Source: Lotus japonicus
Taxonomy: Eukaryota; Streptophyta; Magnoliopsida; Fabales; Fabaceae
Assembly (NCBI RefSeq): GCF_012489685.1
Contig: NC_080042.1
Span: 32,679,158-32,743,157 of the forward strand
DNA: 64,000 nt
Direction: 5' to 3'
Part shown: positions 1 through 64,000 of the stretch, one piece after another
Layout of the letters: every line of letters begins with the position of its first letter
How positions within the stretch are numbered: the stretch's first letter is position 1
Made by a program: the position numbers and the translations under genes
Notes under the pieces: generated by a model
Seen by the model: only the letters and a program-made list of their open reading frames with translations
Database searches by the model: none
What the model was told of the DNA's origin: nothing

Positions 1-372
1 AAGCTTTTCAGAAGCAATTTCTTTGTAAACAATATTTCTTAAACAGTTGTTTAGGTTACCTTTAGGAGATCAAGGTTGATCGGATCCTAGAGAAGACTAA
101 GAGAGTGAATCTTAGTGTGAGCTAAGTCAGTGTATTGTTAGTCACTTGTAGGTTTTAAGTGCAGTTGTAACAATTCTCTGATTAGTGGATTGCCTTCATT
201 CTAAGAAGGAAGAAATCACCTTCACGGGTGGACTAGACTAGCTTGAGTGATTCATCAAGTGAACCAGGATAAAATCCTTGTGTGCTTTTCTCATCACTTA
301 TCTTAAGCACTTTACTCGTGTCTCGAAAGATTTGTTAAAATCTTAAGGTGGAAGTTTTATTCTGAAAACGCT
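1..372 (+). repeat. Truncated copia LTR of the C/D family (element F)
   Basis: This matches the last third of the C-element LTR (about 54060-54420), including the segment with 'ggatcctagagaagactaag' and the shared 'aaggtggaagtttta' near its end. It runs in plus orientation and breaks off near 372, before the C-rich tract and the terminal 'taccttca'. The rest lies left of the window. Bases 373-459 show nothing recognisable. The window opens on a HindIII site, which may be a clone end. Confidence 0.8.
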
Positions 373-459
373 ATTGGCCAAGTAAACAATTAAAGCAGTT
401 AACCTATTCAGGAGAGAGTAGGACAGTGTGCCAACATAACCTTCAGTTACACAAACTTG

Positions 460-1010
460 TCATTCATCCCAGTCCGGCACCTTGCGTGCTTCCAAAAGGA
501 ATTTGTAGCCAACATCTGATGATCTCTTCCAAGAGACAGACACAGTACGGTCGGGAGTCTACTTAATTCTCTTAATCAGTTTTTCTTGAAAGGCCTTGAA
601 GTTTGCCTTGGTTGACCCTGCAGTCCGCCTGCGCTTAATGGCAGAGGACACTAGCGTCTGAGGACGCCTCTTTCTCGCTTGAGAAAGGATGCAGACTGTA
701 CCGGGCTTTGATTGAGGTTTTGGGGTGCTTTCTAATGTTGAAGCTTGCTGATTGTTTTGAAGAGGTTGATCAATTTGGGTTGTCAAGGTTAATGGGAAGA
801 GGTTGAATAGTTGAGAGTTTGGCTTGGCTTGTTGAACGGTGCGTTCCACATCGGAGGAATCCAAAGTAGTGATAGGAGAGAATTTTGGTGAACTGTGATC
901 AGTGGGATTCACAGTGAGTTCTTCTTGGTTTTATGAGGGTGAAAGTGGTTTTGGTGAGTTGTGTGGTTCTTGTGGTGTGTTATGGTGGTGTGGATCATAT
1001 GAATCATCAA
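460..1010 (-). pseudogene. Envelope-like ORF of element E, C-terminal part
   Basis: This is the downstream part of the ORF that begins at 48077; element D (1016-46834) separates the two parts. Reading on the minus strand from 1010, the frame stays constant down to a TGA at 460-462. It is interrupted by TAA at 931-933 and TAG at 559-561. The segment is rich in Ser, Pro and Thr, then has a basic stretch (KRRRTAG, about 590-640). The last piece, after the TAG, still reads like protein (TVSVSWKRSSDVGYKFLLEA). No domain can be named. It belongs to the long second ORF that follows pol in Sirevirus-type copia elements. No gag or pol of E is visible, so E may be a fragment. Confidence 0.6.
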
Positions 1011-1015
1011 ACAAT
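1011..1015. repeat. TSD of element D (left copy, acaat)
   Basis: The bases 'acaat' directly precede the D terminus (tgaaggtat...). The same five bases follow the other end of D at 46835-46839. This proves one insertion event for D despite the loss of most of its 3' LTR. Confidence 0.92.
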
Positions 1016-1101
1016 TGAAGGTATGAAAAACGGTAGAAAGGGGGGGTTTGAATAACGTTTTCAGAATAAAACTTCCACCTTAAAGATTTTAACAAATCTT
1101 T
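1016..1101 (-). repeat. Remnant of the 3' LTR of D
   Basis: Only the terminal ~86 bases of the LTR remain: the rc of '...aaaatctttaaggtggaag' through 'cataccttca', with the G-tract at 1038-1046. At about 1101 the sequence jumps into D internal sequence that in C lies at about 62300, upstream of the last polypurine tract. A deletion of roughly 1.2 kb has removed that tract and most of the 3' LTR. The TSD is intact, so the loss followed insertion. Confidence 0.85.
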
Positions 1102-1727
1102 TGAATAGTTTATTTTGCTCATCCTGAATCCAAGTCACAGCTTGATTCTGAGCATAGCTCCCCCTGAATCTAAGACTTAATGAAAAATGTTAGAAATGTC
1201 TAGATTCTGAGCTAAATAATGTAAGAGTTCAGAGTGAAGGCGCATGACATAGATGAATTAAAATAATCAGAGCGCATAAGTATTCAGAGTCAACGATAAG
1301 TGGTATCAGAGTCAAATAGAATCACTTCAGAAGAAGTGAAATGTATTCCTTGTATTTTCCTAGTGACACATCTATGGTCATAAAGGTGGAACTCTTAAAT
1401 TCTCCAAAGGAAAAATAAATCACACTAACACAGCTTACACATCAAAAACTGGGTGTACTCCCCCTTTTTGTCATAAGCAAAAAGTATGGGGTGTGAAAAA
1501 CTTAGCTTGAAGTACAAGGTACTCCCCCTTAGAGAAGGTCTAAGTTTTAAAAAAAAAAATGGAGAAAGAAACGATGCACGAATGAGAGTTAAGCGAACTA
1601 AATAAGGGAGTTAATGTAAAAGAGGAACGTTTACCACCGGCCACGGGAGTAAATAGAAGCTTCAGTTACCAAGGACTTAACCTCGAGAAACTGTAGGAGC
1701 AATAACTTCCAAGGAGAGAATGAAGCT
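1102..1727 (-). other. D untranslated 3' region with polypurine motifs
   Basis: No gene is visible. On the minus strand there are three purine runs of the form A(n)GGGGGAG, at 1158-1166, 1458-1470 and 1522-1530. C has matching runs at 62233, 61918 and 61857. The right part (about 1620-1727) is conserved with C upstream of the antisense gene, e.g. 'acctcgagaaactgtaggag' at 1680-1699. Confidence 0.75.
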
Positions 1728-1735
1728 TATATAAG
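1728..1735 (+). promoter_or_regulatory. TATA box of the antisense gene in D
   Basis: TATATAAG lies 51 bases before the ATG at 1787. Element C has TATATAAA the same distance before its homologous ORF, inside a conserved block. Confidence 0.65.
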
Positions 1736-1786
1736 GCGATTTAGAAGAGGTTAAGCTTCACAACTCGATCAATACCATAAAAAGAA

Positions 1787-2179
1787 ATGGCTTCATACAT
1801 GATCGCACTGGAAGAGCTCAGAAGGAAAGCCTTCGAGGAAGGCATGTTCCTTAACATCCGGCACCCTGATGGTACACGAACGATACACGAGCTGACGAAG
1901 ACACTGCTTGACGAAGACCTTTGTCCAGAGCTGGAGAAGGATTTGAAAGAATTCCTTGCCTTCGTGGAGGAAATTCAGGAACTCAGCCAGCTTGAGCTGA
2001 ATTTGCTGGAAGAGAAGGAAGCTATGGAAAAGAGACTCAAGACGACAGAAGATAGTCTGGAGAGGGATGAGCTGAACATCAAACTCAACAACATCCAGTA
2101 TTCATTGGATCGTCTGGAGAAAGAGAGGGTAGAGCAGCGCCAAGAATGCAGAAGGATGAGGAAGGATCCTCCATTCTAG
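1787..2179 (+). CDS. Antisense 130-aa coiled-coil protein of element D
   Basis: This intact 130-codon ORF lies on the strand opposite to all other D genes, between the envelope-like ORF and the 3' LTR. Its homologue in C is at 61217-61609 (minus), also exactly 130 codons and about 72% identical with no gaps. Both start MASY and end DPPF. Most replacements are conservative, and silent codon changes outnumber replacements in the first 70 codons. Residues about 48-125 are rich in Glu, Lys, Leu and Arg in heptad-like order, so a long coiled coil is likely. There is no membrane segment. The C-terminus is basic (QECRRMRKDPPF). A TATA box precedes the ATG and AATAAA follows the stop. The function is unknown. 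By position it recalls antisense genes of some retroviruses, but no sequence similarity is claimed. Confidence 0.72.
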   Translation: MASYMIALEELRRKAFEEGMFLNIRHPDGTRTIHELTKTLLDEDLCPELEKDLKEFLAFVEEIQELSQLELNLLEEKEAMEKRLKTTEDSLERDELNIKLNNIQYSLDRLEKERVEQRQECRRMRKDPPF

Positions 2180-2223
2180 ATTTAGGGACAACATGTATGA
2201 TGTAATAAACATAGATTATTATG

Positions 2224-2229
2224 AATAAA
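2224..2229 (+). terminator. Poly(A) signal of the antisense gene in D
   Basis: AATAAA starts 45 bases after the stop codon. C has AATAAA at nearly the same distance (44 bases) within conserved flanking sequence. A second AATAAA lies at 2203-2208. Confidence 0.55.
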
Positions 2230-2365
2230 GAAAAAGATTTTGCAAACACAAGGTCATTTATATATATGCAATGATAAACTACTAGTAAGCAAAACATAGC
2301 AAGTAATTTCAAGAAAATAGAAATAAAGAGAAATTAAGTTAAGAAAAACGAAAGATATCCTAAAA

Positions 2366-2770
2366 CTAAGGTTTATCAGAGCGACGCAGGAGTTCTTGAA
2401 GAATTTGCTTCATGTCCATCAGCAGAGTCTCATGAGAATTGAGACGTTGTTCCATGATATCAAGTCTGGAAGAACTTGGCTGTGTAGAGCTAGAAGGAGC
2501 ATTCTGAGCAGTTTGATGAGCTTGAGTGGAATCAGAAGCAGCAGGAGTGAAGACCACTAGTGCAAGAGCTTGACATCTAAGAGCTTCAGCTTCAGCTTCA
2601 AGTCTCTCAGCTTCTAATCTTGCGTGTTCAGCTTGTGCAGCTGCTTGACGTGCAGTTTCTTCTGCTTGCTCTTTCTTTCTTCTGGCCTCTTCAACAGCTT
2701 CAAGTAACTTAGTTCTTTGCTGTTGTTCATGCAGAGCCACTCTTCTTGTAAACCGCTGCCTAGCAGCCTC
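2366..2770 (-). pseudogene. Envelope-like ORF of D, C-terminal part
   Basis: This is the end of the D envelope-like ORF; its first part is at 35526-37998. G2 interrupts it inside the codons for 'QRIEAARQRF', duplicating gcctc. The segment holds a strong Ala/Glu/Arg coiled coil (about 2560-2720; e.g. AERLEAEAEALRC), a Ser-rich linker and a second short helix ending LLRRSDKP. It matches the end of the C copy (60620-61016) closely. The reading frame is open to the stop at 2366. A few codons read through into the G2 LTR (2771-2809); those belong to G2 and are not part of this gene. Confidence 0.85.
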
Positions 2771-3155
2771 TGTAACACCCCGATTCCCGGGTGTCACGTT
2801 AGTAACCAAAAATAAACTTTACGCGGAAAAACAGGTAATTTTTTTTTCGTTTGATTCCTTTTAAATAAAGCGATAGAAAATAAAGACATAACCCAACACT
2901 AACTAACCAATATACAAATATATACACATGTACAGCCTCAGCTGCACTCTCCCGTCACGCGCACTCGCAGTGACTCCAAAGTAGTGTGCCCGCAGGCAAA
3001 TATATACAGAACTAGAACTGTATGTAAAAGTATCAAATATACAGTCATCCAAGAGAAAGTCGGCACCCAAAAATGGCCTGAACAAAAGACCCCTATACTC
3101 CGACAGACTCTCTGTGATCCTCCTCAAAAGAACCACACAAAAAGCCACACATCGG
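2771..3155 (-). repeat. G2 3' LTR, distal part
   Basis: It begins 'tgtaacaccccgattcccgg' and matches 31532-31915. It ends at the B insertion; the last five bases (atcgg) are the B target duplication. The LTR resumes at 23239. Confidence 0.93.
3151..3155. repeat. TSD of element B (left copy, atcgg)
   Basis: The bases atcgg sit immediately before the B 5' LTR and immediately after the B 3' LTR at 23234-23238. The uninterrupted site in the other G2 LTR (around 31911) carries atcgg once. Confidence 0.93.
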
Positions 3156-4033
3156 TGTTGTTCCTTTGTTGTCATCAATTTTTTTAAAAACAACCTGATG
3201 TCCTAGCCGATGTTGTGACATCTGCCTTGGTGAAGGCCAGGACATCCGCCCCTGCTGGTATGCAAGTGGGTCCCTTACGGTTAGGTTTTATGGTATGTTT
3301 TGTGCTTACTTGAAGGACAAGTAACTGATTGTTGGGAGCCAATTGCGGGCTATTTATTGTTGGAGCAAATCTGTGATTAAAAGATTTGTTTCTATTTTAC
3401 TTGTTGATCACTCATATCAGATCTTGGAAGATTGTCTACTGATATGAGTTGGATCAAAGTACTCTTCAGCCCAAAGAAACCCTAGCCGTCTCTGCTGAAG
3501 TATATATATAGACAAAGACCTGAAGCTTGATGTTGATCGAGAGAATTACCTTGAAGATCAAGTGTTCTTAAGAGTGTAAGTTGTTCTTTGTCTTTGTTAG
3601 TTGTGAACTCGTCTTGCTCACTGATTCTATAAAGTGAGACTGAGTTTTGTTTTGTGTTTGAGTGTCAAACAAACCTTGTGTTATTGTTGTTACCAATCAC
3701 TGTGGCAGTGATTGAGGAAAAGTGGGAGGGGCTCTCATACTTAGGCTGTGGTTCTAAGTAGAATACCACTGGGTAGATTAGGTTAAGAACAATGAACTTG
3801 ATGTGTTCATGTGTGTCTGTAATACCTAGTTCTTGAGATAGTGGAATTCCTTTTCATTGGGCGAAAGCTAACCAGACGTAGGTGTAGTTTCACCGAACTG
3901 GGTTAACAACTTCCTGTGTCTTGTTTCTTTTAGTTGTTTGTTGTTTTGTGTTCATGCCTTTCAGTCATATGATGTTCTAATCGATTGTCCCAGCATCGTG
4001 CAGGACATTTGTTCTAAGGGATCTAGAATTTCA
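3156..4033 (+). repeat. B 5' LTR
   Basis: It starts tgttgttcctttgttgtcat and ends gaatttca. A TATA box (tatatatata, 3501-3510) follows 'gctgaag'; transcription probably starts some 30 bases downstream. Short inverted bases TG/CA mark the ends. Confidence 0.93.
3501..3510 (+). promoter_or_regulatory. TATA box in the B 5' LTR
   Basis: Alternating TA run preceded by 'ctgctgaag' and followed by 'gacaaagacctgaag'. The equivalent in the 3' LTR is at 22701-22710. Confidence 0.6.
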
Positions 4034-4035
4034 AT

Positions 4036-4047
4036 TGGCATCAGAGC
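4036..4047 (+). other. Primer-binding site of B (initiator tRNA-Met)
   Basis: TGGCATCAGAGC lies two bases after the LTR. It differs at one position from the usual copia tRNA-Met PBS TGGTATCAGAGC. H has the same variant, so it is a family trait. Confidence 0.75.
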
Positions 4048-4099
4048 AGGCACCCCTGTTCTGTGTGGGTGAGCTCCAGGGAGATATTTTCTTGATCTC

Positions 4100-6492
4100 A
4101 TGGACAATAAGGAGGGAGGATCGATCAACAGGCCACCAATCCTGGATGGCTCCAATTATGATTACTGGAAGGTTCGAATGATAGCCTTTCTCAAGTCTAT
4201 TGATATCAAAACTTGGAAGGCTGTTGTCAAAGGCTGGAAGCATCCTGTCAAAGCTCAAGCAGAAGGAAGTACATCTACTCCTGAAGAAAAACCTGAGGAT
4301 GAATGGACAAGTGCTGAAGAAGAAGCTTCTCTGGCAAACTCAAAAGCGATGAATGCTATCTTCAATGCTGTGGACAAAAACATGTTTAGATTGATTAATA
4401 CTTGCACTGTTGCCAAAGATGCTTGGGAGATTTTGAAAACAGCACATGAAGGTACAACCAGGGTGAGGATGTCTAGACTCCAGATGCTTACTACTCGTTT
4501 TGAGAACTTGACAATGACAGAAGATGAGACTATTTCTGAATATCACATGCGTGTGCGTGATCTGTCAAATGCTTCATTTGCTCTGGGAGAACCTATGTCA
4601 GATGAAAAGCTTGTGAGGAAAATCTTGAGATCTGTAACCAGCAAGTTTGCAATGAAGGTCACTGCGATTGAAGAAGCTCAAGATATCAGCAGTTTGAAAG
4701 TGGATGAGCTGATTGGTTCTCTGCAGACTTATGAGTTAAAGTTGGGTGAAAAACCTGAAAAGAAGACCAAAAGCATTGCTTTTGTATCCAACACCACTGA
4801 AGGAGATGATGCTGATAGTGAAAGTGAGAATCTATCTGAAGCTCTGGCACTTCTTGCTAGAAAATTCAACAGAGCTCTAAGGAAGATAGACAGAAGGACT
4901 AGGTCAAATGTCCAGGACATTAAGTCTGACAACTCTAAATCCTACAATTCCCAGCGAAAGGTCAAAGAAGAGGACAAATCAGGCCTAAACAAGGGTGTTC
5001 AGTGTCATGAATGTGAGGGTTATGGTCACATTAGATCTGAGTGTGCAACCTACTTGAAGAAACAAAAGAAAGGCATGGTAGTGACATGGTCAGATGAGGA
5101 AGAGTTATCTGCCAACAAGGTTAATGCCTTCTCCGGAGCTGTCAATGACTCAGATTCCAGTGGCGATGAAATGACATTTGAGGATTTGGAAGAGACTTAC
5201 AAACTCCTACATGTTAAATGGAAGGAAACTTGCATACATCTGAAGGAGCAAGAAGATGAGATGAAACAAGTTAAGACTGAAAATGAAAACCTAAGGGAGA
5301 CCATTGATAAACTGCAAGATGATTTGGATAAATGGAACTCAAAATTAAAGGATCTTGAAACTGTTGAAAAAGCCAAGCTTCTGTTAACTATAGCTGATCT
5401 TCAAGAGAAAGTAGCTACATTGACAGCCAAACTGGAAAATACCTACAAGTCAGTGCGTATGCTGAACAGTGGATCTAATATGCTTGAAGAGATTCTGGAA
5501 GAAACAAGCAAGCAAGGAAAAAGTGTTAAAGGCATTGGTTTCAGTTACCAGTCTGAGAGTAGAGGAAATCAGAAAGCATCAAGGAAGTTTGTAAGAGCTA
5601 AGGAAAACTCTGAGTTTAAAAACCCAGAAACTATCAGAGGTCAAGCTCGATGTCACAACATATGCCTCCACATCCTACTACTCAGAAGGCTACTGCTCAA
5701 ATTCCATGGAGATGTCATTATTGTGGTAGGTTTGGTCACATTAAGCCCTACTGCTTCAAGCTATACGGATATCCTCAGATCCAGAAGGTTCTCAAGACAT
5801 CTAAGAAAGCTTGGGTACCCAAAGGAGAAGTTTCATGTCTTATAGCACACACATCTTTTAGAGTCTCATCAAGTGAAGACTGGTATTTTGATAGTGGCTG
5901 CTCAAAACACATGACTGGGAATAAGGAGTATCTGGAAAATCTCAAGGAATACCCCAGTAAATCAGTCACCTTTGGAGATGGTGCTAAAGGAAAAATCAAA
6001 GGCATTGGGAAGTTGGTAAACTCTGGATCTCCTAGTCTGAACAACGTTCTTCTTGTCAAGGGGTTGACAGCAAATCTAATCAGTATAAGTCAGTTGTGTG
6101 ATCAAGATCTGGATGTGAAGTTTAGCAAGACTGAATGCATGGTTACCACTAGTGATCAAGAGATTGTGATGAGAGGTGTCAGGTCCAAAGACAATTGCTA
6201 CATGTGGATTCCACAAAAGAAAGCTCAAGTGTCTAGATGTTTGATATCAAAAGTGGATGAGTTGAATCTATGGCACCAACGTTTAGGTCACATCAATCTC
6301 AAGAGTATGCAGAAAGTTATCTCTAAAGATGCTGTACGAGGGCTACCAAAACTGAAAATATATGAAGAAAGATATGTGGAGAATGCAAGATTGGAAAGCT
6401 GACCAAAACATCTCATGCAAAGCTTCAGCATCCAACTACAACAAAAGTCCTTGAACTTCTTCACATGGACTTGATGGGACCCATGCAGGTAG
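4100..6492 (+). pseudogene. B gag-pol, first part (gag, protease, start of integrase)
   Basis: From the ATG at 4100 the gag reads 'MDNKEGGSIN...', with the copia gag core (residues about 10-215), a zinc knuckle CX2CX4HX4C (CHECEGYGHIRSEC, near 5001) and a coiled coil (about 5190-5470). A one-base loss in an A-run near 5620 shifts the frame. The next frame carries a second knuckle (CHYCGRFGHIKPYC), the aspartic protease motif WYFDSGCSKHMTG (near 5880) and the GAG-pre-integrase motif WHQRLGH (near 6270). A second shift occurs near 6365. The integrase is then cut after MDLMGPMQ by G1. H has the same protein order in one frame, so gag and pol were originally fused. This copy is inactive. Confidence 0.92.
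6488..6492. repeat. TSD of element G1 (left copy, ggtag)
   Basis: The bases ggtag lie before G1 and again at 17508-17512. The uninterrupted sequence in B would read ccatgcaggtagaaagtc. Confidence 0.93.
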
Positions 6493-7465
6493 TGTAACAC
6501 CCCGATTTCCAGGTGTCACTTTAGTAACCAAAAATAATCTTTACGCGGAAAACAGGTAATTTTTTTTCGTTTTCTTTCCTTTAAATTAAAACGATAAGGA
6601 AGTAAAGACAAAACCCAACTACTAAACTAACCGATATACAACATATATACATGTACAGCCTCAGCTGCACTCCATGTCACGCGCACTCGCAGTGACTCCA
6701 AAGCAGTGTGCCCGTAGGCAAATATATACAGACCCAGAAGTGTAAGTGAGAAAATTATAATTACAAACCACTAGGAGAAAGTCGGCCTCAATATGGCCTA
6801 AGCAAAGACCCCTATGGTCCAACTGACTCATTGTGATCCCTCAGTAAGAGAACCACACGAAAAGTCATGCGTCGGAAACCTACCCGATCCCAAAAGCAAA
6901 ACGAATCAGAGCTATTACAGTAACAACCAACTCCAAAAGACTCTAACCACCCATACCCCACACTACTATCATCGACCCTCCCTCGATCAGGCATGAAGTC
7001 CGGGTCCTCGTCGAAAGCTTCAGTAATAGTCGTTCCGCTCCGGGTCTTTCCCGCACAACGAATCATCACGAACCGGCTGACAGACGCCTGGCAGCAGGCC
7101 GACCGCCCAAACACAAACATACAAACAAAGCCAAGGCGCTAGGGTCAACTTACAGAATACAATAGATATACAATCAACTTGTGATAAAGGGGATATATAC
7201 GTATGTTGTATATATATACATATAAGTTATGTATTGCCTACCCTAAGGTATATACATGGCAAGTTATCGAATCTCTAGTAACAACACAATATTCAATATC
7301 TCAACAATTCGACAAATAACATAACAATGTTCACCAATATCAAATCATCAAAATCTCAACATATGAAGTTAGGTGATAAGGTTAGTCAAACAATGTATCG
7401 TCCTCCCAACGCACAAGTATCCAACTAAACCAATGTTCCCTGTCGTTGCCCTAGGGTAAACGACG

Positions 7466-7832
7466 ATGAAATCTCACGCTTCCATGAAGTCTCACGCTTC
7501 AATGGGGTCTTACGCTTTCACGAAGTCTCACGCTTCAGTGAAATCTCACACATTCACGAAGTCTCACGCTTCAGTGAAGTTTCGCGCCTTCACGAAGTCT
7601 CACGCTTCAGTGAAGTTGCACGCCTCCGCGAAGTCTCCCGCTTCAGCAAAGGTGTACGCCTCCGCAAAGTCTCCCGTTTCAGCGAAGGTTCCCGTCTCCA
7701 CGAGGTCTCCCGCCTCAGTGAAGTTTCTGCTTTCACGAAGTCTCACGCCTCAGTGAAGCTTACTCACTTTCACGAAGTCTCACGCTTCAGTGAAGTTCCA
7801 TGCTTTCACGAAGTCTCACGCCTCAGTGAAGC
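7466..7832 (-). repeat. Tandem hairpin array in the G1 left LTR
   Basis: This is a run of ~27-base units. Each can fold as a hairpin: outer stem TTCAC/GTGAA, inner stem GAAG/CTTC, one bulged A, and a loop near TCTCACG or TCTCCCG. At least one unit has GAGG/CCTC in place of GAAG/CTTC, a paired change. The repeated translation (MKSHASMKSHAS...) is an artefact of the array. Confidence 0.75.
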
Positions 7833-7900
7833 TTCCCGGCTCATCCTTTGGATGGCTAAATAAACTGCTCCGACCCAAACTCAAAACAACCCAAGAGTTA

Positions 7901-8011
7901 GTGTCGGTCAATACAACACAACTCCACCAACAAGATTACACGAGGGTCTAGTGTCGGTCAATACAACACAGCCCAAACAACAAGAGCACTAGGTGTCGGT
8001 CAATACAACAC
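7901..8011 (-). repeat. Three copies of a 19-base LTR motif (G1)
   Basis: GTGTCGGTCAATACAACAC occurs at 7901, 7951 and 7993. The same motif is repeated in the G2 and G3 LTRs. Its ends GTGT/ACAC are complementary. Confidence 0.8.
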
Positions 8012-9494
8012 GGCTCCATAACACTTCCCCAAGAGTACTAACGTACTCGGTGACTTTCAATCATCACCATAGCTCACCTTAGTGGCTTTCCCAATTCCGA
8101 TAACTCTCCAAACCCACAACAAAGGTCGACTTTTCCCCCGCCTTTCGTAAATATTTTTCCCCTTCAGTTCTCCTATGCTTAAACGTTAATAAAAATGATT
8201 TCAATTCAAATTAGTCAAATTATGAGTTTATTTCTCAAAGTCTAAGTTTCCCAAGTCTTTATTTTTCGAAAGCTCTATCATTCTAAGTTTCCAAAAATCA
8301 ACCACCCAAAATACATTTCCCGGGGAAAGTCTAGGAATTCCAACGAATCCCAACAAATGGCTAAGTCTCAAACCCCACATTCGGACTTGCCTAGGGTTGT
8401 TCATCCAACCCGAAATGTCAAAGATCACCAGATCAATGAACCTCCACTCCGAAGTTGCGTCGAAACGCTCAATTCAACACATCATCAATATCATAAGTTA
8501 TGAAAACAATCATAACAATAAATCATCATCATAAACAACATCAGATAAAGCATAAGTCGAATTTATCGACGCCTATCATGAAATCATAGCTAAATATAGC
8601 AAGTTACCCTAACCTCGAGCTGTTCCAGCTTCGAAATCAAAGTTCTCCTCAAACAATTGCTCTAAGTCTTCCAAAGTTCCCTCAACTGAACCTCGGAGAA
8701 AAACAAAGCAGAATCCAAACAAAATCGATTAGTTCGATCGCAAAACAATACATAAACGATAGACAAAGCATCAAAGCTTCAGAATACGACAAACGGGTAC
8801 GAAAGGACAAGTTTTCGAAAACGAAAAACCCCCCCCCCCTTAGGAAAAACCCACGGCCATAAGGAGAAAAGGGCTTCGGCTCTTTTTCTTCGATCAAACC
8901 AGTTTACAAGGTAGTTTTAGGGTAAAACTAAGGCAAAGAAACTGTCAGAACAATTTTCGGACAATCGGGTCGAAATACGACTACGCAGGGGCATTTTGGT
9001 CCAAAATAAAGGCTCAAAACTTCAAAGTTATCAGTTCTGAAAACAGATTTGACAGCAACGATCCTCATGACATCCGTGACAACAAATCCTAAAGGCACGA
9101 AGTCAGATTATAGCTTTACGACAATAAAGTTTCGAAATGTGAGACAAAAAGAGTTTTGAGTCAATTTTTCAGATCCTGGACAACTGAATCGCAATCAGAG
9201 TTTACTGACAGAGGTTTTAGACTCAGGGGAACATAAGGAACATAACCCAAGCGAGAAATCAGATAAATCGGACAATTTTAGAAAAAGCTCAAAACTTAGA
9301 GCACAGAAACGACTTCAGAAACGCAACAGAAACAACAATCAGAGGTAGGAATCGTGTTAGTTACCTTGATACCTAGAAGTAGGGACGAACTGCACGAAGA
9401 TTGGTCAAGTTTTCGCGAAAATCTCCTCCCCCCTTGCTCTCCACGAATTTGGGCCACTAATGGAGGAAAATGAAAGATATTTTGCTTTTTCGCC

Positions 9495-9502
9495 TATTTA
9501 TA
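9495..9502 (-). promoter_or_regulatory. TATA box of the G1 left LTR
   Basis: TATAAATA on the minus strand sits in the near-palindrome CGCCTATTTATAGGCG. The same box occurs at 16807-16814 in the right LTR, and at the matching place in G2 and G3. Confidence 0.65.
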
Positions 9503-10195
9503 GGCGGGCGAAATCCCGGGAAAATGAAAATTTCGCGATTCCGATTTTTGCAGCACGTTCACCAAGGAATTCTAAGAGAGATTCTGGCGTCAGAAATCCA
9601 GAACTCAAAACAAATATCTATGATATGGGAAAAACGATATCGAAAATCTCAAAAGCGGTGTAAGTTAAATCTGTCCCGAAAAACTACTTTTTGCTGTGAT
9701 CGCCGGACGACAAAACTTCCTTCTGAAGAAAGATTGGAAACGTTGAAACAAATCTGGCAACGCGGACGGAATCTTCGTTAGAAGTCCCGAATAGAAAAAG
9801 TCTTCATCCATTGCTCGAAAATAGGGTTTCGAAGCAAAGAAATTAGCGTCGGCGGACATCCGAAAAGTGAAACCTATCGTGCGTACAGTCCAGAGTTCCG
9901 AAATGAAATCCTGGTCGATGGAAAAATAAAGAGAATCTTTAAATTTTCCGAGAGTTCGAAATCTCACTCAAAACGTTGCTTTAAGAGCGAAATTAGCCTA
10001 TTCTGGACATGCTCGCCATAAGGCAGGTGTGCAGACGACTCGCACTAACTCCGAAAACAACTACGCAACATTCCTCAAGCAATTCCTGAACTTTCTTCTT
10101 CATTAATCTTTCTCAAATGTCAAACTCTTGTCACACTTACACTGATTCCACGCGTGAGTCGGAAATTAACTTGTTCTGAAAATCCAGGTCTTACA

Positions 10196-12863
10196 ATACT
10201 CCCCTCCAAAAAGAAAGTTTCGTCCTCGAAACTCAGAGTTCTGCGAAAAGTCCGGAATACAGTTCCTCGATCTTATCTTCCAATTCTCATGTAGTAGTGC
10301 CTGTGTCATTGTTCCTCATAATCTTTACTTAAGCAATCTGCTTTCCCCTTAACTGTTTCACTCTTCTATCCCCACTGCTAACTGTCGGCGTCTCAAAAGA
10401 CAAAACATCATTCAACCTCATGTCGTCTGACTCGATTACTTGCGTCGGACCTCTGCTTGAAATGATACCGGTTGGCATTCCGTGCAGTCGCACCATCTTA
10501 GCCACTTACTTCTTTACTTTCGGTCGTCCGAAATTCCTCTTAAACTCGGTGCCTCTCTGTCATCTTAAGGTAAATACTCAACTCGTCCTCGTGATCTTCA
10601 TCTACAGTCCAAAACTCCACTTGTTCGTTCGATAACTTCTAGACGAAATATTGCGTTGGAATCTAATAGTCCATTAACGTCACATCCAACTTCGTAACTA
10701 TCATCACTCGCACAATGAAATCAATCTCCTACTTAGTCACCATTCGAATTAAAAATCGACTTATGTCCTTATTTCTTGTCCTTCACTAATCTTATCCCCT
10801 TCAACATCAAGTTATCAACAACTTATAAGATAATCCTCTTCTTAATATCTAACAATCCATTATTATCGTCTTCTTCCTTAGAACTTCCCTCACTCAAACC
10901 TATTTACACTTACTGAAATCCCTAACACTTCGCACCAATCGAGACTTATCCTCTAGAAGATTAAATCATAACTATACCTCAAGGGACTTAACTAGCCATC
11001 TTATCATCCGATCCTTCAACATTCTGAGATTTAACTCTTACCGTAACCGCTAACACCACCAAATCTCTTATGTGTACAGGAATCTCAGCTCTCTAGGACA
11101 ACCTTAGCCCTAGGATTCTTATTCAACTTTAGCAAAATTCACTTGTTACCCGTAATGTGCACCATCAAAATCCATAACAAAGTTTCATTCCCTCTTAGAC
11201 TCTGAGGAACTTGTCCAAACATAACAACTTCAAGTATTCATCTTAATACTAACACTTTCCTTTTTGTCACTCCATCACCATCTCGTCACTCAACTTCTTA
11301 ATCTCTCAATCAAATTCTGACAAACTTCGAGTCCTACACACCTTAGACAGACATTCATAGATTTAAAACCTAAACCTTCACCAAGTTTGGTCCTCTAATG
11401 ACCTTTAATCCTTCAATACTTCTTAAATGGATATCCGTTTCTTAAAAACTATAACTCCTTCACTTACCCAAACGACCTGACCAGTGTCGTCATGCTTTCA
11501 CATTCACAACTTATTATGCCAACATCATTCAAATCTTATCACATGGTCATTATGTCCGCAACCTCATAATCAACATCAATCGATCACCAACTTATAACCA
11601 ACCTTAACACTCTACACAACCCAGAATTCCATTACTTCAAGATCACTCTTATATTATACATCAATGGTCTTAACCCGAAACTCACCTTCAGGTCTTCAAT
11701 CTTCTAAGATTCAACTCCTATTGTCACACCTACAACCATAAGATCTCCTACTCGTACGCAATTCTCGGCTCTCAAGATTCAATCTTAACCCTAAGATTTC
11801 AATCCAACTTAGTATATCTCACTTAGTAATCTCAGCATATTTCTTTGGAATCCATATCAACAACCTCAAGTATTCAACTTATGCTAAAACTTTCTTTCTC
11901 CAACTTAATCATTAATTCAACAATTTTCAAGCGAAAATTCATCTCTTAAGACTATAATGTCTCCACATATTAATCAAACGCTTAGCAAAACTTATTCCTC
12001 GAACTCGACTATAACAATCTAGTTCAGAGCTAATTCTTCTCAATCTCGCTACCATCAAGGTATCATCTAAAACATGATTAAATCCAACTTATTTAGTCTC
12101 TAACAACTCCCCTCAGCAATCACATAACCTATGACTTCATAACTTCCGAGAAACTACTTAATACTTTTCCGGCATTAAACCTCTTGACTTAGTCTACCTC
12201 TACTTGGAGTAATCACACGAACTAACCAATCAATGTCTATACGACACTCATCGACTTCCACAGATTCAAATCTTAATCTTTTACAATCAAATGCTTAACA
12301 CGAACTTTCCTCCCAAATCCGACTAATCCTCAATCAATTCAAATTCATCTTACCCGTCCTTCTATCAAAGTCCATAACCAGCTGTGATTCCGAATATCAC
12401 CCCCTCAATATTAGGTTGATCAGGCCTAATACATCGAAGGTGGAAATTTAGAAAAACCCACTGGAACAGTCAATGAGTTCCTATCCTCCAGTAGTCACAA
12501 ATATCCTGATACTAAATCCTTTAATGATCCCGCTACGGAACTACACACCCTCAACATGACACGTATACTACCCATACGGAATCTCCCTAAGATTCGTTCT
12601 TCAGTTACTAGCTTCCTCATAATCGCATCGGTGGAAGGCTACCTTCTAGACTTAGTGTGGTATTCCCAACCTCGTGTAACTCCTATAGTTAAAACACGAG
12701 CAACTTCGAATAAGGTCCTACTAGGGATAATAATCATAAGATCATAGTCTAGGTCGTAAATACAAGTTAGGCGCGTCACACTCGCTTCGAAGAGAAAAGA
12801 GTAAGTTATTCTAGAATAAAAGAACAGTTAAAATATTACCATCGTTCCCACGTTCTTCCTCGT
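10196..12863 (-). other. G1 interior without pol; strongly strand-skewed
   Basis: The first ~285 bases (10196-10480) align with the end of the G2 pol region (26864-27150): polypurine tract, then decayed chromodomain codons. From about 10600 to 12500 no protein motif is visible. The plus strand there is very poor in G (about 2 of 60 in the samples counted). Two diverged copies of a ~120-base segment lie near 11030 and 11705 (both contain 'caactt' after 'ccctaggatt' or 'ccctaagatt'). RT, RNase H and integrase are absent. Confidence 0.75.
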
Positions 12864-13595
12864 TCAACTCTCAGCTCTTGCCCCCTCCTTGGTATGAATC
12901 CTTTCCTCTGTAGCAAAATGTTTTCCTTTCCCAACATTCCCTGATGATTCGCCCTTGAGTGCCTTACAATCTCTGGAGAAATGTCCCGGTTGGTTGCAAT
13001 TAAAGCATAGTTTTCCCTTGATCTTGCACTTACTAGCATAGTGCCCTACTTCCCTGCACCTGTAACACGTCACTGCTCTTCCCGAAGTCTTGTTTCATGT
13101 CCCTTCGGTAGCATCATTCCCTTTCATCTTACTATCAGACGTTTCCTCCTGGGGTGTCTTGCAGTTCACAGCTAGATGCCCCTCTCGGTTACACTTGAAG
13201 CATCTCCGTCCAGTCACTGAGCACTTGTTAGCAAAATGCCCAAACTTTCCACAACGAGTACATGTCACACCTTTGTCACCAACTGGCTCCCCTCCAGTAT
13301 CAGCAGTCGTTGGTTTGTAGACTCTTGAGATAAGATCTCTTCCCTTGAAACGCTGATACGGTCCCCACTGATGGTAGCTCTCCCTTCTGTTGTAGCCTTG
13401 AGATCCTGACCTTATTGGTCCCCCAGCTCCTGTTCGGTTCATTCCTCTTTGTTGATACATCGTCGTCGCCATCAATCGTTGGTGATGCTCACGTGCAGCC
13501 TCTTCAGCGCGCATATAAGCGTCTTCCGCAGCCTGGTTCATCATTGCCTCGATCAGTGTAGCTATTGCCCCCGCCATCCGGTTACGGTCCACCAT
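12864..13595 (-). pseudogene. G1 shortened gag with duplicated zinc knuckles
   Basis: The likely start is MVDRNRM at 13595, matching MVNTNQL of the G2 gag. After about 45 residues (ending near MYQQRGMNR) the sequence passes straight to the linker before the zinc knuckles (GAGGPIRSG). The central Gag core of ~200 residues seen in G2 is missing. Two knuckles follow (CTRCGKFGHFANKC and CFKCNREGHLAVNC, about 13250-13150). An in-frame TGA stands at 13095-13097. Then comes a second pair (CYRCREVGHYASKC and CFNCNQPGHFSRDC, about 13070-12960). So there are four knuckles instead of two. It could bind nucleic acid but not build a capsid. The ORF is also open upstream to 13802, which covers the PBS and is not coding. 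Confidence 0.8.
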
Positions 13596-13789
13596 CCTAT
13601 ATCTCATCAAACGTCCGATTAGTACTAGCCATATGGTAGCACTAGACAAACCACTCAATCCGATTAAGTAGTAACGCAAACAATTAGAGCGAAAATCGCT
13701 CTGCAGACAATCAATTTTCACTCTTTGCAGAGTCACACAACCTAGCACAGAAGACCTATTCCCCAAAGGCTTCCAAAAGACTCGACTAA

Positions 13790-13801
13790 GCTCTGATACC
13801 A
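13790..13801 (-). other. Primer-binding site of G1 (initiator tRNA-Met)
   Basis: On the minus strand this is TGGTATCAGAGC, three bases from the 5' LTR. It is a perfect match to the common plant tRNA-Met primer site. Confidence 0.88.
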
Positions 13802-14776
13802 CAATGTAACACCCCGATTTCCAGGTGTCACTTTAGTAACCAAAAATAATCTTTACGCGGAAAACAGGTAATTTTTTTTCGTTTTCTTTCCTTTAAATCA
13901 AAACGATAAGGAAGTAAAGACAAAACCCAACTACTAAACTAACCGATATACAACATATATACATGTACAGCCTCAGCTGCACTCCATGTCACGCGCACTC
14001 GCAGTGACTCCAAAGCAGTGTGCCCGTAGGCAAATATATACAGACCCAGAAGTGTAAGTGAGAAAATTATAATTACAAACCACTAGGAGAAAGTCGGCCT
14101 CAATATGGCCTAAGCAAAGACCCCTATGGTCCAACTGACTCACTGTGATCCCTCAGTAAGAGAACCCACGAAAAGTCATGCGTCGGAAACCTACCTGATC
14201 CCAAAAGCAAAACGAATCAGAGCTATTACAGTAACAACCAACTCCAAAAGACTCTAACCACCCATACCCCACACTACTATCATCGACCCTCCCTCGATCA
14301 GGCATGAAGTCCGGGTCCTCGTCGAAAGCTTCAGTAATAGTCGTTCCGCTCCGGGTCTTTCCCGCACAACGAATCATCACGAACCGGCTGACAGACGCCT
14401 GGCAGCAGGCCGACCGCCCAAACACAAACATAGAAACAAAGCCAAGGCGCTAGGGTCAACTTACAGAATACAATAGATATACAATCAACTTGTGATAAAG
14501 GGGATATATACGTATGTTGTATATATATACATATAAGTTATGTATTGCCTACCCTAAGGTATATACATGGCAAGTTATCGAATCTCTAGTAACAACACAA
14601 TATTCAATATCTCAACAATTCGACAAATAACATAACAATGTTCACCAATATCAAATCATCAAAATCTCAACATATGAAGTTAGGTGATAAGGTTAGTCAA
14701 ACAATGTATCGTCCTCCCAACGCACAAGTATCCAACTAAACCAATGTTCCCTGTCGTTGCCCTAGATTAAACGACG

Positions 14777-15143
14777 ATGAAATCTCACGCTTCCATGAAG
14801 TCTCACGCTTCAATGGGGTCTTACGCTTTCACGAAGTCTCACGCTTCAGTGAAATCTCACACATTCACGAAGTCTCACGCTTCCGTGAAGTTTCGCGCCT
14901 TCACGAAGTCTCACGCTTCAGTGAAGTTGCACGCCTCCGCGAAGTCTCCCGCTTCAGCAAAGGTGTACGCCTCCGCAAAGTCTCCCGTTTCAGCGAAGGT
15001 TCCCGTCTCCACGAGGTCTCCCGCCTCAGTGAAGTTTCTGCTTTCACGAAGTCTCACGCCTCAGTGAAGCTTACTCACTTTCACGAAGTCTCACGCTTCA
15101 GTGAAGTTCCATGCTTTCACGAAGTCTCACGCCTCAGTGAAGC
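14777..15143 (-). repeat. Tandem hairpin array in the G1 right LTR
   Basis: Near-identical copy of the 7466-7832 array. The known differences include T-to-C and A-to-C changes in single units. Confidence 0.75.
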
Positions 15144-16806
15144 TTCCCGGCTCATCCTTTGGATGGCTAAATAAACTGCTCCGACCCAAACTCAAAACAA
15201 CCCAAGAGTTAGTGTCGGTCAATACAACACAACTCCACCAACAAGATTACACGAGGGTCTAGTGTCGGTCAATACAACACAGCCCAAACAACAAGAGCAC
15301 TAGGTGTCGGTCAATACAACACGGCTCCATAACACTTCCCCAAGAGTACTAACGTACTCGGTGACTTTCAATCATCACCATAGCTCACCTTAGTGGCTTT
15401 CCCAATTCCGATAACTCTCCAAACCCACAACAAAGGTCGACTTTTCCCCCGCCTTTCGTAAATATTTTTCCCCTTCAGTTCTCCTATGCTTAAACGTTAA
15501 TAAAAATGATTTCAATTCAAATTAGTCAAATTATGAGTTTATTTCTCAAAGTCTAAGTTTCCCAAGTCTTTATTTTTCGAAAGCTCTATCATTCTAAGTT
15601 TCCAAAAATCAACCACCCAAAATACATTTCCCGGGGAAAGTCTAGGAATTCCAACGAATCCCAACAAATGGCTAAGTCTCAAACCCCACATTCGGACTTG
15701 CCTAGGGTTGTTCATCCAACCCGAAATGTCAAAGATCACCAGATCAATGAACCTCCACTCCGAAGTTGCGTCGAAACGCTCAATTCAACACATCATCAAT
15801 ATCATAAGTTATGAAAACAATCATAACAATAAATCATCATCATAAACAACATCAGATAAAGCATAAGTCGAATTTATCGACGCCTATCATGAAATCATAG
15901 CTAAATATAGCAAGTTGCCCTAACCTCGAGCTGTTCCAGCTTCGAAATCAAAGTTCTCCTCAAACAATTGCTCTAAGTCTTCCAAAGTTCCCTCAACTGA
16001 ACCTCGGAGAAAAACAAAGCAGAATCCAAACAAAATCGATTAGTTCGATCGCAAAACAATACATAAACGATAGACAAAGCATCAAAGCTTCAGAATACGA
16101 CAAACGGGTACGAAAGGACAAGTTTTCGAAAACGAAAAACTCCCCCCCCCCTTAGGAAAAACCCACGGCCATAAGGAGAAAAGGGCTTCGGCTCTTTTTC
16201 TTCGATCAAACCAGTTTACAAGGTAGTTTTAGGGTAAAACTAAGGCAAAGAAACTGTCAGAACAATTTTCGGACAATCGGGTCGAAATACGACTACGCAG
16301 GGGCATTTTGGTCCAAAATAAAGGCTCAAAACTTCAAAGTTATCAGTTCTGAAAACAGATTTGACAGCAACGATCCTCATGACATCCGTGACAACAAATC
16401 CTAAAGGCACGAAGTCAGATTATAGCTTTACGACAATAAAGTTTCGAAATGTGAGACAAAAAGAGTTTTGAGTCAATTTTTCAGATCCTGGACAACTGAA
16501 TCGCAATCAGAGTTTACTGACAGAGGTTTTAGACTCAGGGGAACATAAGGAACATAACCCAAGCGAGAAATCAGAGAAATCGGACAATTTTAGAAAAAGC
16601 TCAAAACTTAGAGCACAGAAACGACTTCAGAAACGCAACAGAAACAACAATCAGAGGTAGGAATCATGTTAGTTACCTTGATACCTAGAAGTAGGGACGA
16701 ACTGCACGAAGATTGGTCAAGTTTTCGCGAAAATCTCCTCCCCCCTTGCTCTCCACGAATTTGGGCCACTAATGGAGGAAAATGAAAGATATTTTGCTTT
16801 TTCGCC

Positions 16807-16814
16807 TATTTATA
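16807..16814 (-). promoter_or_regulatory. TATA box of the G1 5' LTR
   Basis: TATAAATA on the minus strand. As it lies in the 5' LTR, this is the promoter that would drive G1 genomic RNA. Confidence 0.65.
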
Positions 16815-17507
16815 GGCGGGCGAAATCCCGGGAAAATGAAAATTTCGCGATTCCGATTTTTGCAGCACGTTCACCAAGGAATTCTAAGAGAGATTCTGGC
16901 GTCAAAAATCCAGAACTCAAAACAAATATCTATGATATGGGAAAAACGATATCGAAAATCTCAAAAGCGGTGTAAGTTAAATCTGTCCCGAAAAACTACT
17001 TTTTGCTGTGATCGCCGGACGACAAAACTTCCTTCTGAAGAAAGATTGGAAACGTCGAAACAAATCTGGCTATGTGGACGGAATCTTCGTTAGAAGTCCC
17101 GAATAGAAAAAGTCTTCATCCATTGCTCGAAAATAGGGTTTCGAAGCAAAGAAATTAGCGTCGGCGGACATCCGAAAAGTGAAACCTATCGTGCGTACAG
17201 TCCAGAGTTCCGAAATGAAACGCTGGTCGATGGAAAAATAAAGAGAATCTTTAAATTTTCCGAGAGTTCGAAATCTCACTCAAAACGTTGCTTTAAGAGC
17301 GAAATTAGCCTATTCTGGACATGCTCGCCATAAGGCAGGTGTGCAGACGACTCGCACTAACTCCGAAAACAACTACGCAACATTCCTCAAGCAATTCCTG
17401 AACTTTCTTCTTCATTAATCTTTCTCAAATGTCAAACTCTTGTCACACTTACACTGATTCCACGCGTGAGTCGGAAATTAACTTGTTCTGAAAATCCAGG
17501 TCTTACA

Positions 17508-19942
17508 GGTAGAAAGTCTAGGAGGTAAGAAATATGTTTATGTCTGTGTTGATGATTATTCCAGGTTCACATGGATTGACTTCATGAAGGAAAAATCAGA
17601 AACCTTTGACATATTCAGAAGGCTATGTCTGAAACTTCAAACTGAGAAGAATTGCTCTATAGTAAGAATCAGAAGTGATCATGGAAGAGAGTTTGAGAAC
17701 TCCAAATTCTCTGACTTCTGTGATTCAGAAGGAATAAGCCATGAATTCTCAGCTCCAATTACACCTCAGCAGAATGGAATTGTTGAAAGGAAAAACAGGA
17801 TCTTCAAGAATCCACCAGGGTTATGCTTCATGCAAGGAAGATTTCCAACAAGTTCTGGGCAGAAGCCATGAACACAGCCTGTTACATTCACAATAGAGTA
17901 ACCATTAGAGCTGGAACCACAGTCACCCTATATGAACTCTGGAAAGGAAGGAAGCCAACTGTGAAACACTTTCATATCTTTGGGAGTAAATGTTATATTC
18001 TGGCTGATCGTGAACAAAGAAGAAAGCTAGATCCTAAGAGTGATGAAGGAATTTTCATGGGATACTCTACAAACAGCAAAGCTTACAGAGTGTACAATTC
18101 CCGAACAAAGGTAATGATGGAATCTGTAAATGTCTCTATTGATGATCAACCAAATGAAAGAGAAGACACTGGTGCAACTGAAGATGATGATGGTCCACAT
18201 GTCACAGCCGATGTCCCAACTATTGACCTCGACATTGAATCAGAAACCAGTTCTGATGAGCAAGATCACCAGATGACCCCTGCAAATAAAGCTCCATCGA
18301 TCAGAATTCAAAAGAATCATCCTCAAGAGAATATTATTGGTGACCTCAAAGAAGGAGTTACTACCAGGGCTAGAAGCTACATTGCTCATGAATGTTTTAT
18401 ATCCAAGGTAGAACCCAAGAATGTCAAGGAGGCTCTGACAGATGAATACTGGATAAATGCTATGCAAGAAGAACTTGATCAATTCAGAAGAAATGAAGTA
18501 TGGGATCTCATTCCTAGGCCTGAGGGAGTAAACATCATAGGAACCAAGTGGATTTTCAAGAACAAGTCAGATGAGAATGGTGTAGTAACTAGAAACAAAG
18601 CAAGACTGGTGGCTCAAGGATATACTCAGATTGAAGGAGTAGACTTTGATGAAACCTTTGCTCCAGTGGCTAGGTTGGAATCCATAAGACTTTTGCTTGG
18701 TGTTGCCTGTCTTTTGAAGTTCAGATTATTCCAAATGGATGTTAAAAGTGCCTTTCTAAATGGTTATCTGAATGAGGAAGTTTATGTTGAACAGCCAAAG
18801 GGATTCACAGATCCACATCATCCTGAACATGTCTACAAACTCAAGAAAGCCCTGTATGGATTAAAACAGGCTCCTAGAGCTTGGTATGAACGCCTTACAG
18901 AGTTTCTGGTGAGCAATGGTTATTGCAAGGGAGGAATAGACAAGACATTATTTGTGAAAAATGAAAGAGGAAAACTCATGATTGCACAGATATATGTTGA
19001 TGATATTGTGTTTGGTGGGATGTCGAACACGATGGTGGAACATTTTGTCCAACAAATGAAGTCAGAGTTTGAGATGAGCTTAGTTGGTGAATTGAACTAC
19101 TTTATGGGACTTCAGATCAAACAAATGGAAGACTCAACGTTTATTTCCCAGAGTAAGTATGCTAGGGGCATCGTCAAGAAATTTGGACTTGAAAAATCTG
19201 GACATAAAAGGACTCCTGCTGCTACACATATCAAGCTGTCTAAAGACAATCAGGGAGAGGATGTTGATCAAAGCTTATATAGAAGCATGATTGGAAGTTT
19301 CTTGTACCTCACTGCTAGCAGACCTGACATTACCTTTGCTGTTGGTGCTTGTGCAAGATATCAAGCTGTTCCAAAGACCAGTCATCTCTTACAAGTGAAA
19401 AGAATCATTAAGTACATAAATGGTACTTGTGACTATGGGATTCTTTATACAAATGATACTTATTCTTCTCTTGTAGGGTATTGTGATGCAGATTGGGCAG
19501 GGAGTGCTGATGATAGAAAGAGTACATCTGGAGGGTGTTTCTTCTTTGGAAACAACTTAATCTCTTGGTTTAGCAAGAAGCAAAACTGCGTGTCTTTATC
19601 CACAGCTGAAGCTGAATATATAGGTGCTGGATGCAGTTGTACTCAGCTTATTTGGATGAAGCAGATGCTCAAGGAATATGAAGTTGAGCAAGATGTCATG
19701 ACATTGTACTGTGACAATTTGGTGCTATCAATATTGCCAAGAACCCTATACAACATAGCAGAACCAAACACATAGATATCAGACATCACTTCATCAGGGA
19801 ATTAGTGGAGGATAAAATTGTTACTTTGGAACATGTCCCCACAGAGAGACAATTGGTTGACATCTTTACCAAACCCTTAGATGCTGCTACATTTGACAAA
19901 TTAAGAGGAAATCTTGGGATTTGCCTCTTCGAAGAAGCATAG
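17508..19942 (+). pseudogene. B gag-pol, second part (integrase, RT, RNase H)
   Basis: Pol resumes after the ggtag duplication. The integrase core shows its acidic residues in VCVDDYSRF, IRSDHGREF and [12 protein letters not shown] frame break lies near 17810. The RT then shows [12 protein letters not shown] (near 18730) and the active-site YVDD (near 18995). RNase H shows GYCDADWAG (near 19485) and [12 protein letters not shown] (near 19600). A third break near 19718 follows YCDN. The last ~70 residues lie in another frame and end at the TAG at 19940-19942 after LFEEA. All catalytic motifs seen are normal, so this copy was inactivated by small indels and by G1, not by active-site change. Confidence 0.92.
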
Positions 19943-20034
19943 CAATTAAAGCCCCTTTTCTGTCTAACGGCTAGTTTCCTCGTAACTACCATTAACTGCC
20001 GTTGTGACATCATTGCTTCCTTCTCACTCAACTG

Positions 20035-20042
20035 CTATATAA
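20035..20042 (+). promoter_or_regulatory. Possible internal TATA box before the B envelope-like ORF
   Basis: CTATATAA lies 125 bases before the ATG at 20168 and 93 bases after the end of pol. It could serve a separate transcript for the second ORF. This is inference only. Confidence 0.3.
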
Positions 20043-20051
20043 TCATCACCA

Positions 20052-20195
20052 ATGGCTTCATCACAATCTCACCACAAGTTGCCAATCTTGCTCTCACAAT
20101 TTCTGGTTCTCATCACTTACATTTTTCTCAATTTCTTGTATTTGTCCGTTTGCTTTACCAGTTCATCATGTCTTCAAGCAAGAAAGAGTCTGTGA
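20052..20195 (+). other. Small hydrophobic ORF overlapping the start of the B envelope-like ORF
   Basis: A 47-codon ORF starts ATGGCTTCATC and overlaps the envelope-like ORF in another frame. Its residues about 9-35 are strongly hydrophobic (LLSQFLVLITYIFLNFLYLS) and look like a signal or membrane segment. T-rich leader sequence gives such residues by chance, so coding is unproven. Confidence 0.3.
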
Positions 20196-21907
20196 AAGGA
20201 AAGATAGAAAGAACTGCTGGTGGTGCTAGGGTTATGGGTTTGCACACAAGTTCTTCCACTCAATCTAAGAAGAACTCAAGAACTCCTTCCAAGAAGCACT
20301 ACAAGTCTCGTGCAACCCCAATGCAAAACCCAGAAGCCCCTGTGCCTGAGGAAGTCTCCAACACTTCTGTCTCTGCAAATGATGAAGACGATGTCGCGAC
20401 ATTGTCTGATAAGCCTGTCAAGGAAGTTTCACTCTCAAAGGATTCTTCCTCTTCATCCAAGAGTTCTGATTCCAAGGCTGCAAACTCAATGGATGTTTTG
20501 TCAGAGGAATCGATGAAGACCCCTCCTATTGTTCATGATGTCTCTGATGATGAAGGTTCAGAGGATGTGCCTCTGGCGAGTGTTGCTGCTAGAATGCTTA
20601 AGCGAAGAAGAGCATCTGTTGAAGAAACCCCTGTTGTCAAGAAGAAGAAAACCAAGATCACTACTGGATCTTCAAAATCAAGGGCAACCGATGCGTCACG
20701 GAAAGGCAAGCAGAATGCTGTGGAATCATCAGGGAAGAAAGCCAAGAAGACTACTGGGAAAAAGCATAAAGTTTCCAGAATTGATTTGGAGACTGAATCA
20801 GATGTTGAAGGCGATGTCCTGGACATCACTGCCTCTGAGAAGAAAATGTTCTCTGGTAAGCATATTCCCTCAGATATTCCTAATGTTCCTCTAGATAATG
20901 TGTCTATTCATGCTCCAGAAAATGCCTTCAAATGGAAATATGTCTATCAAAGACGTGTTGCCAAAGAGAGGGAGATTGATTCTGATGTGTTAGCCTGCAA
21001 AGAGATCATTGCCTTGATTGCAAAAGCAGGGTTGAGGCAGACTGTAATGAACATAGGAAAATGCTATGACAAGCTTGTGAAGGAATTTATTGTCAATCTC
21101 TCTGATGATGTTAATAATTCTGCCAGTCCTGAATTCAGGAAAGTGTTTGTCAGGGGTAAGTGTGTGAATTTCTCTCCTGCTATCGTCAACCAAACCCTTG
21201 GAAGAAGTGTGGTTGAATTTGTTGAAGAAGAACTTTCTCTGGATACGGTTGCTGAGGAATTGACTGCTGGAAGAGTAAAGAAGTGGCCTGCTAAGAAGCT
21301 TCTGTCAACTGGGGTTCTGAGTGTGAAGTATGCTATTTTGAATAGGATTGGAGTAGTGAATTGGGTTCCCTCTAACCATACTTCTGCTGTTTCTGCTATG
21401 CTTGCCAAGCTTCTCTATCGCATTGGGACTGAAATTGCTTATGACTTTGGCAACTTTGTGTTTTCCCAAACCTTGAAGCATGCAGAGACATGTGTTGTGA
21501 AACTCCCCATCTCTTTTCCTTCTTTACTGACTGCTATCATTCTGAAACAACATCCTAATATCCTCACTGTTGATGATGTTCCTGTGCCCAAAGGCCCTCC
21601 CATCACCTTGGACCAACGGTTGTTCCTGGACCCTCATGTCCTGGACATTGATCTGCCATCCAGTAGGACATCTATTCCTGCCTCTATGTCTGCCTCAGGC
21701 ACTCACAGTGTCACTGCTGAACTTGAGGCCATTTCCAAGGAACTTCAAGAGACGATCAGGATTGCTGCTGCTAGGAAGATTAAGGTGGATGCTCTCATTC
21801 AAACTCTCCAGGGGGAAGCTGGTCAAGAGGGTGAGCATGCAGCTGATGCTGAGAAGGAAGGATCTGCAGAAAATGATGAGGAAAACTCCTTTTCTTCTGG
21901 TGTTTAG
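20168..21907 (+). CDS. Envelope-like second ORF of copia element B
   Basis: This is an intact 579-codon ORF (MSSSKKESVKG...; an in-frame ATG also exists at 20150). Its N-terminal ~230 residues are rich in Ser, Lys and Glu, with basic stretches (VVKKKKTK, GKKAKKTTGKKHK) that resemble nuclear targeting signals. Residues about 250-460 form a folded domain like the plant 'putative transposon protein' region of other Sirevirus second ORFs (e.g. YDKLVKEFIVNL). The C-terminal ~80 residues are predicted coiled coil with an acidic end. I see no signal peptide or membrane segment in this frame, so 'envelope' is only the conventional name. It follows pol by 225 bases. It is the only large intact ORF of B. 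Its role is unknown. Confidence 0.8.
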   Translation: MSSSKKESVKGKIERTAGGARVMGLHTSSSTQSKKNSRTPSKKHYKSRATPMQNPEAPVPEEVSNTSVSANDEDDVATLSDKPVKEVSLSKDSSSSSKSSDSKAANSMDVLSEESMKTPPIVHDVSDDEGSEDVPLASVAARMLKRRRASVEETPVVKKKKTKITTGSSKSRATDASRKGKQNAVESSGKKAKKTTGKKHKVSRIDLETESDVEGDVLDITASEKKMFSGKHIPSDIPNVPLDNVSIHAPENAFKWKYVYQRRVAKEREIDSDVLACKEIIALIAKAGLRQTVMNIGKCYDKLVKEFIVNLSDDVNNSASPEFRKVFVRGKCVNFSPAIVNQTLGRSVVEFVEEELSLDTVAEELTAGRVKKWPAKKLLSTGVLSVKYAILNRIGVVNWVPSNHTSAVSAMLAKLLYRIGTEIAYDFGNFVFSQTLKHAETCVVKLPISFPSLLTAIILKQHPNILTVDDVPVPKGPPITLDQRLFLDPHVLDIDLPSSRTSIPASMSASGTHSVTAELEAISKELQETIRIAAARKIKVDALIQTLQGEAGQEGEHAADAEKEGSAENDEENSFSSGV

Positions 21908-21973
21908 TGCATCTCCTAGTTGATTTTTAGTTGGCCTTGGTTAAATTCTTTCCACCTTTGCCAAATTTGTGCT

Positions 21974-22355
21974 AAAAAGGGGGAGTAGTAGTGTGTTGTA
22001 GTTTGTTTTTTTTTTGAAGACTTGGTATTCTGGTTATGTTATGTAATAAGTATGCAGCTTTGTCAAGACAAGTTCAGGAGATCTTTTATGTTCAAGTGCT
22101 TCAAGCTAGCTTCTGTTCAAGTGTTACCAAGTGTGGTTGTTTTAGTTTGTACTGCTATGCATATGGGTTCTATATACTTTAGGCAGTGTTTATTTGGATG
22201 CATCTTTTGAGGGGGAGTTCCTCCGTGTTTTGGCTGTTGTGGATGCATTGGTTTGAGGGGGAGTATTTCTGCTGCAGACTCTGATGATTTTGAAATTTTT
22301 TTGCCCTCTCTGGTAGTGAAGTTGTTTTTAGACAAAATTTGACAAAGGGGGAGAT
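21974..22355 (+). other. Repeated polypurine tracts of B
   Basis: GGGGGAG-type purine runs lie at 21974-21985, 22209-22217, 22255-22263 and 22345-22355. The last abuts the 3' LTR and is the probable plus-strand primer. Several tracts before the 3' LTR are a known Sirevirus trait. Confidence 0.75.
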
Positions 22356-23233
22356 TGTTGTTCCTTTGTTGTCATCAATTTTGTTAAAAACAACCTGATG
22401 TCCTAGCCGATGTTGTGACATCTGCCTTGGTGAAGGCCAGGACATCCGCCCCTGCTGGTATGCAAGTGGGTCCCTTATGGTTAGGTTTTATGGTATGTTT
22501 TGTGCTTACTTGAAGGACAAGTAACTGATTGTTGGGAGCCAATTGCGGGCTGTTTATTGTTGGAGCAAATCTGTGATTAAAAGATTTGTTTCTATTTTAC
22601 TTGTTGATCACTCATATCAGATCTTGGAAGATTGTCTACTGATATGAGTTGGATCAAAGTACTCTTCAGCCTAAAGAAACCCTAGCCGTCTCTGCTGAAG
22701 TATATATATAGACAAAGACCTGAAGCTTGATGTTGATCGAGAGAATTACCTTGAAGATCAAGTGTTCTTAAGAGTGTAAGTTGTTCTTTGTCTTTGTTAG
22801 TTGTGAACTCGTCTTGCTCACTAATTCTATAAAGTGAGACTGAGTTCTGTTTTGTGTTTGAGTGTCAAACAAACCTTGTGTTATTGTTGTTACCAATCAC
22901 TGTGGCAGTGATTGAGGAAAAGTGAGAGGGGCACTCATACTTAGGCTGTGGTTCTAAGTAGAATACCACTGGGTAGATTAGGTTAAGAACAATGAACTTG
23001 ATGTGTTCATGTGTGTCTGTAATACCTAGTTCTTGAGATAGTGGAATTCCTTTTCATTGGGCGAAAGCTAACCAGACGTAGGTGTAGTTTCACCGAACTG
23101 GGTTAACAACTTCCTGTGTCTTGTTTCTTTTAGTTGTTTGTTGTTTTGTGTTCATGCCTTTCAGTCATATGATGTTCTAATCGATTGTCCCAACATCGTG
23201 CAGGACATTTGTTCTAAGGGATCTAGAATTTCG
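22356..23233 (+). repeat. B 3' LTR
   Basis: 878 bp, matching 3156-4033 with about 10 differences. The last base is G rather than A (tttcg). A TATA box lies at 22701-22710. The TSD atcgg follows at 23234-23238. Confidence 0.94.
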
Positions 23234-23321
23234 ATCGGGAACCAACCCTGTCCCAAAGAGTAAGACGATCAGAGCTCTACACAAAAAATGACGCTAGGCT
23301 AACCTACCCTCCCAGTCCAGC

Positions 23322-24020
23322 TCATAGCTCCTCCTCCTCCTCGTCGCTGCTCGGCGAGTAGCTCTCCCCACTGCTCTCGGAGTCAGAGTCGGAATCCACC
23401 GTAATCATCTCGGTGTCCAAGTCCACGACCTCCCTCCTAACTGTCCTGCGCACCGTCCTACTCGAGCCGGTCTCAACATCCACCTCTCCTGTAAGAACAT
23501 CCTCCTCCACCACCCTAACCAAGGGGTCCACACGGTAGCCGTGCGGTGAAGAGAAAGAAAAGAGACGTGAGGCAGATGGGACAACAGACTCCCTCTTCGG
23601 CCGCACAAGCCTAGAGAACGACGCCACGTCGGTAGGATCAATGGCAGTAGCAAGAGGTGGCGCAACAGGTGCAGCAACAACAGGCTCAATCTCCACTGGG
23701 TCCTCGTCATCAGAAGATGAAGCAGGAGGTTGTGCAGGTGGTCCTCGACCAGTACCTGGTCCACAGTGAACTGAGGGCGGCAAGTCAAAGCTCAGCTCCA
23801 TACGTCGTAGCACTCCTCTCGTCAGACGTCCTCGCTCATCCGTCCGAACCTCCATGACCCTTCCCCGGTACGTCGCTCGGTGACCCGCAACATCGATCAC
23901 CCAAGCGGTGGGGGCATCACGATCCACCAACTCATACCTGATCCCCCCCGAGGGAGAGACCATCGAAAACCTGTCGGCCATCGAAATCTGGCAGCAGGCC
24001 GACCGCCCAAACACAAACAT
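23322..24020 (-). CDS. LTR-encoded 232-aa acidic-tail protein of G2 (3' LTR copy)
   Basis: This intact ORF lies wholly inside the LTR on the element's sense strand. The first 11 residues (MFVFGRSACCQ) are also encoded in the G1 and G3 LTRs. Next comes a globular-looking segment (residues about 14-85, e.g. SPSGGIRYELVDRD). It is followed by a Pro/Ala-rich linker (about 90-130), a basic TVRRTVRREV stretch (about 190) and an acidic Ser/Asp/Glu tail that ends DEEEEEL. There is no membrane segment and no known domain. The other G2 LTR has the same intact ORF (32000-32698). The region is clearly richer in G and C than the rest of the LTR. A possible 66-nt intron overlaps the start; if used, translation would begin at the ATG at 23981. 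Function is unknown. Confidence 0.55.
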   Translation of the reverse strand: MFVFGRSACCQISMADRFSMVSPSGGIRYELVDRDAPTAWVIDVAGHRATYRGRVMEVRTDERGRLTRGVLRRMELSFDLPPSVHCGPGTGRGPPAQPPASSSDDEDPVEIEPVVAAPVAPPLATAIDPTDVASFSRLVRPKRESVVPSASRLFSFSSPHGYRVDPLVRVVEEDVLTGEVDVETGSSRTVRRTVRREVVDLDTEMITVDSDSDSESSGESYSPSSDEEEEEL

Positions 24021-24053
24021 GCAACCAAAACCAAAGCGCTAGGGTCAACTCAC
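23988..24053 (-). other. Possible 66-nt intron in the G2 LTR leader
   Basis: On the minus strand GTGAGT (24053-24048) and CAG (23990-23988) flank 66 T/G-rich bases. In G1 the same interval (7153-7088) has GTAAGT and CAG and is also 66 nt. This is short for a plant intron, so it is only a candidate. Confidence 0.3.
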
Positions 24054-24233
24054 GGAAATAAGTAGATATACACTCAACATGTGATATGGGGTATAGATAT
24101 ATATGTTGAAATATATATATAAATATTCCTAGCATGTTATTGGCTCTAACAATGCTTCAATAAATCAAACAGCACACAATTCGAGTCAGAGTGAATGTAT
24201 GCGTGAAATGCAATCAAAATGATCCGGATAATT

Positions 24234-24430
24234 GTGACGCGTTCCCGTTCGCCACAAGTGAAGCACTCCCGTTCTTCACTAGTGAAGCATTCCCGTTCTT
24301 CACTCTTGGTGAACCATTCCCGTTATTCACCGTATGATGAACCATTCCCGTTATTCATCAATAATGCATTGGTGAACCATTCCCGTTATTCACCAAATGA
24401 TGCAATGGTGAACCATTCCCGTTATTCACC
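24234..24430 (-). repeat. Seven-hairpin array in the G2 3' LTR
   Basis: Seven units share the core CCCGTT within a loop like CATTCCCGTT, bounded by complementary arms. The arms differ between units but stay paired: AGTGAAG/CTTCACT, GGTGAA/TTCACC and GATGAA/TTCATC. The first unit (GTGACG/CGCCAC) pairs fully only on the minus strand, with a G-U pair. It lies just before the LTR ORF in the sense direction. Confidence 0.85.
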
Positions 24431-24526
24431 ATATGATGCATGATGCAATATGGTTAGCCAAACATCGAATCGTCCTCACAACATAAGTGTTTAGCTCAAA
24501 ACCCAATCTCGAAGATCCAAGAGTTA

Positions 24527-24710
24527 GTGTCGGTCAATACAACACAACTCGGAGTTAGTGTCGGTCAATACAACACAATTCGGAGTTAGTGTCGGTCAAT
24601 ACAACACAACCCCAACAACAAAACCCAAAGTCAAACCCAGAGTTAGTGTCGGTCAATACAACACCACTCGAACAACAAAACCCAAGAGTTAGTGTCGGTC
24701 AATACAACAC
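24527..24710 (-). repeat. Five copies of the 19-base LTR motif (G2 3' LTR)
   Basis: GTGTCGGTCAATACAACAC or a one-base variant is repeated at irregular spacing (about 30-50 bases). The 5' LTR has only four copies, so one unit was gained or lost since insertion. Confidence 0.85.
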
Positions 24711-26163
24711 AACTCGAATAACAAGAGTACTAGAGTACTCGGTGACTTTCAATCATCACCGTAACTCACCTCAGTGGCTTTCCCCAATTCCAAAACCCAC
24801 AACAAAAGTCGACTTTTCCCCGTCTTTCACTATCATTTTCCCCTTTAGGTTCCCTATATTTATTCGTTTAGTAAAAACGTTTCGAATTGGATTAGTCAAG
24901 TTATGAGTTTATTTCTCAAAGTCTAAGTCTCCCAAAGTCTCTAGTTTTTTCAAAATTCTAAACATTATAATTTTCCAAAACCCTCCAAAAGAAGTTTCCC
25001 GGGGAAAGTCTAAGTATTCCAACAAATACCAACGAATGGCTAAGTCTCAAACCCCACGTTCGAACTTGCCTAGGGTTGTTCATCCAACCCGAAATATCAA
25101 AGATCACCAGATCAATGAATCCCCACTCCGAAGTCGCGTCAAAACGCACAATCCAACAATATCACAAGTTATGGAAAAACATCATAACATCAACTCAACA
25201 TCATAATCAATATCAGATAAAGCATAAGTCAAATTTATCGACGCCTATCATGCAGTCATAGCTAATAGTAAGTTGCCCTAACCTCGAGCTGTTCCAGTCT
25301 CGTGATCAAAGGTTCCTTCACTCAAATGCTCTGAAACTCCCAAAGTTCCTTCAACTGAACCTCGGAGAAAAACAAAGCAGAATCCAAACAAAATCGATTA
25401 GTTCGATCGCAATACAACTCATAAACGATAGACAAAGCATTAAAGCTTCAGAATACAACAATCGGACACGAAAAGACAAGTTTTCGAAAACGAAAAACTC
25501 CCCCCCCCATTGATATAGCTCTCAGCCATAAGGGAAAAAGGGCTCCGGCTCTTTTTCTTCGATCAAATCTGTTTACAAGGTAGTTTTAGGGTAAAACTAA
25601 GGCAAAGAAACTGTCGGAAAAATTTTCAGACGATCGGATCGAAATACTCTATTCAGGGGCATTTTGGTCCAAAATAAAAGCTCAAAACCTCAAAGTTATC
25701 AGTTCGGAAAACAAATTTGACAGCAGTGATCCTAACGACATCCGTGACAACTAATCCCAAAGGCACGAAGTCAGATTACGACTTTTCGACAGTAAAGTTT
25801 CGAAATGTGCGACAAAAAGGGTTTTGAATCAGTTTTTCAGATCCTTGACAACTCGATCACAATCGGCGAATACTGACGGAGGTTTTAGGCTCTTGGGCAC
25901 GTAGAGAACAAACCCCGACAGAGAAATCAGGAAAAACGGACAGTTTTACAAAAAGCTCAAAACTTTGAGCACAGAAACGACTATAGAAAAGCAGTAGAAA
26001 CAGTGATCAGAGGTAAGAATCAAGCTAGTTACCTCGGTACCTTGAAGTAGGAACGAACTGCGCGAAGATCGGTCGAGTTTCGGCGAAAAATTCTTCTCCC
26101 CCTCTCCCCTTGAAACTCGCGGCCTTGAAGAAAGAAAATGAGAAGATATTTGAATTTTTGAGC

Positions 26164-26171
26164 TATTTATA
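26164..26171 (-). promoter_or_regulatory. TATA box of the G2 3' LTR
   Basis: TATAAATA on the minus strand within 'ctatttataggcagg', about 690 bases from the sense start of the LTR. Confidence 0.65.
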
Positions 26172-26863
26172 GGCAGGTGAAATCGCGGGAAAATGAAAAT
26201 TTCGCGATTCCGATTTTTGCAGCACGTTCACCGATGAATTCTAAGAGAGATTCTGGTGACAGAATTCCAGAACTCCAAACAAATCTCTGACATTTGGGAA
26301 TAACGATATCTAAAATCCCAAAAGCGGTGTAAGTTAATCTGTCCCGAAAAACTACTTTTTGCTGTGATGGTCAGACGACAAAACTTCCTTCTGAAGAAAG
26401 ATTGGAAACGTCGAAAAAAATCTGGCAACGCGAATGGAAACTTCGTTAGAAGTCCCGAATAGAAAAAGTCTTCATCCAGCGCTTGAATCTAGGGTTTCGA
26501 AGCAAAGAAATTAGCGTCGTCGGACTTCCGAAAAGTGAATACTATCGTGCGTATAGTCCAGAGTTCCGAAATGAAACGCTGGTCGAAGGAAAAATAAAGA
26601 GAACCTTTAAATTTTCCAAGGATTTGAAATCTCACTTAAAACGTTGCTCTAAAAGCGAAATTAGCCTATTCTGGACACGCTCGCCATAAGGCAGGTGTGC
26701 AGACGACTCGCACTAATTCCTAAAACGACTACGCAACATTCCTCAAGCAATTCCTGAACTTTCTTCTTCATTAATCTTTCTCAAACATCAAACTCCTGTC
26801 ACGCTTACACTGATTCTACGCGTGAGTCGGAAATTAACTTGCTCTGTAAATCTAGGTCTTACA

Positions 26864-26880
26864 ATACTCCCCTCCAAAAA
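26864..26880 (-). other. Polypurine tract of G2
   Basis: The rc of 'atactcccctccaaaaa' directly abuts the 3' LTR. G1 has the same tract at 10196. Confidence 0.8.
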
Positions 26881-26900
26881 GAAAGTTTCGTCCTCGAAAC

Positions 26901-29900
26901 TCAGAGTTCTGCTAAAATTCCGGGATACAGTTCCTTGATCTTATCTTCCAATTCCCATGTAGCGTCCCCCGTATCGTTGTTCCATATCACCTTCACCAAC
27001 GCAATCTGCTTCCCTCTCAGTTGTTTCACTCTTCTATCCCCAATACTCACTGGCGGTGCCTCAAAGGTCAAATCATCCTTCAGCTCAACGTTGTCTGGCT
27101 CGATTGCATGAGTCGGGTCTGGAATGTACTTCCTCAACTGCGACACATGAAATACATCATGAATATTGGAAAGAAATAGTGGTAGTGCAATCTGATATGC
27201 AACTGGTCCAACACGTCGAGTGATTTGATAAGGCCCAATAAACTTTGGCATGAGCTTCCTTGACTTAATAGCTCGTCCAACCCCCGTTGTCTGAGTAACT
27301 CGTAGAAACACATGGTCGCCCTCTTCAAACTCTAGGGTCCTACGTCTCTGATCAGCATAACTCTTCTGTCTGCTCTGTGAAGCTCTCATCTTTTCTCTGA
27401 TCTGCTTAACCTTCTCAGTCGTCTGTTGCAGCAATTCTGGCCCAATCAACAAACTCTCCCAATCTTGATACCAATACAACGGTGTCCTACACTTTCGGCC
27501 ATACAAAGCTTCATACGGTGCCATCCCAATGCTCGCATGAAAACTATTGTTGTATGTAAACTCGATCAATGGCAGAAGATCATCCCTCCTTCCTCTGTTG
27601 TCCAACACACAAGCACGTAGTAGATCCTCTAGCGACTGAATAGTTTTCTCTGTTTTCCCATCAGTTTGTGGATGATACGCCAAACTCAATCTCAGCTTGG
27701 TTCCTAACGCATCATGAAGAGCTCCCCAAAAGTGCGAAGTAAACTTTGGATCCCGATCAGACACAATACTCGTCGGAACTCCATGTAGCCTCACAATCTC
27801 AGACACATAAATCTCAGCCAACTTTTCCACGTTGTAGGTAGTTCTCACTGGTAGAAAATGCGCTGACTTAGTTAAACGATCCACAATCACCCAAATTGAA
27901 TCATGTCGCTTCTGTGTTCTTGGCAAAGCTACCACGAAATCCATGGATATGCTATCCCATTTCCATTCTGGCACGTCTAAACTCTGTAGCATACCAGCAG
28001 GTCTTTGATGCTCTACCTTAGCCTTCTGACAAGTCAAACATGCAGCTACATACTCGGCCACTTGTTTCTTCATTCCTGGCCACCAGAAATTCAGTTTCAA
28101 ATCTTGATACATCTTTGTCATACCAGGATGAATGCTCCATTTACTCTTGTGTCCTTCATCCATGATTATCCTTCTCAATTCTGGATTATTGGGTACACAA
28201 ACTCTTTCCTTGCATCTTAAGATATCGTCAGTTCCGATCTTGAATTCCGGGTCTTTCCCTTGAATTACTAAGTTCCTCTTCTCAAGCAGAAACTCATCTT
28301 GCAATTGTTGCTCTCTAATCTCTTCCATCAGTCCACTGGCGATTCTGATCATTCTGAATCTCAACTTTCCCTCCGACGGTGTCACACCTAAACTCATATC
28401 TCGAAATTGTTCCAGTAACTCCAGCTCTTTAACCATCATTGACGAGACATGCATTTTCCTACTCAAAGCATCAGCAACTACATTCGCCTTCCCAGGGTGA
28501 TATTGCAACGTAAACTCATAGTCTTTGATAAACTTCATCCATCTTCGTTGTCTCATGTTCAGCTCCTTCTGATCAAACAGGTATTTAAGACTCTTGTGAT
28601 CGCTAAATATCGTGAAAGTACAACCATATAGATAATGCCTCCAGATTTTCAGCGAAAACACAATGGCAGCTAACTCCAAATCGTGAGTCGGATAGTTCTT
28701 CTCGTGAGTCTTCAACTATCTCGAAGCATAAGCCACCACTTTTCGATGTTGCATCTGCACACATCCCAAGCCTTGATACGAAGCATCACAATAAACTTCA
28801 TAAGGTTCCTCCGGTTGTGGCAAAATAAGCACAGGTGACGTCGTTAAACGTTCCTTCAGTGTCTGAAAACTTGATTCACACACCTCAGTCCATGCAAAAG
28901 GTTGATCCTTCCTCGTCAATTGAGTCAAAGGTCCAACAATCTTGGCAAATCCCTCAATGAAGCGTCTATAGTATCCAGCTAAACCCACAAAACTTCTGAT
29001 TTCTGTCACTGTCTTCGGTTGCTCCCAAGCCAAAACAGTCTCCACTTTCACTGGGTCCACAGCTATGCCTTCCTTTGAGATAACATGGCCTAAGAAATTG
29101 ACTTCCTCCAGCCAGAATTCACACTTTGAAGGGTTCGCATACAGCTTCTTCTCCCTCAACACTTGTAAAGCTTGGCGCAAATGTTCCTCATGTTCCTTTG
29201 CGTCCTTCGAATATATCAATATTTCTTCAATAAACACCACCACAAACCGATCTAAGAATTCATGAAAGATGCGGTTCATGTAATCCATGAAAACAGCAGG
29301 TGCGTTTGTCACTCCAAACGGCATCACTAGGTACTCGTAGTGTCCGTAACGTGTCCTGAAAGCAGTCTTTGGTATATCCCCAGCCTTCACTCTGATCTGA
29401 TGGTAGCCTGACTTCAAGTCTATCTTGGAAAATATGGCAGTCCCTCGTAGTTGATCCATCAAATCATCTATCCTCGGCAACGGGTATCGGTTCTTGATCG
29501 TCGCCTTGTTCAGTTGTCGATAATCCACACACAATCTCGACCTTCCGTCTTTCTTCTTAACTAAAAGCACTGGCGCTCCCCACGGTGATACACTTGGTCG
29601 ATTGAATCCTTTTGCCGAAAAGATCCTCCAACTGAGATTTCAACTCTACTAACTCCGCAGGTGCCATACGGTAAGGTGCAATCGAAATCGGTCCGGTTCC
29701 AGGTACAATGTCGATCACAAACTCTACATCGCGTACAGGCGGTAGTCCAGGTACATCTCCAGGAAAAACATCCGCAAAATCTCGAACCACCGGAACACCA
29801 TGAATATCTGATTCCTTCTTCCCCTCCAGACTTAGCAATGAAAAGTACCTCTGAGTGCCCTCGCTCAACGATGCACTAATGTAGTTAATAGAAAGATACT

Positions 29901-31323
29901 CGAAAAGATCCGAGTCTGGGAACACAACTTTCTTTCGACTACAGTCCAAAAGACAATGGTAGTGGGATAACCAATCCATTCCTAGGATTACATCTAGGTT
30001 TTTAAGGGGTAGACATACTAGATTAGCATGAAAAGTTCTATCTCTATATACTACTGAACAGTGCATGCATGCGGCATTAGCAATTAGGGTCCTAGCAGGT
30101 GTAGTTACCATAAGATAAAAACTCAAAGTAGTAATAGGCAGATGCAGTCTTGATACGCAATCCTTAGAGACAAATGAATGAGTTGCACCAGAATCAAAGA
30201 GTACAGTTAGAAGATTACCGTCAATTTCACATTCTCCTCTGATCAATCCATCTGCTCCTTTAGCCTCTTCCCCATCCATTGTATACACTCTTCCCTTCGC
30301 CACTGGGCGCTTCCCACTAACAGCATTCACAGACGGTTCAGCCTTTGGTGCCTTGCAATCCATAGCCAGATGCCCAGATTTATTGCAGTTGTAGCATCTT
30401 GGTGGCATCGTGCAATTGTTTGCATAGTGTCCGACCCCTCCACATCGGAAACAAGTCACCTCACGGTTTTGGGTACGGCTTCCCGACCCTCCAGAAGTAG
30501 TAGCAGCAGCCATCGGCTTGTAAGATCCCGGGGTAAACCCTCTCCCCGTAGGACGTTGATACGGCTTCCTCGCCTGAAACCTTCCCCTTCCTTGAAAGTT
30601 CTGTGGTGTCGACCTCACTGGTCCTCCTGTTCCAACCCTGTTCAGTCTTCGATTCTTCATCAATTCCACCTCTGTGGCTTTCTCAACCAATGCTTGGAAT
30701 CTCATGATCCCCAACGGTCTCACAGAGTCCTCAATGTCAGCTCTCAGTCCCCTCACAAAGCACTTGCACAAGTAGGGCTCATCAACTTGGTCACGGAAAA
30801 ATCGAAAATGTTTTGCCAGAGACTCCAACTTAGCAGCATATTCCGAGATGGTCATGCTCCCTTGTTTAAGAGTCAGAAACTGCGATTCACGCTCGTCACG
30901 AGCACTGTCAGGAAAATACTTCTCGAGGAAAGCTGTTCGAAAAGAATTCCAGTTCACCTCCACATGATTGGCTTCCATTATCCCTCTGGCTCCCCTCCAC
31001 CAGTACTCAGCATCACCCAACAACAGAAAGGTTGCCATCCCCACCTTGGCTCCCTCAGCAGTCTGTAACACACCAAAGATCTTCTCTATTTCCTCAATCC
31101 AGAGATCCGCTTTTTCCGGGTCAGTACCTCCCGAAAACTTAGGTGGATCCTGTCTCCTGAAATCATTCAAACCTTTGTTCTGATCCAGAGTCGCCTCCCT
31201 CTGACGCTGGTGTTGATCACGCGCTTCCTCCGCAGCACGCCTCAAAGCATTGTCATTCGCTTGGTTAGTCATCGCCTGAGCCATAGTGGCCATCATCTCT
31301 GCTAGTTGATTCGTGTTCACCAT
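26901..31323 (-). pseudogene. G2 gag-pol polyprotein (Ty3/gypsy chromovirus)
   Basis: From the ATG at 31323: Gag core (residues about 55-230), zinc knuckles CFRCGGVGHYANNC and CYNCNKSGHLAMDC (near 30430 and 30380), and protease LFDSGATHSF (near 30200). An extra base in an A-run near 29618 shifts the frame. RT then runs from 29570 ([14 protein letters not shown] start; GYHQIRV). Its active site, normally F-[VI]-D-D, reads FIEE (near 29220), so both catalytic Asp are Glu. A CAG-to-TAG change stops the frame at 28716-28718. RNase H ([12 protein letters not shown]) and integrase follow, with an HHCC-type finger (HPGMTKMY...CLTC) and acidic core residues in SMDFV, VSDRD and [11 protein letters not shown]. 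The last ~50 residues (QLRGKQ...[14 protein letters not shown]) form a chromodomain-like end, typical of Tekay-type chromoviruses. Inactive. Confidence 0.93.
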
Positions 31324-31516
31324 CGTCAGTTACCCCCAAGAAAACTGTTAGTCCTAATCGTATGATAGCATCAAAACTATTCCATATGATTAAGTAACAA
31401 TACAATCAATTAGAACGAAAAATCGTTCTGCAGACAATCAATTTTCACTCTTTGCAGAGTCACACAACCTAGCACAGAAGACCTATTCCCCAAAGACTCT
31501 CAAAAGACTCGACTAA

Positions 31517-31528
31517 GCTCTGATACCA
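31517..31528 (-). other. Primer-binding site of G2 (initiator tRNA-Met)
   Basis: TGGTATCAGAGC on the minus strand, three bases from the 5' LTR. Same as in G1. Confidence 0.88.
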
Positions 31529-31999
31529 CAATGTAACACCCCGATTCCCGGGTGTCACTTTAGTAACCAAAAATAAACTTTATGCGGAAAAACGGGTAAT
31601 TTTTTTTTCGTTTGATTCCTTTTAAATAAAGCGATAGAAAATAAAGACATAACCCAACACTAACTAACCAATATACAAATATATACACATGTACAGCCTC
31701 AGCTGCACTCTCCCGTCACGCGCACTCGCAGTGACTCCAAAGTAGTGTGCCCGCAGGCAAATATATACAGAACCATAACTGTAAGTAAAAGTATCAAATA
31801 TACAGTCATCCAAGAGAAAGTCGGCACCCAAAAATGGCCTGAACAAAAGACCCCTATACTCCGACAGACTCTCTGTGATCCTCCTCAAAAGAACCACACA
31901 AAAAGCCACACATCGGGAACCTACCCTGTCCCAAAGAGTAAGACGATCAGAGCTCTACACAAAAAATGACGCTAGCCTAACCTACCCTCCCAGTCCAGC

Positions 32000-32698
32000 T
32001 CATAGCTCCTCCTCCTCCTCGTCGCTGCTCGGCGAGTAGCTCTCCCCACTGCTCTCGGAGTCAGAGTCGGAATCCACCGTAATCATCTCGGTGTCCAAGT
32101 CCACGACCTCCCTCCTAACTGTCCTGCGCACCGTCCTAGTCGAGCCGGTCTCAACATCCACCTCTCCTGTAAGAGCGTCCTCCTCCACCACCCAAACCAA
32201 GGGGTCCACACGGTAGTCGTGCGGTGAAGAGAAAGAAAAGAGACGTGAGGCAGATGGGACAACAGACTCCCTCTTCGGCCGCACAAGCCTAGAGGTCGAC
32301 GCCACGTCGGTAGGATCAATGGCAGTAGCAGGAGGTGGCGCAACAGGTGCAGCAACAACAGGCTCAATCTCCGCTGGGTCCTCGTCATCAGAAGATGAAG
32401 CAGGAGGTGGTGCAGGTGGTCCTCGACCAGTACCTGGTCCACAGTGAACTGAGGGCGGCAAGTCAAAGCTCAGCTCCATACGTCGTAGCACTCCTCTCGT
32501 CAGACGTCCTCGCTCATTCGTCCGGTCCTCCATGACCCTTCCCCGGTACGTCGCTCGGTGACCCGCAACATCGATCACCCAAGCGGTGGGGGCATCACGA
32601 TCCACCAACTCATACCTGATCCCCCCCGAGGGAGAGACCATCGAAAACCAGTCGGCCATCGACATCTGGCAGCAGGCCGACCACCCAAACACAAACAT
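32000..32698 (-). CDS. LTR-encoded 232-aa acidic-tail protein of G2 (5' LTR copy)
   Basis: Same length and layout as the copy at 23322-24020. It differs at roughly 14 residues, e.g. W for R near positions 6 and 17, and A or P replacements in the linker. There is no stop or frameshift in either copy. As the two LTRs were identical at insertion, these are later changes. The many replacements suggest no protection since then, so the open frame reflects the source element. Being in the 5' LTR, this copy lies downstream of the functional TATA box and upstream of the PBS. It could be the first ORF of the genomic RNA, in a very long leader. Confidence 0.55.
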   Translation of the reverse strand: MFVFGWSACCQMSMADWFSMVSPSGGIRYELVDRDAPTAWVIDVAGHRATYRGRVMEDRTNERGRLTRGVLRRMELSFDLPPSVHCGPGTGRGPPAPPPASSSDDEDPAEIEPVVAAPVAPPPATAIDPTDVASTSRLVRPKRESVVPSASRLFSFSSPHDYRVDPLVWVVEEDALTGEVDVETGSTRTVRRTVRREVVDLDTEMITVDSDSDSESSGESYSPSSDEEEEEL

Positions 32699-32921
32699 GC
32701 AACCAAAGCCAAAGCGCTAGGGTCAACTCACGGAAATAAGTAGATATACACTCAACATGTGATATGGGGTATAGATATATATGTTGAAATATATATATAT
32801 ATATATATAAATAATCCTAGCATGTTATTGGCTCTAACAATGCTTCAATAAATAAAACAACACACAATTCCAGTCAGAGTGAATGTATGCGTGAAATGCA
32901 ATCAAAATGATCTGGATGATT

Positions 32922-33118
32922 GTGACGCGTTCTCGTTCGCCACAAGTGAAGCACTCCCGTTCTTCACTAGTGAAGCATTCCCGTTCTTCACTCTTGGTGA
33001 ACCATTCCTGTTATTCACCGTATGATGAACCATTCCCGTTATTCATCAATAATGCATTGGTGAACCATTCCCGTTATTCACCAAATGATGCAATGGTGAA
33101 CCATTCCCGTTATTCACC
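32922..33118 (-). repeat. Seven-hairpin array in the G2 5' LTR
   Basis: Same seven units and order as 24234-24430. Single changes fall in two loops (CTCGTT and CCTGTT for CCCGTT); stems are unchanged. Confidence 0.85.
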
Positions 33119-33214
33119 ATATGATGCATGATGCAATATGGTTAGCCAAACATCGAATCGTCCTCACAACATAAGTGTTTAGCTCAAAACCCAATCTCGA
33201 AGATCCAAGAGTTA

Positions 33215-33367
33215 GTGTCGGTCAATACAACACAACTCGGAGTTAGTGTCGGTCAATACAACACAACCCCAACAACAAAACCCAAAGTCAAACCCAGAGT
33301 TAGTGTCGGTCAATACAACACCACTCGAACAACAAAACCCAAGAGTTAGTGTTGGTCAATACAACAC
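33215..33367 (-). repeat. Four copies of the 19-base LTR motif (G2 5' LTR)
   Basis: Copies of GTGTCGGTCAATACAACAC; the last has T for C (GTGTTGG). Confidence 0.85.
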
Positions 33368-34827
33368 AACTCGAACAACAAGAGTACTAGAGTACTCGGT
33401 GACTTTCAATCATCACCGTAACTCACCTCAGTGGCTTTCCCCAATTCCAAAACCCACAACAAAAGTCGACTTTTCCCCGTCTTTCACTATCATTTTCCCC
33501 TTTAGGTTCCCTATATTTATTCGTTTAGTAAAAACGTTTCGAATTGGATTAGTCAAGTTATGAGTTTATTTCTCAAAGTCTAAGTCTCCCAAAGTCTCTA
33601 GTTTTTTCGAAATTCTAATCATTCTAATTTTCCAAAACCCTCCAAAAGAAGTTTCCCGGGGAAAGTCTAAGTATTCCAACAAATACCAACGAATGGCTAA
33701 GTCTCAAACCCCACGTTCGAACTTGCCTAGGGTTGTTCATCCAACCCGAAATATCAAAGATCACCAGATCAATGAATCCCCACTCCGAAGTCGCGTCAAA
33801 ACGCACAATCCAACAATATCACAATATCACAAGTTATGGAAAAACAACATAACATCAACTCATCATCATAATCAATATCAGATAAAGCATAAGTCGAATT
33901 TATCGACGCCTATCATGCAGTCATAGCTAATAGTAAGTTGCCCTAACCTCGAGCTGTTCCAGTCTCGTGATCAAAGGTTCCTTCACTCAAATGCTCTGAA
34001 ACTCCCAAAGTTCCTTCAACTGAACCTCGGAGAAAAACAAAGCAGAATCCAAACGAAATCGATTAGTTCGATCGCAATACAACTCATAAACGATAGACAA
34101 AGCATTAAAGCTTCAGAATACAACAATCGGATACGAAAAGACAAGTTTTCGAAAACGAAAAACTCCCCCCATATTGATATAGCTCTCGGCCATAAGGGAA
34201 AAAGGGCTCCGGCTCTTATTCTTCGATCAAATCTGTTTACAAGGTAGTTTTAGGGTAAAACTAAGGCAAAGAAACTGTCGGAAAAATTTTCGGACGATCG
34301 GATCGAAATACGGCTATTCAGGGGCATTTTGGTCCAAAATAAAAGCTCAAAACCTCAAAGTTATCAGTTCGGAAAACAAATTTGACAGTAGTGATCCTAA
34401 CGACATCCGTGACAACTAATCCCAAAGGCACGAAGTCAGATTACGACTTTTCGACAGTAAAGTTTCGAAATGTGCGACAAAAAGGGTTTTGAATCAGTTT
34501 TCAGATCCTTGACAACTCGATCACAATCGGCGAATACTGACGGAGGTTTTAGGCTCTTGGGCACGTAGAGAACAAACCCCGATAGAGAAATCAGGAAAAA
34601 CAGACAGTTTTACAAAAAGCTCAAAACTTTGAGCACAGAAAGGACTATAGAAAAGCAGTTGAAATAGTGATCAGAGGTAAGAATCAAGCTAGTTACCTCG
34701 GTACCTTGAAGTAGGAACGAACTGCGCGAAGATCGGTCGAGTTTCGGCGAAAAATTCTTCTCCCTCTCTCCCCTTGAAACTCGCGGCCTTGAAGAAAGAA
34801 AATGAGAAGATATTTGAATTTTTTAGC

Positions 34828-34835
34828 TATTTATA
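34828..34835 (-). promoter_or_regulatory. TATA box of the G2 5' LTR
   Basis: TATAAATA on the minus strand; the likely promoter of G2 genomic RNA. Confidence 0.65.
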
Positions 34836-35525
34836 AGCAGGTGAAATCGCGGGAAAATGAAAATTTCGCGATTCCGATTTTTGCAGCACGTTCCCCGATG
34901 AATTCTAAGAGAGATTCTGGCGACAGAGTTCCAGAACTCCAAACAAATCTCTGACATATGGGAAAAACGATATCTAAAATCCCAAAAGCGGTGTAAGTTA
35001 ATCTGTCCCGAAAACTACTTTTTGTTGTGATGGTCAGACGACAAAACTTCCTTCTGAAGAAAGATTGGAAACGTCGAAACAAATCTGGCAATGCGGACGG
35101 AAACTTCGTTAGAAGTCCCGAATAGAAAAAGTCTTCATCCAGCGCTTGAATCTAGGGTTTCGAAGCAAAGAAATTAGCGTCGTCGGACTTCCGAAAAGTG
35201 AATACTATCGTCCGTACAGTCCAGAGTTCCGAAATGAAACGCTGGTCAAAGAAAAATAAAGAGAACCTTTAAATTTTCCAAGTATTTGAAATCTCACTTA
35301 AAACGTTGCTCTAAAAGCGAAATTAGCCTATTCTGGACACGCTCGCCATAAGGCAGGTGTGCAGACCACTCGCACTAATTCCTAAAACGACTATGCAACA
35401 TTCCTCAAGCAATTCCTGAACTTTCTTCTTCATTAATCTTTCTCAAACATTAAACTCCTGTCACGCTTACATTGATTCTACGCGTGAGTCGGAAATTAAC
35501 TTGCTCTATAAATCCAGGTCTTACA

Positions 35526-37998
35526 GCCTCAATCCTCTGATCCCTTTCTGCAGTGAGATGACTCATCATAACAGGAACCTGAGCAACTATCCAAGTACTC
35601 AGACGATTCCATTCTTCAGCAACAAAGTCAGCGTTCTCACTCAGGTCAGTGTGACCTTGCACATTTCGTAACATCAGTGAAGCTTCATGATTAAAAACAC
35701 TGATGCACTCAGAGAGAGAGGTTGGCCTGAGATATGTGTAGGGAACAATGGAGAGGTTGGTTTCAGGAGAGGTTGGGTGGTTGCTGCTGTTTGCCTCAGA
35801 GGCACCTTGAGGAGAGCCAATAGCAAAAGTTTGGACATTTGGTTCAGAGGCTCCAAGGTTTGGTTCTGAGGTTTCAACCTGAGGATGTGGTGATCTAACC
35901 GAAGAGTGGTTAGACACAGAGTTTTCTGGTTCTGGTTGAATGAGTTCTTGTTGAACTTGGTCTAGTTGAACTTGTTGGGCTAAAGGGTCTGCTTCATGCA
36001 AGGGGTCAGCCTGAATAGGATCATCTGGGTCAACTAGACGTTCTGGTCTAGGTCCAGGGTATCTCCTAGGGCTTGGTACTGTGAAGTAGTACTCAGGAAT
36101 GGCAGACACTTTTTCTTTCCTGACGTCCAGAAATTTACGAAGTGACTCAGAGTTGTTGGAAGGTGAGGAGTCAGCAACGTTGGTAGGAAAGGATACAGAA
36201 GTATAGGGAGTGGAAGAATCTGTATCAGCAGTTCTACGATCAGGACGTTCTGATGCTCTGGGGACAGAGTGATCAGACGTTCTGAGTTCAGGTTCTGGTT
36301 GTTCAAGTTCTGGTTGTTCAAGAATGATGGGTTCAGAGGTTAGTGGGTTGTATTGGATGGTAATGGGAGAGGTTGGTTCAGAGGGACGTGGAGTCTGAAG
36401 CATATTCCACAGAGGTGCTTCTTCTTGGGAAGGTTGAAAGAATGAAGACCTTGGGGAATTAGGTGGAGATGTGGTTTTGGCAGCTGGTTGAGACTCTGGG
36501 ATAGAAGTGAGTTGGGTGGCAGTGCGGTTAAGAAGTGCAGAGATGGGGAGTGCATCAAGTGAATTTAAATCATCATCAGATTCAGTGACAGCAGACTTAC
36601 TTGATGAACGCACGGCAGACCGAGTCACTTTGGTAGAAGTCTCCATTCTGATGACTGCAGCAGCAGGTTCCACACGGGTAGGCTTCTCCACAATTCTGAC
36701 TTGCTTCTTCTTTTTCTTTGGAGGAGAAGGACCATCATCATTATCACCATCATCACCATCATCCGGCTTGGTGGTTTCATCATGCTTCCTCTTAGGCTTG
36801 TCAGCCTTCTTCAGAGGAACATCAGACTCTTCAGAAGATTCCTCCAAGACCATTTTTCTCTGAACTTTCCTCTTGGGAGGAGAGTCAAACTCTGGAGCTG
36901 GTGGCAATCGCCTGAAGAACTCGTCTACATCAATCTCAAACCCTTGTTGCTTCAGATCATCAATGTAGAACAAAATAGCTTCTGGGTCGTCTGCTTGGGT
37001 CCACAAAGGGAAATCGTTCAGAGGCACCCTTCTTTGTCTTACTTCATCAGAAGTATCTTCATGAGCAGGGGCTATCTTCTTCTTGACCAATCCCATCTTC
37101 TTCAAAGATGTGGATGTGAAGACATCACTTACAATTGTAGACAGATCCTCTGTGCATCCTGCCTTGATCAGATCTTCTACGAATTTACTCTCAATGAAGA
37201 GATCTGAAAGCAGTCTCCCAAAGGGGATGTACTTGATGACAGACTTGATGGAGGCAGTGGTTCTGGACTTCCTGATGCATTCTTTCAGGTAAGAGATCAA
37301 GAAGAAAGGAATGCAGATCTTCCTCTTATCCTGAATGAAGAATAGCATTGCCTTCTGGCAGAAGTTGATGTAATCAGGAGAGCTACCCTTTGGCCTCTGG
37401 TTGATGCAGTTAAGCAGAATCTTGTGCCAGATTCTGAGCTTGGGATGAAGATCCATCACCTTGTAGTCGCTCTTGCCAGGTTTGTAGTTGGTGTAAAGAG
37501 CCTTGTTGGTTTCTTCCTTTGTTCTGGGTTTCAACTTCGATTCTGTCAGTTGGAATCTATACCCAGTTCCAGTGTGTGCACCCAGCAGATTCACAATGGA
37601 CTTCTCAGTGATGATTATCCTCCTTCCAGCAATGTAGGAGACAACTTGTGTATCATCACAGTCCGAGTGTTTCCAGAATTCCTTGACCAATTTGTCATAA
37701 ATTGGACCTCTAAGCCTGTTGAAATACTCTTCCCATCCCTGAACTTGAACTTCAGGACGAAGATCATACCCATTTGCAGCTATATTATCAGGTCGAATCT
37801 CCATTCAGTAAGCACTTGGAGTTCTTCCGGAGCATAAACGCAGTGAACGACACAGCCCTGTTCTGCAATCGGAATCATCTTCTCTGAAGCTTGACCTTGA
37901 TTAGGAGCTTCAGGACCCAATTGGCCTGTAGCTTGACCTACTACCATATAAGGAAACCTGGTTGCATCTGCAGCTTCATTTCTGGTTTGTCTCACCAT
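35526..37998 (-). pseudogene. Envelope-like ORF of D, N-terminal part
   Basis: It starts MVRQTRNEA at 37998 and is cut at 35526 by G2; the rest is at 2366-2770. Together they give about 959 codons, near the 956 of C. A one-base loss near 37790 breaks the frame after TEWRFDL. The N-terminal ~280 residues form a conserved domain (e.g. WEEYFNRLRGPIYDKLVKEF, then INQRPKGSSPDYINF) like the plant 'putative transposon protein' family. A basic stretch PPKKKKKQVR (near 36720) looks like a nuclear signal. The middle is long, acidic and Pro/Ser-rich. No signal peptide or membrane helix is seen, so a true envelope role is doubtful. It is the counterpart of C 58148-61016. Confidence 0.85.
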
Positions 37999-38430
37999 CG
38001 TGAAGTCGGTTGAAGGTTTTGGGTAGAAGGAGAAAGATGTACAGAGAGAGAGAGAGATCGTGGGGATAAGTTTTTGAAAAACTGAAGAGAGAGAATGTAA
38101 AACCGTAAGTGTAGGAGAACGTGTGTGTATAGTGGGTTTTGACAAATAACCGTTGTTGATCAAAAAGCAATTTAAAATCAACGGTTAGAAATTAAAGACA
38201 TGATAGTAGCAGTTAATCCACATATCACACGCAGGAGAGAAGCACATCAACACTCATTACGACAGACAGTCACAAGGGCACAAGGAACTATGCATCAGAG
38301 ATACTGACACACGTTTACTGTCTCAGCTTCAGAGTCAGCACCAATGGGTACATAAACTCTGATAGAGTTACCTTCTGGACTAGACATCTTCTGATAAAGA
38401 AGTATCATAGTCAGAGGTTCTGAACCATTT
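37999..38430 (-). other. D spacer between pol and envelope-like ORF
   Basis: No gene. On the minus strand a CT-rich leader precedes the envelope-like ATG, with a (CT)n run at 38041-38055. A TATA-like 'ctatacacaca' lies near 38127. C keeps both features at 58010-58060. Confidence 0.6.
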
Positions 38431-41400
38431 TCATGCTGGACAAAAGTCCATATTCAGATTTTTCAGAATGAAATTAAATCTATCCTCTGCTAAGGGCTTT
38501 GTAAAGATATCTGCCCATTGATGGTCAGTATCAACAAACTTCAGAAGAAGTACGCCCTTCTGTACATAATCTCTAATAAAGTGATACTTTACCTCAATGT
38601 GCTTTGCCCTTGAATGTAAGATAGGGTTCTTACTCAATGAAATTGCAGCAGTGTTATCACAATAGATTGGGATATTGCTCTCAAGGATTTGATAATCCTC
38701 CAGCTTATGTTTCATCCAGAGCATCTGAGTGCTACATATTGCTGCTGAGATATATTCTGCCTCTGTAGTAGATAGTGCAATGGTTGATTGCCTCTTGCTT
38801 GCCCATGAGACTAAGTTGCTTCCCAGAAATTGACAATTTCCAGAAGTGCTTTTTCTCTCTGTTCTATCTCCAGCATAATCAGCATCACAATAACCTGAAA
38901 GCTTATACTCTGATGTTTTCTTATACATCAAGCCAAGGTTAGTGGTACCTTTCAGATACCTTAGGATCCTCTTAACAGCAGTTAAGTGGGTTTCCCTTGG
39001 ATCTGATTGGAAACGAGCACATAAATGAACACTAAACAATATATCTGGCCTAGATGCAGTTAAGTATAGAAGTGATCCTATCATACCACGATAGAGCTTC
39101 TGACAAACTTTACCACTTGCATCTTCTTTCTCCAGAATGCATGTAGGATGCATTGGAGTCTTGGCAACTGTAGATTCCAACATATTGAACTTCTTCAGAA
39201 GTTCTTCAATGTACTTGCTCTGATGGATATATGTTCCTTCTGGTGTTTGATCAACTTGTATTTCCAGAAAGTACTTGAGTTCTCCCATCATACCCATCTC
39301 AAATTCAGCCTGCATCATCTCAAAAAATTCTTTGTATAGAGATTGATTAGCAGAACCAAATATAATATCATCAACATAAATTTGCACAATTAAGATATCA
39401 TCTTTGTAAGTTTTGCAAAAGAGAGTTGTATCTACTTTACCCCTTACAAACTCATTCTCCAGAAGGAATGAGTTGAGTCTCTCATTCCATGCTCTGGGAG
39501 CTTGCTTCAGACCATAGAGTGATTTCTTCAATTTGAAAACATGGTCTGGGTTCTTTTCATCCTCAAAACCTGGGGGTTGATGAACGTAGACTTCCTCTGA
39601 TATGTATCAATTTAGGAAGGCACTCTTAACATCCATCTGATGTAGAATTATGTTGTGATTTACTGAGAAGGATATCAACAGTCTGATTGCTTCTAGTCTT
39701 GCTACTGGAGCAAATGTTTCTGTGTAGTCTATTCCTTCCTGCTGGCTGTAGCCTTGAGCAACTAGCCTTGCCTTGTTTCTGACTACATCTCCTTTCTCAT
39801 TCAACTTGTTTCTGAACACCCATTTTGTTCCAATTACATGGACACTTTGAGGCTTCTTCACTAGGCTCCAAACATCATTCTTGGAAAATTGATTCAATTC
39901 TTCTTCCATAGCCAGAATCCAGTCCTTGTCCTGAAGAGCTTCATCAATTGACTTGGGTTCAATTAAGGACACCAATCCTTTCAGACTGAGCAGGGCCTCT
40001 TCAGAGGGTCTGAAGGCTGATCTGGTTCTGACTGGTTCGTCTTTGTTGCCCAGAATCAATTCCTTAGGATGAGCTGCAGTGATTTTGCTCTTCTTCTGAG
40101 GTTGAGAATCAGAGGGACCAGCTTCTTCTGGTTCATCTTCCTCTGACTCAGCTTCCTCTGGAGCTTTGCCTTTGTCAGAAACACTTATACTTAAATCTGC
40201 AAATTTCTCAACTAGCTTTGACTGGTCAGAGTCAAGCTTATCGTCAAATCTAACATGAATAGATTCTTCAATTGTTTTAGCATCAGTATTATAGAATCTG
40301 AAACCTTTAGATCTCTCAGAGTAACCAAGTAATAGACATTTAGAAGACTTAGCATCAAATTTATGCAATCTATCCTTAGTATTAAGAACATAAAAAACAC
40401 AACCAAAAGGATGAAAGTAAGAAATGTTGGGTTTTATATTCTTCCACAATTCATAGGGAGTCTTATTCAGAATTGGTCTCACAGAGATTCTGTTATGAAT
40501 GTAACACGCTGTGTTTACTGCCTCTGCCCAAAAGTACTTAGCCATGCCAGTTTCTTGGAGCATGGTTCTAGCCATCTCCTGAAGAGTTTTGTTCTTCCTC
40601 TCAACAACACCATTTTGTTGAGGAGTTCTGGGACAAGATAAATCATGTGCAATTCCATAGGAATCAAACAGACTCTCAAACTTGTCATTCTCAAACTCTC
40701 CACCGTGGTCACTTCTGACACGCACAATCCTACAAGCCTTCTCGTTTTGCACTTGGGCAATGAAGGTAGAGAACACAGCATGAGACTCATCCTTGCGGGT
40801 TAGAAATTTTACCCATGTCCAGCGGCTATAGTCGTCAACAATGACCATCCCATATCTCTTGCCACCTATAGACTCAGTTTTCACTGGTCCAAATAGGTCG
40901 ATATGCAGAAGTTCCAACGACCTTGAGGTTGAGACAACATTCTTTGCCTTGAAAGTGACTTTTGTGAATTTGCCTTTCTGACATGCTTCACAAAGAGCGT
41001 CTGAAGAGAACTTCAGAGTGGGTAAGCCCCTAACAAGGTTTAGCTTGCTCAGCTGAGAAATCTTTCTCATACTGGCATGCCCTAACCGTCTATGTCATAC
41101 CCATTGCTCTTCATTAACAGACAGAAGGCACTTCACATTCTGAGCCTCCAACTCAGATAATCTGATCTTATAAATGTTGTTCTTCCTCTTGTTATTAAAT
41201 AGAACAGAGCCATCGATCTGACTTACAGCCCGGCAGGACTTTTGATTAAAGATAACATCATAACCCTTGTCAGCTAATTGACTTATAGACAATAAGTTAT
41301 GAGTTAAGCCATCTACCAATAAAACATTGTCAATGCATGGACTACTATCTACACAAATAGTACCAGTACCAACAATTTTACCCTTTTCGTTGCCACCAAA

Positions 41401-41532
41401 GCCAACTTCGCCTCCAGGCTTAAGTTTTAGCTCTTCGAACATACGCCTTTCTCCCATCATGTGACGCGAGCATCCACAGTCCAGATACCATGATTGGTGT
41501 TTCAGTGGAGCTATCAAGGATATCTGCAACAT
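38431..41532 (-). pseudogene. D pol (protease, integrase, RT, RNase H)
   Basis: Pol lies in the +1 frame relative to gag and overlaps it by at least 113 nt (41532-41420). The protease motif reads WYLDCGCSRHM, with Cys where relatives have Ser in D-S-G. A TGA at 41095-41097 replaces Trp before the HRRLGHAS motif. The integrase core shows [17 protein letters not shown] and [12 protein letters not shown] has DVKSAFLN followed by a TGA at 39607-39609 (Gly in C). Further on come [10 protein letters not shown] and the intact active site YVDD (near 39375). RNase H shows GYCDADYAGD and ALSTTEAEYISAA. The ORF ends at 38431 after MDFCPA. Apart from two nonsense codons it is complete, so this is the best-kept pol of the C/D family here. 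Confidence 0.92.
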
Positions 41533-43324
41533 AGATAATCTTATCCTTAGGTACCCACTTTCTGGGTCCTCTCTTGTTAGTTACCCCAGAGGTTCTGATC
41601 ACCTTGGGTTTCTCAACATGGTAATGTAAAGGAATTTTTGCATGATATTTAGACATGGAGAAGGATCCCTTTTTAAGAGGAGGTTTAGCAACTTCAGCAG
41701 GTAAAGGATCAGGTAAAATGGTACCAGAGGGAACAAAGCATTGATACAAAGATTTAGCTTTAGGCATAGAAGGCTCATTTCTAATTGGTTTAGAATAGCC
41801 AATGCCATGCATTGCATTTCTGCTTACACCATAGATCATTGAAGCCATTAAGCTATCTACGCTTTTAGCCAGGAATCTTTGAAAAGATTTTTCATACTTA
41901 GATTCATGCTCACTATCAGAGGCATCGCAGGCAATAACTTCTTCTAACTTAGCGATTTGATTCTTAAGCACAGAGTTAGTATTCACTAAAGCATGGTTAT
42001 CATTTTTCAAATCAGAAATGATTTTCTCATGTTCAGAAGGAGTCTTAGAAACAGCAGATAAGTTCTTTTTCAGCTTCTTATGCTTAGACAACAAAGAGTT
42101 ATACTTATCCATGATATCAGACAAAGCATGTTTCAGTTCAGAGGTTGAGAAAGAAGCGAATACCTCATTTTCATCGTCTGAGTTAGGATCTCCTTCTGAT
42201 TCTGAGTCAGAGTCAACAGCATCCTTTGACTCTGATCCTTTGTCTTTGACAATGGCCAAGAGTCCTTGGAATTCTCCATCAGAGTCAACATCCTCTGACT
42301 CTGATTCATCAAAAGTCACCATCAGACTTTTCTTGGTCTTGAAGTGCTTCTTCGGACTCTTGTCCTTCTTCAATTTTGGACAGTCACTTTTGTAGTGTCC
42401 TGATTCTTTGCACTCAAAGCATGTGACTTCCTTAATTGAGGACTTCTTCTGACCTGAGGATTCAGACTTTCCTTTGGCCTTTCCAGAGCCTTTGTACTTG
42501 CTCTGCCTGTGCTTCCAGATACGGTTGAGTCTTTTAGAGATCAGAGTCAGCTCATCTTCATCAGAATCTTCTGATGCTTCTTCAGATTCTTCTGCTTCAG
42601 CTTGAAGAGCTTTTGACTTTTCTGCTTTAGCCTTCTCAGATTTGGATTATAAGGCTATTGACTTCTTCCTCAGATCTTGCATCTCTGAGCGCTTCAGCTC
42701 ATGGCACTTCAGTATGCTAATGAGTTCTTCTAAACTCATATGCTCAACATCTCTCGTAAGCTCTATTGAAGTCACCAAGGGCATCCAGCTTTCAAGAAGA
42801 CTTCTGATGACCCTTATGACATGATCTTTTGTTGTGTAGCTCTTGTTGAGAGGTCGTATTCCAGCTACAAGCAACTGAAATCTGGAGAACATTTCTTCAA
42901 TGGACTCGTTTGGCTCCATGATGAAGGATTCATACTTTTGGATCAAAGACAATGCCTTTGATTCTTTGACATTCTTGTTTCCTTCATGAGACATCTTCAG
43001 GGATTCAAAGATGCCTTTTGCATACTCACGATCTGTAATCTTCTGGTACTCTTCATAAGAGATAGCACTTAGAAGAATTGCTCTAGCTTTGTGATGTTGT
43101 GAGTAAAGCTTCTTTTGATCTGCAGTCATCTTTGACCTTGGGATCTTCTTGCCTTCTTCATCAACTGGACGCTCATAGCCATCCACAATAATATCCCAGA
43201 GATCTGCATCAAAACCCAGAAAGAAACTTTCAAGTCTATCTTTCCAATATTCGAACCTTTGACCGTCGAACATGGGAGGCTTTGCATTGTAACCATCTTT
43301 TTGCGTTTCACTGGTGGTAGCCAT
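41420..43324 (-). pseudogene. D gag
   Basis: From the ATG at 43324: copia gag core (residues about 10-215; DGQRFEYWKDRLESF near the start), then a TAA at 42647-42649 in place of Lys. The same frame continues with a Lys/Glu/Ser-rich linker, one zinc knuckle (CFECKESGHYKSDC, near 42400) and a long acidic and coiled-coil tail (about 42330-41950). It runs on to 41420, past the start of the protease frame. The tail beyond the knuckle is about 300 residues, longer than in most copia elements and typical of Sireviruses. The overlap with pol suggests that Pol is made by recoding. Confidence 0.9.
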
Positions 43325-43382
43325 TGTTTTTCACACCGGCCCGGATCACTGAACACTGTTAGGTGTGGTAATCAGAACTTGC

Positions 43383-43394
43383 GCTCTGATACTA
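43383..43394 (-). other. Primer-binding site of D
   Basis: On the minus strand it reads TAGTATCAGAGC; one base differs from the tRNA-Met site of C (TGGTATCAGAGC). Confidence 0.75.
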
Positions 43395-43396
43395 AT

Positions 43397-44366
43397 TGAA
43401 GGTATGAAAAACGGTAGAAAGGGGGGGGGGTTTGAATAACGTTTTCATAATAAAAGATTTTGAGAACAAAGTGCTTAAGATAAGAGATAGAAAAGCACAC
43501 AAGGATTTTTATCCTGGTTCACTTGATAAATCCCTCAAGCTAATCCAGTCCACCCGTTAAGGTGATTTCTTCCTTCTTAGAATGAAGGCAATCCACTAAT
43601 CAGGTAAATGTTACAACTGCACTTGAGACCTACAAGTGACTAACAATTACACTGACTTAGCTCACACTAAGATTCACTCTCTTAGTCTTCTCTAGGATCC
43701 GATCAAACTTGATCTCCTAAAGGTAACTAAACAACTGTTTAAGAAAGAATGTTTACAAAGAGTTTGCTTCTGAAAAGCTAATAGTAAACACAATGAATTC
43801 AGATGAAAGAATGCTTAGAAGGTTTTTGAATTTAGCTTGCGCGTGTGAGATTCTTCCAACCGCATCTTTCAATCTTCAACCTCTATTTATACTCCAAGGA
43901 TTAGGGTTTGAACGCTGCATAGAAATGCTACCGTTGGAGGGCAGTTCTGGAAATTCCAGCTTCTGCTATGGCTGAGAGTGTTAGGTAGGTCGTCAAGATA
44001 GTACATTTGCTTTTGTACTTGGATAGTGACTTGACCTTAAAACCTAGCAGACTTCTGATCACGGGAATGCTTCATGTTGGAACTTGTGAAGCCAGTTGAT
44101 CAGAGTCAGAGGGAAGCACAGATCCTCTGACCGTTGTATCTTCTGATTCTGAACTCAGAGGGAAGTACATGGTCTTTAGAGTCATCTTGCTTCTGGACAT
44201 CAGAGATTTCACTTTTCAGCTTCTGGATCTTCAGAGTCTTCTACACCATCGGAACATCTGAACCTTCAGAGTTTCTTGGTTGTCAGAACGTCTGGATCTT
44301 CAGAACTTCAAGTGACTGAGTCCATATCAGAGCTTTGTGTGGCTTCAGATCTTCTGAAGCGTTTCT
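43397..44366 (-). repeat. D 5' LTR, first part on the plus strand
   Basis: It starts tgaaggtatgaaaaacggta, has a G10 run near 43421, and follows the rc of the C LTR up to the G3 insertion. A TATA box (TATAAATA, minus, 43891-43884) is present. The last five bases (tttct) are the G3 target site. Confidence 0.92.
43884..43891 (-). promoter_or_regulatory. TATA box of the D 5' LTR
   Basis: TATAAATA on the minus strand after 'cttggag', at the same place as TATATAAA in the C LTRs (53941, 63098). Confidence 0.6.
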
Positions 44367-44754
44367 TGTAACACCCCGATTTCCTGGTGTCACTTTAGTA
44401 ACTAAAAATAAACTTTACGCGGAAAGCAGGTAATTTTTTTTTCGTTTGATTCCTTTAAATTAAAGCGATAGAAAATAAAGACATAACCCAGCAACTAAAC
44501 TAACCGATATACAACATATATAGACATGTACAGCCTCAGCTGCACTCCCACGTCACGCGCACTCGCAGTGACTCCAAAGTAGTGTGCCTGTAGGCAAATA
44601 TGTACAGAACCAGTAATGTAAGTAAAAGTCATACGTACAGTCATCCAATGAGAAAGTCGGCCCCAAAATGGCCTCAACACAAGACCCCTATAGTCCGACA
44701 GACTCTCTGTGATCCTCAGCAAGAGAACCACACAAAAAGCCATGCATCGGGAAC

Positions 44755-45033
44755 CTACCCTGTCCCAAAAGTAAGACGAATCAGAGCTCCACACAAAATA
44801 TGACGCCTGCCTAAACCTACCCCCCCATTACTGCTCACATAACCGAGTCCACAGCGAACTGAAGATGGCAAGTTGAAGCTCAGCTCCATGCGTCGTAGAA
44901 CTCCCTCCGTCAGACGTCCACGCTCGTCAGTACGGTCCTCCAACCCAAACCTGATCCCCCCCGAGGGAGAGACCATCGAAACCCAAATCGCCATCGACAT
45001 CTGGTAGCAGGCCGACCGCCCAAACACAAACAT
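44755..45033 (-). pseudogene. Decayed LTR ORF of G3
   Basis: It begins MFVFGRSACYQMS and keeps SPSGGIR and GVLRRMELSF of the G2 LTR ORF. It is shortened after RLTEGVLRRMELSFNLPSS by deletions and loses the Pro/Ala linker and acidic tail. The remaining 92-codon frame ends in unrelated residues. This shows that the LTR ORF is older than G2 and can be lost. Confidence 0.5.
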
Positions 45034-45241
45034 GAAACCAAAGCCAAGGCGCTAGGGTCAACTCACGGAATAGAGTAGATATACAAACAACATGTGATTG
45101 GGGAATATATATATGTTATTATATATATAAAAATATATTCCTAGCATGTTATCGGTTCTAACAATAATTCAGTAATGCAAACAGCACACAATTCCAGTCA
45201 GAGTGAATGTATGCGTGAAATGCAATCAATATGATCCGGAT

Positions 45242-45452
45242 AGTGAAGCATTCCCGTTCTTCACTAGTGAAGCATTCCCGTTCTTCACTCTTGATGAAGC
45301 ATTCCCGTTCTTCATCGAATGATGCATTGGTGAAGCATTCCCGTTCCTCACCAAATGATGCATGGGTGAAGCATTCCCGTTCTTCACCGAATGATGAAGC
45401 ATTCCCGTTCTTCATCAAATGATGCATTGGTGAAGCATTCCTGTTCCTCACC
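45242..45452 (-). repeat. Seven-hairpin array in the G3 LTR
   Basis: Seven units with loop CATTCCCGTT (once CATTCCTGTT). Stems are AGTGAAG/CTTCACT twice, GATGAAG/CTTCATC twice, GGTGAAG/CTTCACC once and GGTGAAG/CCTCACC twice. The last form pairs fully on the minus strand through G-U. The order of stems differs from G2. Confidence 0.88.
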
Positions 45453-45540
45453 AAATGATGCATGATGCAATATGGTTAGCCAAACATCGAATCGTCCTCA
45501 CAACACAAGCGTTTAGCTTAAAACCCAATTTCAAACCCAA

Positions 45541-45830
45541 GAGTTTAGTGTCGGTCAATACAACACAACTCCAACAACAAGAGTACTAGAGTAAGAGTTT
45601 AGTGTCGGTCAATACAACACAACTCCAACAACAAGAGTACTAGAATAAGAGTTTAGTGTCGGTCAATACAACACAACTCTAACAACAAGAGTACTAGAAT
45701 AAGAGTTTAGTGTCGGTCAATACAACACAACTCCAACAACAAGAGTACTAGAGTAAGAGTTTAGTGTCGGTCAATACAACACAACTCCAACAACAAGAGT
45801 ACTAGAATAAGAGTTTAGTGTCGGTCAAGT
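45541..45830 (-). repeat. 54-bp tandem repeat in the G3 LTR
   Basis: Five complete 54-bp units start at 45541, 45595, 45649, 45703 and 45757. A partial sixth (45811) ends at the deletion junction. Each unit carries the 19-base motif GTGTCGGTCAATACAACAC and an 'agagtactaga' spacer. Confidence 0.93.
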
Positions 45831-46619
45831 TTCGGCGAAAATCTCCTCTCCCTTCCCTCTCCTCAATCCGCGGCCCCAAATGGAAGTTATGAGAGATATT
45901 TTGATTTTTTTACTATTTATAGGCAGGTGAAATCGCGGGAAAATGAAAATTTCGCGATTCTGATTTTTGCAGCACGTTCATCGGTGAATTCTAAGAGAGA
46001 TTCTGGCGACAGAATTCCAGAACTCAAAACAAATCTCTAACATTTGGGAAAAACGATCTCCAAAATCCCAAAAGCGGTGTAAGTTAATCTGTCCCGAAAA
46101 ACTACTTTTTGCTGTGAAGGTCAGACGACAAAACTTCGTTCTGAAGAAAGATTGGAAACATCGAAAAAAATCTGGCAACGCGGACGGAAACTTTGTTAAA
46201 AGCTCCGAATAGAAAAAGTCTTCATTCACTGATTGAATCTAGGGTTTCGAAGCAAAGAAATTAGCGTCGTCGGACTTCCGAAAAGTGAATACTATCGTGC
46301 GTACAGTCCAGGGTTCCGAAATGAAACACTGGTCGAAGGAAAAATAAAGAGAACCTTTAAATTTTCCAAGGATTTGAAATCTCACTTAATACGTTGCTCT
46401 AAAAGCGAAATTAGCCTATTCTGGACGCTCTCGCCATATGGCAGGTGTGCAGACGACTCGCACTAATTCCTAAAACAACTATGAAACATTCCTCAAGCAA
46501 TTCCTGAACTTTCTTCTTCATTAAACTTTCTCAAACAGCGAACCCCTGTCACGCTTACACTGATTCTACACGTGAGTCGGAAAATAAACTTGTTCTGTAA
46601 ATCCAGGTCTTACATTTCT

Positions 46620-46834
46620 ACTGTTCATAGTGAACATAGATGTTGCGAAAGCGTTGCTTGGGTCACTCTTTATACACAGTGCTTCTGATTTGTGTGAGAT
46701 TGAATTGAGGTCAGAGCCTGTAAATAGCACACTCAGAAAAACACGTTAGAGTACCATAATTGGTCATACTAAAATGTTAACTTGTAATCATCAAAACATA
46801 GAGTTGTACTACTCGATCAAAACTTGATCTTACA
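46620..46834 (-). repeat. D 5' LTR, second part
   Basis: It continues the D LTR after the second tttct (46615-46619) and ends gatcttaca. The D TSD acaat follows at 46835-46839. Its rc matches the start of the C LTR (tgtaagatcaagttttgatc). Confidence 0.92.
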
Positions 46835-46839
46835 ACAAT

Positions 46840-48077
46840 GAATTGACAAATTCTTGATTGGAAATTTCAGTGGTTACCTCGTGATGTGGAAAGTTGGAAT
46901 CTATGGATTTTGCAATGGTGGTGTGAATGATGAGATCTTCTTCATCAACAGGTTCATCAGGTTCATTTGCTAGAATCTTCCTTTTGGAGTAGTGAGGCTG
47001 TTGAACTTGTACGGTGGAATCATCATCATACTGCTTCCTCAATCGTTTAAGTTTTCTCTTAGGTTCTGCAAGCTTGCCAGCAGGAGATGCTTGCCCAGAT
47101 CTTGTTCTTGAAGCAATAGGATGAGAAACAGACTGTACAGGAACTCCACCTTTGATGATTCTGATGGACCGTTCCTTAGTAGGCGCCTTGGGCACGTTCC
47201 TGGACTGTTCCGGCTCGTCCTCAGGAAACAGTGCGATTCGCAAAGCAGGAGATAGAGTTCTTTTGCTTGAAACCGTACTGGTTTGAGCTTCCAGTGCCTT
47301 CAAGGTTTTCACTTTCTTTTTGCCACCCTTGACGATTGTGTCACTTTTCTCCTTTTCTCTTACAACTCTTCTCTTCTTTGCCAGGTATTCATCAGGAACC
47401 TGTGAATCATCATACTTGATGTTCATTTTGCTTACATCTCCTAGCTTGATAGGAGTGGGCCAGATGATATCCTCTTCTATTCGTTCTTCCTTGTTTGCCA
47501 GAAATTCAGCAGTAATCCCTCTCTTCTCAAAAATCACGGTCAGTAAGGACCCAAAGGGAAGAAACCCTTTTCCCATATCCAGGAAATTTATCAAGTAATT
47601 CCACATCAAATGAGCAGGATTTACCTTTACCTTCTTCTCAATCTTGTAAAGGGCATACCTTGCATGTGCGTTAACATGTCCTCTTGCACCATCTTTGGGA
47701 AGTACAACTTTGCTGATCACAGCATTGTTGAACTTGAGCTCGTCCCTGAGATTGCTCACTTCCACTATCAAGGGATCTTCTTGATTTTTCCAGATGCACC
47801 GGTAGTCCTCTGTCTTTGACCACCAAGAAGGAGAGTACTTCTCACCTTGATTCAGACTTACACCAAGAGCTTCAGCGACATCTTGCAAGGAGACGTCAAT
47901 GATTTTGTTGAAAGCCCTTGACCGAATAGTTTCACGATTCTTCACCACAGCGCAATCATAGAACTCTTTGACAAGAGGCACGTAAACCTCTCGTTGTGCA
48001 ACGTTATACACCGTCTCTCTGTCTTGATGGAAGAGGTCACTGAGTCCATCCATTTTCACAAAAGCAAATACCTTCAT
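46840..48077 (-). pseudogene. Envelope-like ORF of element E, N-terminal part
   Basis: It starts at the ATG at 48077 (MKVFAFVKMDGLSD); a second Met lies at 48050. The first ~230 residues form a domain like other Sirevirus second ORFs (VYVPLVKEFYDCAVV; AHLMWNYLINFLDMGKGFLPFGSLL). Then come basic stretches (KGGKKKVKTLK; EPKRKLKRLRKQ) and an acidic part near 46960. The frame runs without a break to the D insertion and continues at 1010. It is only distantly like the D/C and B proteins, so it belongs to a third family. Nothing upstream looks like pol, so E is either truncated at about 48078 or was captured alone. It has no membrane segment. Confidence 0.65.
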
Positions 48078-48682
48078 ATTGTTGGTTCTTCTGCAAGTGT
48101 ACAGAATCTACCCGGTTTTAATTTATCGAACCACAGGGAATTGGAATGCGAATTCGGTTTAAGAATCGAGTTCAAGGTTGGAAAGCAAATAAAATTCAGT
48201 TTTAATGATTGGTTGTTTCTTGAGTTTGTAAAAAGACAAGTGATCAAGTAAAAAAGCGATTGAAATTCAGAGATGAGATTGCCTTGGGTTCTTGCTCAAC
48301 AAATTCAGTTTTAGCAAACCTTCCTATTCAATTAATCCTGAGTCTCTCCTTGATGTTCTAGCCTAGATAGTCATCTATCGATGCCTCGTAAAGAAAACCC
48401 TTTCTAATCAAAAGATAGATTCAATTCCTTGATAACCTAAACATTTGTTAGAAGCACTAAGCATGCAATTCAGGCCAACAAACCTCAACCCTTCCTCTAT
48501 TCCTAGCAGCAAGTATTGAAGAGGTAATCTCACAACAAGTCCCAATTCTATAACAAACTATCGTTATGATTATAGAAAAGTAAAAAGCTAGCATGCATTC
48601 AAGCTTGAAAGATAAAGCATAGAAGTGAGATTCAAGGGTTTACTCAGAACATCATGAATAGAAAAGGATTGATAGCTAAAAC
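48078..48682. other. Unclassified intergenic or repeat-derived DNA
   Basis: No ORF of note and no RNA gene. The start has phrases ('ttctgcaagtgtacagaatc', 'accacagggaattgg') of the sort found in dispersed plant repeats. The class cannot be settled by eye. The last five bases (aaaac) would be the H target site. Confidence 0.4.
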
Positions 48683-49556
48683 TGTTGGAACATGTTGCCA
48701 TGCATTTTGTCAAAACAACCGATTGTCGAAGCAGATGTCGTGACATCTGACCTCGTGAAGCTAGGGCATCAGTCCTCAGCTTGTGTTTCTGTTGTGGGCT
48801 CTTTGAAGATTTGCTGAAGATATGTTTTTGAGTTACTTGAGGAGCAAGTATCTATTCCAGAAGGGTTTATTTGTTGGGTTGTTATTTGTTGAAACAATCT
48901 TTGTTAAAAGATTGGTTTCTATCTTTACTTGTGCAATAAGAAACCGAATCTATCAAGATTGCGTTTTGAATTGCTGTTACTGCAATCTGTTTCTTCAGCC
49001 CGTGCCAACCCTAAAGCCCATGCTACCGCTGTTGAAGTCTATAAAAGGATGAAGACCTAAAACATGAAGTGTGGGGAAGCTGATAGAGAGATCGAGTGTT
49101 TTAGGATTTGTGTTTGTGCTTTGTCCTTTGTTATTTGTGAATCCTCTTTGCTCACTGATTCTATAAAGCAAAGTAGGGTTCTGTGTTGTTTGATTACATT
49201 CAAACTCTGATTGTTCACTGTGTTTACCAATCACTGTGGCAGTGATTGAGAGAAAGTGAGAGGGGCTCTCATACTTAGGTTGAGATTCTAAGTAGAAATA
49301 CACTGGGTAGATTAGGAAGTGAACTATGAACTGAGTTGTTCATGAGTGTCTGTAATTCCTGAATCTTGAGATAGTGGATTTCCTTTCTTTGGGTGCAAAC
49401 CATCCAGACGTAGGTGAAAGTTTTCACTGAACTGGGTTAACAATTACTGCGTGTTATTGTTTCTGTTGTTAAGTTTTGTTTTACTGTTAAGTGGTTGTCG
49501 AACCTCTTGTCCCAGCATCGTGCAGGACAATCGTATCAGAAGGAACCTGAATTACA
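48683..49556 (+). repeat. H 5' LTR
   Basis: It starts tgttggaacatgttgccatg and ends cctgaattaca. It shares blocks with the B LTR ('accaatcactgtggcagtga', 'cccagcatcgtgcaggaca'). TATA box TATAAAAG lies at 49040-49047. Confidence 0.87.
49040..49047 (+). promoter_or_regulatory. TATA box of the H 5' LTR
   Basis: TATAAAAG after 'gttgaagtc', at the same place as the TA run of the B LTR. Confidence 0.65.
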
Positions 49557-49559
49557 AAT

Positions 49560-49571
49560 TGGCATCAGAGC
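49560..49571 (+). other. Primer-binding site of H
   Basis: TGGCATCAGAGC, the same variant as in B, three bases from the LTR. Confidence 0.75.
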
Positions 49572-49622
49572 AGGCACCCTGTTCTGGTTGGGTGAGCTCC
49601 AGGGAGTTTTATTCAAGTTCTC

Positions 49623-52600
49623 ATGGATAACAAGGAGGGAGGATCAATCAATTGGCCACCCATTCTGGATGTTACTAACTATGACTACTGGAAGGTTCGC
49701 ATGACAGCCTTTCTCAAATCAATTGACAACAAGACTTGGAAAGCTATTGTCAGGGGTTGGAAACACCCCACTAAGGCTGAGGTTGAAGGCACCTCTACTA
49801 CTGTTGTGGAAAAACCTGAAGAAGAATGGACCAGTGTTGAAGATGAAGCTGCTCTTGGAAATTCAAAGGCTCTAAATGCTATCTTTAATGGAGTTGACAA
49901 GAATATGTTTAGGCTGATCAATACGTGTACTGTGGCAAAGGATGCTTGGGAAATTCTGAAAACTGCACATGAAGGAACTACTCGAGTAAGGATGTCAAGG
50001 CTTCAGATGCTCACTACTCAATTTGAAAATTTGATGATGACTGAAGAAGAGACTATTTCAGAATTCCACATGCGTGTCGTGACTTGTCTAATGCTTCATT
50101 TGCTTTGGGAGAACCTATGTCAGATGAGAAGCTTGTAAGGAAGATCTTGAGATCTCTTCCTCAGAAGTTTGCTATGAAAGTCACTGCAATTGAGGAGGCT
50201 CAAGACATCGAGAACATGAAGGTTGATGAACTTATTGGCTCTTTGCAGACATTTGAGTTGAAACTTAGTGGAAAATCTGAGAAGAAGAATAAGAGTATTG
50301 CTTTTGTGTCAAACACTGATGAAGGTGATGATGAAGATTGTGAGGGTGAAAATATTTCTGAGGCTCTGGCCATGCTAGCAAGAAAATTCAACAGACCATT
50401 GAGAAAGATTGACAAAAGAACCAGGCCTAATGTCCAGGACATGAAGTTCGATAACAAAGCCAAGCTCTCTAATTCACAGAGGAAGACCAAAGAAGAAGAA
50501 AGATCTGGTCAGAATAAAGGAGTGCAGTGTCATAAATGTGAAGGATATGGTCATATCAGGTCTGAATGCGCCACCTATCTAAAGAAGCAGAAGAAAGGTA
50601 TGATGGTAACTTGGTCAGATGAAGACACTGAAGATGAGGAGGAGATATCTGCAAACAAAGTCAATGCTTTCTCTGGAACCATCTATGAGTCTGATACAAG
50701 TGATGAGGACATTACAGATGAGGAATTGGCTGAGACTTACAAGCTGCTACACATCAAGTGGGAAGAAGCATGTAAACTTGTGAGAGAAAAGCAAAGTGAG
50801 ATAGATCAACTTGTCTCTCAGAATGAAAGGCTGAAGGAGCTCAGCACAAAGCTGAAGGAAGATCTGGAGGAATGGCAAAGTAAGTTTAATAATGCTGATG
50901 TTGTTGAAAAGGCTAATCTAGTGTTGATTAATGCAGGACTTCAAGAGGAAGTGGCAACTCTGACAAGAAAGCTTGAAGCTACTCACAAATCTATTAGAAT
51001 GTTGAACAGTGGTTCTGATATGCTTGACGAAATTCTGAAAGAAACTAGCAAGCAAGGAGGGAGTCTGAAGGGAATTGGCTTTGACTATAAAACAGCAAAC
51101 AAAGGAAATCAGAAAGGTTCAAAGAAATTTGTGTCTGCTGCAAAACAAACTGAATTCAAGAAGCCCAGAAATTATCAGGTGTCAGATTCATTGCCTCGAC
51201 ATGTACCTCTGCATGTGAAACCCCAGCTTAAGCTTGACAAAACTGTACCTTGGAAGTGTCACTACTGTGGTAAGAATGGTCATATAAAGCCCTACTGTTA
51301 CAGGTTATATGGTTATCCTCAGATGCACGAGAAAAAGCCTGTTCAGATGAGGAAGCAATGGGAGCCAAAGGGTGAAGTCAGATGTCAGGTAGCCTACACG
51401 TCCTTCAGAGCATCATCAAAGGAAGATTGGTATTTTGATAGTGGCTGCTCAAAACACATGACAGGAAACAAGAGCTTCGTGCAAGACATCAGAAGTCACT
51501 CCACCAACTATGTTACTTTTGGAGATGGAGCTAAAGGAAAGATCAAGGGAGTAGGAAAACTTGTTAGCACAGAATCTCCTAACTTGAACAATGTGTTACT
51601 TGTGAATGGTTTAACAGCCAACCTAATCAGCATAAGTCAACTGTGTGATCAAGGATATGATGTGAAGTTCAATAAGATAGAATGTGTTGTGACCACTGAT
51701 GATGAGAGAGTTGTGATGAGAGGAGTCAGATCAAAAGACAACTGTTATATGTGGACATCAGAAGATAAAGCTCATGTTTCCAGATGTTTGTTAACTAAAG
51801 AAGATGAGGTGAATGTATGGCATCAAAGACTAGGACATCTCAACTACAGGAGCATGCAAAAGATTCTTGCAGATGAAGCAATAAGGGGATTGCCCAATTT
51901 GAGCTTGGGAGAAGGAAAGCTATGTGGAGAATGTCAGATTGGTAAGCAAACCAAGGTGCCACATAAGATGCTCCAGCATCAGACCACGACAAAGGTTCTG
52001 GAGTTGCTTCACATGGATCTCATGGGTCCCATGCAGGTTGAAAGCTTGGGGGGAAAAAGGTATGTGTTTGTCTGTGTAGATGATTTTTCAAGGTATACAT
52101 GGGTTGAATTTATGAGAGAAAAATCAGAGACTTTTGAAATATTCAAGAATCTTTGTATGAGACTTCAGAATGAGAAGGACTGTGTGATTGTGAGAATTAG
52201 AAGTGATCATGGAAGGGAGTTTGAGAATTCAAAATTCTTGGAGTTCTGTGGAACAGAAGGTATTAGTCATGAATTTTCTGCCCCCATCACTCCACAGCAA
52301 AATGGAATAGTTGAAAGGAAAAATAGAACTCTCCAGGAATCAGCTAGAGTAATGTTACATGCTAAGAAGATTCCACACCAGTTCTGGGCTGAAGCTATGA
52401 GTACTGCCTGTTACATACATAATAGAGTCACCATCAGGGCAGGGACATCCTCCACACAGTATGAGCTATGGAAAGGTAGAAAACCATCTGTAAAATACTT
52501 TCACATATTTGGAAGTAAATGTTATATCCTTGCAGATCGTGATCCTAAGAGGAAGCTTGATCCTTGAAGTGATGAAGGAATTTTCATGGGATATTCTATG

Positions 52601-53252
52601 AACAGCAAAGCTTATAGAGTTTTTAACTCTCGCACAAGGACCATGATGGAATCTGTGAATGTGACTGTAGATGATGAACCAAGCAAGAAGGAAGAAGCAG
52701 TTCTGAATGAAGATGATGATGGTACTGATGTTCCAGCCGATGCTTCAGCAACCGCCCTCGACAATGAGTCAGAAACAAGTGCTGATGAAAAGGAAGACAA
52801 AGATATCACATCAAACAAAGCTCCATCAATCAGGGTTCAGAAGAATCATCCTCAAGAAAACATTATTGGTAATCTTCAAGAAGGGGTGACTACCAGATCC
52901 AGAAGTATAATTGCTCACAGTTGTTTCATCTCCAAGATAGAACCCAAGAATGTCAATGAAGCTCTCACTGATGAATACTGGATAAATGCTATGCAAGAGG
53001 AGCTAGAGCAGTTCAGAAACGAAGTGTGGGAGTTAGTTCCTAGACCTGAAGAAGTAAACATCATTGGTACTAAGTGGATCTTCAAGAACAAGTCAGATGA
53101 AACTGGAACAGTCACAAGGAATAAAGCAAGGCTAGTTGCTCAAGGATATACTCAGATAGAAGGAGTTGATTTTGATGAAACCTTTGCTCCTGTAGCTAGA
53201 CTGGAATCTATAAGACTCTTGTTAGGTGTAGCTTGTCTCTTGAAGTTCAGAC
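49623..53252 (+). pseudogene. H gag-pol, first part (gag to RT)
   Basis: From the ATG at 49623 (MDNKEGGSINW): gag core; a one-base loss near 50076 (cgtgtcgtg against cgtgtgcgtg in B) shifts the frame. The continuing frame runs 50084-53252. It holds a knuckle CHKCEGYGHIRSEC (near 50530), a coiled coil (about 50740-50990), a second knuckle CHYCGKNGHIKPYC (near 51265), and protease WYFDSGCSKHMTG (near 51430). Next are WHQRLGHL (near 51825) and an integrase with FVCVDDFSRY, RSDHGREF and [14 protein letters not shown] at 52565-52567 stands where B has Lys. RT then runs through [15 protein letters not shown] until C interrupts it after LLKFR. Gag and pol share one frame apart from these two lesions. 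Confidence 0.92.
53248..53252. repeat. TSD of element C (left copy, cagac)
   Basis: cagac precedes the C 5' LTR and follows its 3' LTR at 63617-63621. Confidence 0.94.
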
Positions 53253-54459
53253 TGTAAGATCAAGTTTTGATCTAGTAGTACAACTCTACGTTTTGATGAT
53301 TACAAGTTAACCTTTTGATATGAACAATTGTGGTACTCTAACGTGTTTTTCTGAGTGTGCTATTTACAGGCTCTGACCTCAACTCAATCTCACACAAATC
53401 AGAAGCACTGTGTATAAAGAGCAACCCAAGCAACGCTTTCGCATTCACCATGTTCAGTATGAACAGTGGAAAAGCTTCAGAAGTTCTGAAGTTATACAAA
53501 CTCTGATGTGGACTCAGTCACTAGAAGCTCTGAAGATCCAGAAAGTCTGATAACCAAGAAACACTGAAGGCTCAGATATTCTGATGGTGTAGAAGACTCT
53601 GAAGATCCAGAAGCTGAATAGTGGAAACTCTGATGTCCAGAAGCAAGATACTCTGAAGACCATGTTCTTCCCTCTGAGTTCAGAATCAGAAGAAACAATG
53701 GTCAGAGGATCTGGGCTTTCCCTCTGACTCTGATCAACCGGCTTCACAAGTTCCTATATGAAGCATCCCCTGATCAGAAGTCTCCTAGGTTTAAAGGTCA
53801 AGTCGCTATCCAAGTACAAAAGCAACTGTACCTTCCTGACGACCTACCTAACAGTCTCAGACACAGCAGAAGCTGGATTTTCCAGAACTGCCCTCCAACG
53901 GTAGCATTTCCCATGCAACGCTCAACCCTAATCCTTGGAGTATATAAAGAGGCTGAAGACTGAAAGAAGCGGCTAGAAGCATTCACATACGCACAAGACA
54001 AACTTAAATTCTTCTAAGCTTTCTTTCATCTGAAATTCATTGAGTTTACTATTAGCTTGTTAGAAGCAAATCTCTTGTAAACAATTCTTTGATAAACAGT
54101 TTGTTTAGTTCCTTTAGGAGATCAAGGTTGATCGGATCCTAGAGAAGACTAAGAGAGTGAATCTTAGTGTGAGCTAAGTCAGTGTAATTGTTAGTCACTT
54201 GTAGGTTTCAAGTGCAGTTGTAACTCTTACCTGATTAGTGGATTGCCTTCATTCTAAGAAGGAAGAAATCACCTTAACGGGTGGACTGGAGTAGCTTGAG
54301 TGATTTATCAAGTGAACCAGGATAAAATCCTTGTGTGCTTTTCTATCTCTTATCTTTAGCACTTAAGTTCTCGAAAGATTGGTCAAAATCTTTAAGGTGG
54401 AAGTTTTATACTGAAAACGTTATTCAAACCCCCCCTTTCTACCGTTTTTCATACCTTCA
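53253..54459 (+). repeat. C 5' LTR
   Basis: It starts tgtaagatcaagttttgatc and ends ttcataccttca. TATA box TATATAAA lies at 53941-53948. A C-rich tract (54429-54435) lies just before the end. Confidence 0.95.
53941..53948 (+). promoter_or_regulatory. TATA box of the C 5' LTR
   Basis: TATATAAA after 'ccttggag', about 690 bases into the LTR. It is the likely promoter of C RNA; copy at 63098-63105. Confidence 0.7.
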
Positions 54460-54461
54460 AT

Positions 54462-54473
54462 TGGTATCAGAGC
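54462..54473 (+). other. Primer-binding site of C (initiator tRNA-Met)
   Basis: TGGTATCAGAGC, two bases after the LTR. Confidence 0.9.
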
Positions 54474-54531
54474 GCAAGTTCTGATTACCACACCTAACAG
54501 TGTTCAGTGATCCGGGCCGGTGTGAAAAACA

Positions 54532-56440
54532 ATGGCTGCCACCACCAGTGAAACTCAAAGAGATGGTTACAATGCAAAGCCTCCTATGTTCGACGGTCAA
54601 AGGTTCGAATATTGGAAAGATAGACTGGAAAGTTTCTTTCTGGGTTTCGATGCAGATCTCTGGGATATTATTGTGGATGGCTACGAGCGTCCAGTTGATG
54701 TAGATGGCAAGAAGATCCCAAGGTCAGAGATGACTGCAGATCAAAAGAAGCTGTACTCACAACATCACAAAGCAAGAGCAATTCTTCTAAGTGCTATTTC
54801 CTATGAAGAGTACCAGAAGATTACAGATCGTGAGTTTGCAAAAGGCATTTTCGAGTCTCTGAAGATGTCTCATGAAGGAAACAAGAAAGTCAAAGAATCA
54901 AAGGCATTGTCTTTGATCCAAAAGTATGAATCCTTCATCATGGAGCCAAATGAGTCCATTGAAGAAATGTTCTCCAGATTTCAGTTGCTTGTAGCTGGCA
55001 TACGACCTCTCAACAAGAGCTACACAACAAAAGATCATGTCATAAGGGTCATCAGGTGTCTTCCTGAAAGTTGGATGCCTTTGGTGACTTCAATAGAGCT
55101 CACGAGAGATGTTGAGAATATGAGTTTAGAAGAACTCATCAGCATTTTGAAATGCCATGAGCTGAAGCGCTCAGAGATGCAAGATCTGAGGAAAAAGTCC
55201 ATAGCCTTGAAATCCAAATCTGAAAAGGCTAAGGTTGAGAAGTCAAAAGCTCTTCAAGCTGAAGAAGAGGAATCTGAAGAAGCATCAGAAGATTCTGATG
55301 AAGATGAGCTGACTCTGATCTCCAAGAGACTCAATCGCATCTGGAAGCACAGGCAGAGCAAATACAAAGGCTCTGGAAAGGCAAGAGGAAAGTCTGAATC
55401 CTCAGGTCAGAAGAAGTCCTCACTTAAGGAAGTCACATGCTTTGAGTGCAAAGAATCAGGGCACTACAAAAGTGACTGTCCAAATTGAAGAAGGACAAGA
55501 AGCCAAAGAAGCACTTCAAGACAAAGAAGAGTCTGATGGTGACATTTGATGAATCAGAGTCAGAGGATGTTGACTCTGATGGTGAAGTCCAAGGACTCAT
55601 GGCTATTGTCAAAGACAAGGAAGCAGAGTCAAAGGAAGCTGTTGACTCTGACTCAGAATCAGAAGGAATCCTAACTCAGACGATGAAAATGAGGTATTCG
55701 CTTCTTTCTCTACCTCTGAACTGAAACATGCATTGTCTGATATTATGGATAAGTATAACTCCTTATTGTCTAAGCATAAGAAGCTGAAAAAGAACTTATC
55801 TGCTGTCTCTAAGACTCCTTCTGAACATGAGAAAATTATTTCTGATTTGAAAAATGATAATCATGCCTTGATCAATTCTAACTCTGTGCTTAAGAACCAG
55901 ATTGCTAAGTTAGAAGAAATTGTTGCCTGTGATGCCTCTGATTGTAGAAATGAATCTAAGTATGAAAAGTCTTTTCAAAGATTCCTAGCTAAAAGCGTGG
56001 ATAGAAGCTTAATGGCTTCAATGATCTATGGCGTAAGCAGAAATAGAATGCATGGCATTGGCTATTCTAAACCAATTAGAAATGAGCCCTCTGTGTCTAA
56101 AGCTAAATCCTTGTATGAATGCTTTGTTCCCTCTGGTACCATATTGCCTGATCCTGTACCTGCTAAAGTTGCTAAAAACCCTCTTAAAAAGGGATCTTTC
56201 TCTATGACTAAATATCATGCAAATATTCCTTTAAAATATCATGTTGAGACACCCAAGGTGATTAGAACCTCTGGGGTAACTAACAAGAGAGGACCCAGAA
56301 AGTGGGTACCTAAGGACAAGATTATCTATGTTGCAGATATCCTTGATAGCTCCACTGAAACACCAATCATGGTATCTGGACAGTGGATGCTCGCGTCACA
56401 TGACGGGAGAAAGGCGTATGTTCCGAGAGCTGAAACTTAA
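54532..56440 (+). pseudogene. C gag
   Basis: From the ATG at 54532 (MAATTSETQRDG) an unbroken 318-codon frame covers the gag core, the linker and the zinc knuckle CFECKESGHYKSDC. It stops after CPN at 55486-55488, because one A is missing from a run compared with D. A second one-base loss occurs near 55670 (SEGILTQ against SEGDPNSDD in D). The third frame (55733-56440) carries the coiled-coil tail up to the overlap with protease. The first product, a Gag with knuckle, could in principle still be made. The tail is separate. Confidence 0.9.
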
Positions 56441-57706
56441 GCCTGGAGGCTATCAGACTGTTGATCTCTTTCTCAGTAAATCACAACATAGTTCTACATC
56501 AGATGGACGTGAAGAGTGCCTTCCTAAATGGTTATATCTCAGAGGAAGTCTATGTTCATCAACCCCCAGGTTTTGAAGATGAGAAGAAACCAGACCATGT
56601 GTTCAAATTGAAGAAATCACTCTACGGTCTGAAGCAAGCTCCCAGAGCGTGGTATGAGAGACTTAGCTCATTCCTTCTGGAGAATGAGTTTGTAAGGGGT
56701 AAAGTAGATACAACTCTTTTTGCAAGACTTATAAAGATGATATCTTAATTGTGCAAATTTATGTTGATGATATTATATTTGGTTCTGCTAATCAATCTCT
56801 ATGCAAAGAATTTTCTGAGATGATGCAGGCTGAATTTGAGATGAGTATGATGGGAGAATTAAAGTACTTTCTGGGAATACAAGTTGATCAAACACCAGAA
56901 GGAACATATATCCATCAGAGCAAGTACACTAAAGAACTTCTGAAGAAGTTCAATATGCTGGAATCTACAGTGGCCAAGACTCCAATGCATCCTACATGCA
57001 TTCTGGAGAAAGAAGATAAAAGTGGTAAAGTATGTCAGAAGCTCTATCGTGGCATGATAGGTTCACTTCTATACTTAACTGCATCTAGGCCAGACATACT
57101 ATTTAGTGTTCATTTATGTGCTCGTTTCCAATCAGATCCAAGGGAAACCCACTTAACTGCTGTTAAGAGGATCCTAAGGTATCTGAAAGGCACCACTAAC
57201 CTTGGCTTGATGTATAAGAAAACATCAGAGTATAAGCTTTCAGGTTACTGTGATGCTGATTATGCTGGAGATAGAACAGAGAGAAAAAGTACTTCTGGAA
57301 ATTGTCAATTTCTGGGAAGCAATCTAGTCTCATGGGCAAGCAAGAGGCAATCAACCATTGCACTATCAACTGCAGAGGCAGAATATATCTCAGCAGCAAT
57401 ATGCAGCACTCAGATGCTCTGGATGAAACATCAGCTGGAGGATTATCAGATCCTTGAGAGCAATATCCCAATCTATTGTGATAACACTGCTGCAATCTCA
57501 TTGAGTAAGAATCCTTTCTTGCATTCAAGGGCAAAGCACATTGAGGTAAAGTATCACTTTATTAGAGATTATGTACAGAAGGGCGTACTTCTTCTGAAGT
57601 TTGTTGATACTGACCATCAATGGGCAATATCTTTACAAAGCCCTTAGCAGAGGATAGATTTAATTTTATTCTGAAAAATCTAAACATGGACTTTTGTCCA
57701 GAGTGA
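56328..57706 (+). pseudogene. C pol remnant (protease start joined to late RT and RNase H)
   Basis: The +1 frame starts before 56328 and holds protease motif WYLDSGCSRHMTG. At about 56450, after LKLKPGG, the sequence jumps to RT codons just before [13 protein letters not shown] has about 1.7 kb in between, so protease end, GAG-pre-integrase, integrase and early RT are gone. The junction also shifts the frame. Late RT has [10 protein letters not shown] and YVDD (near 56760), with a one-base loss near 56720. RNase H shows GYCDADYAGD and [14 protein letters not shown] further one-base loss near 57625 breaks the last residues (WAISLQ against WADIFT in D). It cannot supply integrase or a full RT. 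Confidence 0.93.
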
Positions 57707-58147
57707 AGATGGATCAGAACCTCTGACTATGATACTTCTTGATCAGAAGATGTCTAGTCCAGAAGGTAACTCAATCAGAGTGTGTGTACCCACTGGTACT
57801 GACTCTGAAGCTGAGACAGCAACACGTGTGTCAGTATTTCTGATGCATAGTTCTTTGTGCCCGTGTGACAGTCTGTTATGATTGCGTGTAGATGTGCTTC
57901 TCTCCTGTGTGTGATTTGTGTATTTACTGTTACTATCTATCTTTAATTTTCAACCGTTGATCTTAAAGTGCTTTTTGAATCAACAACGGTTATTTGTTAA
58001 AACCCACTATACACACACGATCTCTTTCACTTCCGGTTTTTACTCTCTCTCTCTGCTTTTCAAAACCGCTTATCCTCGATTTCTCTCTCGATCTCTCTTC
58101 ATCTTTCAACCTTCATCTTCTACCTCAAACCTTCAACCGCTTCAAAA
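57707..58147 (+). other. C spacer between pol and envelope-like ORF
   Basis: No gene. The last 130 bases are a CT-rich leader with a (CT)n run near 58041-58053, preceded by TATA-like 'actatacacacac' near 58008. D conserves this, so it may be the leader of a separate transcript. Confidence 0.5.
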
Positions 58148-61016
58148 ATGGTGAGTCAAACCAGAAGAACTACTGCAGATGCAACCCAGTTCCCTCACAT
58201 GGTAGTTGGTCTAGCAACGGGTCAAAGGGACCCTGAGAATCCGACACCAGATCAAGGTCAAGCTCAAGAGCAGATTCTTCCAATTGCAGAACGGGGCTGT
58301 GTCGTTCACTGCGTATTTGCTCCTGAGGAACTTCAAGTCCTGGCAGAATGGAGATTCGACCTCGACAACCTGGCTGCAAATGGGTATGATCTTCGTCCTG
58401 AAGTCCAAGTTCAAGGTTGGGGAAATTACTTCAACAGACTTCGAGGACCGGTGTATGATAAACTGATCAAGGAATTCTGGAAACACGCCGACTGCGATGA
58501 TACTCAGGTGGTATCTCACATTCTTGGAAGAAAGATCATCATCACAGAGAAGTCATTCGTGAACTTGCTGGGTGCAGACACTGCTTTTGGGTATCGTTTC
58601 CAACTCACGGAATCGAAGCTGAAACCCAGCACCAAAGATACAATCAACCAGGCCCTGTACACAAATTACAAACCGGGCAAGACGACTTACAGGGTGATGG
58701 ACCTTCATCCCAAGCTCAGGATCTGGCACAAAATCTTGCTCCACTGCATAAACCAGAGACCAAAGGGCAGTTCCCCAGACTACATCAACTTCAACCAGAA
58801 GGTGATGTTGTTCTTCATCCAAGACCAGAAGAAGATCTGCCTTCCCTACTTCCTGTTCTCCTACTTGAAGGAATGTATCCGGAAGTCTCGTACCACTGCC
58901 TCCATCAAGTCAGCGATCAAGTATATTCCCTTCGGGAGACTCTTGTCTGATCTCTTCATTGAGAGTGGCCTCGTCCAAGATCTGATAAATGCTGGATGCA
59001 CAGAGGATCTGACCACCATTGTCAGTGATGTCTTCACGGCAAACTCTCTCAAGAAGATGGGCCTAATCAAGAAGAAGATTGCTCCTGCTCATGAAGACAC
59101 ATCTTCTGAGATCAGAAGTAGAAGGATGCCTCTGAATGACTACCCTCTGTGGACTCAGGCAGACAATCCTGACGCCATTAGGCGCTATGTTGAAGACCTA
59201 AGGGCTCAAGGATTCGAGATTGATCTCGATGACTTCTTCAGCAGACTGCCGCCAGCTCCAGAGTTTCCTTCTCCTCCCAAGAAGAAAGTTCAGAGGAAGA
59301 TGGTCCTAGAAGAATCCTCTGAGGAATCAGATGTCCCTCTGATCAAAAAGAAGAAGGCTGGTCAACTCAAGAGAAAGCAAGATGAAACCAGCAAGCCTGA
59401 TGATGGTGATGATGGTGATAATGAGGATGGTCCTCCTAAGAAGAAGAAGAAGCAAGTCAGAATCGTGGTGAAGCCTACTCGGGTGGAACCAGCTGCTGAA
59501 GTGGTCAGAAGGACTGAACCTCCTGCCAGAGTGACAAGATCATCAGCACATTCAAGTAAGTTTGCGATTGCTTCTGATGATGGTTTGAATTTATTTGATG
59601 CACTCCCCATTTCTGCCATGCTCAAACACTCTTCAAATCCCCTCACTCCTATTCCTGAATCCCAACCAGCTGCACAAACCACCTCTCCACCACATTCCCC
59701 AAGGTCTTCATTTTTTCAACCTTCCCCTACTGAAGCACCTCTCTGGAATTTGCTCCAGAACCAACCCTCTAGGTCAGAAGAACCAACCTCTCCCATCACC
59801 ATTCCATACAACCCACTTGAACAACCAGAGCCTACCCACACACAACCTGGACCCAGAACCTCTGATCACTCTGTCCCAAGAGCATCAGAACGTCTGGCTC
59901 CCAGAACTACTGATACAGACTCTTCCACAGCCTATACACCTGTATCCTTCCCAACCCATGTTGCTGACTCTTCTCCCTCCAATAACTCTGAATCCATTAG
60001 AAAATTCATGGAGGTCAGAAAAGAAAAGGTGTCTACCTTAGAAGAGTATTATCTCACTTGTCCAAGCCCTAGGAGATATCCTGGCCCTAGACCTGAACGT
60101 CTAGTTGACCCCGATGAACCTATCTTGGCCAATCCTTTACATGAGGCAGACCCTTTGGCTCAACAAGCTCACCCTGCCCCTGACCACAAGAGCCTATTCA
60201 ACCAGAACCTGAACCAGAACAATCTGTGTCTAACCAATCCTCGGTTAGATCCCCTCATCCTCTGGTTGAAACTTCAGAACCTCACCTTGGAACCTCTGAA
60301 CCCAATGCTCAAATGTTTAACATTGGTTCTCCACAAGGTCCTCTGAAGCCCACAGCAGCAATCACCCAGCCTCTCCTGAAACCAACCTCTCCATAATTCC
60401 TTATACTCCCCTCCGACCCACATCTCTCTCTGAGTGCATCAATATTTTCTATCATGAAGCCTCCTTGAGGCTACGCAATGTGCACGGTCAGACTGACCTC
60501 AGTGAGAATGCTGAACGTGTGGCTGATGAGTGGAACACTCTGGGCACTTGGCTAGTGGCTCAAGTTCCAATTATGATGGAGCTCCTGCATGCAGAGGGAA
60601 GTCAGAGGGTTGAGGCTGCCAAGCAAAGGTTTGCTCGAAGGGTGGTTCTTCATGAACAAGAACAGAGGAATAAGCTTCTTGAAGCTATTGAAGAAGCCAA
60701 GAGAAAGAAAGCTCAAGCAGAAGAAGCTGCACGTCTAGCAGCAGCTCAAGCTGAACAAGCCAGACTAGAGGCAGAACGACTTGAGGCTGAGGCTGAAGCC
60801 CTTAGATGCCAAGCACTTGCACCAGTAGTGTTTACTTCTGCTGCTTCTGCTTCCATTCCAGATCCTCAAGCTGCTCAGAATGTTCCTTCCGGTTCTACTC
60901 AGTCAAGCTCATCCAGACTCGACATCATGGAACAGCGTCTTGACATTCATGAATCCATGCTAATTGAAATGAAGCACATGATGATGGAACTTCTGCGTCG
61001 AACTGATAAACCTTAG
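58148..61016 (+). pseudogene. Envelope-like second ORF of C
   Basis: It starts MVSQTRRTTAD at 58148 and runs 732 codons in one frame to 60346. Comparison with D shows one-base shifts near 60185 and 60335. The last part continues in another frame to the stop at 61016. Residues about 60-290 form the conserved plant transposon-protein-like domain (YFNRLRGPVYDKLIKEF; PKGSSPDYINF). Then come basic KKKKKQVRIV (near 59445), a long Pro/Ser/Thr-rich region and a C-terminal Ala/Glu/Arg coiled coil (60650-60810). No signal peptide or membrane helix. The first 680 residues are intact; the coiled coil is lost from the main frame. Confidence 0.88.
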
Positions 61017-61167
61017 TTTTTAGGATCTCTTCGTTTTTCTTTTTCTTTAACGTTGTTTTATTTTTGTTAAACTCTGTTTCCTTTTATTTATTTATTCTAA
61101 TTTGTTCGTTTGTGATTATCTATGCATATCTATATATAATTGTGTCACATATGTTTGCAAAAATCTT

Positions 61168-61173
61168 TTTATT
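61168..61173 (-). terminator. Poly(A) signal of the antisense gene in C
   Basis: AATAAA on the minus strand, 44 bases after the stop of the antisense ORF. D has it at 45 bases. Confidence 0.55.
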
Positions 61174-61216
61174 CATAATATCTTTATGTTTACATCATAC
61201 ATTCTTTCCCTAAAGT

Positions 61217-61609
61217 CTAGAATGGCGGATCTCTCCTCATTCTTCTGCACTCCTGGCGCTGCTCTGACCTATCCTTCTCCAGACGCTCCAGTACATGCTG
61301 GATGTTGTTGAACCTGTTCTTTAGCTCATCCCTCTCCAGAATCTCTTTTGCAGTCTTGAGCTTCTCTTCCAAACTCTCTTTTTCTTTCAGCAGCTTGAGT
61401 TCAAGCCGGCTGAGTTCTTGCACCTCCTCAACGAAGGCAAGAAATTCCCTCAGGTCTCTCTTCAACTCTGGACGCAGGTCCTCTTCCAGCAGTGTCCGTG
61501 TTAGCTCCGAGATGGTCGTTGTACCCTCTGGATGCCTGATGTTAAGGGACAAGTCCTCCTCGAAGGCCTTCTTCCTCAGCTCTTCTAGTGCTACGATGTA
61601 TGATGCCAT
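61217..61609 (-). CDS. Antisense 130-aa coiled-coil protein of element C
   Basis: This intact 130-codon ORF is on the strand opposite to the C genes, 200 bases beyond the end of the envelope-like ORF and convergent with it. It aligns without gaps to D 1787-2179 (about 93 of 130 identical). Conserved blocks include ALEEL, NIRHP, EFLAFVEE, ERDEL and QRQECRRMR. From residue about 45 on it is a charged Leu-heptad helix. A TATA box stands 52 bases before the ATG and AATAAA 44 bases after the stop. It is intact while the sense genes of C carry at least six frameshifts. No known domain. It might bind its own kind or the coiled coil of the envelope-like protein; this is speculation. Confidence 0.72.
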   Translation of the reverse strand: MASYIVALEELRKKAFEEDLSLNIRHPEGTTTISELTRTLLEEDLRPELKRDLREFLAFVEEVQELSRLELKLLKEKESLEEKLKTAKEILERDELKNRFNNIQHVLERLEKDRSEQRQECRRMRRDPPF

Positions 61610-61661
61610 TTTTTTTACTGAAAATTGTTCGAGGTGTGAAGCTTACCTTTCTCTCCAACGC

Positions 61662-61669
61662 TTTATATA
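61662..61669 (-). promoter_or_regulatory. TATA box of the antisense gene in C
   Basis: TATATAAA on the minus strand, 52 bases before the ATG at 61609. Upstream lies the block 'cctcgagaaactgtaggagc' shared with D. Confidence 0.65.
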
Positions 61670-61856
61670 TGCTTCACTTTCTCTCTGAAAGTTAATGCTC
61701 CTACAGTTTCTCGAGGTTAAGTTCTTGGTAACTGACCCTTCTCTTTACTTCCTTGACCGGTGGTAAACGTTCTTCTCTTGCATTAACTCTTCTATTTATT
61801 TCGCCTAACTCTGTTTCTTGCATCGTTTTCCTTTTCTTTAAACTTAGACCTTCTCT

Positions 61857-62409
61857 AAGGGGGAGTACCTTGTACTTCAAGCTAAGTTTTTCACACTCCA
61901 AGCTTTTTGCTTATGACAAAAAGGGGGAGTAAACCCAGTTTTTGATGTGTAAGATGTGTTAGTGTGATTTATTTTTCTTTTGGAGAATTTAAGAGTTCCA
62001 CCTTCATGACCATAGATGTGTCACTGGGCAAATACAAGGAATACATTTCACTTCTTCTGAAGTGATTCTAGTTGACTCTGATACCCAAGACTCTGATACC
62101 TTGTCCGTGACTCTGATTACTTATGCGCTCTGATTACTCGATTTTCATCTATGTCATAAGTTTTTCACTCTGAACTCTTATATCATTTAGCTCAGAATCT
62201 AGACTTTACTAACGTTTTCATCAAGTATTAGATTCAGGGGGAGCTAAGCTCAGAATCAAGCAGTGACTTAAATTCAGAATGAGCAAGATAAACTATTCAC
62301 ATCAGGATAAGTCTTATTCTATATCTCTAAACTCTGAGTGAATTCAGTTTAATGTTTAAGAATTGTTCATCAAAAATCTTAGTTTTGTCATCATCAAAAA
62401 GGGGGAGAT
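61857..62409 (+). other. Repeated polypurine tracts of C
   Basis: Purine runs of the AAGGGGGAG type lie at 61857-61865, 61918-61929, 62233-62242 and 62396-62409. The last abuts the 3' LTR. No gene lies between 61670 and 62410 (a 66-codon minus ORF at 61701-61901 is not conserved in D). Confidence 0.8.
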
Positions 62410-63616
62410 TGTAAGATCAAGTTTTGATCTAGTAGTACAACTCTATGTTTTGATGATTACAAGTTAACCTTTTGATATGAACAATTGTGGTACTCTAACG
62501 TGTTTTTCTGAGTGTGCTATTTACAGGCTCTGACCTCAACTCAATCTCACACAAATCAGAAGCACTGTGTATAAAGAGCAACCCAAGCAACGCTTTCGCA
62601 TTCACCATGTTCAGTATGAACAGTGGAAAAGCTTCAGAAGTTCTGAAGTTATACAAACTCTGATGTGGACTCAGACACTAGAAGCTCTGAAGATCCAGAA
62701 AGTCTGATAACCAAGAAACACTGAAGGCTCAGATATTCTGATGGTGTAGAAGACTCTGAAGATCCAGAAGCTGAATAGTGGAAACTCTGATGTCCAGAAG
62801 CAAGATACTCTGAAGACCATGTTCTTCCCTCTGAGTTCAGAATCAGAAGAAACAATGGTCAGAGGATCTGGGCTTTCCCTCTGACTCTGATCAACCGGCT
62901 TCACAAGTTCCTATATGAAGCATCCCCTGATCAGAAGTCTCCTAGGTTTAAAGGTCAAGTCGCTATCCAAGTACAAAAGCAACTGTACCTTCCTGACGAC
63001 CTACCTAACAGTCTCAGACACAGCAGAAGCTGGATTTTCCAGAACTGCCCTCCAACGGTAGCATTTCCCATGCAACGCTCAACCCTAATCCTTGGAGTAT
63101 ATAAAGAGGCTGAAGACTGAAAGAAGCGGCTAGAAGCATTCACATACGCACAAGACAAACTTAAATTCTTCTAAGCTTTCTTTCATCTGAAATTCATTGA
63201 GTTTACTATTAGCTTGTTAGAAGCAAATCTCTTGTAAACAATTCTTTGATAAACAGTTTGTTTAGTTCCTTTAGGAGATCAAGGTTGATCGGATCCTAGA
63301 GAAGACTAAGAGAGTGAATCTTAGTGTGAGCTAAGTCAGTGTAATTGTTAGTCACTTGTAGGTTTCAAGTGCAGTTGTAACTCTTACCTGATTAGTGGAT
63401 TGCTTTCATTCTAAGAAGGAAGAAATCACCTTAACGGGTGGACTGGAGTAGCTTGAGTGATTTATCAAGTGAACCAGGATAAAATCCTTGTGTGCTTTTC
63501 TATCTCTTATCTTTAGCACTTAAGTTCTCGAAAGATTGGTCAAAATCTTTAAGGTGGAAGTTTTATACTGAAAACGTTATTCAAACCCCCCCTTTCTACC
63601 GTTTTTCATACCTTCA
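62410..63616 (+). repeat. C 3' LTR
   Basis: 1,207 bp, three differences from the 5' LTR. TATA box at 63098-63105. The TSD cagac follows at 63617-63621. Confidence 0.95.
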
Positions 63617-63722
63617 CAGACTATATCAGATGGATGTGAAGAGTGCTTTTCTGAATGGCTATTTGAATGAAGAAGTCTATGTTGAACAACCTAAAGGATT
63701 TACAGATCCGCATCATCCAGAT
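63617..63722 (+). pseudogene. H pol, second part (RT fragment)
   Basis: After the second cagac the RT of H continues: [18 protein letters not shown] and [14 protein letters not shown]. It is cut after 106 bases by element I. This matches B 18725-18825 closely. Confidence 0.9.
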
Positions 63723-64000
63723 TGTAAGACCCGGGGATTTATTTATGTTTTTGTATTATTGAAGAATAATATAAAGTACGATGTTCTATTTTCAGTAAGG
63801 AGAAAATACTGATTAATTGTTACTATAACGCTTGTATAGTAATTTATTACGTAATTAATTATTACGTAAAGCGCGAGTAGTCGATATGCATGCATGCACA
63901 TGCATAATTTTGGGTAGTGCATAAAATATGCAAAAAGGGAATTTTCAAGACTCATATCTATTATATTGGAGGAGGAGTTTTATTTATTTATTAAATAAAT
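63723..64000 (+). mobile_element. Start of a further LTR element (I), truncated by the window
   Basis: H coding sequence ends abruptly at TGTAAGACCCGGGGATTTAT, a typical LTR start. The preceding cagat (63718-63722) would be its target site. The sequence is AT-rich and without an ORF. Class and strand are open, because the other end lies outside; a gypsy element is my guess. Confidence 0.6.

What the first reader, a model, noticed from the sequence alone, without database searches (positions are those of the whole stretch)
61168..61669. Complete antisense gene between the envelope-like ORF and 3' LTR of a Sirevirus, conserved in two elements
Seen: C (61217-61609, minus) and D (1787-2179, plus) carry gap-free 130-codon ORFs, about 72% identical, on the strand opposite to gag, pol and the envelope-like ORF. 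Both have TATATAA(A/G) 51-52 bases before the ATG and AATAAA 44-45 bases after the stop. In the first 70 codons I count about 24 silent and 17 replacement codon differences, below neutral expectation. Both ORFs are intact in elements whose sense genes are broken. Known: antisense ORFs occur in Tat-lineage gypsy elements (e.g. Grande, RIRE2) and in some retroviruses; I know of no such gene in Sireviruses. Inference: a regulatory or structural coiled-coil protein made from the integrated copy.
Basis: partly seen in the sequence, partly recalled or inferred. Interest (0 to 1): 0.9.

Follow-up and report, generated by a model that had tools for sequence, protein, structure and literature searches.

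The report
Backward gene hidden in plant Sirevirus
A family of plant jumping genes carries a small protein gene written backwards near one end, in a stretch usually treated as non-coding, and selection has kept its protein sequence across very different copies, although what the protein does is unknown.

Summary
At 61217-61609 (-) and 1787-2179 (+) lie 130-codon ORFs opposite in direction to gag, pol and the envelope-like ORF of two Sirevirus-type copia elements; the proteins are 72% identical. C against D gives dN/dS 0.15; the envelope-like ORF of the same two elements gives 0.17. The source genome is held and shows over 4,000 first-look candidates. Codon models give omega 0.27 (48 ORFs) and 0.22 (25 ORFs, identity down to 49%); omega = 1 fits far worse. 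In two overlapping samples of young copies, picked without reference to the ORF, it is intact in 32 of 40 and 15 of 20. A TATA box about 60 bp upstream and a TGTA motif downstream are conservation islands. I read this as a real antisense protein-coding gene. Prediction suggests a helical hairpin; no family or fold match passed threshold. Antisense accessory ORFs are known in Ty3/gypsy elements; my searches found none described for Sireviruses, and the main survey considered only ORFs of 250 codons or more. Transcription and function are untested.

The parts
61217..61609 (-). Antisense ORF of element C, 130 codons, ATG to TAG, 15.7 kDa protein
61662..61669 (-). TATATAAA, TATA box of the antisense gene
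   Evidence: TATATAA[AG] within 75 bp upstream in 68 of 70 copies, 1.5% by chance in shuffles; C-type/D-type identity 0.98 in this 10-bp bin against 0.55 and 0.75 in the two neighbouring bins
61690..61749 (-). Conserved upstream block (about -140 to -81), possible promoter elements
   Evidence: identity 0.80-0.98 in 10-bp bins between C-type and D-type copies; role inferred
61190..61201 (-). TGTATGATGTAA, a TGTA-type upstream poly(A) element
   Evidence: TGTA[TC]GATGTA in 66 of 70 copies; identity 0.99 in its bin; role from general knowledge of plant poly(A) signals
61168..61173 (-). AATAAA, poly(A)-type signal
   Evidence: 69 of 70 copies within 60 nt of the stop, but 36% expected by chance per shuffled piece and its bins are not specially conserved (0.63-0.71)
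1787..2179 (+). Antisense ORF of the second element (D), 130 codons
1728..1735 (+). TATA box of the D antisense gene
2224..2229 (+). AATAAA of the D antisense gene (a second one at 2204-2209)
53253..63616 (+). Element C: copia insertion with TG...CA LTRs 53253-54459 and 62410-63616 (99.7% identical) and a 5-bp target duplication CAGAC at 53248-53252 and 63617-63621
54462..54473 (+). Primer binding site TGGTATCAGAGC
54532..55488 (+). gag (Retrotran_gag_2, zinc knuckle)
56751..57647 (+). Piece of pol with the end of the reverse transcriptase domain (RVT_2)
58148..60346 (+). Envelope-like ORF of C (PF20167, 41.8 bits against a cut-off of 45)
60465..61016 (+). C-terminal part of the envelope-like ORF of C, in another frame in this copy
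61857..61865 (+). Internal polypurine tract AAGGGGGAG
61918..61929 (+). Internal polypurine tract AAAAAGGGGGAG
62396..62408 (+). Terminal polypurine tract beside the 3' LTR
1012..2770 (-). 3' half of the second element: envelope-like C-terminus 2366-2770, linker with the antisense gene, remnant of the 3' LTR
35526..46835 (-). 5' half of the second element (LTR pieces, gag, pol, envelope-like 35526-37804), itself interrupted; split from 1012-2770 by the nested insertion 2771-35525 with duplication GCCTC
21908..22355 (.). Control: linker of another copia family in the window with an envelope-like ORF (20150-21907) and no antisense ORF of 100 aa or more

Best explanation
The stretch between the envelope-like ORF and the 3' LTR of this Sirevirus-type family contains a self-contained antisense gene. 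Shown from sequence: a conserved TATA box, a short leader, a 129-130 codon ORF kept at protein level, a stop, and conserved poly(A)-type sequence ending before the sense envelope-like ORF. Inferred: host RNA polymerase II transcribes it from the integrated DNA copy, independently of the 5' LTR and convergent with it, so damaged or split copies such as D could also make it. The product is a 15.7 kDa acidic helical protein with a conserved N-terminal part (MASY...LEELRRKAF...RHP), a predicted helical hairpin (residues 47-86 and 90-126) and a conserved ECRRMR.DPPF tail. The most likely role, about 40% taken alone, is a trans-acting accessory regulator of the element's own cycle that works by protein-protein contact. 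Analogues by position are Grande gene23 and HTLV HBZ. A structural partner of Gag or of the envelope-like protein is the main alternative. The confidence given is for the antisense protein gene itself, not for the regulatory role.
For: dN/dS C vs D 0.150, dS 1.02; envelope-like ORF of the same two elements 0.168 (C-terminal part) and 0.169 (main part). Omega 0.268 on 48 ORFs, lnL -4080 against -4243, -4217 and -4208 with omega 1 at kappa 2.0, 2.8 and 4.0; omega 0.224 on 25 ORFs including 11 deeply diverged ones, -3763 against -3940. Pairwise dN/dS falls from 0.43 in young pairs to 0.15 in old pairs. The ORF frame is open in 66 of 70 copies; of the other five frames four are open in none and one in 29. 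TATA 68 of 70, TGTA motif 66 of 70, G after the ATG 69 of 70. Intact in 32 of 40 copies found by upstream DNA and 15 of 20 found by the envelope-like ORF. Two deeply diverged copies keep the layout with envelope-like ORF, polypurine tracts and LTR. Predictions.
Against: No RNA evidence was available. The lists were ranked by protein similarity, which favours intact and conserved copies, and most of the 70 ORFs come from them. Copies with a frameshift or a partial match were dropped before the 70 were made (3 of 79 matching loci), so openness and lack of indels in that set are partly by construction. The C/D pair and the two ORF-blind samples avoid the ranking bias, but those samples are young copies, share nine copies, and hold two pairs of near neighbours. 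AATAAA alone is weak. No homologue of known function supports a regulatory role. Prediction confidence is modest (mean pLDDT 81 and 76, pTM 0.46 and 0.58), and the two predictions differ in whether the long helix breaks. The protein is acidic (pI 4.7-5.5). One other copia family in the window lacks the gene. No evidence from another species was obtained.
Confidence: 0.78

Rival explanations
1. The protein is a structural or assembly partner: its helical hairpin packs with Gag or with the C-terminus of the envelope-like protein, and it is carried in particles.
For: The envelope-like C-terminus looks like coiled coil by eye (sequence printed) and has nearly the same dN/dS and dS as the antisense ORF. 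The prediction is a helical pair, typical of protein-protein contacts.
Against: A particle protein would be expected on the sense RNA, together with Gag. No complex was modelled. The two proteins are not homologous by profile comparison.
Confidence: 0.25
2. What matters is the antisense RNA (dsRNA, convergent transcription), not the protein.
For: Promoter-like and poly(A)-like sequence convergent with the sense genes; antisense retroelement transcripts can feed silencing (PMC7264820; PMC12786077, passages).
Against: RNA function does not predict dN/dS of 0.15-0.27, third-position excess or a protein recognisable at 49% identity.
Confidence: 0.05
3. The ORF is a by-product of selection on an overlapping sense-strand feature, such as a sense ORF.
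For: In C a sense-strand frame is also open (61302-61688), and one complementary frame has a low ratio by codon coupling (0.245).
Against: Only one complementary frame is ever open over the whole ORF, in 29 of 70 copies, against 66 of 70 for the antisense frame. The antisense frame has the lowest dN/dS of the six.
Confidence: 0.03
4. It is a host gene picked up recently by one element.
For: No homologue outside such sequences was found, so a fast-changing host source cannot be excluded.
Against: It occurs in very diverged subfamilies, and two of these that were read in full context have it at the same place, so any capture is old.
Confidence: 0.05

Closest known systems
Antisense accessory ORFs of Ty3/gypsy Tat/Retand elements (Grande gene23, RIRE2, Retand, PvRetro13 and 14 other bean families)
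   Same: Antisense ORF between pol and the 3' LTR, kept in most copies; Grande gene23 has its own promoter (PMC7264820, parts 1 and 2 of 3 read; PMC11963269, abstract and passages; PMC4093653, passages).
   Different: Those are Ty3/gypsy; this is Ty1/copia. The bean ORFs are 211-939 aa and Retand ones often carry TRP28. Neither window ORF matches PF04195 up to E = 1, and profile comparison with two ORFs of one PF04195 locus of this genome gives probability 0.1.
Antisense genes of deltaretroviruses (HTLV-1 HBZ, HTLV-2 APH-2)
   Same: Antisense gene near the 3' end of the integrated copy (PMC11963269 passages, PMC7264820); that HBZ has a leucine zipper is recalled.
   Different: HTLV's antisense promoter lies in the 3' LTR (PMC7264820); here the TATA box lies in the linker. 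No homology claimed.
Sirevirus sense extra ORF (envelope-like, eORF-3'F)
   Same: Same elements; found in 74% of SIRE elements in the survey PMC6317226 (passages).
   Different: Sense strand, unrelated by profile comparison. That survey counted only extra ORFs of at least 250 codons, so a 130-codon gene would have been below its cut-off (my inference). Passages read name no antisense ORF for SIRE.
Lotus2 Sirevirus (Bousios et al. 2010, PMC2829016)
   Same: 12.12 kb, LTR 1.22 kb, four polypurine tracts after the envelope gene (passages); element C has a 1.21-kb LTR and at least three tracts.
   Different: The paper's title and passages treat these regions as non-coding; 'antisense' does not occur in its text. 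That C belongs to the Lotus2 family is my inference from lengths and was not tested; nor did any call name the window's species.

Membership tests
Sirevirus (SIRE lineage, Ty1/copia) | copia-type gag and reverse transcriptase | tested here: met
   Retrotran_gag_2 1e-19, zinc knuckle 3e-5, RVT_2 6e-16 over the last third of the profile
Sirevirus (SIRE lineage, Ty1/copia) | several polypurine tracts of one type before the 3' LTR | tested here: met
   61857, 61918 and 62396; feature from PMC2829016 passages
Sirevirus (SIRE lineage, Ty1/copia) | sense envelope-like ORF between pol and 3' LTR (frequent, not universal) | tested here: met
   58148-60346 and 60465-61016; PF20167 41.8 bits, just under the cut-off of 45
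Sirevirus (SIRE lineage, Ty1/copia) | reverse transcriptase groups with SIRE in a tree | not tested
   no tree with reference elements was built
Antisense aORF of plant LTR retrotransposons (by position) | antisense ORF between pol and 3' LTR kept in most copies | tested here: met
   32 of 40 and 15 of 20 copies intact in ORF-blind samples; omega 0.22-0.27
Antisense aORF of plant LTR retrotransposons (by position) | transcribed from its own antisense promoter | not testable with these tools
   only a conserved TATA box and poly(A)-type sequence seen
TRP28 / Retand antisense protein family | PF04195 domain | tested here: not met
   no PF04195 match up to E = 1; profile comparison probability 0.1

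The most novel reading that the evidence does not exclude
Sireviruses are complex retroelements with a genuine antisense accessory gene, evolved independently of those in Ty3/gypsy elements and deltaretroviruses. The long 'non-coding' linkers of other Sireviruses may hide similar genes, missed because surveys looked only for long ORFs. The gene would let every integrated copy, even a split one, make a protein that controls the family.
Probability: 0.35. Interest if true: 0.82.

Novelty: new variant of a known kind. Interest (0 to 1): 0.64.

Why it matters
Sireviruses make up about 21% of the maize genome (abstract of PMC3599292), and their linker region has been read as non-coding. A further gene under purifying selection there changes the picture of their life cycle. 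It also gives a second plant lineage, apart from Ty3/gypsy, in which an antisense accessory gene sits at a similar place and is kept by selection, so the open question of what such genes are for could be tested in another system. Annotation of Sireviruses should look on both strands and below 250 codons.

Tried and rejected
Known domains and folds. Pfam: best matches PF20975 (E 0.0097, 15.5 bits, cut-off 26.7) for C and PF25557 (E 0.057, 14.1 bits, cut-off 22) for D, taken as chance coil matches. PDB sequences: best E 0.36. Foldseek: best E 0.8 (PDB), 0.2 (viral) and 0.38 (PDB, second model). and the first row used coordinates for C shifted by one codon (first Met missing, stop included); the later searches did not.

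Other species. Seven database proteins were found, all on contigs of at most 1102 bases. I first took the diverged ones as coming from other plants and dropped that: P0005 and P0006 are 96% identical to copies of this genome and P0001 94%, and two of the seven are filed under Bradyrhizobium sp. TM233, most likely plant contamination. P0002 (86%), P0003 (82%), P0004 (90%) and P0007 (65%) have no closer match among the copies fetched; a search of the genome with P0007 did not complete. Scans of viral contigs and genome contigs found no relative.

I first described the pieces at 1012-2770 and 35526-46835 as two elements; one search shows that they are halves of one.

Homology to a TRP28-locus protein and to the envelope-like C-terminus: not supported. 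A splice-donor-like AGGTAAGC in the leader: not pursued.

Rows dropped. Of 88 loci, 9 had no match (8 did not cover the ORF; L020 lost it), 3 had partial matches (L024, L025, L032), and 6 were repeats of a locus or identical, leaving 70; 50 of these had long flanks. Of 15 deeply diverged copies fetched (L112-L126) a strict rule (ATGG start, MA, 110-140 codons) accepted 11, one of them with a changed C-terminus (L121). L112 has a stop; L116, L123 and L124 failed the rule and were not looked at further.

Full report
What is there. Element C is an insertion at 53253-63616 with TG...CA LTRs of 1207 bp (99.7% identical over the blast match), a 5-bp target duplication CAGAC, a TGGTATCAGAGC primer site, copia gag and reverse transcriptase domains, an envelope-like ORF and at least three polypurine tracts of one type. 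These fit a Sirevirus; I did not build a reverse transcriptase tree. Its pol frame is in pieces and its envelope-like frame is split. The second copy of the ORF, D, lies in the 3' half (1012-2770) of another element of the family on the opposite strand. The 5' half of that element is at 35526-46835; a nested insertion of about 32.8 kb at 2771-35525, flanked by the 5-bp repeat GCCTC, lies between. Its 3' LTR is mostly missing.

The ORF. Between the envelope-like ORF and the 3' LTR each element carries a 130-codon ORF on the other strand, 77.4% identical in DNA and 72% in protein. Of 89 differences 49 are at third codon positions. NG86 gives dS 1.02, dN 0.154, ratio 0.150. The other frames give 0.84-2.06 except one complementary frame at 0.245. 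Random placement of the same substitutions never gave as few amino-acid changes in 5000 trials. The envelope-like ORF between the same two elements gives 0.168 (C-terminal part, dS 0.79) and 0.169 (main part, dS 0.98). The antisense protein is thus held about as tightly as the sense protein beside it.

The family in the genome. The window lies in a 554-Mb assembly that is held. I recall that this size and six large contigs fit Lotus japonicus, but no call named the species. The C protein gave 4329 first-look candidates; of the 150 best, which alone were scored, 146 have no internal stop by my count. The D protein gave 4298 candidates, 138 of 150 stop-free. P0005, a diverged relative, gave 4256 candidates, 125 of 150 stop-free at 64-96% identity to it. 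These lists are ranked by similarity to an intact protein and so favour intact copies.

Two samples avoid that. Of the 40 copies scored for a 254-bp stretch upstream of the gene 32 have an intact ORF: 11 of 12 in hand, 7 of 7 read only from the table, 13 of 20 fetched, and 1 of 1 fetched. Of the first 20 copies after C itself in the list of 103 found with the envelope-like protein, 15 are intact; L017 has a stop, L020 lost the region, L024 and L025 have a deletion inside it, and L032 is frameshifted. Nine copies are in both samples, and both are of young copies, so intactness alone is weak evidence. The codon evidence carries the weight.

Selection. Among 70 distinct full-length ORFs dN/dS falls from 0.43 in pairs with pS below 0.05 to 0.15 in pairs above 0.5, as expected if dead copies drift and the active lineage is constrained. 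A codon model on 48 ORFs gives omega 0.268, log-likelihood -4080 against -4243, -4217 and -4208 with omega 1 at three kappas. With 11 deeply diverged ORFs added to 14 others, identity down to 49%, omega is 0.224, -3763 against -3940. The ORF frame is open in 66 of 70 copies; the one complementary frame that is ever open is so in 29. Frameshifted copies had been dropped before, so the lack of indels in this set is partly by construction.

Signals around it. A TATA box sits 57-66 bp before the ATG in nearly all copies; TATATAA[AG] is present in 68 of 70 against 1.5% in shuffled pieces. C-type to D-type identity is 0.98 in that bin against 0.55 and 0.75 beside it, and a block at -140 to -81 is also conserved. 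Downstream TGTATGATGTAA is conserved at 0.99 against 0.72 and 0.48 beside it. AATAAA is present in 69 of 70, but 36% would be expected by chance in this AT-rich stretch and its bins are not specially conserved. With general knowledge of plant genes this reads as promoter, short leader, ORF and poly(A) region. Transcription was not tested. Two diverged copies read in context (L112, with a stop in its ORF, and L113) keep the layout: envelope-like C-terminus at 52-53% identity, polypurine tracts and LTR.

The protein. 15.4-15.7 kDa and acidic. With a shallow alignment the prediction is one long helix 47-126; with the diverged relatives added the helix breaks at 87-89, giving a hairpin. Diverged copies have a proline near there and the heptad register shifts there in a simple count. 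No Pfam family passes its cut-off and nothing significant appears among solved structures or viral models.

A control. A second copia family in the window (LTRs 3156-4032 and 22356-23232, envelope-like ORF 20150-21907) has a 448-bp linker with no antisense ORF of 100 aa or more. That is one element, not a survey.

What is known. Antisense ORFs between pol and the 3' LTR are established in Ty3/gypsy elements: PMC7264820 (parts 1 and 2 of 3 read), PMC4093653 (passages, 15 bean families), PMC11963269 (abstract and passages). PMC6317226 (passages) reports the sense extra ORF in 74% of SIRE elements and counted only extra ORFs of at least 250 codons. PMC2829016 (passages) speaks of non-coding regions with conserved motifs. 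PMC3414828, PMC3599292 and PMC9073684 do not contain the word antisense in their main text (find); PMC5009743, PMC6696364 and PMC12786077 (passages) describe no antisense gene in Sireviruses. My searches gave no paper that does, going by listings and these passages, in an open-access library that lacks most subscription journals. Not every listed paper was opened, and supplements were not available.

How it probably works. The gene can be transcribed from DNA only, so its product would come from integrated copies whether or not the 5' LTR is active. I think a trans-acting regulator of the element's own expression or integration most likely, at about 40%, and a structural partner of Gag or the envelope-like protein next, at about 25%. 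Both are inference. That it is a protein gene and not only an RNA rests on the codon evidence, which is strong.

Verdict. A well-supported antisense accessory gene in a lineage where I found none described, analogous to but not detectably homologous with those of Ty3/gypsy elements. Transcription, function and spread beyond this genome are open.

Noticed in passing
window 3156-23232: A second copia family with an envelope-like ORF (PF20167, 79 bits) and 99% identical LTRs has a short linker without the antisense gene: a natural control.
   Followed up: partly
window 61620-61660 (-): The leader of the antisense gene has a widely conserved AGGTAAGC or GGGTAAGC, like a splice donor.
   Followed up: no
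window 61832-62085 and 1302-1555: This stretch upstream of the gene, with polypurine tracts, is 95% identical between C and D although the ORFs are 77% identical, suggesting recombination between subfamilies or strong constraint.
   Followed up: partly
window 2771-35525: A nested insertion of about 32.8 kb with 5-bp repeat GCCTC, itself holding several other elements, splits the second Sirevirus copy.
   Followed up: partly
P0001 and P0004: Two proteins filed as Bradyrhizobium sp. TM233 match this plant retrotransposon protein and lie on contigs of 561 and 483 bases, most likely contamination of a bacterial draft genome.
   Followed up: partly
window 7466-7756 and around 14783: Arrays of an 18-bp repeat inside two related element copies about 7.3 kb apart.
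   Followed up: no
G000: PF04195 (TRP28) has 2860 first-look candidates in this genome, and all 150 scored pass its cut-off, so TRP28-type sequences coexist with this copia-type gene; their orientation was not checked.
   Followed up: partly
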